This document shows, one piece after another, positions 1 through 64,000 of a DNA stretch of 64,000 nucleotides. A model generated the notes under the pieces. The model saw only the letters and a list, made by a program, of their open reading frames with translations. It ran no database searches and was not told where the DNA came from. Position numbers and translations under genes: made by a program. How positions within the stretch are numbered: the first letter of the stretch is position 1; each line of letters starts with the position of its first letter. Location: contig NC_061063.1 of assembly GCF_021917145.1 (NCBI RefSeq), positions 10,322,263-10,386,262 on the forward strand, read 5' to 3'. This DNA is from Hypomesus transpacificus. Lineage: Eukaryota; Chordata; Actinopteri; Osmeriformes; Osmeridae.

Positions 1-3000
1 ACAATACAAGACCTGGGTCATATAGGAATTATACAATATTACACAGCTGCAAAACAAGTTGATCTGATTCTGTGGGTCTGTGAACTGACCAGACACAGTC
101 CACTGTGGAGAGGATGAGAATGTTGTGTCCCAGACCGCTGGAAAACTTCTCTGGGTTCATTCTGAGGAAATGCACCGTCATCTCCACTCCCTCAGATCCA
201 AACAATTCCTGTGGCACAACAGGGTAAATAAACACTACGTTATCAAACCAAAACATGCGTGATCAGTTACACTCTTAGGTTTTGTTACAGGCTCTACCTT
301 TCTGTGTAGATCGTTTTCACACAGCGCTGATAAGATGATCTGAATATCAGCCTTGATCTCCAGGGTAACAGCATCCTCTTCCTTTGGGCTTTCTACCATC
401 TGCATCACAATCCCTGAGAACACAGACCACAAGGTTACAGAAAAAACTTTTAGTAGCTATTTGTAAGACTCTGGTAAGCTCACATTTGAAATGATCTTCC
501 TACAGACTGACATAAACTTAATGTTTCCATTAGGGGAGTCTCCCTCCTCCTGAAGTACCTAGCAACTGGCTGATGGCTCCCTGATCACAGAGCCCCTGGT
601 TGATTGCCTCGTTGCCAAGGGAAGCCATCGCCCTCAGCAGCCTCGCACAGTAGCGCATCTGAGCCATCCTGCTACCCCGCCCCCCAGCGCCGTGGAAACT
701 GTGACCCTGGCCAAAGTAGGCGTCTGTGGGGAACAGATCAAGTCAAGTGACTGTGAGCAGTGGAAACAAGCAGCCTATCTATTCTTCCTCCCCAGCCCCC
801 GGGAGATCTCACCCCGCTCAGCGCACCACTCCAGCAGCAGCAGCAGGCAGGTGCTGCCCTTGCAGCTCACGTACTCCTCCTGCATCAGGGGAGCCACGCT
901 GGCCAGGGTGGCCAGTGCCTGCAGCTGCAGCTCCTCCTGCTGGACGGACGTCCAGTAGCGAGGCCCCGGTGAGCCCCCGGGATGGGGGCCGGGGGGCCTC
1001 ACCAGCAGGAGCAGGGCCACCACTACACCACCCTCTCTGAACAGCTAGGAGGATACAGAACGGGAGTTCAGGTGAATTATTCAGGTACAAAACCTGCAAA
1101 TAGTTGTGTTATAGTCAGCTAGTGGATTTTGTGGGAAAACAAACACTGTCACTTACCTGCAGGGCAGAAAGGTCCTTTGACATGACAACAAACAAGTTCA
1201 GTAACAGCTTCTTCATCTCAAAATCTTCATTATTGTAGGACAGCTTGAGGTTTTGGACTAGAGGGTTGTGACTTTTCACTAGAAATTGAAACATAATTTG
1301 TTTAAAATGTATACAGACTTGTTACGATAGTGTTTTTTTTTCTGCACCATTTATTTGTACTCACTCTCTGGAAATGTGCCAATAATAATGAGCTGCTTGG
1401 CAAATAAACTCTCCTGTAAGAAAATGTAGTGATAAGAAAACAAACAATCCAAAATGAGAATAAACCTCCTCCTGTCACAGAGCAACACTTACAATAAGTG
1501 GAGATTTGGGATTTTCAGCTATGAGGGTTGTGATCACGAGAAGGTCATTCCTGAGTTGAGAATCATAATGCCGGTAGCCGTTTAACAGCAGCTTCAAAAA
1601 GGCTTCTTTCAGGGCCCTACAATTCAAAAATGCAAAGAATTGACCTTTTAACCGCCTTTTATGTAGTTTAATTAGGATATGACTGACCATGAAGTACTGT
1701 ATAATAGAAGCACCCACACAATACAGTCCATGTTGCTTAGCTGAAATGAGACCTCGTCTTTGCAGCCTCGTTCTAGCAAGTTCCACAAGATCTCAGAGGA
1801 GCGGAACAGGATTTGTCCAGTTGGGTCTGGGTCATTCATATGGAAGCAGACTATCTGGGCCCCCTGAGCCTTCAGCACATGGCCACAGTTTACATCTGAG
1901 GAAGAAAAAACTCAAATAAGCAACAAGGTGCAATTATAAGAAACTAGGACCATTGACATTGACAGCGGGACACCGAATGTCAAGATTGTGATTGGTCCTC
2001 CTTAAAGAACTATTTTATTCTAAGAGCTACTTAATCTAACAAGGGAGTTAATCTGCTTGATAGCCTTGTTGTTTTCCATCCTTGTGGCTGAAAGCTCGTA
2101 TTTACCAGAAGAGCCTGTCAGCTTCTGAAGAGTCTGTAGGACCTGCCTGTAAACAGACGGCTGGTTCTCCAGCAGGGACGTGGACAGGACCAGGGTCTCT
2201 GCCAGGCCACTCTGCTCCAACAGACCCACTACGTAGCCCGGGGCTGTAGGCTGCGGCCCTGCAGACACACAGCATTTCCACACGCTTCTTCACACCCCAA
2301 CATTACATCAACTCAGACAGGTTTTAGAATGTGGAATGCACACAGGCTGCCAAAATGCAATTAGATCACTTTACTAAATGTCAATCTATACTGTTTATTG
2401 AGATAGATATAAGATATAGCTTCTATATTTGAGAGCCAGTCCATACCATCCACAGACTGCTTAGATTCCACAGGGCTGTATAACGACTTGATAGAGTCAC
2501 AGATCTCGTGTCTGACTTCAGCATGTGGCACCCTCATCAGGTACCCTGTCGGTAGAGAAACAAACTGGTTGACTGTTAAGCTTTTGGAGAAGCACTATAT
2601 TAAATAAACCAAATAAATACAGTTGGCAGATTGTCTGTATTCATATGGCTTCATACCCATCTGAGACAGACACTCTCTGACCGCAGGAGCATAGGTGATC
2701 TCATCGGACACCTTCTCCTTCAGGAAGGGAAGCCTGGAGAAAGCATGTCAGGTGCAAAGAGTGAGATGGATATCACAAAAACAACCAATCACTTTTTTAA
2801 TAGGCTGAAACAGATTGTTACCTGCACGCTTTCAGGAAGTCACAGAGCACTGAGGCATATTCAGGCTGATCCTTAGACTTCTCCGCACATATGTTTACAA
2901 TCTTAAAAATGTCAGCGAGTTCTTTCAAAAGCTTGACATTTCAATTTAAGGACATAAACCAACATGCAATTAAATACATTTAAAAAACAGGATGTCACCT

Positions 3001-3782
3001 CACTGGGGCAGACAGTGAATCATACTGACTATTTCTGTGCAAGGAAAATGCTGACACAGAAAGCAATAGGCATCGGTGTTAAATTGGAATCTTGGGAATT
3101 AGCTTACACTTCAGTCCTTGTCAACAACAAGACATTATGTTAACAGCGCCTGTGTCCAGAACATCACAAATAACATTACAAAACCGTGACATGTTATTTC
3201 AGATAAACAAGGTAGTAAAAATGTGCAAGTAAAAGGATACAAATCCTCTTTGACATTTCTTCAAAAGTTTCTTAAACACAAATAGATGCCTCTCTTTCAA
3301 TTTACCCTTTAGGAAAAAAATAAAATAAATAAAATTGGTTTTAAAGTTAGCTAATCTTGTGGATTGTTGATATCAGTATAGTCTCTTGAAGAAAAACGTT
3401 TTATAATCCAAATATGAAGATATACTTTGACTTACTGTTAAAGGATCTTCAAGAAGATTAATTACGCGACTAAGTTCAAGGGGCTTGGGGACCACCTTAA
3501 AAAGGAAAATAATACATTTAGCAGAATAATTGTCATCATGTGAAATAAGACATTTAAAAGCATTACATTTTGTAGACGAACTATTATTTTCACTATAAGA
3601 CATGAACACATAAATACTGCAGGAGAGACACTGATATCCGGTACCCCATGTGTGTCACTGCTGTCCGTTCCAATATTTTTGACAAGTGGAATCTCAGGTT
3701 TTCTGCGATGAACTTTGACTTTGGATCCATTTGCTGTTGTCATCCAATGACTTTGAGTCATTTCGGTTCCTGAAATGGGCAT
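1..3782 (-). CDS. cfap69: Cilia- and flagella-associated protein 69 (partial; C-terminal part beyond the left edge)
   Basis: Fifteen minus-strand exons read as a CFAP69 (human C7orf63) orthologue, an armadillo-type protein needed for sperm flagella and olfactory cilia. Exons: 3645-3782, 3436-3495, 3241-3291, 2822-2931, 2657-2733, 2447-2545, 2106-2258, 1718-1895, 1493-1616, 1365-1413, 1157-1278, 813-1044, 559-723, 298-413 and 90-208. Diagnostic stretches are INLLEDPLT, CAEKSKDQPEYASVLCD, FRSSEILWNLLE, LRNDLLVITTLIAENP, EELQLQALATLASVAPL and GLGHNILILSTVDCVW. They occur in the order known for the family, and the phases join cleanly. The start is taken at 3782; an in-frame ATG at 3761 is an alternative. 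The 51-bp exon at 3241-3291 is inferred from phase and the join GF-LLKELADIF. The gene is transcribed divergently from kdm1b. The rest of the protein lies left of base 90. No lesion is seen. Confidence 0.93.
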
Positions 3783-4498
3783 TGCAAAAGCATACCACAA
3801 ATTTAAAAAAAGACGACCTAGCAAATGGTTAGAACAAGTAAAGAAAAGCACATTGCTACTGCTGAACGGCAAGTGCTTAGCTTTCTACACAACCAAACGC
3901 ATGTATTCGTTGCTATGGTTATCCATCTGCTACGGAAAGTAGGAGACGTCAAAATATTAGAAGGGAACGCCCATCTTTTTCCCTTGTACACCGGAAGTGG
4001 GCTCTGATGACAGAGTCGCATTGATTTTCTCCACATTAAAACAACAACAAAGACACATTTATTCAAGAAATAAGACGTCGTCCCGGCAGTATATAAATAA
4101 ATATAGAACCCCAAAAAGGGAGTCGGCCCAGCCATGCTTACGGATGCAGGTCTGCGTTTTTCTCTGTTTAGTGCATGCACTGAGAATGTTGTTTGACAGT
4201 TCTGAATCGCCAGCTCGTCTTGGCTGAGGAGGGTCTGTAAACCAAGCTAGCGTTTGTCACATTTGCTCGCAAACTACTAAATCAGTGAACTTGTGATTAG
4301 CGTAGTATTAACATTATTAATTCTTGGTCCTTGTTCCTGATATAGCCAATCATTAGGGTATTTAATTTCGCTATGTGAATTTGTTAAAAACCGTGGTAGG
4401 CTAAAGTTCTTTGGCATTCCGTTATAATAAAATCTGCAACATAAGATCAATTTCCAGATGCTTCCGGCGCAAAGAGGCCCAAGAAGAGAACAGCTGCG
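3783..4498. promoter_or_regulatory. Shared head-to-head promoter region of cfap69 and kdm1b
   Basis: About 716 bp separates the cfap69 start (minus) from the first clear kdm1b ATG (plus), with no supported coding exon except possibly the 5' part of kdm1b exon 1. The arrangement implies a bidirectional promoter. No TATA box stands out. A candidate RFX site is listed separately. The kdm1b frame is open from 4445 up to 4499, so its true first codon could lie in an unseen upstream exon that splices at about 4458. Confidence 0.6.
3909..3922 (-). promoter_or_regulatory. Candidate RFX X-box upstream of cfap69
   Basis: The plus strand reads GTTGCTATGGTTAT; its complement is ATAACCATAGCAAC. This fits the X-box consensus RYYNYY-N(1-3)-RRNRAC in 11 of 12 half-site positions with a 2-bp spacer. 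It lies about 127 bp upstream of the cfap69 ATG, the usual range for X-boxes of ciliary genes. RFX factors drive ciliary genes, so position and target class agree. Occupancy is inference only. Confidence 0.45.
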
Positions 4499-7400
4499 AT
4501 GGATTCGCCGGGAGATGGCCAGTCCTTACGCTCCTCTGGAAGGCAGAGCAACGTTAGAGTGAAGCGCAGCAACAACCCTCCTCCTGGGCAGGTATGCACG
4601 AATACTCAGGTACAGGGGCGCCGTATAGGGGGGACAAGTTAGGACAATTCCAAGGGTCCCTGACTGACAGGGGCCCTTTTTTCTTTTTCCATGGGGCCCA
4701 AAATTCCTGGCGGTGCCCCTGCCCAGGTGACACTGAGTAGCTTGCTATGTCATTGGCCCATCTTAAACCTATTGCAACTACTGATGTTATAGTGTATATT
4801 AATAAGTATATTATATGATATAGACTAAAAGGAAGTCCACGGACACAGAGGAAGAGGAGGACCAGGGTGATAAGAAGTACAGGAAGTGTGAGAAGGCTGG
4901 ATGCAGCGCCACGTATCCAGTGTGTTTTGCTAGTGCTTCTGAGAGGTATTGTTTCCACCTGTACATGTTTTATAACCTTGAGAGAGAGAGAGAGAACACG
5001 TTCTACGAGAGTATTTCTGTGACTGCGTAACTGTTTTCAAATAGACTACTATTTCTTTTAGGTGTGCAAAAAATGGCTACACGTCACGCTGGTACCACTT
5101 GTCTTGTGGAGAGCACTTTTGCAATGAATGTTTTGATCATTACTACAGAAGGTACACTATATAGCAAAAACAATATTAATTTAATAATTAATATAATATA
5201 ATATAATAATTTGTTTATACAGATGTTGATCTAAATGTAATTACAACTTTGTTTTCTTGGGTTTTCCAGTCACAAAGATGGCTACGAGACATACGCTTCC
5301 TGGAAAAAGGTCTGGACAGGAAATGGGAAGAGTGAGCCTAGTCTAAAAGCTTTCATGGCCGACCAGCAGCTTCCATACTGGGTGAGAACAGCTTCCAACC
5401 TGCCACTCGAAACATTTATAATCACCGTCCCCTACTTTCCATCACACTGACTGTTAACATAAAACTGGTCCCCATGCGACCGGTCTCCAGGTCCAGTGCA
5501 CCAAGGCAGACTGTGGAAAATGGCGTCAACTCACCAAGGAGATCCAGCTCACTGCCTCGCTAGCGGCCACATATCGCTGTGGGATGAAGTTCAACAACGT
5601 CAAGGTGACTGACTGGGAAGATGTCAAAGTTCACAGATAATCATCAATTTGTCAGTTGACATGCTTTATTGATGTCATTTTGTGTTGTGTTCACGCACAC
5701 ACAGACTGAAGGACAAGACCAGTGTTCTCTACCAGAGGATTTGGTGAGTAAGAGCCTCACAAACAATCTTCTGGTTATGTAATACTTGTAAGCCTTTCGT
5801 AGACTCTACCATCTTGCCTTGTCGCTCCTGTCGTCCACAGAGAGTGGCTGAGGTGACTGACAGCTGGTGGCATTCCATGTTGATCCTGCCCCCGTTGTTC
5901 AAGCACAGCCCTGCCAGCCCGTTCCTCTTGTCCTACTACCCAGACTGTGTAGGCATGAGCCCCTCCGGGTCCCCTAGCAACCAGTGCCTGGCTGAGCTGA
6001 GGGCGGATCACTGCAGGGCCGTGCAGCCCCAGAGTAAGTCTGGAGGAGGGAGAGGATACACCCACAATGCAGTCTAGAAGTATCTGGACAGTGCCACGAT
6101 GTTATGGGAAGACCAGTCAGGAGAAACAACTTGTCATGTAGAATCAAATCAAATTGTATTTGTGTATCCCTTTTAATAAGCAGTGTCACAGAGGGCTTCA
6201 CATACGCCCGTAGAACTGCACCTAAACCAACCTAAACCCTCGATGTGTAGTGTAGTACAGTGATCCATACCTACATTCTGTAGCGGTGAGGTTAAGTTTG
6301 AGTCTGGTTTACTGCTATGGTTCAACAGGTCCAGTGAGTCAGACGTTCTTATGGTCTAAAACATGTTCAGTTCCAGGGTTGTGTCCGTACTTCCAGCCCT
6401 TCTACCAGCCCAACGAGTGTGGAAAGGCCTTGTGTGTGCGACCAGACATGATGGAGCTGGACGAGCTGTACGAGTTCCCGGAGTTCTCCCGAGATCCCAC
6501 CATGTACCTGGCCCTGCGCAACCTCATCCTGGCCTCCTGGCACAGGGACTGCACGGTACGCACACCGCTTTCTAAACATGTCCACCGCACCTCAAAGCCT
6601 ACTAACCCTACTGGAGTATAAGAGGGCCTCGTAGTAAATACACAGCTTTGTATCCAGGAGGTGCTGACTCCCCAGAAATGTGCTCCTCACATCATCGTGC
6701 GAGGACTGGTGCGGGTACGATGCGTGCAGGAGATGGACAGAGTTCTCCACTTCATGACCAGAAAGGGGCTTATCAACACAGGAGTTCTTTCTGTCCAACA
6801 GGCTCTTCTCCCGAAGAGATACCACAACGTGAGTGGATCAGTTTGACCCTTGGTTTCTACCATGCCTTGGACCATGTTCTAGTTTTGTGCTGTGGCCTGT
6901 ATCTGATGTTGTTGTGTCACTTTTATGATTGTAGAAGAATGTAATCGTCATCGGAGCTGGGGCATCGGGCCTGGCCGCTTCAAGACAGCTACAGAATTTT
7001 GGCATGCAGGTAACCTTTCAGATCCAATCAAATTTTTATTTCTGTATCTTTTTTTAAAAGCAGGGTCACAGAGGGCTTTACACATGCCCAGTGCACCTAC
7101 ACCAGCTTAAACCATGCCAGTGGGACTGAGTTTGTCTGCTAGTCTCTGCTCTGACCCTGGATGGTTGTCCCTGCGTAGGTGGTGATCCTTGAGGCGAGGG
7201 GCCGTATAGGAGGTCGGGTCTGGGATGATATGTCCCTGGGCATCAACGTTGGTCGTGGGGCTCAGATCGTGAATGGCTGCATCAACAACCCCATCGCGCT
7301 GATGTGTGAGCAGGTGTGTGCTGTGGAAGTTTTCCAAGCTTTTGTAACCCACCTGGATCCTGCGTCACTTCTTCGTTCCCTGTCAGCTGGGTGGGGAGTC

Positions 7401-9687
7401 ACCCTTGCCAGCGTCGTTTTCCATTCGTCATTTGTTCCTTCTCGTTTGTGCAGCTGGGAATGAAGATGCACACCCTGGGAGAGAGGTGTGATCTGCTCCA
7501 GGAGGGAGGCAGGGCCACAGACCAGGCCATCGACAAGCGCATGGACTTCCACTTCAACGCCATCTTGGATGTGATCTCCGAGTGGAGGAAGGACAAGTCT
7601 CAGCACCAGGACACGCCCCTGGGAGGTCAGCTGACACACAACCCCAACACAGACTGTCAACACAGACATAAGTGGCCATATTAAATCGACTTTTGCGCTG
7701 TGCTAATTGAAAACATGTCACCCTCAGAAAAAATCCAGGAGGTTTACAAGAACTTCCTTCAGGAGTCTGGGATCCAGTTCAGCGAGCTGGAGCAGACAGT
7801 GCTTCAGTTCCACCTCAGCAACTTGGAGTACGCCTGTGGAAGCACACTGGACCAGGTCTGAAAATGAGCTCACAAGTCAGACTACTAACCAGCTACGCTG
7901 CCGAAAAGCTCTTTGCTGGCGTGGTTGTGGTATATTTACACCTGAGGAGTGAGTTTAACCAGGATTCGAATTACGGGGGGTTGGGGGGGTTTTACCCCCC
8001 CCCTAAATAAGACTTGGACCCCCCCAAAGGTAAAATCAACAAGTTGGAGGGGTCGATATGTTTATACATCTTTCTTACCTGTAATTGTAAATATTACTTT
8101 ATGCCCTGGAGAATAAGTTGACCCCCCAGATTGTCATTGTATAATTGGCACTCTGAGTTTAACCAGTTCACATCGGCTACATGTACTCGTTGCGCAGGTT
8201 TCTGCTAGATCCTGGGACCACAATGAGTTTTTTGCCCAGTTCTCCGGAGACCATACTCTGTTAACCAGCGGCTACTCCACAATCCTCAACAAACTCTCAG
8301 AAGGCCTTGACATCCGCCTCAGGAACCCAGTAGGACTCCCAACTTCCATTCAGTTTTTGGTTTCCCCTCAACATATTAATGCACTTAAAGCAACAGTAAC
8401 AATAACAATTGTTTGTTTTAAATTCAGGTTCACGTTATCGACTACTCAGGAGATGTTGTCAAGGTAACCTCCTCCAACGGTGCTCAGTGGACAGCACAGA
8501 AAGTAGGATTTTATCCTTTTCTCACTTCACTTCCTTTTGTATTTCAGCTGTTCAAACATGACACTGACACTGATTTGGTGTTCTGTCTTATTTGTAGGTC
8601 CTCGTTACTGTCCCATTGACATTACTTCAATCAAATTCAATTCAATTTATCCCTCCTCTCCCTGAAAGAAAGCTGAAAGCCATCCATAGTCTTGGAGCAG
8701 GTATAATTGAGAAGGTAAGTGGATCCAAAAAGACTTGTTTACAGACAACACAGGGAACTAGTTCATGCAGCCTAAGCAGAACTTGTCTTCTACGTGTCTA
8801 CAGATTGCACTACAGTTTCCATATAGATTTTGGGACATTAAGATCCAAGGAGCAGACTACTTCGGTCATCTTCCTCCTCGCCCAGACAAGCGAGGGATGT
8901 TTGGTGTGTTCTATGACATGGATCCACAGGTTTGAGTTCCAGTTGGGTTTGTATTAACCTGTCCTAAAGTCAGGGACAAATTAAATGAAGATTTCAATTG
9001 AAAAAGTTTAGGCTAGGACTAGCGCATGGACTTAATCCAAGTCTGGGAAACTGAGCCATAAAGTCCATTCTGCATCCTAAAGGCCAGATGAGAGTGCTGT
9101 ATTGTATTGTGTCCCACTCCACAGAGACAGAAGAGCGTCCTCATGTCTGTGATCACCGGGGATGCTGTGCCCTCCTTCATGGCCATGGGAGATGAGGAGG
9201 TGGTGGAGGAGGCCATGATGGTGCTACGTGAACTCTTCAAGGACCAGGTGAGGCCAACAGTCAAGAGAAATGAAACACCAGACAGTCTACACTATCTAAG
9301 CACACTTGTCCTGTTCCTGTGTTTGTGGACAGGAAGTCCCAGAGCCGGTAAAGCACTTTGTTACGCGCTGGAGCAAAGACACGTGGTCTCAGATGTCATA
9401 CAGCTTTGTGAAGACAGGGGGCAGCGGTGAGGCGTATGATGTCATTGCTGAAGATGTTCAGGGAAAAGTGTTTTTTGCTGGCGAGGTTAGTGTCTTATCA
9501 TTGTTACTTACATGCATTAGTTAAGGTTATATTCCTTCAGAGAAAATTCCAGATAAGAAGGTGATATTTATTGTGTTAATATTATCTGTTTTTCTGTTTG
9601 CAGGCAACCAATCGACACTTTCCTCAGACAGTAACAGGAGCCTATCTGAGTGGGGTCCGGGAAGCTAGTAAAATAGCTGCCTTGTGA
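4499..9687 (+). CDS. kdm1b: Lysine-specific histone demethylase 1B (LSD2/AOF1)
   Basis: This is a FAD-dependent amine-oxidase-type demethylase of mono- and dimethyl H3K4. Exons: 4499-4591, 4824-4945, 5062-5151, 5270-5381, 5491-5604, 5705-5743, 5841-6033, 6329-6555, 6658-6828, 6935-7009, 7179-7313, 7454-7625, 7728-7855, 8198-8329, 8428-8502, 8598-8714, 8804-8929, 9125-9247, 9333-9485 and 9604-9687. Domains in order are a C4H2C2-type zinc finger ([28 protein letters not shown]), a CW-type finger ([18 protein letters not shown]), a SWIRM domain ([24 protein letters not shown]), a dinucleotide-binding motif ([17 protein letters not shown]) and the oxidase core ending in [20 protein letters not shown]. 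The lysine matching human K661 is kept (RKLKAI). The protein ends in SKIAAL. The extreme N terminus is uncertain: the frame continues upstream of 4499. cfap69 is divergent upstream. Confidence 0.96.
4613..4721. mobile_element. Short hAT-like MITE in kdm1b intron 1
   Basis: A 109-bp segment is bounded by inverted termini CAGGGGCGCCG and (complement of the right end) CAGGGGCACCG, with one mismatch. The flanking 8-mers ctcaggta and cccaggtg match at 6 of 8 positions, compatible with an aged 8-bp target-site duplication of hAT type. The interior has no coding capacity. Family assignment rests on termini only. Confidence 0.5.
6137..6242 (+). repeat. Fish interspersed repeat, copy 1 (kdm1b intron)
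   Basis: The segment begins near AATCAAATCAAATTGTATTT and continues through CAGTGTCACAGAGGGCTTC to CACCTAAACC. It is clearly the same element as the copy at 7021-7112, since both share the (T)CAAAT..TATTT head and the GGTCACAGAGGGCTT core. It resembles the dispersed fish repeat that carries a gcgcttt/cagagggcttt core. It lies between exons 7 and 8 and has no coding capacity. Confidence 0.55.
7018..7115 (+). repeat. Fish interspersed repeat, copy 2 (kdm1b intron)
   Basis: A second copy of the element at 6137-6242 lies in the intron after the FAD-motif exon (6935-7009). It keeps the order ATCAAATTTTTATTTCTGT, GTCACAGAGGGCTTTACACA, CAGTGCACCTACACC. Divergence from copy 1 suggests independent insertions rather than local duplication. 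Confidence 0.55.
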
Positions 9688-9887
9688 CTTCGAAACCCTG
9701 TCTTCAAACCCTGCCTCAAAACCCTGCCTCAGAACCCTGCCTCAGAACCCTGCCTTGACTCCTTTGAAACATTTATACATCAACTTGTCACCTACCACCA
9801 TGATAAAACAAGATTTGACTTGACTTCACTCAATCTACTGTACTTTGTGCAAATGCAGGATTCAGTGAGGAATTGACCTTATTCACA

Positions 9888-9893
9888 ATAAAC
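9888..9893 (+). terminator. Polyadenylation signal of kdm1b
   Basis: AATAAA lies about 200 bp past the kdm1b stop codon. A second AATAAA near 10083 could serve as a distal site. Confidence 0.5.
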
Positions 9894-9899
9894 ACCTGA

Positions 9900-11557
9900 C
9901 TGCCTGACAACATCCTATAGGAAATGACACTCACTGAGAACCCTGTCACTGTGTTTTTGTCCAAAACTATGCACTAAAATGGACAACTGGGTATAATGTT
10001 CAAATTAGTACTTGTTTGTAGCACTTCTGATGTGATTTATTACATGGCATGTTTGAGATAGGAATGGCTGTTTTGAAACACCAAATAAAAATGTTTTGTA
10101 GTGTTGTCTAGTGTTTTTACCTACAGGATGAATCCTGAGGTCTGATAATTTATAGAATTTTGATATCACAATGATTTAATTGTATCCTAATTAGGTTACC
10201 ATGTGTTTGAGTTTGTATGCTGTTACTTTGTCAGCCGTCACAATGCTTGAGTATTTATGATGTGTAATAAAAGATACATGCTGGCAGTAATGATGCAATG
10301 ACACAATTTTACAAAACAAGATGGACATGCATGATGTGCTGAAGATGCAAAATAACGGAGCCGTGGGAGGGGGAACATTTGGTAAATTGCAGTGGGCCAA
10401 TGCCAGTTTCTTGTCAGAAGACGTAGCCTACAACTTCACGATGACAGCAAAAGTCGTTCCAAATAAAGCTACAAAGTTTCATTAACAAAATTCGAAGAAC
10501 AAGGAGAAAAAATGCACAGTTTAGACACAGAGATGTAGATGATAAGTGTCAATAAAAAGAGGAGTAGCCTAATTCAATTCTTTATAAATGTGGGTCAATG
10601 CAAGTTTAGGCTAAATATCAGTTGGTCTTTGTCAACATGAACCTATTGGCGTTTCGGTCATGATGAAGGGTCTTTAACAAATTTAGTAAAAATTGTTATA
10701 ATAATTTATCGACAGTATATATATAAATATTTTGATATTTATTCATTTTTTCATACTTGGTTTGGTCGCCCACCTGTATTACCGGTCTAGGTCCAATTCT
10801 TGATTGACCTCTTTTAACGTTTATTGCGAGTAGCGTTACATCACAAGTTGACCCTAGCTAGCATAAACGACACTGCCATCTAGTGTTATCAGTGAGAATC
10901 CGCCAGGCAGACCAGTGTTGGCTACTGCTGCCTCAGAAAGTCCAAAGAAGTAGCCGGCTGGTTTGCTAGCTAGCACTAATGCACATAGCTTGTGCGTTGC
11001 ATGATCAATTTCTCATGTCCATCGCTTTCAAGGCTTGGAAACTTTAGACTTATTGGCAACTAGGCTTCCAATGTGATTTCTGCCATGTGAAAACTCACAG
11101 GCATCCGGCTACCTGACGTTAGCTATACAACTAGCTAACTAGTAGCTCTTACAGTACTAGCTAAGGTTGCTTTGCTAGTACCAGCTACAGGTACCTTGCT
11201 AGCCGGTGTTAGCGAAAAATCCCTCTCAGGTGAGTGATAAATTATCATGGATTGAGCGTAATGTATAAATAACATTTTAGTCTTCTGTTGCTGGCTTGTT
11301 TACTTTCTAGCGGGTGTTACAGTACCGAGTTTGCTCGCTTCTGTTGTTAAAGGTGGGGTTACTGTAGGCTTGCAAATACCAAAAAGTGGTTGACCAGCTA
11401 GCCAAGCTAAACACTAGCTACCTTATTCTGGTAGTTAAAATGCGGAATAACTGTTGACCTTTTGATGGTTATGGCAGGGAAGTGTGCTTAACTCAGGCCA
11501 AGCCAAATAATGTATTATGTCAATGTTGTTGCTGCATTGTTTTGCTAGCTGCAGGAC
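9900..11557. other. Intergenic interval kdm1b-dpy19l4 with the dpy19l4 promoter
   Basis: I see no supported exon. The left part is AT-rich 3' flank. From ~10850 to the dpy19l4 ATG the tetramer CTAG and the palindrome GCTAGC are strikingly frequent (roughly a dozen CTAG in 700 bp where about three are expected). This covers the presumed transcription start and 5' UTR of dpy19l4; a possible donor GTGAGTG lies at 11230. Confidence 0.5.
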
Positions 11558-14500
11558 ATGGCTGAGGTAAGATGTCGGAGGGCGGTGTTGCCAGGAGAGC
11601 TACAGGATGGCGAGGAAGACCTGGAGTCCAAGTACAAACTGCACAATACAGGTACTGGAACTACTCTGTAAGGCAAGAAACACATTGTTGTAGTAAAATG
11701 TCGACGTGTATTGACGCGCATTTCCGACTGGATAAAATGAAAACTGAACGTTTATCTACAGGAGATCCAGTCAGTCATGATGATGTAGATGCCACGGACG
11801 TGGGTGGTGAAGAAGGGGCACAGAAGTCTGTAAAGAAGCGGGAAGAGAAGGATGACGGAGAAACTAAGCCAGTGGAGGAGAAAACCGGAGAAAAGAAAGA
11901 CGAGACTGACAAACAGACGCCGTCTCCTGTTAAAACATCCACACGCTCCAGTAGATGTGAGTGATTTCAAGTACAGTAGCTTGACTCACCGTCCAGCAGT
12001 AGGAAGGGCGCTCTTTACAAGTGTGTGTGTTTTAAGTAAAGGATGACGGGAGTGAAATACAAAGAGTAAGTTAAAGCTTCAAATTCTCCTTTTCAAACCG
12101 GCTCTTCTTGCTTTACTAACGTGCAGCGGTGATGCTTCAGCGGCTAGTGAAGCTGTTCTTTGGCTGCCTAGCAGCAGTGACCTGCGGGATGATGTATGCG
12201 GTATATCTCTCTACCTACCACGAGAGGAAGTTCTGGTTCTCATCCCGACAGGTGGGTAGCAGTGTCCTTGTAGTGTCCGCCTTTGCATGGCCTCTCTGGA
12301 AAGATATATTGTATAAATATGCTCAATGGTGCTGTTCTGTGTGTTTTATATTATTTTGTATTAGGAACTGGAGCGCGAGATAACCTTCCAGGGTGGCAGT
12401 GGACTGTACTACTACTACTATAAACACATGCTGATGGCACCCTCATTTGAAAGAGGTCTGTTTGTTTTACTTGACTTACTCGCCCAGCTGAAAACAAGCT
12501 GAACTAGATGTGAACTGTCTGTGGAGGCCTTCTCGCTCACCTCCTGCTGTTTGCTCCAGGTGTCTACGAGCTGACCAGAGACAATAGGACCGTGTCTGGT
12601 CAGACCATCAACGTGGTGGAGCGTCTGTCTCTATACCCAGAGCTAGTCACCAGCCTCCTGTACAGAGTCACCGGGAGTCAGGTCGGTCACCTTAACCACA
12701 TTCTCAAACCAAAACTGTGAACCAACAGATCACCATGCAAGTGTTTTAAACTGTGGTAGATCTCTGTTAGTGCACGTGTGTTAAGACTCATGGGGTGTGT
12801 TTAGGAGAGGGCTTGTGTATGACGAGAGACACTCTCTGTTCAGGAGGTCATCGAGCCTGTGTACTTCTACATCGGGATGGTGTTTGGTCTCCAGGCCCTG
12901 TACGTCACGGCTCTGTTTGTGTCTAGCTGGGTGATGAGTGGGACCTGGGTGGCAGGTATGCTGGCCGTGGCGTGGTACGTCATCAACAGGTGAGTCATAG
13001 GCAGGTAGAGACACTGTCTAGTCTGGTCGCAGAGGGCCGTCCTCTCTATGAGCTTTGTGTTAACTCCTCTGGGTGCTGTGTTAACTCCTCTGGGTGCTGT
13101 GTTAACTCCTCTGGGTGCTGTGTTAACTCCTCTGGCTGCTGTGTTAACTCCTCTGGGTGCTGTGTTAACTCCTCTGTCCCCCAGGCCAGACACCACCAAG
13201 GTGGACTATGCCATCCCACTGCGGGACAACTGGGCCCTGCCGTACTTCTCCTGCCAGGTGGCAGCCATGACGGGGTTCCTCAGTAACAACATCAACTCTG
13301 CCACAGAGGTCACCATTACTTTATGCTAAGGCTAATTAGCAGCGATAGGGATTAGGAAAGCATCATTTTGTTGTACATTTTCTACATTGTATCTGGTTTA
13401 CTGTATGCACCTGCCCACCAAAGTAAATTCCTTGTTTGTGATCACTTACTTGGCGATTAAACACTATTCTGATTCTGATCATAATAAATACAAATTGTTC
13501 CAAGCTTTTCAAGCAATTTTTCAAACAAAAGAATCCTCATAAAACACGTCCATATTTGGAAAATTATTATTAGAGTGGTTTTACTACTCTACACTGGTTA
13601 GTAGTGCCATGTTCTGGTGTGTTCCACTGACATGCTGTGTTTCCCTGACACGCTGGCATGATTCAGATGTTCTGCTATCTTCTGATGAGTGCCACGACCT
13701 TCACGTTCGTCCTGGTGTGGGAGCACAGTCACTATGTGCTGTTCGTCCAGGGCTTGGCTCTCTTCCTGCTGGACAGCTTTGACCTTGTACAGCCACGCAA
13801 GGTACAGCTGCTTTCATCCTCCACTAGTCTGTTACTGAGCAAGTTGTCAACAGTAATGCAACCAAAGTTATAGAATATATCAATAACTAACAATATATTG
13901 TGCAGGTGATATGGTTCAAAACTCTATTTCCTTTCTTATTCTCTCCCCCCACCCCTCTCTCCCCCCCCCCTCTTTCTCTCTCTCTTCCCACACCCCTCTC
14001 TCTCTCTCCCCCCACCCCTCTCTCTCTCCCCCCACCCCTCTCTCTCTCCCCCCACCGCTCTCTCTCTCCCCCCCCTCTTTCTCTCTCTCTTCCTACACCC
14101 CTCTCTCTCTCTCCCCCCCCTCTCCCCCCCCCCCCCCCTCTTTCTCTCTCTCTCCCCACACCCCTCTCTCTCCCCCCCCCCACCCCTCTCTCTCCCCCCA
14201 CCCCACCCCTGTCTCTCCTGGGCAGATCGCTGACATTCACAAGGTGTACCTGAGCTCAGTGTTCCTGGCCTACGTGCTCCAGTTTCAGAACCCTCGTCTG
14301 CTCAGCTCTCCTCTGCTCAGCCTGCTGGTGGCCTCTGTCCTCGCTAGGTACTTCCAGGTACAGTCAGCCTCTCTGGAGCTCTGCTCTGGTCCAGACACAC
14401 ACTTTACACGCCCCTTATTTCTTTACCTGTGCACAAGTGAATTAATTTTTTATTTTATTTGAGAAACTAACAAACGGCAACAATTCTAAAACTGGAACAC

Positions 14501-17108
14501 ATTGGAGCTCTGTAGTTTCAGCCTCTCTCTCTCTCTCTCTCTCTCTCCTTCTGCTCTCATGTGGTGCAACTTTAGCAAAACATGAAGATGGGTCCTCTAG
14601 TGGCTCGAGTTATGAAGATCCTTCTTCACTTCTATCTGGTGTTCACCACTGGCATCACCTTCAGTTATTTAGTCAATGTGAGTAACATAGTTCACCTTCA
14701 GCTCCATCAAGTTTGTCACCTAGAACTTTGTTATGAGTTGTTTTGCTTGAAATTTGCAGAGACTAATGCCAGGCAATGAAAATGACTACCTATTCAAATT
14801 TCTCGAAGTGAAATTTGGACTTAACACAACAACGTAAGTATAACTGCTTGGATTAAAAATAAACTCCTAAAGTCCCAAGTAGCCCTTTCATCTAACATTT
14901 TTGTATGCATCTTTTCTGAATGGCAGAGATTATTATAGAGAAAAATAAGAAAATATATATATTTTCTCTAACCCTGTTCCATTTCCTTGTTCTTCTCAGG
15001 GACTTTGTGACCAACCTCCTGCTGTGCCAAGAGACCTTCCAGACTCCCAGCCAGGATATGTTCCTGCGTCTGACCCAGGCATCAGTCCTGCCCTTCTACC
15101 TCCTGGTCCTCAGCATCTGCCTGCTGTCCACCCTGCAGACCATCTACAGGAGGCTCAGGTCTCGCCTCGCAGCGCTACACTGGCATGCTGCTTCAGGAGA
15201 GGGAGCGTTGTCTCAGTGATTGGTGTGTGTTTCTGTTGTGACAGTGGGGAGCCAATGAAAACCAAGCACGCGCTTGAAGACGGGCGAATCGGCGAGCAGC
15301 CTGAAGTCATCTATCATGTGTTCCACACGCTGCTGTTTGGAGGGCTGGCCATGCTCTTTGAAGGGTACGCAGTTTCCAGTCACAGCAAACACACAGGAAC
15401 ATGATTGACTGATTGGATCTTTTGGTCCTTAAACTCTGATAACATGTGATCCCCCTACAGGATGAAGTATCTATGGACTCCCTACGTCTGCATGTTCACA
15501 GCGTTTGGTGTGTGTTCTCCAGAGCTGTGGATGACCGTGTTCAGGTGGCTGAGGCTTAAGGCCATCCATCCTGTGGTTCTGGTAAGGGCCCCCTCAGCCT
15601 GTCCCAGCTCCTCCTCTGGGGTCATGAACCACAAAGACATTTAGTAACATGAACTGTTTTCTGCTTATTTCACCCATAGGCTTTGATATTGAGCACAGCA
15701 GTTCCAACCATCATAGGGTTCAGTTTGTGGAGAGAGGTGAGGTCTACAGTGTTCTTGTGACTGTGTCCACACAACACCCAGATTGTTTTAAACATGTAGC
15801 ATTAAGCTATTAAAAGCTATTCATGTTCCTCCTGCAGTATTTTCCTCGTGTGATAGCAGAGCTGTCAGAGCTGCAGGAGTTCTATGATTCAGACACAGTA
15901 GAGCTGATGAACTGGATCAAGTGAGTGATCTCTCTCCCGCTTCACGTTGTTCTGGGATCATTTAGCATCATCTGCTCATTGATGACATTCATCTATTCCT
16001 AATCAAAACCATTTCAAAGTTGACAAATGCTTCTTCTCCTCTTTCAACATCTGTGTCTCTTCCTGTCTTGTGTGTTCCTCCTTCCTGTCTCGTGCGTGCA
16101 CTTCCTGTCCAGGACGCAGGCCCCCATGGCGGCGGTGTTTGCAGGGAGCCCTCAGCTGCTGGGGACGGTGAAGTTGTGCTCTGGCTGGACGGTGACCAGC
16201 CTGCCCCTCTTCTCAGACATCCACCTGCTCCGGAGCAGCGAGGATGTGAGTAGCCCCACAGCCAGGATGGCTGCCACTCAGTGGTTAGACGATTCGACTG
16301 CAGGGAAACAGGCCACAGGTTCAAATCCCCTGTGTTGGATAAAAGTGTCTGCTGAATATACAGTATTGTTATTATTATCCCTTGTGTAAGACGATTTCTT
16401 GAGTTATGTGCTTCTGTGAACGTGATGATGAGTCTTCCTGAACCAGAAGACCTACGTTTAACTCCTGTTCCCCAACAGACTCATCAGGTGTACGCTCTGA
16501 GATCTGCAGAGGACATCTACAAGATCTTGACCTCCCACAAGACTAACTACGTCATCGTTGAGGAGTCTTTGTGCAATGAGCTGAGCCACACCAAAGGCTG
16601 TCGGATCAAAGACCTGCTGGACATTTCCAACGGCCACGTAAGTACGACCAGCCACCTCAGACGTAGCCCCTCCCACCTCAGATGTAACCCCTCCCACCTC
16701 AGATGTAACCCCTCCCACCTCAGACGTAGCCCCTCCCACCTCAGAAATAGCCCCTCCCACCTCAGACATAACCACACTAAACATACACCTCAGACGTAGC
16801 CATGCTAAACATGCACAGAGCTGTCGAAACCTGCTTGTGGTTTGCCTAGCTAGTGTAGGGCAGGTAAACTCAATCTGTGTCACTGAAAAATGAAAAACGT
16901 AATATAATTTTTTTCTTGTTCTCTATTTTTCCTACCCCACTAGGTGGTGTATGATAAAGGTGAGATGTACTCGTTTTCCAAACACGGGCGTTTCTGTCAC
17001 GAGATCAAGCTGAACTACTCTCCTTACACCAACTACTTCACCAGAGTCTTCTGGAACCGCTCCTATCACATCTACAAAGTCAACTCTGTCATCTCCTTCC
17101 AGTACTGA
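11558..17108 (+). CDS. dpy19l4: DPY19-like protein 4, probable C-mannosyltransferase family
   Basis: A multi-pass ER membrane protein of the DPY19 family; family members transfer mannose from dolichol-P-mannose to tryptophan, though activity of DPY19L4 itself is not established. Exons: 11558-11651, 11762-11956, 12127-12251, 12365-12455, 12560-12681, 12844-12989, 13195-13308, 13667-13801, 14226-14357, 14576-14677, 14760-14833, 15000-15158, 15245-15364, 15461-15581, 15680-15736, 15838-15920, 16113-16245, 16479-16637 and 16944-17108. Type 4 identity comes from [81 protein letters not shown] and the C-terminal VISFQY. The acidic N-terminal tail (exon 2, rich in E and K) precedes the first membrane segment. 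Nearest alternatives are DPY19L1-3, but the matches favour L4. It lies in tandem upstream of ints8, as in human 8q22. Confidence 0.95.
13057..13190 (+). repeat. 21-bp minisatellite abutting a 3' splice site (dpy19l4)
   Basis: Six tandem copies of a 21-bp unit start with GTGTTAACTCC, at 13057, 13078, 13099, 13120, 13141 and 13162. The last copy changes into the polypyrimidine tract and the AG at 13193-13194 that precedes the exon starting at 13195. The array therefore occupies most of this ~205-bp intron. Confidence 0.9.
13385..13482 (+). repeat. LINE 3'-end-like fragment (L2/CR1-type tail)
   Basis: The stretch contains AAATTCCTTGTTTGTG, ACTTGGCGATTAAAC and CTGATTCTGAT in the order typical of the 3' ends of fish L2/CR1-clade LINEs. 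It lies in the intron between exons 13195-13308 and 13667-13801. No coding part of a LINE is seen, so it is a 5'-truncated relic. Confidence 0.5.
13944..14216 (+). repeat. Long polypyrimidine (C/T) tract before a dpy19l4 exon
   Basis: About 270 bp is almost purely C and T (mixed CTCTCT and C-runs up to 14), ending ~10 bp before the AG at 14224-14225. Interruptions are few (A in CACCCC and similar). On the other strand it is a purine tract. Such tracts can form triplex/H-DNA, and this one provides an oversized polypyrimidine tract for the exon at 14226. Confidence 0.9.
16255..16378 (+). repeat. SINE-like element with tRNA-type B box
   Basis: A head with CAGTGGTTAGAC (A-box-like) and GGTTCAAATCC (B-box) is followed by the fish SINE/LINE tail GGATAAAAGTGTCTGCTGAAT. 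It lies in the intron between exons 16113-16245 and 16479-16637. It looks like a tRNA-derived SINE in sense orientation. Confidence 0.6.
16652..16798 (+). repeat. 21-bp minisatellite in dpy19l4 intron
   Basis: About six copies of a 21-bp C-rich unit of the type ACCTCAGACGTAGCCCCTCCC occur, with GACG/GATG and TAG/TAA variants. The array starts about 15 bp after the splice donor of the exon ending at 16637. Confidence 0.85.
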
Positions 17109-18582
17109 CACACGTTTCTCAGTACAAACAGCCTGGGAACTTTCCCGTGTCTTTGCAGCATCTCTCAACCACAGTGCAATGCAATACTCGTCGGCAGTTG
17201 GTGCTGTCAGAGTGGAGTTGAATATCCTGTCTCTAGCCTACTTTCATCTTCCTGGGACATTGATGACTTGATATTTGAGGCTGACTGACTTTTATGTGAA
17301 TAATGAGATTTCTTGGCACATCCAAACTGGATATCAATGTGAATCAATGAATGTGTCCATGATTTTACAGTTTGGTTTTAAAATGGCCGTCTGTGGTGTT
17401 AACTTGTTTTCAGCGTCTCTTCTTGTAGATGTGAGAGGGAGAGGGGCTGTGAGGTCGAGCAGAGCTCAAGTCTCACGAGGGGGTAGCGAGGGCGGGCTCC
17501 GAGGCTACCCATGCTGCAATGCTCTCTCTCAGGCTGTGTCTTCTTCATGCCTTCTGCTAGGCCAGGCTTTGCTGTTGCAAATCTGCAAAACTGCGCATTG
17601 TAAATGTAGGTCAACCTGGAACTCTCTTGCGGTCTGTAACTGAGTGAATCGCTCAAAGAAATTTAAAAAAGTGTAAATTGCGATGGCGTTTCAGGTTAAC
17701 TTCTTGAACAGGTCATGGCCATGTTTGAAAATTGCCTTTAATGATAACAAGATCCTGAGTAGATTGAAAGAGCCTATTTTAAATTACAAAGCCGTTGTGA
17801 AGTTTTGTTTTATACGCAATGTTTTGTTTTTCTCAAAATTGTCATTATGTACTGAACTACAGGAACATTTGCAAAGCTGTTACATCTGTTTATTTTTTAC
17901 GGAAATGTCAGTGTTAAATTATAAATTGACACTGACTTGCTCAGTGTATTCAAAATCTATGGTAATGAAGTTACTAAAGTATTTCTTTGCATTTTTTAAG
18001 AAATTGTCAAAACCGTTTGTCTCCCGTAAATGTGACCATTTTAATAGAAAACACGAAGCTTGGTTAATAATTTCACACAGTGACAACTCCACTGTGTGGA
18101 GCATGCCAGTTCCACTCCACTGAAAAACAATCTGGATTGTGGATACGATGTGTGATATTTTATTGGGCTAAATATTTACAAAGTTTTATTTTGATCATGA
18201 CAGAAAGGTGGCGATACAAACTTTTGGAAGTCGTAACCGGATGTGACGTCCAAGAAGTTCCGTCAGACAGGCAAACACAAACATCTTGTGAATTATACAT
18301 CTTGGAATATTATTCATAAACCATGTTCCCTGCATTTGTTTAAAAACACTTTTAAGTAAGCTTTCGAGTTTGCAAACATAAGCTCCCGTTTTATTTGAAT
18401 GAATGCCAGAGTCAGGGAGACAAAAGAGCTCTATGCGTGTATTGTGGACGTTCCCGGTATCAGTTTGTGCTAACTAGCAAGCAGGCTAGCGTTCGTGCCT
18501 ACACATAAACGCGCATTTGATTATTGTCTTGTTAAAACAAAAACAAAATCTCCAGTACAGTGGTCTGATTTATTCTTAGACA
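17109..18582. other. dpy19l4 3' UTR and ints8 promoter region
   Basis: No supported coding exon. The first ~1 kb after the stop is presumably dpy19l4 3' UTR. TGACGTCC near 18243 resembles a CRE half. GCTAACTAGC and GCTAGC occur near 18467-18490, echoing the CTAG-rich start region of dpy19l4. Confidence 0.45.
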
Positions 18583-21500
18583 ATGAGCGCCGAGGCGGTG
18601 GACCGTGTGGCCGTGAGCGGTAGCCGACCAAGCACTCCTCCTCAGGTGTCCTGGTTTGAGTTCCTCCTGGATGAGTCGCTACTGGAGAATCACCTGCTGA
18701 AGCCAAGATCAGGTCTGCACACATGTTCTATAACTTCTAGTAATTTCACAGCAAAGAAACCGTTTGACTGATAAGCTGTTTGTTTTCAGACCCAGCACCG
18801 GTACAGCTCATCATTCAGTTCCTTGAACAGGCTACCAAGCCTTCAGTAAACGAGCAGAACCAAGTGCAACCTCCCGCAGACAACCGCAGGAACCGCACCT
18901 TGAAGCTGCTAGCGCTCAAAGTAGCAGCTTTCCTCAAGTGGGATCTGGACGTGCTGGAGAAAGGGTGTGTCGAGGAGGGAGGGCACGTTTTCATTCAATG
19001 GATTTCATTCAGGCGATGTTGCTCCTGATGGAATCAAAGGCAGTGGATTAAGGTCCTATGTTGAAGTACTTTGTGTTGTCTTTCCCCCTCAGCTTGACTA
19101 TCCCAGTGTTGAACATGTTACTGAACGAGCTCCTGTGTGTGAGCAAGGTTCCCCCTGGGGTGAAGCATGTGGACCTGGACCTCTCCACCCTGCCCCCCAC
19201 CACAGCCATGGCTGTCATCATCTACAACCGCTGGTGTGTCATAACAAACGGGGCTAAGGAAACGGGGCTCATGATATAGGATGGGATCAAGAGGTCCCCC
19301 TGTACTGTAGTGTGTTGCCGATAAAGGCATATGTTAAAAGAATACATAATGTACTGTTACTTGTTCCATCAACATGTTCTGCACCAGCAACACTATCTCA
19401 CCATGGTTCATGTCCTGTCTCTCGAAGGGCGATCAGAACCATCGTGCTGAACAGTTTCCCAGAGAAGCAGGCCAAGCCAGGGCCTCATCAGATGAACATG
19501 TAGGTTCTGCATCCTCCTCCTCACCAGCACCAGACAGCACCTGGAGATAAGACGACATGTTCATTGCTGAGTTTTACTTGATGGCTTTCTGTTTGATAGG
19601 TTGAATATGGTGCAGCAGGAGAAGGAACTGACAGACAACATCCTGGGAGTGGTGAGTGGGCTCTCTAGGGACAAAGAAATCATAGGAATAATACATGTCA
19701 TTTGTAATGCACCTTTATTGCACTCAAATTCGCTACAGTACAGTTAAAATGTATATAATAAAACATGATATACAATAACAATAGACACAATTACATTAAC
19801 GATTGAAAAACCTGAAACGTTTTGAAGCAAATTCTTCAAATGGCCAAGCGAAGGAGTGTTTCTGTCGGAAGCAGGTAGGGAACAGGTAGGACAGACTTGA
19901 GCGTGAGGTCTGACCAGAGCAGGAACATCTTTGTGTGGTGAAACATGCAGCTGAAGGAGCAGGCGTCAGACTCTATCATGGTGCTAGAGGGAGCTCTGGG
20001 GCTGAAGAAGGACCTGTACGTCCACACTGTGAGGACCCTGGACTTGCTGGCCGCCGACCCCAGCACCTCCAACGGAGAGACAGAGTCCTCCACGGCCGGC
20101 CTCCGAATCAGCGCTGACGAGCTGCACTGTCAGGTGAGTGTCGGGCTGTGCTGCGCTCTGCAGACGGATCATACAGAACCTCCATAGCTGTGACTGAAGC
20201 GTTATGTTCTGGCTGCTGTGACTGAAGCGTTGTGTTCTGGCTGCTGTGTTCTGGCTGCTGTGTTCTGGCTGCTGTGACTGAAGCGTTGTGTTCTGGCTGC
20301 TGTGTTCTGGCTGCGTGACTGAAGGGTTGTGTTCTGGCTGCTGTGTTCTGGCTGCTGTGACTGAAGCGTTGTGTTTTGGCTGCTGTGACTGAAGCGTTGT
20401 GTTCTTGCTGCTGTGTTCTGGCTGCTGTGACTGAAGCGTTGTGTTCTGGCTGCTGTGACTGAAGCGTTGTGTTCTGGCTGCTGTGTTCTGGCTGCTGTGA
20501 CTGAAGCGTTGTGTTCTGGCTGCTGTGTTCTGGCTGCTGTGATTGAAGCGTTGTGTTCTGGCTGCTGTGACTGAAGCGTTGTGTTCTGGCTGCTGTGAAT
20601 GAAGCGTTGTGTTCTGGGTGCTGTGACTGAAGTGTTGTGTTCTGGATGCTGTGACTGAAGCGTTGTGTTCTGGGTGCTGTGACTGAAGTGTTGTGTTCTG
20701 GATGCTGTGACTGAAGCGTTGTGTTCTGGCTGCTGTGATTGAAGCGTTGTGTTCTGGCTGCTGTGTTCTGTCAGCTGTGACTGAAGCGTTGTGTTCTGGC
20801 TGCTGTGTTCTGGCTGCTGTGACTGAAGCGTTGTGTTCTGGCTGCTGTGACTGAAGCGTTGTGTTTTGGCTGCTGTGTTCTGGCTGCTGTGATTGAAGCG
20901 TTGTGTTCTGGCTGCTGTGACTGAAGCGTTGTGTTCTGGCTGCTGTGACTGAAGCGTTGTGTTCTGGGTGCTGTGACTGAAGTGTTGTGTTCTGGATGCT
21001 GTGACTGAAGCGTTGTGTTCTGGGTGCTGTGACTGAAGTGTTGTGTTCTGGATGCTGTGACTGAAGCGTTGTGTTCTGGCTGCTGTGATTGAAGCGTTGT
21101 GTTCTGGCTGCTGTGTTCTGGCTTCTGTGACTGAAGCGTCATGTTCTGGCTGCTGTGTTCTGGCTGCTGTGTTCTGGCTGCTGTGTTCTGGGCTGGCTGC
21201 TGTAACTGAAGCGTTGTGTTCTGGCTGCTGTGTTCTGGGCTGGCTGCTGTGACTGAAGCGTTGTGTTCTGGCTGCTGTGTTCTGGCTGCTGTGATTGAAG
21301 CGTCATGTTCTGGCTGCTGTGTTCTGGCTGCTGTGACTGAAGCGTCATGTTCTGCCTGCTGTGTTCTAGGTGCACTATGACCTGGGGGGGATCTTCTTCC
21401 AGCAAGGCTGCACAGACCAACAGGCCTACGAGAAGGCCAGGGAGCAGTTCAGACAGACCAGGGAACTGCTGTTGAAGGTAGTGTGTGTCTGTGTGTGTCT

Positions 21501-24500
21501 ATCTCATGTCCTGGTGGTGTGTGTGTCTATCTCATGTCCTGGTGGTGTGTGTGTCTATCTCATGTCCTGGTGGTGTGTGTGTCTATCTCATGTCCTGGTG
21601 GTGTGTGTGTCTATCTCATGTCCTGGTGGTGTGTGTGTCTATCTCATGTCCTGGTGGTGTGTGTGTCTATCTCATGTCCTGGTGGTGTGTGTGTGTGTCA
21701 TGTCCTGGTGGTGTGTGTCATGTCCTGGTGGTGTGTGTCATGTCCTGGTGGCGTGTGTCATGTCCTGGTGGTGTGTGTCATGTCCTGGTGGCGTGTGTCA
21801 TGTCCTGGTGGTGTGTGTCATGTCCTGGTGGTGTGTGTCATGTCCTGGTGGTGTGTGTCATGTCCTGGTGGTGTGTGTCATGTCCTGGTGGTGTGTGTCA
21901 TGTCCTGGTGGTGTGTGTCATGTCCTGGTGGTGTGTGTCATGTCCTGGTGGTGTGTGTCATGTCCTGGTGGTGTGTGTCATGTCCTGGTGGTGTGTGTCA
22001 TGTCCTGGTGGTGTGTGTCATGTCCTGGTGGTGTGTGTCATGTCCTGGTGGCGTGTGTCATGTCCTGGTGGTGTGTGTCATGTCCTGGTGGTGTGTTTCA
22101 TGTCCTGGTGGCGTGTGTCATGTCCTGGTGGTGTGTGTCATGTCCTGGTGGTGTGTGTCATGTCCTGGTGGCGTGTGTCATGTCCTGGTGGCGTGTGTCA
22201 TGTCCTGGTGGCGTGTGTCATGTCCTGGTGGTGTGTGTCATGTCCTGGTGGCGTGTGTCATGTCCTGGTGGTGTGTGTCATGTCCTGGTGGTGTGTGTCA
22301 TGTCCTGGTGGCGTGTGTCATGTCCTGGTGGTGTGTGTCATGTCCTGGTGGTGTGTGTCATGTCCTGGTGGTGTGTGTCATGTCCTGGTGGTGTGTGTCA
22401 TGTCCTGGTGGTGTGTGTCATGTCCTGGTGGTGTGTGTCATGTCCTGGTGGTGTGTGTCATGTCCTGGTGGTGTGTGTCATGTCCTGGTGGTGTGTGTCA
22501 TGTCCTGGTGGTGTGTGTCATGTCCTGGTGGTGTGTTGCAGCTGGACACAGCACTGCACTGTCACCTGGACGAGCAGCGCCTGGCGGGGTACTGGAACGC
22601 ATGCAGGGCCCTGACCGGCACCTCCGACCCCAGTGACACCCAGCTCAGCCCCTACGGACAGATCAACAGCCTCATCAGAGCCCACAACCACCAGGTCTGC
22701 ATGTGCAGGATGAGCCCTTTTAGTACGGCTGGGCACTATGGCATCAAATGTTTAGCACTGTATAATTATGAAGCATGGGTCGATAAAATGTTGTCAGTTT
22801 TTCTGCCAAGGCTCTCAGCTGGATTTGGATGGGTACGGCAGGTGTGTCAGATTTTTTCCAACAGTCCAGTACTCAGAACAATTACTGCAGGTTAGAAAGG
22901 TTTAACAAATATTTTTGTATAAAGTTTCAAAAGGTTGATTTTTTTTAGACTGAGACCTGCCTGTTAGATATGACCTGGTACCAGTTTTGAAAAGTTGAAA
23001 ATAGTAAAAAAAAAAAAGAAAAGTTTAGATTTCTTTTTTGAAAGGTTGAAAAGATCTAACGTGAGACCAGCCCTTTCAGATCTGACCTTAGACCAGCCTG
23101 TTAAATCTGACTTGAGACCAGTTTTGAAGGTTTGAAAAAATATTTAGAATAACGTTTTTTGCAAGGTTCAATCTTTTTTTTGGAAATGCAGTTTCGAAAG
23201 GTTGAAAATTCTGAGAATAAAGTCTGAAACATTCTAGTCTCACATATGCTCTCTCTCTCCCTCTCAACAGGCATTAATAGAGGCATTCATTAAAGACAAC
23301 ATATCTCGCAGCTTGCCCAATTATTTCAGACAGTCTGTCCTGAGAGAGTTCCTGCATAAAGTCCAGCAGGGGTAAGGAACACAGTCATCATCCCTGGATA
23401 TCAGTTTCAAACACAAGTTCACCATTCAAAGGCTGTCTGAGGAAGCATGTAAACACTTCTGTGATGCGTGTCCTGTGTTCCCGTGTGTTCCCGTGTGTTC
23501 CCGTGTGTTCCCGTGTGTTCCCGTGTGTTCCCGTATGTTCCCGTGGCCGTGCAGCGAGCGGGGTCTGGACGAGGTGTGTGACAGGCTGTGTGTCTGTAAC
23601 GCTGTGCGAGATGCTCTGCAGGGGGAGCTGCTCAGCGTGCGCTTCCTGCGCCTGCTGCTGAAGCCCAGCAGGAGCCTGGTGGACTTCATCCTGGAGGTAC
23701 CCAACCCCCAGCCTGCCTCACGCCCCACTACAACATGTCTGCCTCATGTCCCACTACAACATGTCTGCCTCATGTCCCACTACAACATGTCTGCCTCACG
23801 CCCCACTACAACATGCCTGCCTCACGCCCCACTACAACATGCCTGCCTCACGCCCCACTACAACATGTCTGCCTCATGTCCCACTACAACATGTCTGCCT
23901 CACGCCCCACTACAACATGTCTGCCTCACGCCCCACTACAACATGTCTGCCTCACGCCCCACTACAACATGTCTGCCTCATGTCCCACTACAACATGCCT
24001 GCCTCACGCCCCACTACAACATGCCTGCCTCATGTCCCACTACAACATGTCTGCCTCACGCCCCACTACAACATGTCTGCCTCACGCCCCACCACAACAT
24101 GTCTGCCTCATGCCCCACTACAACATGTCTGCCTCATGTCCCCCAACCCCCAGCCTGCCTCACGCCCCACTACAACATGCCTGCCTCACGCCCCACTACA
24201 ACATGTCTGCCTCACGCCCCACTACAACATGTCTGCCTCATGTCCCCCAACCCCCAGCCTGCCTCACGCCCCACTACAACATGCCTGCCTCACGCCCCAC
24301 TACAACATGCCTGCCTCACGCCCCACTACAACATGTCTGCCTCACGCCCCACTACAACATGTCTGCCTCATGTCCCCCAACCCCCAGCCTGCCTCACGCC
24401 CCACTACAACATGTCTGCCTCACGCCCCACTACAACATGTCTGCCTCACGCCCCACTACAACATGTCTGCCTCATGTCCCACTACAACATGTCTGCCTCA

Positions 24501-27500
24501 CGCCCCACTACAACATGTCTGCCTCACGCCCCACTACAACATGTCTGCCTCATGCCCCACTACAACATGTCTGCCTCATGTCCCCCAACCCCCAGCCTGC
24601 CTCACGCCCCACTACAACATGCCTGCCTCACGCCCCACTACAACATGTCTGCCTCACGCCCCACTACAACATGTCTGCCTCATGTCCCCCAACCCCCAGC
24701 CTGCCTCACGCCCCACTACAACATGCCTGCCTCACGCCCCACTACAACATGCCTGCCTCACGCCCCACTACAACATGTCTGCCTCACGCCCCACTACAAC
24801 ATGTCTGCCTCATGTCCCCCAACCCCCAGCCTGCCTCACGCCCCACTACAACATGTCTGCCTCACGCCCCACTACAACATGTCTGCCTCACCCCCCACTA
24901 CAACATGTCTGCCTCATGTCCCCCAACCCCCAGCCTGCCTCATGCCCCACTACAACATGCCTGCCTCACGCCCCACTACAACATGCCTGCCTCATGCCCC
25001 ACTACAACATGTCTGCCTCACGCCCCACTACAACATGTCTGCCTCACGCCCCACTACAACATGTCTGCCTCATGCCCCACTACAACATGTCTGCCTCACG
25101 CCCCACTACAACATGTCTGCCTCATGCCCCACTACAACATGTCTGCCTCATGTCCCCCAACCCCCAGCCTGCCTCACGCCCCACTACAACATGCCTGCCT
25201 CACGCCCCACTACAACATGCCTGCCTCACGCCCCACTACAACATGTCTGCCTCACGCCCCACTACAACATGTCTGCCTCACGCCCCACTACAACATGTCT
25301 GCCTCATGCCCCACTACAACATGTCTGCCTCACGCCCCACTACAACATGCCTGCCTCATGCCCCACTACAACATGTCTGCCTCACGCCCCACTACAACAT
25401 GTCTGCCTCACGCCCCACTACAACATGTCTGCCTCATGTCTGCCTCACGCCCCCCCACTACAACATGCCTGCCTCACGCCCCACTACAACATGTCTGCCT
25501 CATGTCCCCCAACCCCCAGCCTGCCTCACGCCCCACTACAACATGCCTGCCTCACGCCCCACTACAACATGCCTGCCTCATGCCCCACTACAACATGTCT
25601 GCCTCACGTCCCACTACAACATGTCTGCCTCACGCCCCACTACAACATGCCTGCCTCACGCCCCACTACAACATGTCTGCCTCATGCCCCACTACAACAT
25701 GTCTGCCTCATGCCCCACTACAACATGTCTGCCTCACGCCCCACTACAACATGTCTGCCTCACGCCCCACTACAACATGTCTGCCTCATGCCCCACTACA
25801 ACATGTCTGCCTCACGCCCCACTACAACATGTCTGCCTCATGTCCCCCAACCCCTAGCCTGCCTCACGCCCCACTACAACATGCCTGCCTCACGCCCCAC
25901 TACAACATGTCTGGACTGGGCCACCTCACGTGTATCGCTCGCTGTCCTTACAGGTGTGCACAAAGTCGTTATACCAGGAGCGCCAGACAGAGACTTCCAG
26001 AAGGAACATGGCCATCTTTCTTAGGTGAGCGTTGAGTCTCTAGGACGACAGTTGTGTGTTTGAGCTCTGGATGTAATGTGCCTGTATGTCTTACTGCTGC
26101 ACGAGGAATCCTGTTCATCCAACAGTCTTGAACCCAGTTCCCACCCCACACAGGACCCTGTGTGAGAACCTGGAGGAGCTGGCCCTGGTGTTTGTGGTGT
26201 CATCCCACAAGCTGTTCCTGGAGCTCCTGCGGGAGGAGGAGAGGAAGGCCCTGGTGGAGCAGATGAGGAAGCGCTCAGCTACCGTCAACCTGACCGCTAA
26301 GCCCCTCCCCTCCTTCTACGACATCCCCGGTGAGATACCCTGTCCCTCCTCACCTCAGCCTCCAGCTGGGCACACCTGTCTCCCTGCCTGTCCTGTCACA
26401 TGTCACCTAAAACTGTCCTGGAGAAGCATGAAAAATGCCCATGAAGAGACTATATATTTCAGCGTGTCATCTTTTTGAGATGTTTGTGTTGTGTGTTCCC
26501 AGCCTCGCCCAGTGTGAACATGGGCCAGCTGGAACAGCAGCTCATCCTGTCTTTGGACCCTCGCAGGATCCGCCAGATCCTCATCGAACTGCACGGCATC
26601 GCCCAGCGGCCCTTCTGGAGGGTCAACGCCAAGGTCAGAGGTCAACACGCCAGATGAGGAAGTGACATCACCCATGAACAGCAATGTTTTTCCTTCTGGG
26701 GGCTAGCTTCTGATTGGCTGTTCCTTGTGTTCACAGTGGGAGGTTCCTCCTGACTACATCAACGTGATTCTCAGCATCAAAGACAACCTCATTAAGGACT
26801 TGGTGTACATCCTGATGGCTAAAGGTCTCCATTGCATAACCATAAAGGTCAGTGTGTCTTCCATCAAATAAGAAGAAAGGACTTGGGAGTGTATGTGAGT
26901 CTTTAACAGAGTGATCCTGTGTGTGTAATAATGTATGACCTGTGTTACCTGTGACTGTGTTCCTACCTCAGGACTTTGGCCACGCACGGCTGCTGTTCTC
27001 CGCCTGTCTGGAGCAGGTGACTGAGTTCTCCCCCAAACTGCGTCAGGTGATGCTGAACGAGATGCTGCTGCTGGAGGTGTGCGCCCACGAGAGCGCAGCG
27101 GGCGAGGGCTGCAGGGACAGACCCCCGCCTGACCTGGCCAGCAGGGTCCGGGGATACCTGGAGATGAGGATTCATGGTGGGGAGAGGGGGACAGAGAGAA
27201 AGGCTTTTTAAATGTTCAATTCACAAATCTTGATAAATATACGATTTGTTGTGTGCAGAATGTGGTTTGAACCCAACAGCTGCAGCTGTGGTGTACAGTG
27301 AGCCTGAGGTGTGTGTGTCTTCCTGTGGCAGACCTTCCGCTCAGACAGGTGGTGGGAGAGCAGTGTGTGGCGTTCATGCTGAACTGGAGAGAGAACGACT
27401 ACCTCACCCTCCAGGTGCCCCAGTCTCTGGTCATGAACAACCCCTACATCAAGGTAAAGTCCACAGGCGTCTCTGTCACCTAAACTCCCCCGGTGCAGAG

Positions 27501-30500
27501 GAATGGCTGCAAACAATGAGGTCATTCTGTTCAGAACACAAGTGATATTAATCATGTAGTTCTGTTCTAACCGTGCACACACATACATTTGTATCCCCGC
27601 TCCATTTCCCTAGCTGGGACAGCTCCTGGCCTCCACCTGCAAGGAGCTCCCAGGTCCTAAAGAGAGCCGGCGCACAGCTAAGGAGCTGTGGGAGGTGGTG
27701 GTGCAGATCTGCAGCGTGTCTCTGCAGCACAAGAGGGCCAGCGACAGCCGCGTCTGCCTCATCAAGCAGAGGGAGTCCACCATGGGCATCATGACCAGGT
27801 ACAGCCTCAGCCAGGCTAGCATGGGCATCATGACCAGGTACAGCCTCAGCCAGGCTAGCATGGGCATCATGACCAGGTACAGCCTCAGCCAGGCTAGCAT
27901 GGGCATCATGACCAGGTACAGCCTCAGCCAGGCTAGCATGGGCATCATGACCAGGTACAGCCTCAGCCAGGCTAGCATGGGCATCATGACCAGGTACAGC
28001 CTCAGCCAGGCTAGCATGGGCATCATGACCAGGTACAGCCTCAGCCAGGCTAGCATGGGCATCATGACCAGGTACAGCCTCAGCCAGGCTAGCATGGGCA
28101 TCATGACCAGGTACAGCCTCAGCCAGGCTAGCATGGGCATCATGACCAGGTACAGCCTCAGCCAGGCTAGCATGGGCATCATGACCTGGTACAGCCTCAG
28201 CCAGGCTAGCATGGGCATCATGACCAGGTACAGCCTCAGCCAGGCTAGCATGGGCATCATGACCAGGTACAGCCTCAGCCAGGCTAGCATGGGCATCATG
28301 ACCAGGTACAGCCTCAGCCAGGCTAGCATGGGCATCATGACCAGGTACAGCCTCAGCCAGGCTAGCATGGGCATCATGACCAGGTACAGCCTCAGCCAGG
28401 CTAGCATGGGCATCATGACCAGGTACAGCCTCAGCCAGGCTAGCATGGGCATCATGACCTGGTACAGCCTCAGCCAGGCTAGCATGGGCATCATGACCAG
28501 GTACAGCCTCAGCCAGGCTAGCATGGGCATCATGACCAGGTACAGCCTCAGCCAGGCTAGCATGGGCATCATGACCAGGTACAGCCTCAGCCAGGCTAGC
28601 ATGGGCATCATGACCTGGTACAGCCTCAGCCAGGCTAGCATGGGCATCATGACCAGGTACAGCCTCAGCCAGGCTAGCATGGGCATCATGACCTGGTACA
28701 GCCTCAGCCACAACATTCTACTGCTGGCTGTTGGGTTTACAATGTTTGGAAAGATAACTGTCATGTTTACATTGCCCCAACAGACACTAACAAGCATATC
28801 ACACCAAACCAACACAACCCAGGTACTGGTGGCTGTTGGTGTTTGTTTGGGCAGTGTGAACAAACCTAATACACACCATGCCCATCCAGTTGTAGTCTGT
28901 TCAGAGATTGTGTGTAAAGTCTTGCACAACTAATTTCCTATTCTACAAACTGCTTTCTAAATATTTGATTTGATTTGCTGAATCTAGGAGCAAATTCATC
29001 ACGTTCGTCAAGAAGTTGAGGGTGAGTGAATGAGGGCAGCTGTTTTGATGAATACACCAGGCATGTGATTGTTAGAAAGAGTCTCGAGTTTAAAGTCCTT
29101 GTTTGATTTCCCTCCAGGAGCCCCTGGTCCTCACCACCCTCATCTCCCTGCTGGTGCGACTGCACAGCATGGTTCGGGTAGGTAGTAGAAACTACTGGCT
29201 CTGTGTGATGTTCTTTGTATCCATATACAATACCAGTCAAAAGTTTGGACACATTTGACTGGTACTGTACATGCACTTTTATTATCATGTAGGCTACTCT
29301 GTGTGTGGACTATGTGATGCATTGACATGTTATTGCTGCTGTTATCTTGGCCAGGTCTCCCTTGTAAAAGAGATCTTGCATCTCAATGGGACTTCCTGGT
29401 TAAATACAAAAAACATTTCCAAAAGTTCCCAGCACCTGACCAGTGCTTGTTCACACCTGCTCCAGCTGTGTGCTGTTTAACCAAGGCTGTTTTCTTCTCC
29501 TCAGGATGACATTGTTAATGAAGTGACAGCTGAACACCTCTCCATCTGGCCTGCCTCTCTCTCCAAGTATGACCCTCCTCTCCTCAGAGCTCACGCCACA
29601 GGGCACCTCCTGTAGTCTGACAGAACAGTAGGACCCTCCTCTCCTCAGAGCTCACGCCACAGGGCACCTCCTGTAGTCTGACAGAACAGTACGACCCTCC
29701 TCTCCTCAGAGCTCACGCCACAGGGCACCTCCTGTAGTCTGACAGAACAGTACGACCCTCCTCTCCTCAGAGCTCACGCCACAGGGCACCTCCTGTAGTC
29801 TGACAGAACAGTACGACCCTCCTCTCCTCAGAGCTCATGCCACAGGGCACCTCCTGTAGTCTGACAGAACAGCAAAAGTTAGGAATGAGGGTTTTACACA
29901 GACTTGTCTAAATGTGTTACAAGATCAGACACTTGTGACTCATTGAGTATGAGCATTTCCGGTACTGATTACGCTGAGGTGTGTGTGTTTGTGTGTGTGC
30001 AGCTTGCAGGCGGTGGATGTGGAAGCTGTAGCTGTGACAGTGAAGGAGCTGGTCTCCTATGCTCTGACTCTGAACCCCAACAGCCAGTCCTGGATCGTCA
30101 CTCAAGCAGACATTTACTTTGGTAGGACAACGCCCCCGGGATCTCCCCCTCACTTTCTGAAGAGCCTGGTTTCACTGTCGAGTGTGGCTTTAGGTCAATG
30201 CCCGTGTCCTCCATTTTGTTTGTGCAGTTACCAACCAGTACTCTGCTGCCCTGCACTACTACCTGCAGGCTGGGGCGGTGTGTTCCGACTTCTTCACCAA
30301 GACCGTCCCCAGTGACGTGTACAGTGACCAGGTACAGCCCTGACAATGCTGTGGGGGAGGAGGGCTGCATAGCACTTCCATCTGTACAGTTTCTCTATTA
30401 TATACACAAAAGTTTGTTTGTTTTTTGTTTGTCACAAATTATTAACGAAGGAATTATTTGGAATCCCCCCCGGTCTGACATCCCCCCCCCACCACAAATA

Positions 30501-31650
30501 GATTTCTAATCTTTGGGAAACTCTGGACAGGGTACACAGGACATGCTAGGGGTTGATGTAGAACAGGGTTCCTGACATGTGACGTGGTGCCCATATCTTG
30601 CAGGTCCTGAAGAGGATGATCAAGTGTTGCTCGATGATGAACTGCCACACACAGGTCAGACCCTCTACCTCAGCTACTCCATGTTCTCACTCTGACACTT
30701 GAGGGTATATATGTGATGTGGACGTATACCTCCTGCTTCCCAGGTTGCTGTGCTCTGCCAGTTCTTAAGAGAGGTGGACTACATGACGGCTTTCAAAGCT
30801 CTTCAAGAACAAAACAGGTGAGGTGTGTCTCCACTGTGGGAGGTCCAGCTGATTTATCAAGAGCTCTTCAGAATTCTTCTTGTTTCATTCCAGCCACGAT
30901 GCCATGGACACCCTGTACGACTACATCTGGGATGTGACCATCCTCGAGTATCTCACCAGTATCCTTCTCAATAATCCCTTTACAGACATAAATTGACAGT
31001 GATATATGGGATTTAGAGGGAATTACACATTTTGTTTTGGTTATCATGTCCTCAACAACAAAAGACATCCACCATAAAAGAGGTGAAAGTGAGAAGAGAC
31101 AAATAGCTGTAAGTTGTCTGCTTTCAAAACATATTTTCAATAGTTTTAGTTCGTAGTGCTCGTCTTCGTAGATTAGTTTTGAGATGTGAACTGCTGTGTT
31201 TCTCAGATGATGTTTGTCATGTGACTGTGTTTCTCAGATGATGTTTGTCATGTGACTGTGTTTCTCAGATGATGTTTGTCATGTGACTGTGTTTCTCAGA
31301 TGTTTGTCATGTGACTGTGTGTTTCTCAGATGATGTTTGTCATGTGACTGTGTTTCTCAGATGTTTGTCATGTGACTGTGTTTCTCAGATGATGTTTGTC
31401 ATGTGACTGTGTGTTTCTCAGATGATGTTTGTCATGTGACTGTGTGTTTCTCAGATGTTTGTCATGTGACTGTGTGTTTGTCATGTGACTGTGTGTTTCT
31501 CAGATGTTTGTCATGTGACTGTGTGTTTCTCAGATCCAGGCTATCGGCCAGACGGAGCTGAATGCCAGCAACCCCGAGGACGTCCTTCAGCTGGCGGCCC
31601 AGAAGAGAAAGAAGAAATTCCTTCAAGCGATGGCAAAGCTTTACTTTTAG
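18583..31650 (+). CDS. ints8: Integrator complex subunit 8
   Basis: Subunit of the nuclear Integrator complex (snRNA 3' processing and promoter-proximal termination); INTS8 helps recruit PP2A to Integrator. Exons: 18583-18712, 18790-18965, 19093-19233, 19428-19499, 19600-19651, 19951-20133, 21370-21477, 22542-22694, 23271-23371, 23555-23696, 25954-26024, 26154-26329, 26503-26633, 26737-26847, 26972-27176, 27332-27453, 27614-27798 (see repeat), 28988-29021, 29118-29177, 29505-29566, 30003-30121, 30228-30331, 30604-30654, 30744-30817, 30894-30958, 31065-31108 and 31534-31650. Phases join throughout. Diagnostic residues are SWFEFLLDESLLENHL, NRTLKLLALKVAAFLKWDLD, CVAFMLNWREN, HYYLQAGAVCSDFF and the C-terminal KKKFLQAMAKLYF. 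The length is as expected for the family. Introns carry seven minisatellites, two of which multiply splice sites (27782-28716 and 31191-31533). Confidence 0.97.
20184..21365 (+). repeat. Compound 14/28-bp minisatellite filling an ints8 intron
   Basis: About 1.2 kb alternates two related units, TGTGTTCTGGCTGC (14 bp) and a 28-bp version that adds TGACTGAAGCGT, with local variants (ggatgc, gggtgc). It occupies nearly the whole intron from the donor at 20134 to the acceptor at 21369. Confidence 0.95.
21485..22536 (+). repeat. 28-bp then 20-bp minisatellite filling an ints8 intron
   Basis: Seven copies of a 28-bp unit (CATGTCCTGG at 21505, 21533, 21561 and so on) pass into about 42 copies of a 20-bp unit, TGTCCTGGTGGTGTGTGTCA, with a common gtg/gcg variant. 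The array starts within 10 bp of the donor at 21478 and ends 5 bp before the acceptor AG at 22540-22541, so the intron is essentially all repeat. Long stop-free translations across it are repeat artefacts. Confidence 0.97.
23476..23545 (+). repeat. 10-bp minisatellite before an ints8 exon
   Basis: Seven copies of TGTGTTCCCG (one TATGTTCCCG) end about 10 bp before the acceptor AG at 23553-23554. Confidence 0.9.
23700..25915 (+). repeat. 2.2-kb 26-bp minisatellite filling an ints8 intron
   Basis: About 80 copies of a 26-bp unit of the type GCCTCACGCCCCACTACAAC plus ATGTCT occur, with CACG/CATG and TCT/CCT variants. A recurrent inserted variant, TGTCCCCCAACCCCCAGCCT, is spaced irregularly. The repeat starts directly at the donor (23697). 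Its first bases (CCCAACCCCCAGCCTGCCTC) are the same as the inserted variant, so the array seems to have grown from the intron's own 5' end. 26 bp is not a codon multiple, yet all three plus frames are open. Confidence 0.97.
27782..28716 (+). repeat. 39-bp minisatellite containing the 5' splice site of an ints8 exon, 24 copies
   Basis: A 39-bp unit begins ATGGGCATCATGACCAG, followed by GTACAGCCTCAGCCAGGCTAGC. The first copy is the end of the ints8 coding exon (conserved residues MGIM-TR) with its donor ACCAG/GTACAG at 27798/27799. ATG starts recur every 39 bp from 27782 to 28679, giving 24 copies; the last is truncated. Copies are nearly identical apart from ACCAG to ACCTG in a few. Since 39 is a codon multiple and the unit is open in this frame, every later donor would add 13 residues per unit in frame. 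Confidence 0.97.
29229..29276. repeat. Tc1/mariner-like terminal-repeat relic
   Basis: ACCAGTCAAAAGTTTGGACA is followed by ATTTGACTGGTACTGTA, forming a small inverted structure. The first part is a widespread fish Tc1-like terminal sequence. It also occurs twice inside the element at 59623-60284. Confidence 0.5.
29567..29873 (+). repeat. 61-bp minisatellite starting at an ints8 splice donor
   Basis: Five copies of a 61-bp unit occur (TCCTCAGAGC at 29581, 29642, 29703, 29764 and 29825). The first copy begins immediately at the donor of the exon ending at 29566. Each unit carries CCCTCCTCTCCTCAG, which resembles a 3' splice site. The authentic acceptor used by the next exon is at 30001-30002. 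Confidence 0.93.
31191..31533 (+). repeat. ~31-bp minisatellite containing the 3' splice site of the last ints8 exon, 11 acceptors
   Basis: TTTCTCAG occurs 11 times between 31199 and 31533 within units of about 28-33 bp (GTGTTTCTCAGATGATGTTT then GTCATGTGACT). The last copy (AG at 31532-31533) is the acceptor of the terminal coding exon beginning at 31534 (residues IQAIGQTELNASNPED). The ten upstream copies have the same local acceptor sequence. Use of the nearest one would add 30 bp with an in-frame TGA. Confidence 0.95.
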
Positions 31651-31729
31651 ACAACAAATCCAGACCCAACTATCATTTCAAATCTTTCTTTTTTTCTTTT
31701 CTTTTTTTATGGGGGAAAATGTTTTTCAA

Positions 31730-31735
31730 AATAAA
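31730..31735 (+). terminator. Polyadenylation signal of ints8
   Basis: AATAAA lies 80 bp past the ints8 stop codon, after a T-rich stretch. Confidence 0.6.
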
Positions 31736-33462
31736 TAGTTATCTGTCAATCTATGGTTTTGGTGTTTTCTATTTGTACATGTTGGATGCCATTTCAGTTC
31801 CTGTGGCCAGTAAGACTTGCTGAGGCATAGAGTCCTTCTTGAGTCCAGCTGGACATGCTGTGCTGAGCTGGCGAGGATGATTATGTTGGGAAACTGGCAA
31901 ACCTCAAACAACAGACAGACTACAGCGCTGCCCTGGTACAGGTAGATTACCATTTCTGACAAAGGCACTTGAACAAGGTATTCTAAAATACTGTCTTTGT
32001 TGTTCTTTTTTTTCCGTAAATCTAAAAAACGAAGAATCATTGTTTCATTGTCTTCAGAATGAAGACCGTGAAAGGAGAAGAAGTGGGATAAACATGCCCC
32101 TAGAGTAGAAACCACATGCCATCAGACAGCAGTGCATGCTTTTGCAGACAGTTTCATATGTAACAGTTGTCGGTGATATTCAATTTGATCAAACTTTCTC
32201 AGCTCCTTGTGTCATGGTTAGTGATTCTCTGAATAGAACAGAATGAAGTTGATATATTTCATTCTGATGTTCCAAGAGATGCATCTTTGTCATGGTAAGA
32301 TGGCTTTTTGATTTTTTTATACAATTCTGTGTTGATAAATGTATATATTTCTTAGGTCAATCTTTTAACATTAGTAGTATTATAATTATTAGACAGTGAA
32401 TATAGTTGTCATTCTCCGTCATGCCAGATAATTGTATAAGTTATTTGCTCGATCTCAGACATATTTCACAGTTCAGATAAATAGTTTGAAAGATGGTTGA
32501 TTAGAAAATGACCAGTTGAAGTACTGGTTTTATGGATTTGACCTGAGCACTGAAGGTCAAGTTATTGCTAAATGTAACGACGGTACATTGACCTTGTAGG
32601 TGAAACTCAGAAGACAGTTGAGAATCTAGATATCATGCTAGACAAAGCAAGCATATATTTGGCAAAATTGGCATATGCTTGGCATATTCTTGGCAAAATT
32701 AAGATGTGCAAAGTTGTTACACATTATTATCATAAATGAATGTGTTAATCAGGAAGTCTGCCAGTCAAATCACACTAGTGACAGCTGAAGTGCAAGAAGG
32801 TAGCTTGAAGGTGGCGAATGTACTTCCGCAATCTTTTCAACTATTTAACAAACACAGAAATGCTGTTATATTTTGTCTTGGTATTGTAGCCTGGCTGTGG
32901 GTTGAATGTGATCATAATCCAGGCAGAGGAACACCACTGCAAAGTTTCTACTGCGTCCTGATTCATTTAGGCCTTACAAATACCCCACTCTACCTTACAG
33001 TCTATCTCAAGGTTAAACTAACTTATCAATTATTATTATCTGTAAGTAAAGTTTGAGTACCATAAACATGAGCAGACATAATACTGGACATAGAGGCATA
33101 GACATTAAGATGTGCAAAATATGGTTACAAATGGATACATAGATTTATCTTGTTTGTTTGTAGCAGCCTGCCAGAAATCTTAATTTTCGGTGACAACTCT
33201 AGTAATGAGTCTTTAGCCACTTGACCTGAGCCCATTGACAGCATCAAGGGTCCTGACTGGGTCACATGGGTCCTGACTGGGTCACATGGGTCCTGGCATG
33301 TGCTGATGTGTCAGCACAGCTGAACACACACTCAGGGCTTATCATATTTGACATTCTGTGACATTTCTTGTAAAATACCCAAAACAAATACAATGTTTTA
33401 TAATTTGATTTTTCACATGTTACTTTAACATTAATTTGAATAGGTTTTTCTTTTCTTTTCAG
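31736..33462. other. Intergenic interval ints8 to CD6-like gene
   Basis: AT-rich single-copy sequence without a supported exon. The first, signal-peptide-coding exon of the CD6-like gene should lie in the right part (or within ~1 kb) but I could not identify it securely; short hydrophobic stretches near 32860-33045 are possible. Confidence 0.4.
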
Positions 33463-36400
33463 CATATCAAAATACCTCTTCTTGGAGCGGAACCATCTCC
33501 TCCCATTCTGATGTGTTTGACTCTGACAGCAGTAAAACTGTACATGACCGTAAGTGATCTCTATCTAAACTGTGTCACAGGATGCAGAGGTGGTTAGAGG
33601 GATGTTGCAAACCGTGTTTTTATTTCTTTGTATTGTTGCACATGGTTGCAGGTGCAAACTCCCACTGCCGTTCACATCTACCAAAAAGGATGTTGGACAA
33701 ATTGAAGCCTCAAATTGTCCCATCTGAAAGTTTATCAAAGTAGAATACATTCCATGATGTCCTCCTTTCAACAGAACCATCCATAACCCAACATAAGGGA
33801 TGCTGGTGGAGTCTCAGACTGCCGGGTCATGAGCTGAATCAGCCTGTTGTGTTCACCTCAGAGTCCATCGCTGACCTGGTCCTGCAGGTCTGCCAGGACC
33901 TGGGCTGTGGTGGACTTTATAATCTGACCCGGGCCAGTTCTCCCCCCAACAGTAGCTGCCTCACGAGCTGTTCCTACCACGATCGTCTCCTCCACAACTG
34001 CTCCCAGGTTGTTAGGAGCGACTGCATAACCGTGTCTGAAGTTTACTGTGGTAAGATCACAGAGCAGATTCACACGAGTACTAAGAAAATAAAACAAACT
34101 AAAGATAAAGTTTTTTTTAAAGCCTTTGGTAAAACAGATGGCAGTTGGACAGATATGCTAAGTAGTGCCGCGTGTTCCAGGGAACCAGGCTGTGCGGTTG
34201 CAGGGCGGCGGTCACCGCTGTGCCGGGCGGGTGGAGCTGTGGAGAGACGGCCAGTGGGGCACGGTGTGTGACGACCAGTGGGACCTGAGAGACGGGGATG
34301 TGGTGTGCCACCAGCTGGGCTGTGGCTACGCACTCAACGTGTCTGGGCAAGATGGCTCTACCCCCCTAGGCACTGGGCCCATCTACCTGGACGAGGTCAA
34401 CTGTACAGGGAAGGAGAGGGACTTGTGGGAGTGCCCGGCCACGGGAGATCACGACTGTGGACACAAGGAAGATGCCGGGGTGGTCTGCTCCGGTAGGAAG
34501 GTTCATTAGTTTGACCGTTATCAGGGTATTACTACTCATCTAGCCTGCCATTCTTGAATACATGTGATCAGGGGCACCTTCACTGTATTTGAATTAAATG
34601 TTGCTCCTAACAGGCCCTTGGTGCTAATTAATTGAAGCAAATTAATGAAATTAAAAAAAAAAAATGTTTTACATAGCCTTTATATTATTTATATTTGTTC
34701 TTTCCCCTGTCTCCTACAGAGAGGAGAGCGGTCAGGCTGAGTGGGGGTCTGGACCGCTGCTCTGGAAAAGTGGAGATTCATCGTAACGGGACCTGGGGGT
34801 CGATTTGTCACGACTGCTGGGAGATGCAGGAGGCAGACATGGTGTGCTCCATGCTGGGCTGCGGTGAGCCGGTCCAGTTCATTGGATTCAAACCGCCCTT
34901 CAACACTCACAACAACGGACCAAAGTGGTACTACATATGTTATAAGAAACACCAAACCTTGTGGGACTGCCAGGAACTCGCTAATCCCTCGTTCTGTGGC
35001 ACACAGGCTGCAGCCCTTATCTGTAAAGGTTAGTCGCCAGAACTGTATTTATACAACATCAGCAACACAGCTGTGAACACAAATATTTGATGCGTTCTGT
35101 GAACACAAACATCTGATGCGTTCTGTATTGTGAACACAAACATCTGATGCGTTCTGTATTGTGAACACAAACATCTGATGCGTTCTGTATTGTGAACACA
35201 AACATCTGATGCGTTCTGTATTGCACCCTCAGGGTCTCGTGGATTGCCTGATCTGAAAACCACGACAGAAACTGGGCCAACCTCAATGACCATGATGATA
35301 ACAAGTAAAAGTTGCAGCTCATTTCCAAAAAAATAGAAAAATAAAATTTTTCTATTTTTAAAAAAAATAAAGAAAATTAAAACATGAAGTTGAAATTCTC
35401 TTCCCTGACAGTTTGTGGTTTACTCTCATGTTCAGAGACCAGAGCCCCCAATGAGTCTTTCCTGCCCCCCATGTCCCCCCTCCTGCTGGGCTGTGTGGCG
35501 CTCTCCTTCCTCCTCCTCCTCGCCCTGATCACCAACGCTCTGCTCTGCTGCCAGAACAGAAGGAGAAATGGTAGGTCCCTGGTCTGACTAACTAACTAAC
35601 TAACTAACTAACCTCCCTCCCTCCCTCCCTCCCTCCCTCCCTCCCTCCCTCCCTCCCTCCCTCCCTCCCTCCCTCCCTCCCTAGTACATTCTTACTGCAA
35701 TGTCATGAAGTGTCTTCCCCAGCTCTTGTGGTTCAGATGAGACACTCCAGCCTGCACGCGCCGTCTGAACACTGTGAGAATGAATACCGAGACTCTGTAG
35801 ACCTGGTCAAGATCACCAACACAACCATGAGCAACAATGGTTAGTGAGTCTCTGTTTGCTTTTTCTACCTTCAGCACACCGGAAAATTAGGTGATTCAGG
35901 GTCACTGGACTCAAAGGTTAGAGTGTGTGAGGATCTTGTCTGGAAACCTGTTCTCTATTCTTACCGGTTGAGGGAAACACATCACTATAAAATATATCTA
36001 GCCTTTTCAGAAACTGCCAGGATCTGTTTAGTTTTAGACCACGTATAGGAACCATGAAACATGATTTAGTAGTTTAATCCTTAATTTTCTCTCTGTTTTA
36101 CAAAGTCCCGTCCAATCCCAGAAGCCTTTGGCACCATCAGAGTAGCATGGACAGCACATCTGTGGACACAGACTCAGAGCACTGGGAGCCGGATCTGACC
36201 ACCTTTAGGAGTAAGATGGGCTGTTCTGGGTTACAGTTAGGGTTAGCTATATGTACAGATTACCAGACTATATTTGATATATTTAAACTTAATCAAACTT
36301 CCACAGAAATTACAAGTTTTGAGCATAGATCAATCAGATCAATCAGATCTAATAGTGTCTGTGACTCTAGACTCACAACGGTACAGAACCAACAGGCCAA

Positions 36401-37273
36401 ACCCTGGGAGGACAGCTCTGGACAGTCTGTCGGAGGAAGGTGGGTGCAACAACTTCAATTAGAACGCGTTCTCCCTCTCGTATTGCTACGGACTAAGGCC
36501 CAGCTACATGCTCTACCCCATCTGGTATCATTTTAGCTGGTGGTCCCAGCTATGAGGCGTCTGGGGGCGTTGCCAATCACCACCACAGCTTCCTGTCACC
36601 GGATGAGGAACAAGTTCCAGGAACCCCTAGTGGTGGGCTTCTCCCTTTACACCCTCTGAACCACCAACATCACTTGGATCATCTCTACTAATTGCTAGCG
36701 GTGTTTGGTGTTTTTTGTTGCAGAAGACTCATTTGAATCCAGCACGTCCTCTGAGGAATGCTATGAAAACACAGGGCCACAGGTGGAGCATGTGATGAGG
36801 GCAGGTGAGCAGGCTTCAGCCAGCATGCAGAGACCAGCCTCTGGGACCGCTCACGGTAGCTCAGACCAGCCTCTGGGACCGCTCACGGTAGCTCTCTCAC
36901 TGACTGTGTGTTCTGTTTCCATCAGAGAGAGCTGATCCGGGCCACACCTCTGTGGACCCTGCAAGACACAACGATCCACCGCACTCCACCCTCACACACT
37001 CTCATGATCAAGGTGAACTGTGTGTGTGCGTGTGTGAGCATGCGTGTGTGTGTACACTAGCACACATGCTCTTTGATGATCTGCTCTGCCTGACACTGCA
37101 GTGTGTGTGTGTGTGTGTGTTGACCAGGGGCAGAGAGCAGCAGTGATGAGGAGGGTCCTCTGTACTCTCCTGTGAGTCCCGACACCCTCCTCTCCTCAGA
37201 GAGTGACTACGATGACATTGCTAACTACACAAACCAACTCAGTGCCACTGAACATATGGCAGTTTGTAACTGA
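33463..37273 (+). CDS. CD6/CD5-like scavenger receptor cysteine-rich membrane protein (first exon not found)
   Basis: A type I surface receptor resembling the lymphocyte co-receptor CD6. Exons: 33463-33549, 33775-34050 (SRCR 1, divergent), 34181-34492 (SRCR 2, starts [18 protein letters not shown]), 34720-35028 (SRCR 3, starts [17 protein letters not shown]), 35233-35304 (Thr-rich stalk), 35436-35570 (transmembrane [17 protein letters not shown], then CCQNRRRN), then tail exons 35723-35839, 36106-36210, and about 36540, 36724-36805, 36926-37010 and 37127-37273. Three extracellular SRCR domains, one membrane segment and a long tyrosine-bearing tail ([24 protein letters not shown] near the end) fit CD6 better than CD5. 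The tail exons between 36211 and 36720 are not resolved and the signal peptide was not located. Domain 1 lacks the usual VRL..G..C..GRVE start, as in CD5/CD6. Members act in T-cell adhesion and signalling; that role here is inference. Confidence 0.8.
35070..35222 (+). repeat. 31-bp minisatellite in a CD6-like intron
   Basis: Five copies of a ~31-bp unit (GAACACAAACATCTGATGCG then TTCTGTATTGT) lie just before the acceptor of the stalk exon at 35233. Confidence 0.9.
35585..35683 (+). repeat. (CTAA)n and (CCCT)n microsatellites
   Basis: A short (CTAA) run is followed by about 18 CCCT repeats. It starts within 15 bp of the donor after the transmembrane exon and stops about 40 bp before the next acceptor. 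Confidence 0.95.
37019..37125 (+). repeat. Interrupted (GT)n tract in the last CD6-like intron
   Basis: GT-rich microsatellite blocks flank a short unique stretch, ending at the acceptor GACCAG before the final tail exon. Confidence 0.7.
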
Positions 37274-39439
37274 AGAACAGTGGATGCAGTTCTTAGGGTC
37301 CAGTCTTCTGCACATTTGGTGTTTTTAAGTTTGACCAGACATGCAATGATCTGTGGTTCCTGTACTTTTTGTGAATATATATTTTTCTAAATGCTTAATG
37401 ATTTACTGATGACTGCAGATAACAGTTAGCCTGACGTTGTCATACTCATAATTCTATTCAGAATATGAGTCTGATAACTCTCCGTTGGGCTGTGAGTATG
37501 GGGCGTGTTTCAACCGAACTCGAAAAACAAATGCATCTTTGCTCAATTGGATAGACCTACAACCAATCAGAGCAACGTAATTACGTAGACATTTAGATTG
37601 GTCCGAACAGCACATGTTCGGACATAGTTTTTCCCCAACCGAGGTTCCCCAGACCCAACTTCCCGACCCAATTTTTTTTGTGTGGGCGGGGGTAATTTGG
37701 GCTGGCAGCCAGGCTACGTAAAAGCAAAACTGCTACCGCACCTCTCTACCACTAGGTGGCCCTCCAAGCGCATGTTTGGCTCAGTCAAAATGAGGCATCA
37801 TATTTTCATGAGAATAAAAATAACATAAAAATCTCTTTCAAGAAACAATGCCAATGTTTCCCTAACTCTAATGATACCTGACATGTATCTATAATAGTAT
37901 GGAAGGTGAGAAATCTGTTACAACGTTTGAAACCTTAGAATCAGAAGTGGAGCAGTGGCCCAGTTCTGATTCGGAGCCAATATAAACCATTCCAGAAGCC
38001 AGCCCTGCACCGCCCGGCCCTTCACACCTCCAGCAGCTGCAGAGGTCCAAAACAAGTGGTCTAGTTGGCTGTGAGGAGGCAGTTTGAGAAAATGACATCA
38101 TAACTGTTGAAATGGCATGAAGGAGGACAAGAGAGACTCAGATGTCAGCAGAACCTCCTCCACAGACCACAGCTCCTGCTTACGCTGAAGGTTCTGGAGG
38201 TCAGATCTGGGGTCAAATCACACACGGAATGGAGCCCTGAAAATGCAGGAACCAAATATAAAACACATCGTAATCTTGCATGGTAACTTGGAACTCTGTA
38301 AATGTTTACTTCATTGTTTTGTAATCTTTTAAACGGATGAATTAAGAGAACCTGGAACAACTTGGCACCCACAAGTTGACAAGATTCCATCTTTGGGCAT
38401 GTTTGTATCATGAAGCTGTGGATGTTCTCCACTGACACGTTCCTGATCTTGTATGGACGACAGTTGAGGTGGAACATCTGAATCTCAAGAAAGCTCAGCA
38501 GCTATAAACATCAAAGGAAACAAAAAGCAAATAGAGAAAAAGATCAAAAGATCAAGTCCACTGTTTTCACTTGACTCATTAAATCATTTACACCAAAGGA
38601 TTATATGTGTGGATCTGTAAGATGCTTACTGGAGAGGGTAAAGTGAACAGAGCCAGCACCAGTCTGAACTTCTGAACTCTTGTGCACGTGTTGGATACAG
38701 AAATTGATAGCACCTGAACACAAACTAAAGCACCATGTACCATATCCTGTCGACATTTTCTGTGGACATTTTCTGATAGTTTTAATGTTCCATCCAGAAG
38801 GACTGGTGTGTAAACAGCAACAGATCACAGAGCCCTTCAGCCTGGGTGGAATTCCAGTGTTCTTAGCTGACCTGGGTGGCAGTGGTAGTCGGTGCAAATC
38901 CCTAAAACTTGACTTCCTAATACTACTACTAAAACTGTGTCATGCGGTTCATGGTTGTTCTGTTTAAGTGGAAAGTCTTTATCTTTTCACTCACGCCAAG
39001 AAACCTTATTTCAATATATTCCTAGTTCTATTCTCTAAAGTTTCATGCCTGTTGTTGTGACATAACATTCAGCAACATTTTTATTTGTATTCTACAAGAA
39101 CATGTATATTCATGTACAAAAAAGCTTAACACTTCACCAAATTAGATAAGTGTGGACCCTGGCTCCAAGACAGCTTGAGCACAAAGACAATTCAAATCAT
39201 TCATCAAAACCCCTTCTAGCATCTGACATCACTGATGACACCCAAAAGTCACGTGACCTCTTCTTCTCTCCTCTCTTTCTAAATTGTTTTATTTACAGTG
39301 TTTCAAGTTCTCTTGGCACATTCCTTTGTTTACAGCGCAGCGGTCCAGTGTGGTTTGGCCGTGCTTGTAACTCTGCAGCCCTGGTGACCGGAAGGACACA
39401 TCAGTGAATAATAGTGTTGATCACTCGTTACTCATTAGG

Positions 39440-40300
39440 TTGCTTTCACTGCCACTGCCAAGCCCTCCACCGGGGGCTGGCGGGCGGAGCGGGGACCCTG
39501 ATCTAATTCAGCTTTTAAATCCAGTGGGCCTATCTGGGTTGCCATGGGTCACAGCATCCCTGTAAACGCTGTGCACTCACAGCAAGTTCCTCATTACCTC
39601 ATTTCCTGTCAGAATTGTACCTGGCATGTGCATGCAAATCTAAGGATGGCTACAAAAAGTTTTTGCAGTTAGACATGTTGTATTGAATGACGTTTTTTTA
39701 AACGTTGTGTTAGGGTGCCCTGTTGAGGCTCTGTGATTGACGAGCTAATGAAAAAAAGAGCATCTTTAGAATCTGCCTTATTTAGCATTTTTACTGCACT
39801 CATTTATTAGTCTCTACGGAGAAATAAAGTCTGACTTGAAAGTTTGTTTGGCAGTGCAACGTTCAGCTCATTACCCTCTCTCCCTGCACCTTGCTGCCAT
39901 TAACAGCGTCTTCTCCAAAGCTCAGTCATCTGCCCCTTAAAATCAGGTCAGCAGCGAAATTAAGCCATCTTTTAAACTTGGTCAGTGGTGCTCGAAGATC
40001 GTAAAAATACTTTCTTCACAGTGTCGATGTTCTGCTGTTAAAGCAGCGGCCGTTTGAGAACACAGGAGGGACGTCTACTGAGGCGTTAACGGACTGCACA
40101 GTTCTTACTGAAGGAAAAGTTGTAGATGTGAAGTTTCCTTAATTACTCAATCGTTTTCCGTAATTTTATTTTTGTAAATGAATCAGAAAATTGCCAGTTT
40201 GGACGTTAATTTAATTATGGTATTTATTTAAATTCACAACAAGCTTTGCCTAATTTCTTCAACATTTTGTGAAGTTTAGTTCTGTTTTTTCCTTGTCTCT
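39440..40300. promoter_or_regulatory. Possible non-coding regulatory stretch near gdf6 (weak)
   Basis: This is unique, repeat-free sequence with balanced composition. It contains the octamer ATGCAAAT (39632-39639) and clustered homeodomain-type TAAT/ATTA cores, especially 40137-40250. It stands out against surrounding minisatellites. This is only a composition-based suggestion; conservation with other fishes would be needed to call it an enhancer. Confidence 0.2.
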
Positions 40301-41059
40301 AGCCAGATAGACGTGGTGGTTTAATAGTGTTTAATAGTGTCGTTCACGTTGTTGAGCTTCAAACCGTCTCCTGTTTGCCAGCAATGGCATCGTCAATCTT
40401 AGGCCTACTGTTCAATGAATGGCAGTTGGACCGCCATAAACTGGACTCCAAGGACACTAAATTGATTCAACAACCCCCTTTACAGTTATTTGACGCAATA
40501 GCCTATACAACAAAGTGAAAAATGGATTCGGTATTGAAAATCCTCAACAAATACAAGTCTTAACTTTGTTGAGGTGATGTAATGTGTTACTGTGAAGTAA
40601 TTACGCTCCAACCATCCGAGTCTCGCCTGGTCCCTGGATTGCGGCCTGCCCCAGTGAGGAAACCCCAGTCTGGAACAGGCTGCCAGGATCCTTGCGGGCT
40701 CTGCGTGGGTTTGAGTCTGAGACATCAACAAGGTCACAGTCCCACATCTCATCATTTGTTGACTCGTCTGAGGCAGGGTCATTTGTTACAGAGTCAATTT
40801 GAGGCAGTCTCAACAGATCTTACAAGTGACAGACATTTATGAGGCCCTTTTTTTCACTGCAGATCAAACTCTTCCACATGGTGAGAATGTGTCATCCGGC
40901 CGTAACTAGCTAACTCTAACCCATAACTGAGGAATTAGGAGAGGACTATGTTGCTACTTGTGTCTCTCAGATGGAATGAGGTCATGTGTAGGATTGATAG
41001 GGGTGGTTTAGGGTGCTGACTGATGGTGAGTGAGCTGTACCTGCCCCATGTGGAGCTCT

Positions 41060-41912
41060 GTGTGTGTGTGTGTGTGCGAGCTTGTGTGTGTGTGCTTGTA
41101 TGTGTGTGTGTGCGTGCGGTGTGTGTATGTGCTTGTATGTGTGTGTGTGCGTGCGGTGTGTGTATGTGCTTGTATGTGTGTGTGTATGTGCTTGTATGTG
41201 TGTGTGTGCGTGCGGTGTGTGTATGTGCTTGTATGTGTGTGTGTGCGTGCGGTGTGTGTATGCGCTTGTATGTGTGTGTGTGCGTGCGGTGTGTGTATGT
41301 GCTTGTATGTGTGTGTGTGCGTGCGGTGTGTGTGTGTGTGCGTGCGGTGTGTGTATGTGCTTGTATGTGTGTGTGTGCGTGCGGTGTGTGTGTGTGTGCG
41401 TGCGGTGTGTGTATGTGCTTGTATGTGTGTGTGTGCGTGCGGTGTGTGTATGTGCTTGTATGTGTGTGTGTGCGTGCGGTGTGTGTATGTGCTTGTATGT
41501 GTGTGTGTGCGTGCGGTGTGTGTATGTGCTTGTATGTGTGTGTGTATGTGCTTGTATGTGTGTGTGTGCGTGCGGTGTGTGTATGTGCTTGTATGTGTGT
41601 GTGTGCGTGCGGTGTGTGTATGCGCTTGTATGTGTGTGTGTGCGTGCGGTGTGTGTATGTGCTTGTATGTGTGTGTGTGCGTGCGGTGTGTGTGTGTGTG
41701 CGTGCGGTGTGTGTATGTGCTTGTATGTGTGTGTGTGCGTGCGGTGTGTGTGTGTGTGCGTGCGGTGTGTGTATGTGCTTGTATGTGTGTGTGTGCGTGC
41801 GGTGTGTGTATGTGTTTGTATGTGTGTGTGTGCGTGCGGTGTGTGTGTGTGTGCGTGCGGTGTGTGTATGTGCTTGTATGTGTGTGTGTGCGTGCGGTGT
41901 GTGTGTGTGTGC
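41060..41912 (+). repeat. GT-rich array with a 360-bp higher-order repeat
   Basis: The array is built of variants TGTGTATGTGCTTGTATG and TGTGTGTGTGCGTGCGGTG. The pattern is not random: 41101-41460 and 41461-41820 match position by position at a shift of 360 bp, with one difference noted (CTTGTA versus TTTGTA near 41815) before diverging after 41840. It has no coding meaning although all frames are open. Confidence 0.95.
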
Positions 41913-43687
41913 TCCTGAAACAGCGTCTGCTGCTGCATGGCACCAGCTTAACCTTCGGACTAACCCTAACCTTAACCTTGGGATTCCCCACATTCCACCC
42001 CAAGTCAGGCACAAGTCTCACCACTGATCCTGTTAGGGTGATTGACGTTATTTGCTACCATTAGGCACTACTATGCAATTGACCTTTGACCCTCCGCAAG
42101 TGACCTGTTGAAACAGCTTTGGACCAGAGCATCTAATCTCCATGGGAACACTGCCCAATCTGGACATCAGGCTCTAAGAGCAATCAACACGTAAAGGTGA
42201 ACTAGGCCAGTCAGGATCAGAGAGGATGGCAGACCTGCCGTGTCTTACACAGCGCAGACCACAACACCTACAGATCACTTTCATTATTTCTCATTGAATG
42301 ATTTAATGTTTTATTGTTGCAGACATGATGACGGGTACTTAGTGACTCTTCATCCTTAACTGTTCTCTACACTTCAGTCCACCCTGATGTAACTTGTTTG
42401 GTTTGAGACGAATGTACTGTGGTGTATAAATGCTTAGTGAGAGGTCTGTTTCACCCTACGGTTCAGGCCACTCCACAGTGACCTCTCCCATGCCTCTCAA
42501 AGTCAAGTGGCTCACAGATCAAAACATGCTTTCATCACAATCCTCTCGCCACTCTGCTTCAGCGTGGAGGAATAAACCATAAATACACAGACTGGAGCCT
42601 GCTGCGCTGTTCTGACAACGCTGAGAACTGCGTCTGGGTTTCACTGCTGTCTGTCTGGGAGAGAAGAACCAGACCCAACGGTTCATGCAGTCAGAGTTAG
42701 CAAAACTGTAATTCTCTATTATTGTGGTTATTGCATGTAAAATATTTCTTCCTGGAGTTACCATACAATACTTTGACGGCATATGAGCAGTAATTGAAAA
42801 CAGATAGTCATGAGCTCTGAGGAGTTACAGAAGCTCAAAGATGTAAAGAATGTGGGCCTTTTTATCTCATCAATAGAATAGAATAGATCTTTACTGGATT
42901 TAATATAAAGGTGAGAAGACAGCCTCTTTAGAACAGTGTGTATACACTGTGGTGATAAAAACACACATTCAGTCAAACGGACTTAATCCTTTGGGACTTT
43001 GTGTGGAAACCACATCTGGGTGCTGTAGGCTCGCAGAATTAGAAGTAAAAGTGCTGGAAATGTCTGGCCAAGAACAAAACATGACTTTTGTTTGTAGAGC
43101 TAATTAGTTGGGCATGTGAATCCATTCACTCACTGTAGTTTGTTAAACAAGTAGTGGAAGAAATTACATTTCTGAATGTGTGCGTGTGGTGTGTGTATGT
43201 GGTGTGGTGAGTGTGTGTGGAGTGTGTGTGTGGCACAGCAGCGGGGCTTTTTCGAACCCATGTCGTGTCACAGCGCGACCCCCGACCCCCGGCCCTCCAG
43301 CCCTCGTTTCATTCAGTCCATCAACACTTCCTGGTCCAGCCTGTTAGTGTCACACAGCATTTCCTCCCCAGCCTCAACCAGCCCCCTCTCTCCAGAAGCA
43401 CTCGGTTTTGGGTTTCCCTCAAAAGGCAAAGGGCTTCAAAGTCAATCACACCGTTTTTGATTTTTATTGACCTGAAGACTTGCTTTTCTACTTTCCCCAA
43501 ATACCACTTGCCCACCGTTACTTTCAGGGAATATTAATGGAAAAGAAGCAGTTTTGTTAGGAACAGAATCGGTGATGCTTGGCTGATTGCACCTGCAACT
43601 GATTTTACAAGGTGTTTAAAAATGTTCAGCCCTCAGCACCTTGGACAATAGTGGATTGTCTGGGCAGTGTTTGATATTCACAAACAG

Positions 43688-43817
43688 AGCAGGACTGCCC
43701 AGCAGACAGGGCAGAGAGCAGGACTGCCCAGCAGACAGGGCAGAGAGCAGGACTGCCCAGCAGACAGGGCAGAGAGCAGGACTGCCCAGCAGACAGGGCA
43801 GAGAGCAGTACTGCCCA
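43688..43817 (+). repeat. 29-bp minisatellite
   Basis: Five copies of a 29-bp unit (AGGACTGCCCAGCAGACAGG then GCAGAGAGC) start at 43691; the last copy is diverged. Confidence 0.92.
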
Positions 43818-44510
43818 ATAGACAGGGTAAGGGTCTGTTGAACCGACAGAAGAACCTTGAAAACACACAGCTAGGCCCCAACTAACTAATAGTGCTTCAA
43901 ATGTGTTGAAAGGAAGAAATGCCTCCACTGGCAGGTTCTCTCCTTGTCATTGAGGACCAAAGGGAATGAAAGAAAACAGACAATCTGCAGGTAATCAACT
44001 GGCCAATGAATGTCTGTGATCTTTTAGGTGAAATATACTCACTAATGGTTGGCCTTGTGTCCTGTGTCATTTCCTTTTGATGTGAGAAGAAAGTGATGAT
44101 CTGTGATCTGGCCGTGTAGTAAAGAGCCCTCAGCAGGCAGTTTTAATTACCGGGAGGCTGATTCACTGTGGAACCCTGCTCATCTGGTTCACATTTCCAA
44201 TGCAGACTGACTGTAAAACAACACGAGCAGCGCTGTCACTGAGACCCGACCACTCATGTACAAAACAAGTCCAGACCCTGCTTGTGATTCAGCCTGAGCA
44301 TGTGAAAGAGGACAAACCCTGCATCTACTTACTGTCTTTCTTCAAGTACCGTACGACTTCACCTAAAACTAATGTCAAGTGTATTTACTATATCTACCCA
44401 ATCAGAACCAGGTGTTTCATATGAGAACGTTCATAATTGAAAGCTGTTCAGATGTCCTGTGTGTGCTTGTGTTCACGGATGTTCTTGTTGCAGTCTCACA
44501 GTAACTGCTG

Positions 44511-44585
44511 CCCTCTCGGGCCTGTCTGCCCTCTCGGGCCTGTCTGCTGCCCTCTCGGGCCTGTCTGCTGCCCTCTCGGGCCTGA
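44511..44585 (+). repeat. Short CTCGGGCCTGTCTGC repeat
   Basis: Four copies of CCCTCTCGGGCCTGTCTG occur, two of them with an additional CTG. Confidence 0.85.
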
Positions 44586-45461
44586 CTCTGTGGAGTTTGA
44601 ATGTTCACCCCTTGCTCACATGGGTTTCCTCCACAAAGAACCTCGATATAAAACCATGCAGCCCAGATTGCTGTCCTGCCTGCCTCTGGCCAGCCTCCCG
44701 TCCTCTCAGTGCGGCTGATCTCTGCTGCTGGCTGCGCGTGGAGGAAGCATAGCAGGATGGGAGGACAGCAGAGAGGGAATTTCATTAGTGGACATTGGAC
44801 CCTCAAGCGTGTGTGTGTGTGCTGGTGTTGCTGTTGTCTGCACGTGTGTGTGTCTCGCATGGTCAATAAATGGTTCTTCTTCTCCTGTGACCAGGTTAAG
44901 GCAGTTACAGAGGCAAAGGAAGACCCATCAGCCCTCTGTTCTAGAATGCATTACACCTTCTGTTCTACAACGTTCAGCCCTCCCTCCCTCCTCTAGACTG
45001 TCCAGGGTGGGTAGCATGTGTCGAGCCCAGAGCACAGAGTCTGACTAGAACATGCAGTGCTGTCTTTGCTCAAGAGGAGACTTGTCTGCCAACAGCAGTG
45101 ACCCATGGAAGAGCCTTTCCTCCATGGATTAGACCGTCGCCCTGACCTGCTGTTAGCATTCTGCTGAACCATAGGTCTGAAACAGCTCTCCTCCACCTGT
45201 GCATCAGTCAGAAGGGTGAAGGAGGACTTTCTCTTCAAAGACATTCAACGAGAACAAGAGCAAACAGATGACAGTGGGTGAACAGTCACATGTTTGAGTG
45301 CATTGAAAACATTCATTTGTGTGGCATAATCATTAACACCAACACCAGGATGGATACTGATTCATTTCTCCTCCCAGCGAAGAATCCCAAGTTTCAAATA
45401 AACGACTTTGATATAAAACCAACAGACTGATGCTCAGTCAAACTGCTGACTTAGTGTGTCC

Positions 45462-45785
45462 CCTGTCCCCTGGTCAGGGTTAGTGTGTCCCCTGGTCAGG
45501 GTTAGTGTGTCCCCTGGTCAGGGTTAGTGTGTCCCCTGGTCAGGGTTAGTGTGTCCCCTGTCCCCTGGTCAGGGTTAGTGTGTCCCGTGGTCAGGGTTAA
45601 TGTGTCCCCTGTCCCCTGGTCAGGGTTAGTGTGTCCCCTGGTCAGGGTTAGTGTGTCCCCTGTCCCCTGGTCAGGGTTAGTGTGTCCCGTGGTCAGGGTT
45701 AATGTGTCCCCTGTCCCCTGGTCAGGGTTAGTGTGTCCCCTGGTCAGGGTTAGTGTGTTCCCTGTCCCCTGGTCAGGGTTAGCAC
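45462..45785 (+). repeat. 22/29-bp minisatellite with a higher-order pattern
   Basis: Units of GTGTGTCCCCTGGTCAGGGTTA (22 bp) alternate with a form that contains an extra CCTGTCC (29 bp). The same series of unit types, including GTCCCGTGG and TTAATG variants, occurs twice (around 45552-45640 and 45662-45750), which indicates a block duplication of about 109-110 bp. Confidence 0.92.
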
Positions 45786-47515
45786 AGCCCAGCTCCACCA
45801 GATGCCCCTTTAGACACCACACATTCCAGCCTTTTGTTCTCTGATTGGCTGCTCAGAGCAGCTGTTTAAAGCCACCACCCCTTTTTATATTGTACCTTAT
45901 TGTAAAGGGCTGAGGGTAGTCCTAGGCATGGGAGTCCTGCAAAGCCTCATGCCTTCCTGCCCCAGGTCCCCTTCCCTCTCCCTCTGCAGCTCCTTTCTGA
46001 AGGGATGTGTGTCTTGTTGAATGCACACAGGCTACAGAGACAATGGGACACTTGACCTCCGACCTTAGAGGAAAAGACATGCCTAATCTGATGTTAGGAT
46101 CCTCTCCCGCCATTGTGTGGAGGGCCACGGCCTGAATGTGGCTTGAGACACCGGGTCAGTCTCTACATCTGCCAACTCATTTGTTTGTCCCACTGCCCCC
46201 CTTCAGCCAGACACACACCCACCACCCAGGGGATCCGGAGATCTCCTCTGGATCCAGCCTTCTGACCCTCCGCTCACCTCCCAAACTGTCACTCAACACG
46301 TCAGTGTTTGGATGCAACACAGTGTCATAAAACTGGGGATGAAAAGTCGACCAGTCAGGTCAACGAATCAAAATCACCGTTGTGAAGAGCGACGTATACT
46401 GTGATTACTATGTGGTTCTGCTGCAGCCCTGTGGAATGTACTGATTATGTGACCTCTGCATAGGATGTAGGAGTACTGGTTTAATGAAGAGGACAGGTTG
46501 GACAGGTGCTGATGCTCATTTGTAAACAGGTTGGTTTGGTGTCTCTTAAGTCTGAAGTGGACAACAAACAAGCTGTGGCATCAACAGCTCTTTACCAGAA
46601 ACTTCTAAACAAATCAATACAAACGTTTAAGACTAAATGAGACGCAAATGCTCTGCATAGACAAAATGTGAGGAAAATACATTAATACAATGATAATTTA
46701 ATTTACCTATTAGACTTACAGTTTACAGGTAAAATAAATGACGTTATTTTTCATTTGAGTAAATATTTGGTGTTGAGTTTCGCAAAAGTGTAAATTATCT
46801 TATATCTGGGTATCGAAAAAATCTCAGAAAAAACAACATTATACATAAAAGGCTAAATGTAAGATTAAAACACAAATTACACAAAACTGTAGTTATAATG
46901 GGGTCGTCAATAACAGAGAACATGTGTGTAGTCAATAATTATCATCACAAAAAGCAAATCTTGAAATGAGATTGTATTGGCATGGGGACCTCAGCCAACC
47001 ACTCAAACTAGAGAAACTAGAGATATAATAACTTAGCTATAGAACATTAATTATACTTTCCATATCCATTATTTACATATGTTAATATGAACATCAGTGC
47101 ATGGCAGGATAAACACGTTCCTCAGTCCCTCCAGTCGTCACCTCACCACACAGCCTGTACACCTACAAACCTTCGGTGTGTTTGGTGGAAGTGCAGTTGA
47201 ATCACACCCAACAAAGGGTCAGGTTCTTTAAGACATGGACAGTCCAGAGGCTGTGACAAAGTGCCCAAAAAAGCTGTGTTCACTTTACTTGATGTAGCCA
47301 ATGATCGGTTTTCGGTCATTTTGGCTCTTAAACACGTACTGAAACGTGTGAAAGTTTAAGAGGAAGGTCATTAACACGACAAAGCTCTGAGACCCTGGCT
47401 ATCATATCAACCACTCCATCACACGTCCCAGAGACCGTACATTTACAGGCTTGGTCATTAACCTCCCTACCAAACAGGATCTGATCTCCCACTCACTGAA
47501 AACACATGGTCCTTC

Positions 47516-49005
47516 CTACCTACAGCCACAGGACTCAACCACCATGTCTTCGTACTGCTGATACACCACATTGTTTCCTGCATCTATGTACAGGATGCTG
47601 ATGGGGGTGAGTTTGGACGGGGCGCAGCAGCTGGGGGGCATGTTGCTCGGGTTCATGGAGTTCATGAGAGTCTGGATGATGGCGTGATTGGTGGGCTCCA
47701 GGTGGGACCTGAGAGGGAAGTCACACACGCCCTCGCAGTGGTACGCCTCGTAATCCAGAGGTGCGATGATCCAGTCATCCCAGCCCAGCTCTCTGAAGTT
47801 CACGTGAAGCGGCTTCTTGCTGCATCTGGACTTCCTGCTGTGCCTCTTGCCGTGCCGGCTGTGCCTCTTGCCGTGCTGGCTGTTCTTGGACGTGACAGTG
47901 CGCCGTGTCCTGGAGGCCTTAGACAGACGACCGCTCTCCTGCGCCGTCTGGCTCCATGACGACGTACTCTCTCTTCGTTCACTGAACAGAGTCTGTCTCT
48001 TTCTGGACCTGGTGAAGACTACGAGGATGGCTTTCTTCTGCTGCGGGCGTGCACTCCTGTGGAAGCCCAGACTGTTCAGGTCCAGCTCCTTCTCAGGGTT
48101 GTCCAACATGGCCTTGAGTTCCAGACAGAACTGCTTCCCCTCAGTCCTGCGCTGCCAGTCCTTGAATATCTCCCACACATCCAGAACTTCCCACCTGGGC
48201 CTCTGGGAATCTTGAAGATCCAGTGTTTGGGAGTCCAGCAGCTGTTGAGTGTGACAGGAGAGGAGCTGGATGTCCACTGGTCCTGTTTCCGATATCCTGA
48301 AATTTCCAGAGACTTTGGTGTATATCCTCAGCTCTGCCCCCAGAACTTCAGCGTTGTCTGAGAGACTTGAGACGTCAAACAGATACTGCTGTCTTCGCAC
48401 AGGGGAACGTGGGAGGCCATCTGTGAAAAGCATTCAATCATGACTCACATTCATTCTGTGGGAATATTCTCAAGGACTTTGTCAATGGAATCTCATGACC
48501 GTTTACCATGATCAGTTTATGTCTAGGGGTCAACCAAGGGTCGAAACTCTGATCAGTGTGATCATCTCAAACTGAGAACTGATCAAACTCACCATTGGCA
48601 GGTATTGCTTGTTCTCTCTTACCTTGTCTCTTAATTAGACATTGTTGGATTTTACGTACCTTGTCCGATGTCCACAAAACTTGCTATGGTGTTGGCAGCT
48701 TTTGATGACCTAAAGAAACTCGCATTGAGACCCAATTTTTCTGCTGTAGAAAAAGTCTTATAAATGGAGAGCATATAATCGTGCGGTTCAATTGGGTCTT
48801 CAGAATTACTTTTGTAATGTCTCTCGCTCGATGATGACGTATAAAAGTCTTTAAAATGTGTTGACTTCTCGTGCCCATCAAACAACTTAGTTACCTTAGC
48901 GCTCTTGGGAACGGATGGTAGATAAATAGCAAATGTTCGTAAACAAGGTAATTCCCCAGCACATACCAGAGCTGCATATAGTGTAGTTATTCGGTAAAAG
49001 TCCAT
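47516..49005 (-). CDS. gdf6: Growth/differentiation factor 6 (BMP13-type ligand)
   Basis: Secreted TGF-beta/BMP ligand involved in joint, skull, eye and dorsal patterning. Two exons: 48660-49005 and 47516-48420, joining in phase (GQ-D-GLPRS), which gives a protein of 417 residues. The start [20 protein letters not shown] forms a plausible signal peptide. A propeptide follows, then the furin-type site RTRR, a very basic stretch with HGKRHSR twice, and the cystine-knot domain [20 protein letters not shown] with [23 protein letters not shown] and the C-terminal VVESCGCR. All seven cysteines are present. The mature domain is nearly identical to known GDF6; GDF5 and GDF7 are the closest alternatives. 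Whether it is the a or b fish paralogue cannot be decided here. Its start lies ~960 bp downstream of the pkhd1l1 stop. Confidence 0.97.
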
Positions 49006-49965
49006 TCTATCCGCCGATGAAAATTTCGTATGATATTGAGTGATTCGTGTGGCGGTGGGACCACGGACCGGACGACGCAGGACATCCACATGCAACAAGT
49101 GCCTTCTCAACGTCTGCGGAGGACCGTGCACTGTACTGACGTCACTGAACAAAATCGGTCCCGTAGGCGCACAAGAGCACGCCCACCTGCCGGCTAGCAG
49201 ACTTCCTCTGGGTCCAGTTTCGTTTATTTCTACAAGGTACAAACTATTGCCACCAATAAGGTACGACATAGTTATGTATGCCTGTGTTTAAAATGTATTT
49301 TAGCCATTGCTTGTCCCCTTAAAAAATTACAATCTAAACTTTAGGATGACTTTTTGAACATGTGGCCTATCATTCACCAGCAACAGCCTACATCTATGAT
49401 CGATACAGTCAGACTGCGAGGCTCATTACGCCGAACAGAGCCTATACGGCCCTCTAGTGGAGAAGAGAAGAGCTGCATTCGAACGAGAGCGTCGTTAACA
49501 GCATCATGTTGTCATGTCGGCCTTTCAGCACCATGGACAGTATCTTGCAAGCGATGCCCAAACAATTTACCATCCAAACTTAATTTAATTGATTAATCTG
49601 ACACAAGAAAAAACTGCGGTTTACATATTTCAAATATGGTTTATTAAAAAGACGGGTTTGATCATTAAAAGAAGGAAGTCCCCTAAACATTAGCCCATAA
49701 CATATGTGAAAAAATATATATTATATAACATAACTCCCATGTATTCTTAATATCTGAAAAAATATTCTAATATTTCTATCTCTTACATCACTTTTATAGG
49801 CTGTAACAATAACAGAAAGAAAATGGTAGAGAATGAAACTAAAGTGGCAGGGCCGTCAGTAGGTATACCAGAATCTTCTCTGCATAAATACAGTGCTTCA
49901 TTGACATGTTCATATTTTGTGCAAAAGACCCTGATAGATTTGAGTTGACAAATCAGTATTATCCT
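49006..49965 (-). promoter_or_regulatory. gdf6 5' UTR/promoter overlapping the pkhd1l1 3' flank
   Basis: This ~960-bp spacer must contain both the pkhd1l1 3' end (on the minus strand, poly(A) signal at 49640-49645) and the gdf6 promoter. No coding exon is seen. Confidence 0.5.
49640..49645 (-). terminator. Polyadenylation signal of pkhd1l1
   Basis: TTTATT on the plus strand (AATAAA on the minus strand) lies about 320 bp beyond the pkhd1l1 stop codon. Confidence 0.5.
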
Positions 49966-52900
49966 CTACAGTCCCAGAAACAGGAGGCTGGATGCAGAGA
50001 TGATGCTGACCAGTAAGATGGTGGCTGAGCTAGAGAGAGTAGTGCTGGAACCAAAGATGGTGTCATCTATTGTGGTGGATTCTGTGTTCATGGTGGGAAT
50101 GGTGATGCTTGGACTGGCAGATGAGGAGGTAGTACCAGGGGTGGTGGTGGGACCAGGGGTCGAGGTGGGACCAGGGGTGGTGGTGGTGGTGGAACCAGGG
50201 GTGGTGGTGGTGGTGGAACCAGGGGTGGTGGTGGGACCAGGGGTGGTAGTGAGACCAGGGGTGGTGGTGAGACCAGGGGTGGTGGTGGGACCAGGGGTGG
50301 TAGTGAGACCAGGGGTGGTGGTGAGACCAGGGGTGGTGGTGAGACCAGGGGTGGTAGTGAGACCAGGGGTGGTGGTGAGACCAGGGGTGGTGGTGGGACC
50401 AGGGGTGGAGGTGGTAGGACCAGGGGTGGTGGTGGTGGGACCAGGGGTGGAGGTGGTGGTGAGACCAGTGGCTGAGGGGGTTTCAGTGTTATTGGTTAGG
50501 GGCGTGGCAGTGGTCGGTGTCTCCTTGACTGAGAAAGACCTCAGTGACTGAGTGTTCCACTCCATCAGTGTGAACCACATTGTCAAGTTCTCTCCTGCGG
50601 AAAACAATCATCCAACCATTATATACCAGTCATTGGATTTTTACAGAATTGGCATGTTGATCGTGATACCACTGTGAAACAGAAGAGCCAATTTATAGTT
50701 TGGAGCATTCAAAATCAAATATGTTATCTGAAAAAAATTCATAAACCAATGCACAGAATCATTTTCCTGATGGAGAATATGGTGTTTTCAAATATACATA
50801 ATTCATTGACTCCAACCACTTAAATCCTGTTAGAAATAAACACTTCTGATTCTTGATCTTCTGCTGTCTGTAGGCAGTATGTGTACGTCGCTTTAGATAA
50901 AGGGTTGAATTGTTAAACAAATAAAATATTTTGAAATATTTGGTATTCCCTGCAGTAAGGCCTCAGCTTTTGTGGTACGTGCTCTACCCGGCTAGCTGCC
51001 AGGGCGACCCATAATCAGCTTCAACATGAGGAGACAGTGGTTCCCAGAGGAGCAGAGACGTACCCGTGGTCATGATGCCTAGGTTGGTGTAGTTGGCCCA
51101 GCAGCCACTGAAGCGTATGCTGGTGTCGCCTACCAGGCCAGACACAGTGTTACCACTGGAGTCCTTGAGCGTTGCTATAGCTGAGAGGGATGACAAGCCC
51201 ACAGCCACACAGTCACCCTGAGGAGGGAAGAGGATGAGAGAAAAGTAGAGAAAAGGAGGGAGGAGGAGAACAGAAGAAGAGAGAAGGGGGGAGGAGGGGG
51301 GAGGAGAGAAGAGGAGAGATGAGGAGAGATGAGGAGAGTTTTATTGTTTTGATGTTCTATTTATCAGGGCTGACTACTTAAAGGCCCAGGTGTGTGTGCT
51401 TCAGAGGAGGCGTTCTCTCTAACAGCCTGGTCCTCACCTGGCTGTCCAGGGCCAGCAGGTGAGGCTGAGTCAGCAGGGGGCCCGGGTAAGGACCCGGCTC
51501 CGGGGACACCACCAGCACCAGCTTGATCACGGCCAACACAAAGATCTCCTGAGGCTCCACCCTCGTCACGTCTACAGACGCAGCCTGCGGACACATCGTG
51601 CTGTGTGTTCATTCAGAGCGACATGCAGGGGGTTTATAACCAGCAACCTCTTGATTTGCAGTCAAATACTGTAACTACTGAGCTATAACTCATGTGCCAT
51701 TCATGGTAAATATTCTGGGTTAGGGTTCTGGTTTTGTTAGTAGAACTTGAGAGTTCATGAGAAAGGTCAGGCCTCATCACAGAGAACGCTACAAAGCCTA
51801 AAGAAACAAGATGAGACTGTGATGTGATTGTGTTTGTCTGGATGAGACTGTGAGGTGATTGTGTTTGTCTGGATGAGACTGTGAGGTGATTGTGTTTGTC
51901 CCCTCTCACCTGGCTCCAGGTAGGGTCAGAGGCTGGGGGGGGGGGAGGGACTACGCCGAATTGCGATATGTTGAAGCCAATAGCCATACTGAGGTTCCCA
52001 ATGATGGCAGTCATGCTCAGGTCACTGACGATGTTCTTCAGCAGATAGAATGAATCCGCCTCTGAAACACACAGAGAGAGAAAGGGAGAGTAGAGAGAGT
52101 TGTTTTCGGGGCCCTTAATTGCAAAAAATGGCCTCAAGTGGTGTAACTGAGATGAATGTACAGTGTTTGTCAGTTATCCTCCTAACACCAATCCCCAATG
52201 TTGTCAGTGTACAGTGTACTGCAGCAATCCCAGTATTACTGTAACACTGGGCAGACAATGTTTTACAGTATCATTGTAGTATCAACACTCACAGTGTTAA
52301 TCAGAATCTCCTTAACATCACTCCACTGATTCTCTGTGTGTGTTTGAGTGTGTGTGATATTGTCTCCATCTAGTTACCGTTGGCACTAGTGGTGTTGGTG
52401 ATGTCCTGGACCACAGATCTCCTGATCTCCAGCTGCACAGTCAGACCCGTGTCCCTCCTCATGCGCCGGCTGCGCACGTTCTCACGCACGATCTTGGTGA
52501 TGCGGATCATGCTGGAGGGAACCTTGAGGAACAGGGCCAGGTTCCGGATCAGGTCGTCCCCGAAGAACAGCTCCACAGTCATGGCAGGCAGCTGGAAGGA
52601 GACCAGGATGAGAGGAGATGTTCGAATCTCCAAAGGCACAGAGCCTCTCAGCAGCAGCTCCAGCATGTTGTATTTATCGTCAAAGTAGTTGGAGCCGGCG
52701 GTGGAGTTCAGGTCTGGAACAAACTGACCTGAACGGAGGGAGGGTGTGTTTTGAATGTAATCTCATGTCAGGTGACGTGTCAGGTGACCTGTCAAGTGAC
52801 CCGTCAGGTGTCGTGTCAAGTAATGTGTTGTGTCGTGTGATTGGTGTTTGTCCTGGTCAGGTCACGGTACCTGGGAAGACGGGGCTCTGAAGGGTGTAGT

Positions 52901-55900
52901 CGGTCCTGGCCGCGTTCCAGATGGCGTTGTTTGGAGGAACCAAGGAGTTATTCACATACACATCCAGGCGTTGAAGGTTTGAGTAAAACACACACACTCT
53001 GACAGACTGGAAAACAGGAAGAAAAGGGACCAGAAATTAGAAATAATGACGAAAACAAACTCAACACATGTTAATAATGTCATTCAACTTATCAGAAGTA
53101 AAACCGAATAACATAAGTAAAGTATGTTAGTAATCTGTCTCCTCAGTGATGTAAAGTCATGTTACGTAAGAGGCAACAAGAGCAGATGAAAGCTGCCCTC
53201 AACTAGGGTCAGGGCATGACCTCTGACCTCTGAGGGGTCGGCGTTGAGCAGCATGAATCTCAGCTTCTGAGGGGTGACGCTGCTGAAGAAGACGTCGTAG
53301 CCCCTCCCTGTGGCCACCAGGCTGTGGAACAGAGACAGTCTCTTCTGGCAGGTGTACCCAGAGCACCAGCCGTGGTCCTGAGGGCCTGCAGCACATGGGG
53401 GGGGGGGGGGGGTCATCCTTTTGCTGTTTGTTATGGTCAAACACCCCCCCCGACCATCAAACAAGACCTTGTTTTTTCCATCCTATTGTTATCTCACACA
53501 TTAGTATTTCCCACCCTCAGTTGCAAGGTTCCGTTGCACAGTTTATGAAGAAGTTAAGGATTATTTGGGTTTGAATCCTTTCAAACTCAAGCAAAAACTG
53601 CTTGGGTTAAGGCAAGGTTCACCAAGTGTATCTACCCCGCCTTTTGAGGCAGTTCATGTTAATATTCAGAAACACTTTTTGACATATTTGCAGAATAGAC
53701 CACATCCTGATAGCAACCAATAAATCTAAAGGATTGACAGTAAAATGAAATCAATCTGATATCTGTGTGTGCCACAGGACTGTAGTGTCTGGCATCATTT
53801 GTGGGACTGGAACAGATGTTACCGTTCAGCAGGTCCACGTAGGAGCCTCCCAGCACGGCCACCGGGGACAGCCGTCTGGTCTCAGTGTCAGGGTCCAGAC
53901 TCTCAATCACCATCAGCTTGTAGGTGAGCCCGAAGCACTTGTAGCTCTGCCAGGAGGTCACGTATGTGCAGCTGGAGTCTCTGATCACCCCTGGGGAGAG
54001 AAGGTACAGCTCAGTGGTTAGAGGATCTGACTTCTGATGAAGACATCGCAGGTTCAACATGTTGTTTTGAAGAACTAAGTGATTTGGCAGACGATTGTAT
54101 TATTATTATTACTAAGTCTCAACATAAAACTCATCATTGTGGCCCACTGTGCCAAGCTTCTACATTCTGTCAGTTGGAACTGTGAACTCAGGCTTATGGA
54201 AAACGAAAGACTACAAACAGTATAAACTTCATGGATGCATTATTCTTGCTAGGAGTGATGGTGTTCATAGTGTCTCCATGAAGTCATAGTGAGGGTTTAC
54301 GTTACCCTTGTTAGGAGCAATACTGTCCACAGGGATCCTGCTGCCGTTAGGGTGGGTGAGCATGACCGTGGGGATGCGGTAGTCTCCCAGGCCTCTCCTG
54401 CTGTCACCGTTCCAGCCGTACTCAGACTGGGGCACCACGGAGCCCACGGCTCCCAGGAAGCTGCCGTCCCTGTCCCTGAGGGTGGCCTTCTTCATGGCGT
54501 CACAGTCCATGTCCACACAGTCAGATGGGTTAATCTTGCTGAGGTGGGGGAGACAAACACACCGCGAAATAAACGCAAACTCGAAACACGGGCTGTGAGG
54601 TACGTCTCTGAGCGTGAAAACACGCAAGAGCTGACTGCTTTTGTTTGTCAGAGTGATTTGATTCAAAAATGAGACTTGCAAAGATGATGTAGTAGTGCTT
54701 AGTGTACATGAACGGTTTAGTTCTTTGTGTTTGAGACTTGTGTTTGGTGTGTTTCAGGCTACTTACGCTAGGTTTGGCCTGTGGATGAAGACCTTGCTGT
54801 CATCGGTGCTGTCCAGCACCGTCAGCCTCTGCACTTGTACTGGGTGCTGCAGGTCGTCGTTGCCGGGGTGGGTCATGAACATGGCGTTCCTCTGGCTGGA
54901 GCACACGGTCCTGAACCCCACAAAGGTCGTGTCTGGGTGGCGGAGAGAAGGAGGGCACAGCGAGGACAAGGTGAACACGTGGTGTGAAGGAGGGCACAGC
55001 GGCAGAGTTATTAAATAAAGCTGAGAGCAGAAGTTCAGAGCAGAAAACAGAACTGACCAGTCACAGTCATCAGGCCGCTGATGGCGTTGTAGCTAGTTAT
55101 ACCCTGGAGGGACATCTTTGGGCCCTCGTTGTGTCCAGATTCAAAGGTCGGCCAGCAGATCCCAGCCCTGCCTCCTATACAACACAAGGGAACATTGAGG
55201 TGAGCTGAATGCACAAGGTGGATCTCCGCCCCCCTGAGGTGAGGGGTGAGTCATGCACAGGGTGGATCTCCGCCCCCCTGAGGTGAGGGGTGAGTCATGC
55301 ACAGGGTGGATCTCCGCCCCCCTGAGGTGAGGGGTGAGCCTGTACCTTGAGGTCGAGGAGCTCTATGGTCCGCACTGTTCTGGATGTTGTAGTCGTTGGC
55401 CGGCACCCCGTCGGAGCAGTTAAAGTTGGGGCTACTCCCCACGATCACAGCATCCTAGAAGAGGAGGAACTACAGTCAGGACAGTGCTCGTGTCATCTCA
55501 CCTGAGGCTTCTGATGCAGTATATCTGAGATTGACACAGTAGAACATATTTCCAGGATCTAGGAGAGTAGGGATGATAGAGCAGTCCACTCTGACATCCA
55601 TAACAAACAGCACAGGGACACAGGCACGAGCCAGACAGAAGCTCAGCAGCAGTCCAGCCTCTCACCTGGATGTGCACAGTCTTGTTTGAGTACATGTGGG
55701 AGAGCGAGGGCGGGGCGAAGATGAAGGAGATGATTCCCACCCCATTGTCCACCAGTGTCACATTAGCTACCACCACACTCATCGACACCTGCAGACTCAA
55801 CACAAACACACGTCAGGTCCAGGAACATGATACCACATGATCCATGCCCAGGGTTGGTAAGGTGATGGTAAGTTCAACACTATAAACACTCCCAGGTGTC

Positions 55901-58900
55901 CGGGGGGAAGGCCTACCTGGTAGTAGATAGCGTTGTCGTAGCTCCGCCAGATATTGAAACCCTGGATGAGAGAGCAGCCAGCCAGGCCGTCCTGGTTGAG
56001 GTAGACGCCGTAGAGACCTCCATGAGCCTCGTTACCACGCCACATCTCCATAGGGTTCCACCAGCCTGCCCAGGGCACACAGTCACACACAGTCACACAC
56101 AGTCAGGGAGATAACTGACACACAGCCTGTGAGTTTATGTTACGTTGTCAGGACGATCAGGATCCTGTATGTGCTGTACCTGGGCATGGCTCTCCATCGA
56201 TGCGGTACCCAACTCTTTCGTAGCCTGCCACAACGTTGTCCTGCAACACCACGTTTAATCCCTCGTTCACCTGGCAGTGAATGGACAAAGAGAGATACTT
56301 AGGGGTATTTTAACCTGTAGATCTAAAGTCAAAGGCTCTGGGGGTGCCCTGGTGGCTCCTAAAGCAGAGTGTGTTCCACTCAGGCCTTACTCCAGGGCCC
56401 AGCTTCCAGTCCGACCACGCTCATTCCCTGCATGTCTTCCACTTTCTCTCCCTGCTTTTCCGTCTGTCTCTAACTGTGTCTGTTGCCGAGCACTCCTACC
56501 TCGATGGCAGCGTTCCAGTCATAGTTGAAAGCCTCCTGTCTGCCCCTGTAGGAGCCAGGCCACAGGGTCAGGGTCACCAGGTTCCTACGCAGTGCCGCCT
56601 CACTGCCCACCACTCTGATACCTGAGGAGATACAGTGAGCTCTCAGAACACTACATCCCATCACACACTGTGAACCCTCTCTACAGAGGACTTCACACAT
56701 GCCCACAGAACAGCATGTATAGCCGATCCGAAAACCCTTATAATCGTCTCTCTGGGTTTTTTCCTTCAACGCAGAGTGTGGTGTCAGAAGGGTGAGCAGA
56801 GAGAGAAAGAGCTACCTTGTCCAACAGTGTGGTACACAACGTTGTCGTCGATGTTCATCCAGACCGTCCCAAACACCCCGATGGCAGGAGAGAAGCCGTG
56901 ATGGAAGGAGCAGCCCTGGACGTACGACTCCTGAAGGAGAAAACAAGGTGCTTTGTCATTTTTCGATCGACAAGACCACATAAAAGTGCTTGGATATCAT
57001 CTCGTGTTTAAATGCCCACAGTGTGTGCACTGCCAAAACCGTACGTCTAATGGAGTTTGATCATCTTGTTTTTAGATTTTAAATGTAGTTGGGCTTGTTT
57101 TGTAGTACAAATGTCTCATCTAGTGACTTAACTTAAGCAAACAACACATCATTTTAAGAAATCTTATCAAGGGATCAGTATTTTTTTTACTGCACAGGCA
57201 GTCCAATGTACATGTTTTAAGCATGAGCAAGCTCATAACTAGTATATTAGCACTGAAATGTGGATATTCTTGACAAAGCTAAGGTCCAGTCAGTGAGAGT
57301 GTTCTCAGCTGTGGGTAAGTGACAGAGCGGGACCGACCTCTCTCAGGTTGAGGAAGGTCAGAGAGTAGCGAGGATCCGAGTAGTCAGTCCATCCCTCCTG
57401 GCCAGTGTGGTAGAACTCCACGTTCCTGATCTGGGCCTTGCCTTAACAGGAAGACAACAGCTGGAGCTCAGTAATGGAAGAACAGCATAATAATACCATA
57501 TTCACTCAGCAGACACGTTCATCCAGAGCAAAGGGCAGTACAGGAGGGATTTGAATCTGCAACCGCTTGACCTGCAGATACAAAGACAATACCTCCCCTC
57601 CGCGTACCAAATCGGTGAAGGGACCAGACATTGGTACCACAACAGCTCACTGGTGGGAGCATTTGACTGCAGGTCAAAAGATCGCACGTTCAAATCCTCC
57701 TGAGCTGTAAGTTTCCTCGCTAGATAAACACGTCACGTCAGGTTTAGTTGGTGTCTCGGACGCTGCAGGTGCTTCTTTACCTTTGTACTCGATCCCCTTT
57801 GAGGAAAAGGTTCCCACCAGCACTCTGGCTCCAAACGACTCCTGGAACATCTGTGCGTAGTCCTGGCCTGTGATCCTGATGTTCCTGCTGAGCAGGCCCA
57901 CGTCTGCTGCCAGCCTGTAGCTGTGAGATGAGCCAGCCACGCTGTGCACCTCCGCTGGGGACGACACACATGCTAACGTCAGGGGCTGTGTTAGGAGAGG
58001 TGTGGCTGTGTTAGGAGAGGTGTGGCTGTGTTAGGAGAGGTGTGGCTGTGCTAGGAGAGGTGTGGCTGTGTTAGGAGAGGTGTGGCTGTGCTAGGAGAGG
58101 TGTGGCTGTGTTAGGAGAGGTGTGGCTGTGTTAGGAGAGGTGTGGCTGTGTTAGGAGAGGTGTGGCTGTGCTAGGAGAGGTGTGGCTGTGTTAGGAGAGG
58201 TGTGGCTGTGCTAGGAGACACGTGGCTGTGTTAGGAGAGGTGTGGCTGTGCCAGGAGAGGTGTGGCTGTGTTAGGAGAGGTGTGGCTGTGTTAGGAGAGG
58301 TGTGGCTGTGTTAGGAGAGGTGTGGCTGTGCTAGGAGAGGTGTGGCTGTGTTAGGAGAGGTGTGGCTGTGCTAGGAGACACGTGGCTGTGTTAGGAGAGG
58401 TGTGGCTGTGCCAGGAGAGGTGTGGCTGTGTTAGGAGAGGTGTGGCTGTGTTAGGAGAGGTGTGGCTGTGCTAGGAGAGGTGTGGCTGTGTTAGGAGAGG
58501 TGTGGCTGTGTTAGGAGAGGTGTGGCTGTGTTAGGAGAGGTGTGGCTGTGCCAGGAGAGGTGTGGCTGTGCTAGGAGAGGTGTGGCTGTGTTAGGAGAGG
58601 TGTGGCTGTGTTAGGAGAGGTGTGGCTGTGCTAGGAGAGGTGTGGCTGTGCTAGGAGAGGTGTGGCTGTGCCAGGAGAGGTGTGGCTGTGCCAGGAGAGG
58701 TGTGGCTGTGTTAGGAGAGGTGTGGCTGTGTTAGGAGAGGTGTGGCTGTGTTAGGAGAGGTGTGGCTGTGCTAGGAGAGGTGTGGCTGTGCTAGGAGAGG
58801 TGTGGCCTGATAAGATGAACTGACCTATGTGAGTGTGTGCCAGAGACTGGTTGAGAGTCAGGGTCTGTCTGTCCTCAGAAACAGACATGACATGGTGTGT

Positions 58901-61900
58901 CTCTGTCTGCCTGGCATCATAGCTCGTGGTGGAAATGACAATCTCGTCCCCGACCTAAGCAGAAAACACATTGAGTACAAATTCATGTTTTTTGAAAAAT
59001 GCTCCATCCGTGAATATTTTTTACAAACAAACAAATAACAAAAACATTTAGTATAGAAATAAAAGTGATATGAGATCCTCCAACCTTCCAGTCCACAGGC
59101 TGGTCCAGGGTGAGAGTGTTGGAGCCTGCCCCTGCAGTGATGTTCAGCTTGGTGTGGTACACAGTGGGAGGCATACCGTACAGATCCAGGTTACCAAACA
59201 CACCTGCCACAAAGCACACAGGAAGTGACTAACCAAGAACCTTACCCAGAACTTAGAACCCAGAACCTAACCCAGAACCTTACCCAGAACCCAGAACCTT
59301 AGCCAGAACCTAGAACTCAGAACCTAACCTGGAACCCAGAATCTTACCCAGAACCTTTGATCCTTGGTTGGGTCCGTTGGGGAGTGGCCAGTCAGGGGTG
59401 CTGTGGTTCCCCCTCAGGTTGATGTGCAGACTTCCTCTGAAAGGCTCGTTATACCACCCTGCTATAAACCTCCCACCCTGCAACACGACAACACAACTCT
59501 TAGTTAATAATCAGATCTCAGAACTGCTTCTTATTTTCATCCATACATCTGATATAAGGGTTGTGTCTATATGTCTGTCTACAACGTTTATGTACCTCAT
59601 GAAGCTTCATATTCATTGAAACTAGAGCCCGATCGATTTATCGGCGGGCCGATATTATCGGCTGATATTGGGTATCGGTATCGGCATTTATAATGGCCGA
59701 TAAATGAATGTTTTTTTTGCAAGAACAAAAGTGAACAAATATTCAACTATATATATAAACATAAGATACTCTTACAGTCAGATATCATATAAAGACAATA
59801 TTGAAGTAAAAAAAGAAACAAATATATATATACAGATGAATTAATATTAAATAAATAAAAACGGACAAAACACCCATCAACCATGTTAGGAGTGTTGGCA
59901 TTGCATAGTTTGTCCACCAGAGGGCACTTTACAACATCCCTGTTCAAAGGACTCAAAGTTTCATATCTTAATTTTATTTATCAGAACTTATATATATTTT
60001 GATGATCCTCTGTTCTGCTGGGACAATAGTTTATTTTTAAACTGCATTATCATATTATTTTAGTGAGGACTCGTAAATAACTACAAATAACTATTGTTAG
60101 GGAAATCTGTTTATGTTTTGTTAAGCGTTTCTGGACTTTTGTAAAAATATACAGTACCAGTCAAAAGTTTGGATACAGTTTTCCCACCAGTCAAAAGTTT
60201 GGACATATTGGAATATCAGATTTTTTTATCACCAAATATTTGTATCGGTATCGGCCTTAAAAATCTTTTATCGGTCGGGCTCTAATTGCTTTGTGAATAA
60301 CAACAGACCTGGATGGAGATGTAGGTGGCGTCCAACACCACACTCCTGTACTCGGACACGTTGCCGGCCGGAACCCCAGTGATGTTGGCCAGTGTGTCTG
60401 GGATCTCCAGGACGCCCATCACCGTCAGATTGTTGAAGGGAGGAGCACTGCTGTCCAGTACCATCCAGATCCCTGTGGGTTAGGGTTAGACAGTCAAACC
60501 AGCTGATTCTGTTTGTTTTGTCATTTATTTCAGACACACCAACATGATATGTCCTTCCTGATCAGACGTTACCTGAGGGAATGACCACGTTAGCGCCCTT
60601 GGTTGGTACAGAGAAGAGGTTTTCTTCTGACGACAGCCAAAAGGACTCATTGGACCAGAGACTGAAAAGACAAGCAAGTCCACTGAGTGTGCTCTGACAC
60701 GACACAATCTCATCCCACAAATCTGCCTATCAGGGGTGGATGTAGACTTTTTCACTAGTTAAAAAAATGCCAATAATAATATAATTTTTGAATGAAATGT
60801 ACTGTGATGTAAAGAAACATATTTTAAGATGGGGAGATTAAATAGTGAACAGGAAGCTCCGTACAGGAAGTGTGCAGGTCTGCGGTAGGGCGTGGGGCTG
60901 AGGGTGGCGGGGGGCGGAGGAGTCGGCTGGACACACTGAGGGAAGAAGCAGCGCTGGATCTGTAGGTTCACGCCCACGTCTCTGGCGTCCGGGTCGACGC
61001 TGGTCCGGCGCCTCCTGTCACTCCTCTTCCCAGACACTGTCAGCAAACACAGGAAGGGGCGGGGTCAGACACTGTCAGCAAACACAGGAAGGGGCGGGGT
61101 CAGACACTGTCAGCAAACACAGGAAGGGGCGGGGTCATCGCTCACGACAGGATCCCAGATCTGAGGCTGCAGGGGGCTATACTAGCATGGTATGTAAAGT
61201 GCCAGTGTAAGGCGTGTGTGTCTGACCCAGGTAGGAGAGGTTGTTGGAGGTGTTGTCGAAGTGCCAGTCCCCGTTCTCGTTGTCACTGTACGTCAGCGGC
61301 CCTGCTGAGCCGTTCCTGGCGTCTACAATGAAGAAGCGGTCTGGACTCTGGGTCAGGTTGTGGTTCACTATCACATAGTCCCCTTGCTGTGTCAACCAAA
61401 AGGATGAAATGTTGAAAGTTTGTAAGCTGAGACAATATTTGGATCCTTTGTTAAGGATTCAAGCCTTTATCTAGATCTAAGAAACAGTTGATCTTTTTAA
61501 ATTGAAGCATCAATAACTCAAATGAACAATTACTGTACCTTAAAGCCATAGAACATGGCATTGTATGTAATATTGGTAAGCTGGTCCATGTCCTGAAAGT
61601 ACCAGTTGTAGCTTTGGGTAGAAGGCAGCATGGCCATCCAGCCCAGCTTGTGGGTCATTCTCTTCTTCAGGTATGGAACCACGCTGGTGCCTGAGAGGGA
61701 AACACATCATCTTATCTCTCACTGAGGTTTCACACAGTCTGAAACAAACCGACCGTGTTTCACAAGGAGACAGGACACCATGGAGGGCCTGGTGAAGCTG
61801 TTCTCACCATGAGAGTTGGTCAGTATGACATCCTTGGCTTGCAGGGAGCTGGGTGTGGGGTTGTTGAAGGCCAGACGATGGAAGTTCACTGTGTTGTCGC

Positions 61901-64000
61901 ACACAGCTCCGGGGAAGCCCACGCTCCACTCTGCCCTCTGGGTGCAGTGAGCCATGTCCAACAGAGGACTCATGGGAACCACCTTGTAGTCAACGTTTCC
62001 TGAGGGGGGGAGCAAGGACGGAGGGGGTTTAGGAAGGAAGGAAGGAAGGTGTTCAGTATCATGAAACTGGTCTGTGGGCTGTGACCAGCACTGAAGAAAC
62101 TTTTGACTAAAACCAACGAGTGGCACAATCAGAATATACACGTTTTTATGAAAAAACGATGAATCAATACGAATGATTCTTCATATGCAGAGAGTTGGAA
62201 CGTGACACTTCGTGAAACCACTAAATAACAAAAAAGATGTGAGCACCTGTCAGGGATCCGTCGCTGTCCACCAGCTGCACCTCGTGTTCCCATCTGAAGC
62301 CGGCCTTGTTGGGGGAGTTTAAGTAGCGAACCCCGCTGAAGCGGGCGCTCCAGCCCCCGCAGCGGTCCACGCAGGTCCCGTCCACCGTCGTCACCCCGAT
62401 GGCTGCACAGGAGCTCCGGTCGAAGTTCACAAAGCTGGTGGAGAGGACGCTCATGCCGTCGTCAAACGGCAGGAGGACCCCCCGCCGGGAGCAGTACCCC
62501 TCCCCCAGTCCCAGCTCGTCCAGGTGGCCCACGATGGTGCAGTTGGACACCAGCGCCCCCCCGGTCTCCCCGAAGCCTCGCACCTTGTTTGGGAAGAGGC
62601 GCTTGGCCTCGATACCGGCCTTCTCGTTGTTGACCATGAGGAAGTTTGAGAACTGCACGGCACCCACGTTCACCCACTCGGCGCCCTTCTCACAGTTCCA
62701 GGTGGTCAGGGTGCGGAACACGGCGGGCTCGGGGACCTTGGAGTTGCAGCTGCCCTTGGCCATGGGGAAGTAGTCCTGGAAGATCCAGAGTCCGAACCAG
62801 CCCTGCGAGTGCACCGTGTTGTTGGAGAACTCCCCCAGGGGAACATTCTTTTGGCAGATGTTGGGGTCGTAGGAGGGGCCGTCCGGGTGCTCGTGCATGC
62901 GGTACCAGAAGCCGAAGTGTGTCCCCCCCGCGGCAGCGTTGTGCCGGATGGTGTTGTTGGGGTTGGTGACCCAGTAGGCGGCGGGCGTGACGTCATCGTT
63001 CAGCAGGCTGGTGCTCTGCTTCACAAACACTGCCAGGTTGAACTGCAGAACGTTTCCTGTCTCGATGCCGTCCTCGATGAAGAAGGCCCCGCCCATGATG
63101 TCATAGATGACGTTCCTCTCCACCAGCAGGTTGTGTGTGTTGTGGATGGTGACGGCCCGGTTGTAGGTCTGGTGGATGGCACAGCCCCTTACGTAGGACT
63201 TGTAGTTGACGTCTCCCATCAGGTGCCAGTGGATGGGGTAGCGGCCCAGTCTGAAGGCCTGGCCTGCGTTAAACAGCTGCAGCAACGTGGAAAACAACAT
63301 GATTAGAGGGATACCATCTAGAGAAACTCATAATCTCACTGGTGTCACTCCAGTTTACCTCAACATATTCCAGTCTCCCCATGGCCAGGTTCTCGTTGGG
63401 TCTGGGCGCGTGGAACATGATGCATCCTCCAAACTGGTCGCTCCCCACCTCCTCCCCAAACCGACCCTGGAAGCAGGTCTGGGTGGCAAACTCCCCTACG
63501 CAAACACACACGTCCAGACATGAGGCCTCTCACCAGCCTCTCTCTCAGGGTATAAACAGCTGCCTTGTGCAGGACATAGAGGGTACCTGTATTGAAGCCG
63601 CTGGGACAGGCCTTGACCTGGTCGCTCCACTCTGAGTTGGTGGAGCCGCGGACCAGGATGTTCCTGGTGAGCAGGCCCACCTCCGCCCTGGCCTGGAACA
63701 GCGTGCCGTCAGGCAGGGGGACAGCCACCCCCAGGTGGGTGTAGCTCAGGGGCTCCGAGAGGGTCAGCGTGCGGCCGTCTGGAGACACCCCGGCGATCCT
63801 CCTCACCTCATTCTCTTTCTGGCTGTGCCTGGACAAACACACTCAGGGGTTCACAAACACTTCAAATACTTTTGGAGTGGATTTTAGGGTTGGGGTTCCT
63901 AATCCTGTTCTGTACCTGTGTCCTGTGGAGGCGATGACTATCTCGTGTCCTGCCTTCCAGGTGACAGCCAACATCAGGGACAGGGTGACAGAGCCATTAG
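49966..64000 (-). CDS. pkhd1l1: Fibrocystin-L (PKHD1-like 1), C-terminal part
   Basis: A giant ciliary/stereociliary surface protein of the fibrocystin family; PKHD1L1 forms part of the hair-bundle coat. Minus-strand exons: 63916 to beyond the right edge, 63587-63828, 63359-63495, 62247-63276, 61808-61999, 61539-61690, 61227-61386, 60865-61036, 60573-60661, 60309-60472, 59348-59477, 59085-59203, 58825-58954, 57781-57954, 57338-57441, 56816-56930, 56500-56621, 56180-56270, 55917-56065, 55666-55788, 55346-55454, 55058-55174, 54767-54932, 54306-54538, 53823-53990, 53228-53385, 52871-53006, 52378-52728, 51910-52061, 51438-51584, 51064-51217 and 49966-50594. It holds G8-type segments (AVTWKAGHEIVIASTGH, PVDWKVGDEIVIST) and beta-helix PbH1 repeats (GRYPIHWHLMGD, NRAVTIHNTHNLLVE). 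The end is a Thr/Pro stalk and a hydrophobic C terminus. The large 62247-63276 exon strongly favours PKHD1L1 over PKHD1. The N-terminal IPT/TIG part is outside. Confidence 0.95.
50130..50470 (-). repeat. pkhd1l1: Coding minisatellite: Thr/Pro mucin-like stalk of fibrocystin-L
   Basis: About 20 repeats of 15-24 bp (GGTGGTGAGACCAGGGGT type on the plus strand) encode TTTPGL, TTTPGP and TTTTPGS on the minus strand. All are in frame within the last coding exon. The product is a Thr/Pro stalk that should be heavily O-glycosylated. Length is expected to vary between individuals. Confidence 0.92.
53397..53412 (+). repeat. G16 homopolymer in a pkhd1l1 intron
   Basis: Sixteen consecutive Gs lie about 10 bp outside the acceptor of the exon at 53228-53385 (a C16 run in the transcript, extending its pyrimidine tract). 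Confidence 0.9.
55217..55345 (+). repeat. 44-bp minisatellite at a pkhd1l1 splice donor
   Basis: Three copies of a 44-bp unit (GGTGGATCTCCGCCCCCCTG start at 55217, 55261 and 55305) end at the donor of exon 55346-55454. Confidence 0.9.
57484..57720. repeat. SINE-like fragments in a pkhd1l1 intron
   Basis: The first part (CACTCAGCAGACACGTTCAT, CCAGAGCAAAGGGCAGTAC, ATTTGAATCTGCAACC) is the complement of the fish SINE tail and B-box. A second head-like piece near 57640-57710 reads GACTGCAGGTCAAAAGATC and ACGTTCAAATCCTCC. Related pieces lie at 53995-54060 and 51625-51700. Confidence 0.5.
57985..58806 (+). repeat. 20-bp minisatellite (~41 copies) in a pkhd1l1 intron
   Basis: Exact 20-bp register of GTGTTAGGAGAGGTGTGGCT, with TTA/CTA/CCA variants and two blocks containing GACACG (58217 and 58377). 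On the transcribed (minus) strand every unit reads CCTCTCCTAACACAG, a pyrimidine tract, branch-point-like CTAAC and an AG. The array fills the intron between exons 58825-58954 and 57781-57954. Confidence 0.96.
59222..59358 (+). repeat. Short AACC(T)TTACCCAGAACC repeat
   Basis: Irregular copies of CAGAACCTTACCCAGAACC lie between two pkhd1l1 exons; part of it reaches the donor of exon 59348-59477. Confidence 0.75.
59623..60284. mobile_element. Non-autonomous DNA transposon with TATCGG-rich termini in a pkhd1l1 intron
   Basis: A 662-bp element is bounded by TAGAGCCCGATCGAT on the left and, on the complement, TAGAGCCCGACCGAT on the right. Subterminal parts on both sides carry repeated ATCGGTATCGGC motifs. 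The outermost TA on each side may be a TA target duplication, in which case the element proper is GAGCCCGA. The interior is AT-rich without a transposase and holds two copies of CCAGTCAAAAGTTTGGA, a Tc1-type terminal sequence (~60155 and ~60188), possibly a nested insertion. Superfamily is uncertain. Confidence 0.7.
61031..61137 (-). repeat. 35-bp minisatellite containing a pkhd1l1 3' splice site, 3 copies
   Basis: CAGACACTGTCAGCAAACAC starts at 61031, 61066 and 61101. The minus strand reads CCTTCCTGTGTTTGCTGACAG then TGTCTG. The copy nearest the exon supplies the acceptor of exon 60865-61036. The two others are identical acceptor copies 35 and 70 bp upstream. Confidence 0.93.

Follow-up and report, generated by a model that had tools for sequence, protein, structure and literature searches.

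Splice sites in tandem repeats

In UBC, the AGGT at each unit border serves as donor or acceptor, and mRNAs with a variable number of units are reported (PMC10809524). The array described here, which lies at the end of exon 17 of ints8 in Hypomesus transpacificus, resembles UBC and VCX3A, as these are presented in that paper, in having AGGT per unit, a unit length that is a multiple of three, an open frame, and units that can be removed without a frameshift. However, the UBC repeat is a coding monomer of 228 nt and its variable inclusion is documented by RT-PCR ladders (PMC10809524), whereas the ints8 unit is mostly intron at an ordinary exon end, with a weak acceptor side and no known inclusion.

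Three other systems are comparable in part. The boundary repeats of human segmental duplications are also minisatellites with units of tens of bp that can alter splicing; they are described mostly with both transcript forms and in recent paralogues, whereas ints8 is conserved and has 24 copies and one known form (PMC2812944). Minigenes with competing 5' splice sites likewise place identical donors before one acceptor, with two designed sites as against 24 natural ones in ints8 (PMC9225289). Where introns are gained because a proto-splice site was duplicated in tandem, the duplicated stretch again yields a second usable site, but the outcome reported is a new intron, whereas in ints8 an old intron has been lengthened (PMC2891723, PMC4974935). 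The ints8 array thus belongs to an already described kind, the splice-boundary repeats. The initial annotation of this DNA knew of no such case in INTS8; this stands insofar as no title among the literature matches listed concerned an INTS8 splice-site array (dual-specific splice sites were covered through PMC10809524 alone), but not for the kind itself, which is described in PMC10809524 and PMC2812944.

Gene model of ints8 and its upstream neighbour

The window is a 64,000-nucleotide stretch of contig NC_061063.1. Within it, ints8 runs on the + strand from 18583 to the stop codon at 31648–31650 and comprises 27 exons with GT-AG introns. The joined exons reproduce H. transpacificus INTS8 (P0029) at 995 of 995 residues in an exact spliced fit. 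P0029 matches the INTS8 TPR family PF25756 with 645 bits, and its residues 1–995 align to residues 1–995 of the solved human INTS8 (7cun_H). In the fit, donor 1 (27798) is joined to 28988 without an insert, and the boundaries and phase 2 given for exons 17 and 18 in the initial annotation were recovered unchanged. The features at this junction are as follows.

27614..27798, + strand, ints8 exon 17 of 185 nt, with donor 1 at its end, accag/GTACAGCC (spliced fit of P0029)
27799..27804, + strand, donor 1 (GTACAG), which yields the annotated protein (spliced fit of P0029)
28988..29021, + strand, ints8 exon 18, acceptor partner of exon 17 (spliced fit of P0029)

The gene upstream, at 12132–16637, was mapped with P0070, which carries a Dpy19 domain; we take this gene to be dpy19l4-like. 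Its arrays at 13056 and 13940 stop 8 bp before the intron end. P0070 itself is a 1701-residue pipefish record labelled INTS8 isoform X3 in which the Dpy19 domain is joined to INTS8, the two being neighbouring genes in the window, and represents either a read-through or an annotation fusion.

The 39-bp array at the end of exon 17

The array is a genuine and tidy minisatellite that spans the splice donor of ints8.

27782..28710, + strand, 39-bp array of 24 units, the last of 32 nt (unit-start matches and Tandem Repeats Finder)
27838..28701, + strand, donors 2–24, one every 39 bp; CTG/GTACAG in units 11, 18, 22 and 24, CAG/GTACAG in the rest
28931..28933, + strand, first in-frame stop if intron 17 is retained (frame translation)

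The 24 unit-start matches extend from 27782 to 28679 and all 23 spacings equal 39 bp, which bears out the earlier description of 24 ATG starts exactly 39 bp apart, with an exon end and a donor in each unit. Since Tandem Repeats Finder independently reports a period-39 array (27781–28710, 99% matches, score 1832), the regularity is beyond chance. A full unit consists of the last 17 nt of exon 17 and the first 22 nt of the intron, and the first unit spans the junction 27798/27799; with 24 copies of 39 bp over a splice junction, the array falls among minisatellites at exon-intron boundaries (units of about 10–100 bp). Twenty of the 24 units are identical and read ACCAG/GTACAG. Units 11, 18 and 22 carry an A>T change that gives ACCTGGT; unit 24 has the same T and diverges after 32 nt. 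The frame of exon 17 stays open across the whole array, as far as the stop at 28931, so the unit is, as proposed, an open codon multiple that offers exon 17 24 legal in-frame donors. If a T unit formed the exon end, the junction residue would be Trp instead of Arg. The 8-nt AGGCTAGC of the unit is absent from the two immediate flanks, and a 31-mer of the array had no match in viral_contigs.

Strength and accessibility of the array sites

Donors and acceptors were scored with a small matrix built from 38 mapped splice sites. The A-form donor has 6 of 9 matches to CAGGTAAGT and a U1 duplex energy of −7.2 kcal/mol, and outscores 8 of the 38 mapped donors, a middling strength; all A units have the same sequence across the donor. 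For the T form, the corresponding values are 5 of 9, −4.2 kcal/mol and 4 of 38, in agreement with the weaker donor context that the initial annotation had assigned to the ACCTG/GT units, of which there are four. The donor of the array unit also recurs in the same gene:

30325..30339, + strand, 15-mer TGACCAGGTACAGCC at the exon 22 donor, identical to the donor of the intron-17 array unit

As an acceptor, the array unit outscores 4 of the 38 mapped acceptors, with pyrimidines at 6 of 16 positions against a median of 11. Predicted 9-nt accessibility ranges from 0.0017 to 0.0073 over the 20 A donors, and three of the four T donors have lower values. Masking of the inner donors by RNA structure was considered and rejected, as the value for donor 1 (0.0026) lies inside the range of the other A donors. 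The intron upstream of exon 17 measures 160 nt, and the downstream intron 292–1189 nt depending on the donor.

Protein evidence for use of the inner donors

Three protein queries were used: the junction with two blocks (28 matches), an approximate full-length protein (best 120 of 665), and exon 17 with the array frame (34 matches). These searches cover annotation-level protein data, not transcripts. The letters of the 13-residue block were not found among the listed matches of the first two queries (148 proteins), nor did the junction motif occur twice in any of the 182 proteins listed for all three. The 34 matches to the third query align over 8–19% of its length, roughly the exon alone. Twenty matches among the 182 were flagged as reading beyond the junction, none with a repeated unit, and most of those that extend beyond it are apparently genomic open reading frames that enter the intron in other species. 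The initial annotation foresaw up to 23 longer isoforms; the geometry of the array does permit them, but their production is unsupported, as none of the 182 listed proteins contains a block.

The comparison set of 120 INTS8 proteins, each of more than 900 residues (best 120 of 665), shows a well-kept junction. In the alignment of these full-length sequences, 100 are unchanged in net length near the exon 17/18 junction, 5 gain 1–4 residues (the largest gain being 4), and 15 lose residues; several of the deviating proteins look like gene-model errors. INTS8 of Osmerus mordax (P0030) has the same junction free of inserts at the protein level. A strict text pattern for the junction (67 of 120 clean) was abandoned, since many of the proteins that failed it simply differed in sequence or had faulty gene models.

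The record of P0029 is not labelled as an 'isoform', which suggests that it is the single annotated isoform. Short RNA-seq reads map badly within a 39-bp repeat, and an annotation that lists no isoforms is therefore weak evidence. Block-bearing isoforms may more generally be missed by short-read annotation of fish genomes rich in tandem repeats.

Other splice-site arrays in ints8

The intron-17 array is not unique. Two further introns of ints8, which the initial annotation missed, also have multiplied splice sites, and the intron-17 array looks ordinary for this reason.

29566..29872, + strand, comparison array at the start of intron 20, 5 copies of a 61-bp unit with the intron's donor (Tandem Repeats Finder)
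31184..31535, + strand, comparison array at the end of intron 26, 11 copies of an approximately 30/31-bp unit with the acceptor TGTGTTTCTCAG (Tandem Repeats Finder)

Use of donors 2–5 in intron 20 would put a stop into the message, and the 10 upstream acceptor copies in intron 26 each reach a stop within at most 6 codons. In both introns, the exon-side copy is the site that gives P0029 and, because the other copies give stops, it should be the main site. Of the three, the intron-17 array alone has an open, in-frame unit, roughly as expected if one period in three is a multiple of three. Authentic splice sites of ints8 have thus been multiplied in three arrays (24 donors, 5 donors and 11 acceptors), two of which punish the wrong site with a stop while that of intron 17 does not. 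Together they amount to a natural test of whether the exon-side or the intron-side copy is chosen when sites are nearly identical, and copy number would be graded as well if alleles vary.

Array landscape and chance placement

After merging, the window has 37 arrays, among them a few microsatellites, and these 37 make up 16.7% of its length. Eight arrays account for 6142 of the 13065 bp of ints8. In the related H. nipponensis, tandem repeats are reported to form 14.61% of the genome, compared to 3.26% in stickleback and 5.83% in Takifugu rubripes (PMC12083275). The arrays in ints8 introns 6, 7, 9 and 10 lie 2–16 bp from a splice site, and the weak array of intron 8 lies 149 bp away.

Individual introns show some further peculiarities. 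At 21478–22541, intron 7 is nearly all array, with a 28-bp unit followed by a 20-bp unit, from donor +13 to 5 nt short of the intron end. Intron 10 is mostly a 2.2-kb array (23713–25913) with a 26/52-bp unit that begins 16 bp past the exon end. At 20205–21369, the acceptor of intron 6, TGTGTTCTAG, resembles that intron's own array unit TGTGTTCTGG with one base changed, making AG.

The distance of arrays from splice sites was counted over the 38 introns mapped in ints8 and dpy19l4, of which 11 bear arrays and 27 (median 113 bp) are free of them. One weak-fit dpy19l4 junction, two unfittable ones, a (CT)n tract (14523) and an array whose next exon is unmapped (16652) were excluded from the count. 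Random placement in such short introns would put 2.93 of the 8 ints8 arrays over junctions, and 3 were observed (P(3 or more)=0.63). Chance seeding followed by minisatellite growth therefore suffices, and no special attraction of arrays to splice sites is needed. An apparent tendency of arrays to seek splice sites (Fisher 0.0008; permutation 3.5e-5 with straddling arrays set at distance 0) came from a null that forbids straddling; the 8 non-straddling arrays alone give P=0.10, and the claim was dropped.

Origin and use of the array

The explanation that we consider probable is a minisatellite seeded by chance, of which the first donor is mostly used and the remaining copies are spliced out, the whole being tolerated rather than selected. 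The repeat would have happened to begin over the end of exon 17 in a smelt genome rich in tandem repeats, and slippage or unequal exchange would then have raised its copy number to 24. Every copy would be a donor of working quality, of which the spliceosome would mostly take the exon-side one at 27798, because exon 17 would be recognised across the exon, while copies 2–24 would leave with the intron. The array would be tolerated without selection, its open frame lowering the harm from mistaken use of a later donor; the intron-17 array is probably neutral.

Minigene data and intron lengths bear on the choice of donor 1. When two identical strong donors compete in minigenes, the upstream one is reported to be used exclusively, and the upstream of near-equal donors is favoured in the class with a short upstream and a long downstream intron (PMC9225289). 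With 160 nt upstream and 292–1189 nt downstream, exon 17 belongs to this class, which points to donor 1. Three considerations count against this. With donor 24, intron 17 would be 292 nt long, near the 250-nt boundary. Over all human events, with no filter on strength, the downstream 5' site is reported as preferred in about 60%, and larger-exon minigenes with weakened identical donors mainly skipped the exon (PMC9225289). The array donor is itself of no more than middling strength.

An array of dual-specific sites as in UBC, with AGGT acting as donor or acceptor and multiples of 39 nt stochastically kept or removed to give variable 13-residue blocks, seems unlikely here, although several features agree with it. 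AGGT is kept once per unit in 20 of the 24 units (the four T units keep GT and lose AG), the period is an open multiple of three without an in-frame stop, and the array donor outscores some authentic donors, sharing its 15-mer with that of exon 22. UBC performs such splicing, and introns spliced at dual-specific sites are 8.4-fold enriched in human tandem-repeat genes (PMC10809524). In a low-confidence structure prediction, the junction (which follows residue 753) also lies beside a loop between two helices; this is a hint only, as the INTS8 model has a mean pLDDT of 48.7 and a pTM of 0.28 and its alignment held 25 of the 120 full-length proteins. The same reading has to contend with the low score of the unit as an acceptor, with the lack of a block-bearing protein among the 182 listed, and with the conservation of the junction region in INTS8; weak acceptors may gain help from an adjoining donor, as argued in PMC10809524. 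Its fullest form, a splice-site lottery in which stochastic use of AGGT would give the INTS8 TPR region 0–23 blocks, in a mix that would track allele length and differ between individuals, is allowed by the sequence geometry and is somewhat more doubtful still.

An assembly artefact, in which the assembler expanded a shorter true array, would account for the 20 identical units, but we regard it as very unlikely: the four T units are irregularly spaced, at intervals of 7, 4 and 2 units, which does not resemble a looped copy, the array at 929 bp is short relative to long reads, and similar arrays abound in the window. Least credible of all is a selected function in which the array would buffer or regulate ints8 splicing, for example as a decoy that binds U1. 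The intron-side position of the weaker T donors (units 11, 18, 22 and 24) would fit it, with a rank sum P=0.028 if the four were independent; however, they are probably copies of one mutation, which makes this value invalid. The sister arrays suggest that ints8 collects such arrays anyway, and the predicted accessibility of donor 1 does not set it apart from the other A units.

Other genes in the window

Three further protein-coding regions were recognised downstream of ints8. An SRCR-domain protein is encoded at 34677–35030 on the + strand. A TGF-beta family protein, presumably gdf6-like, lies at 47516–48433 on the − strand, and a CEMIP beta-helix protein, which we take to be pkhd1l1-like, at 62221–63327, also on the − strand.
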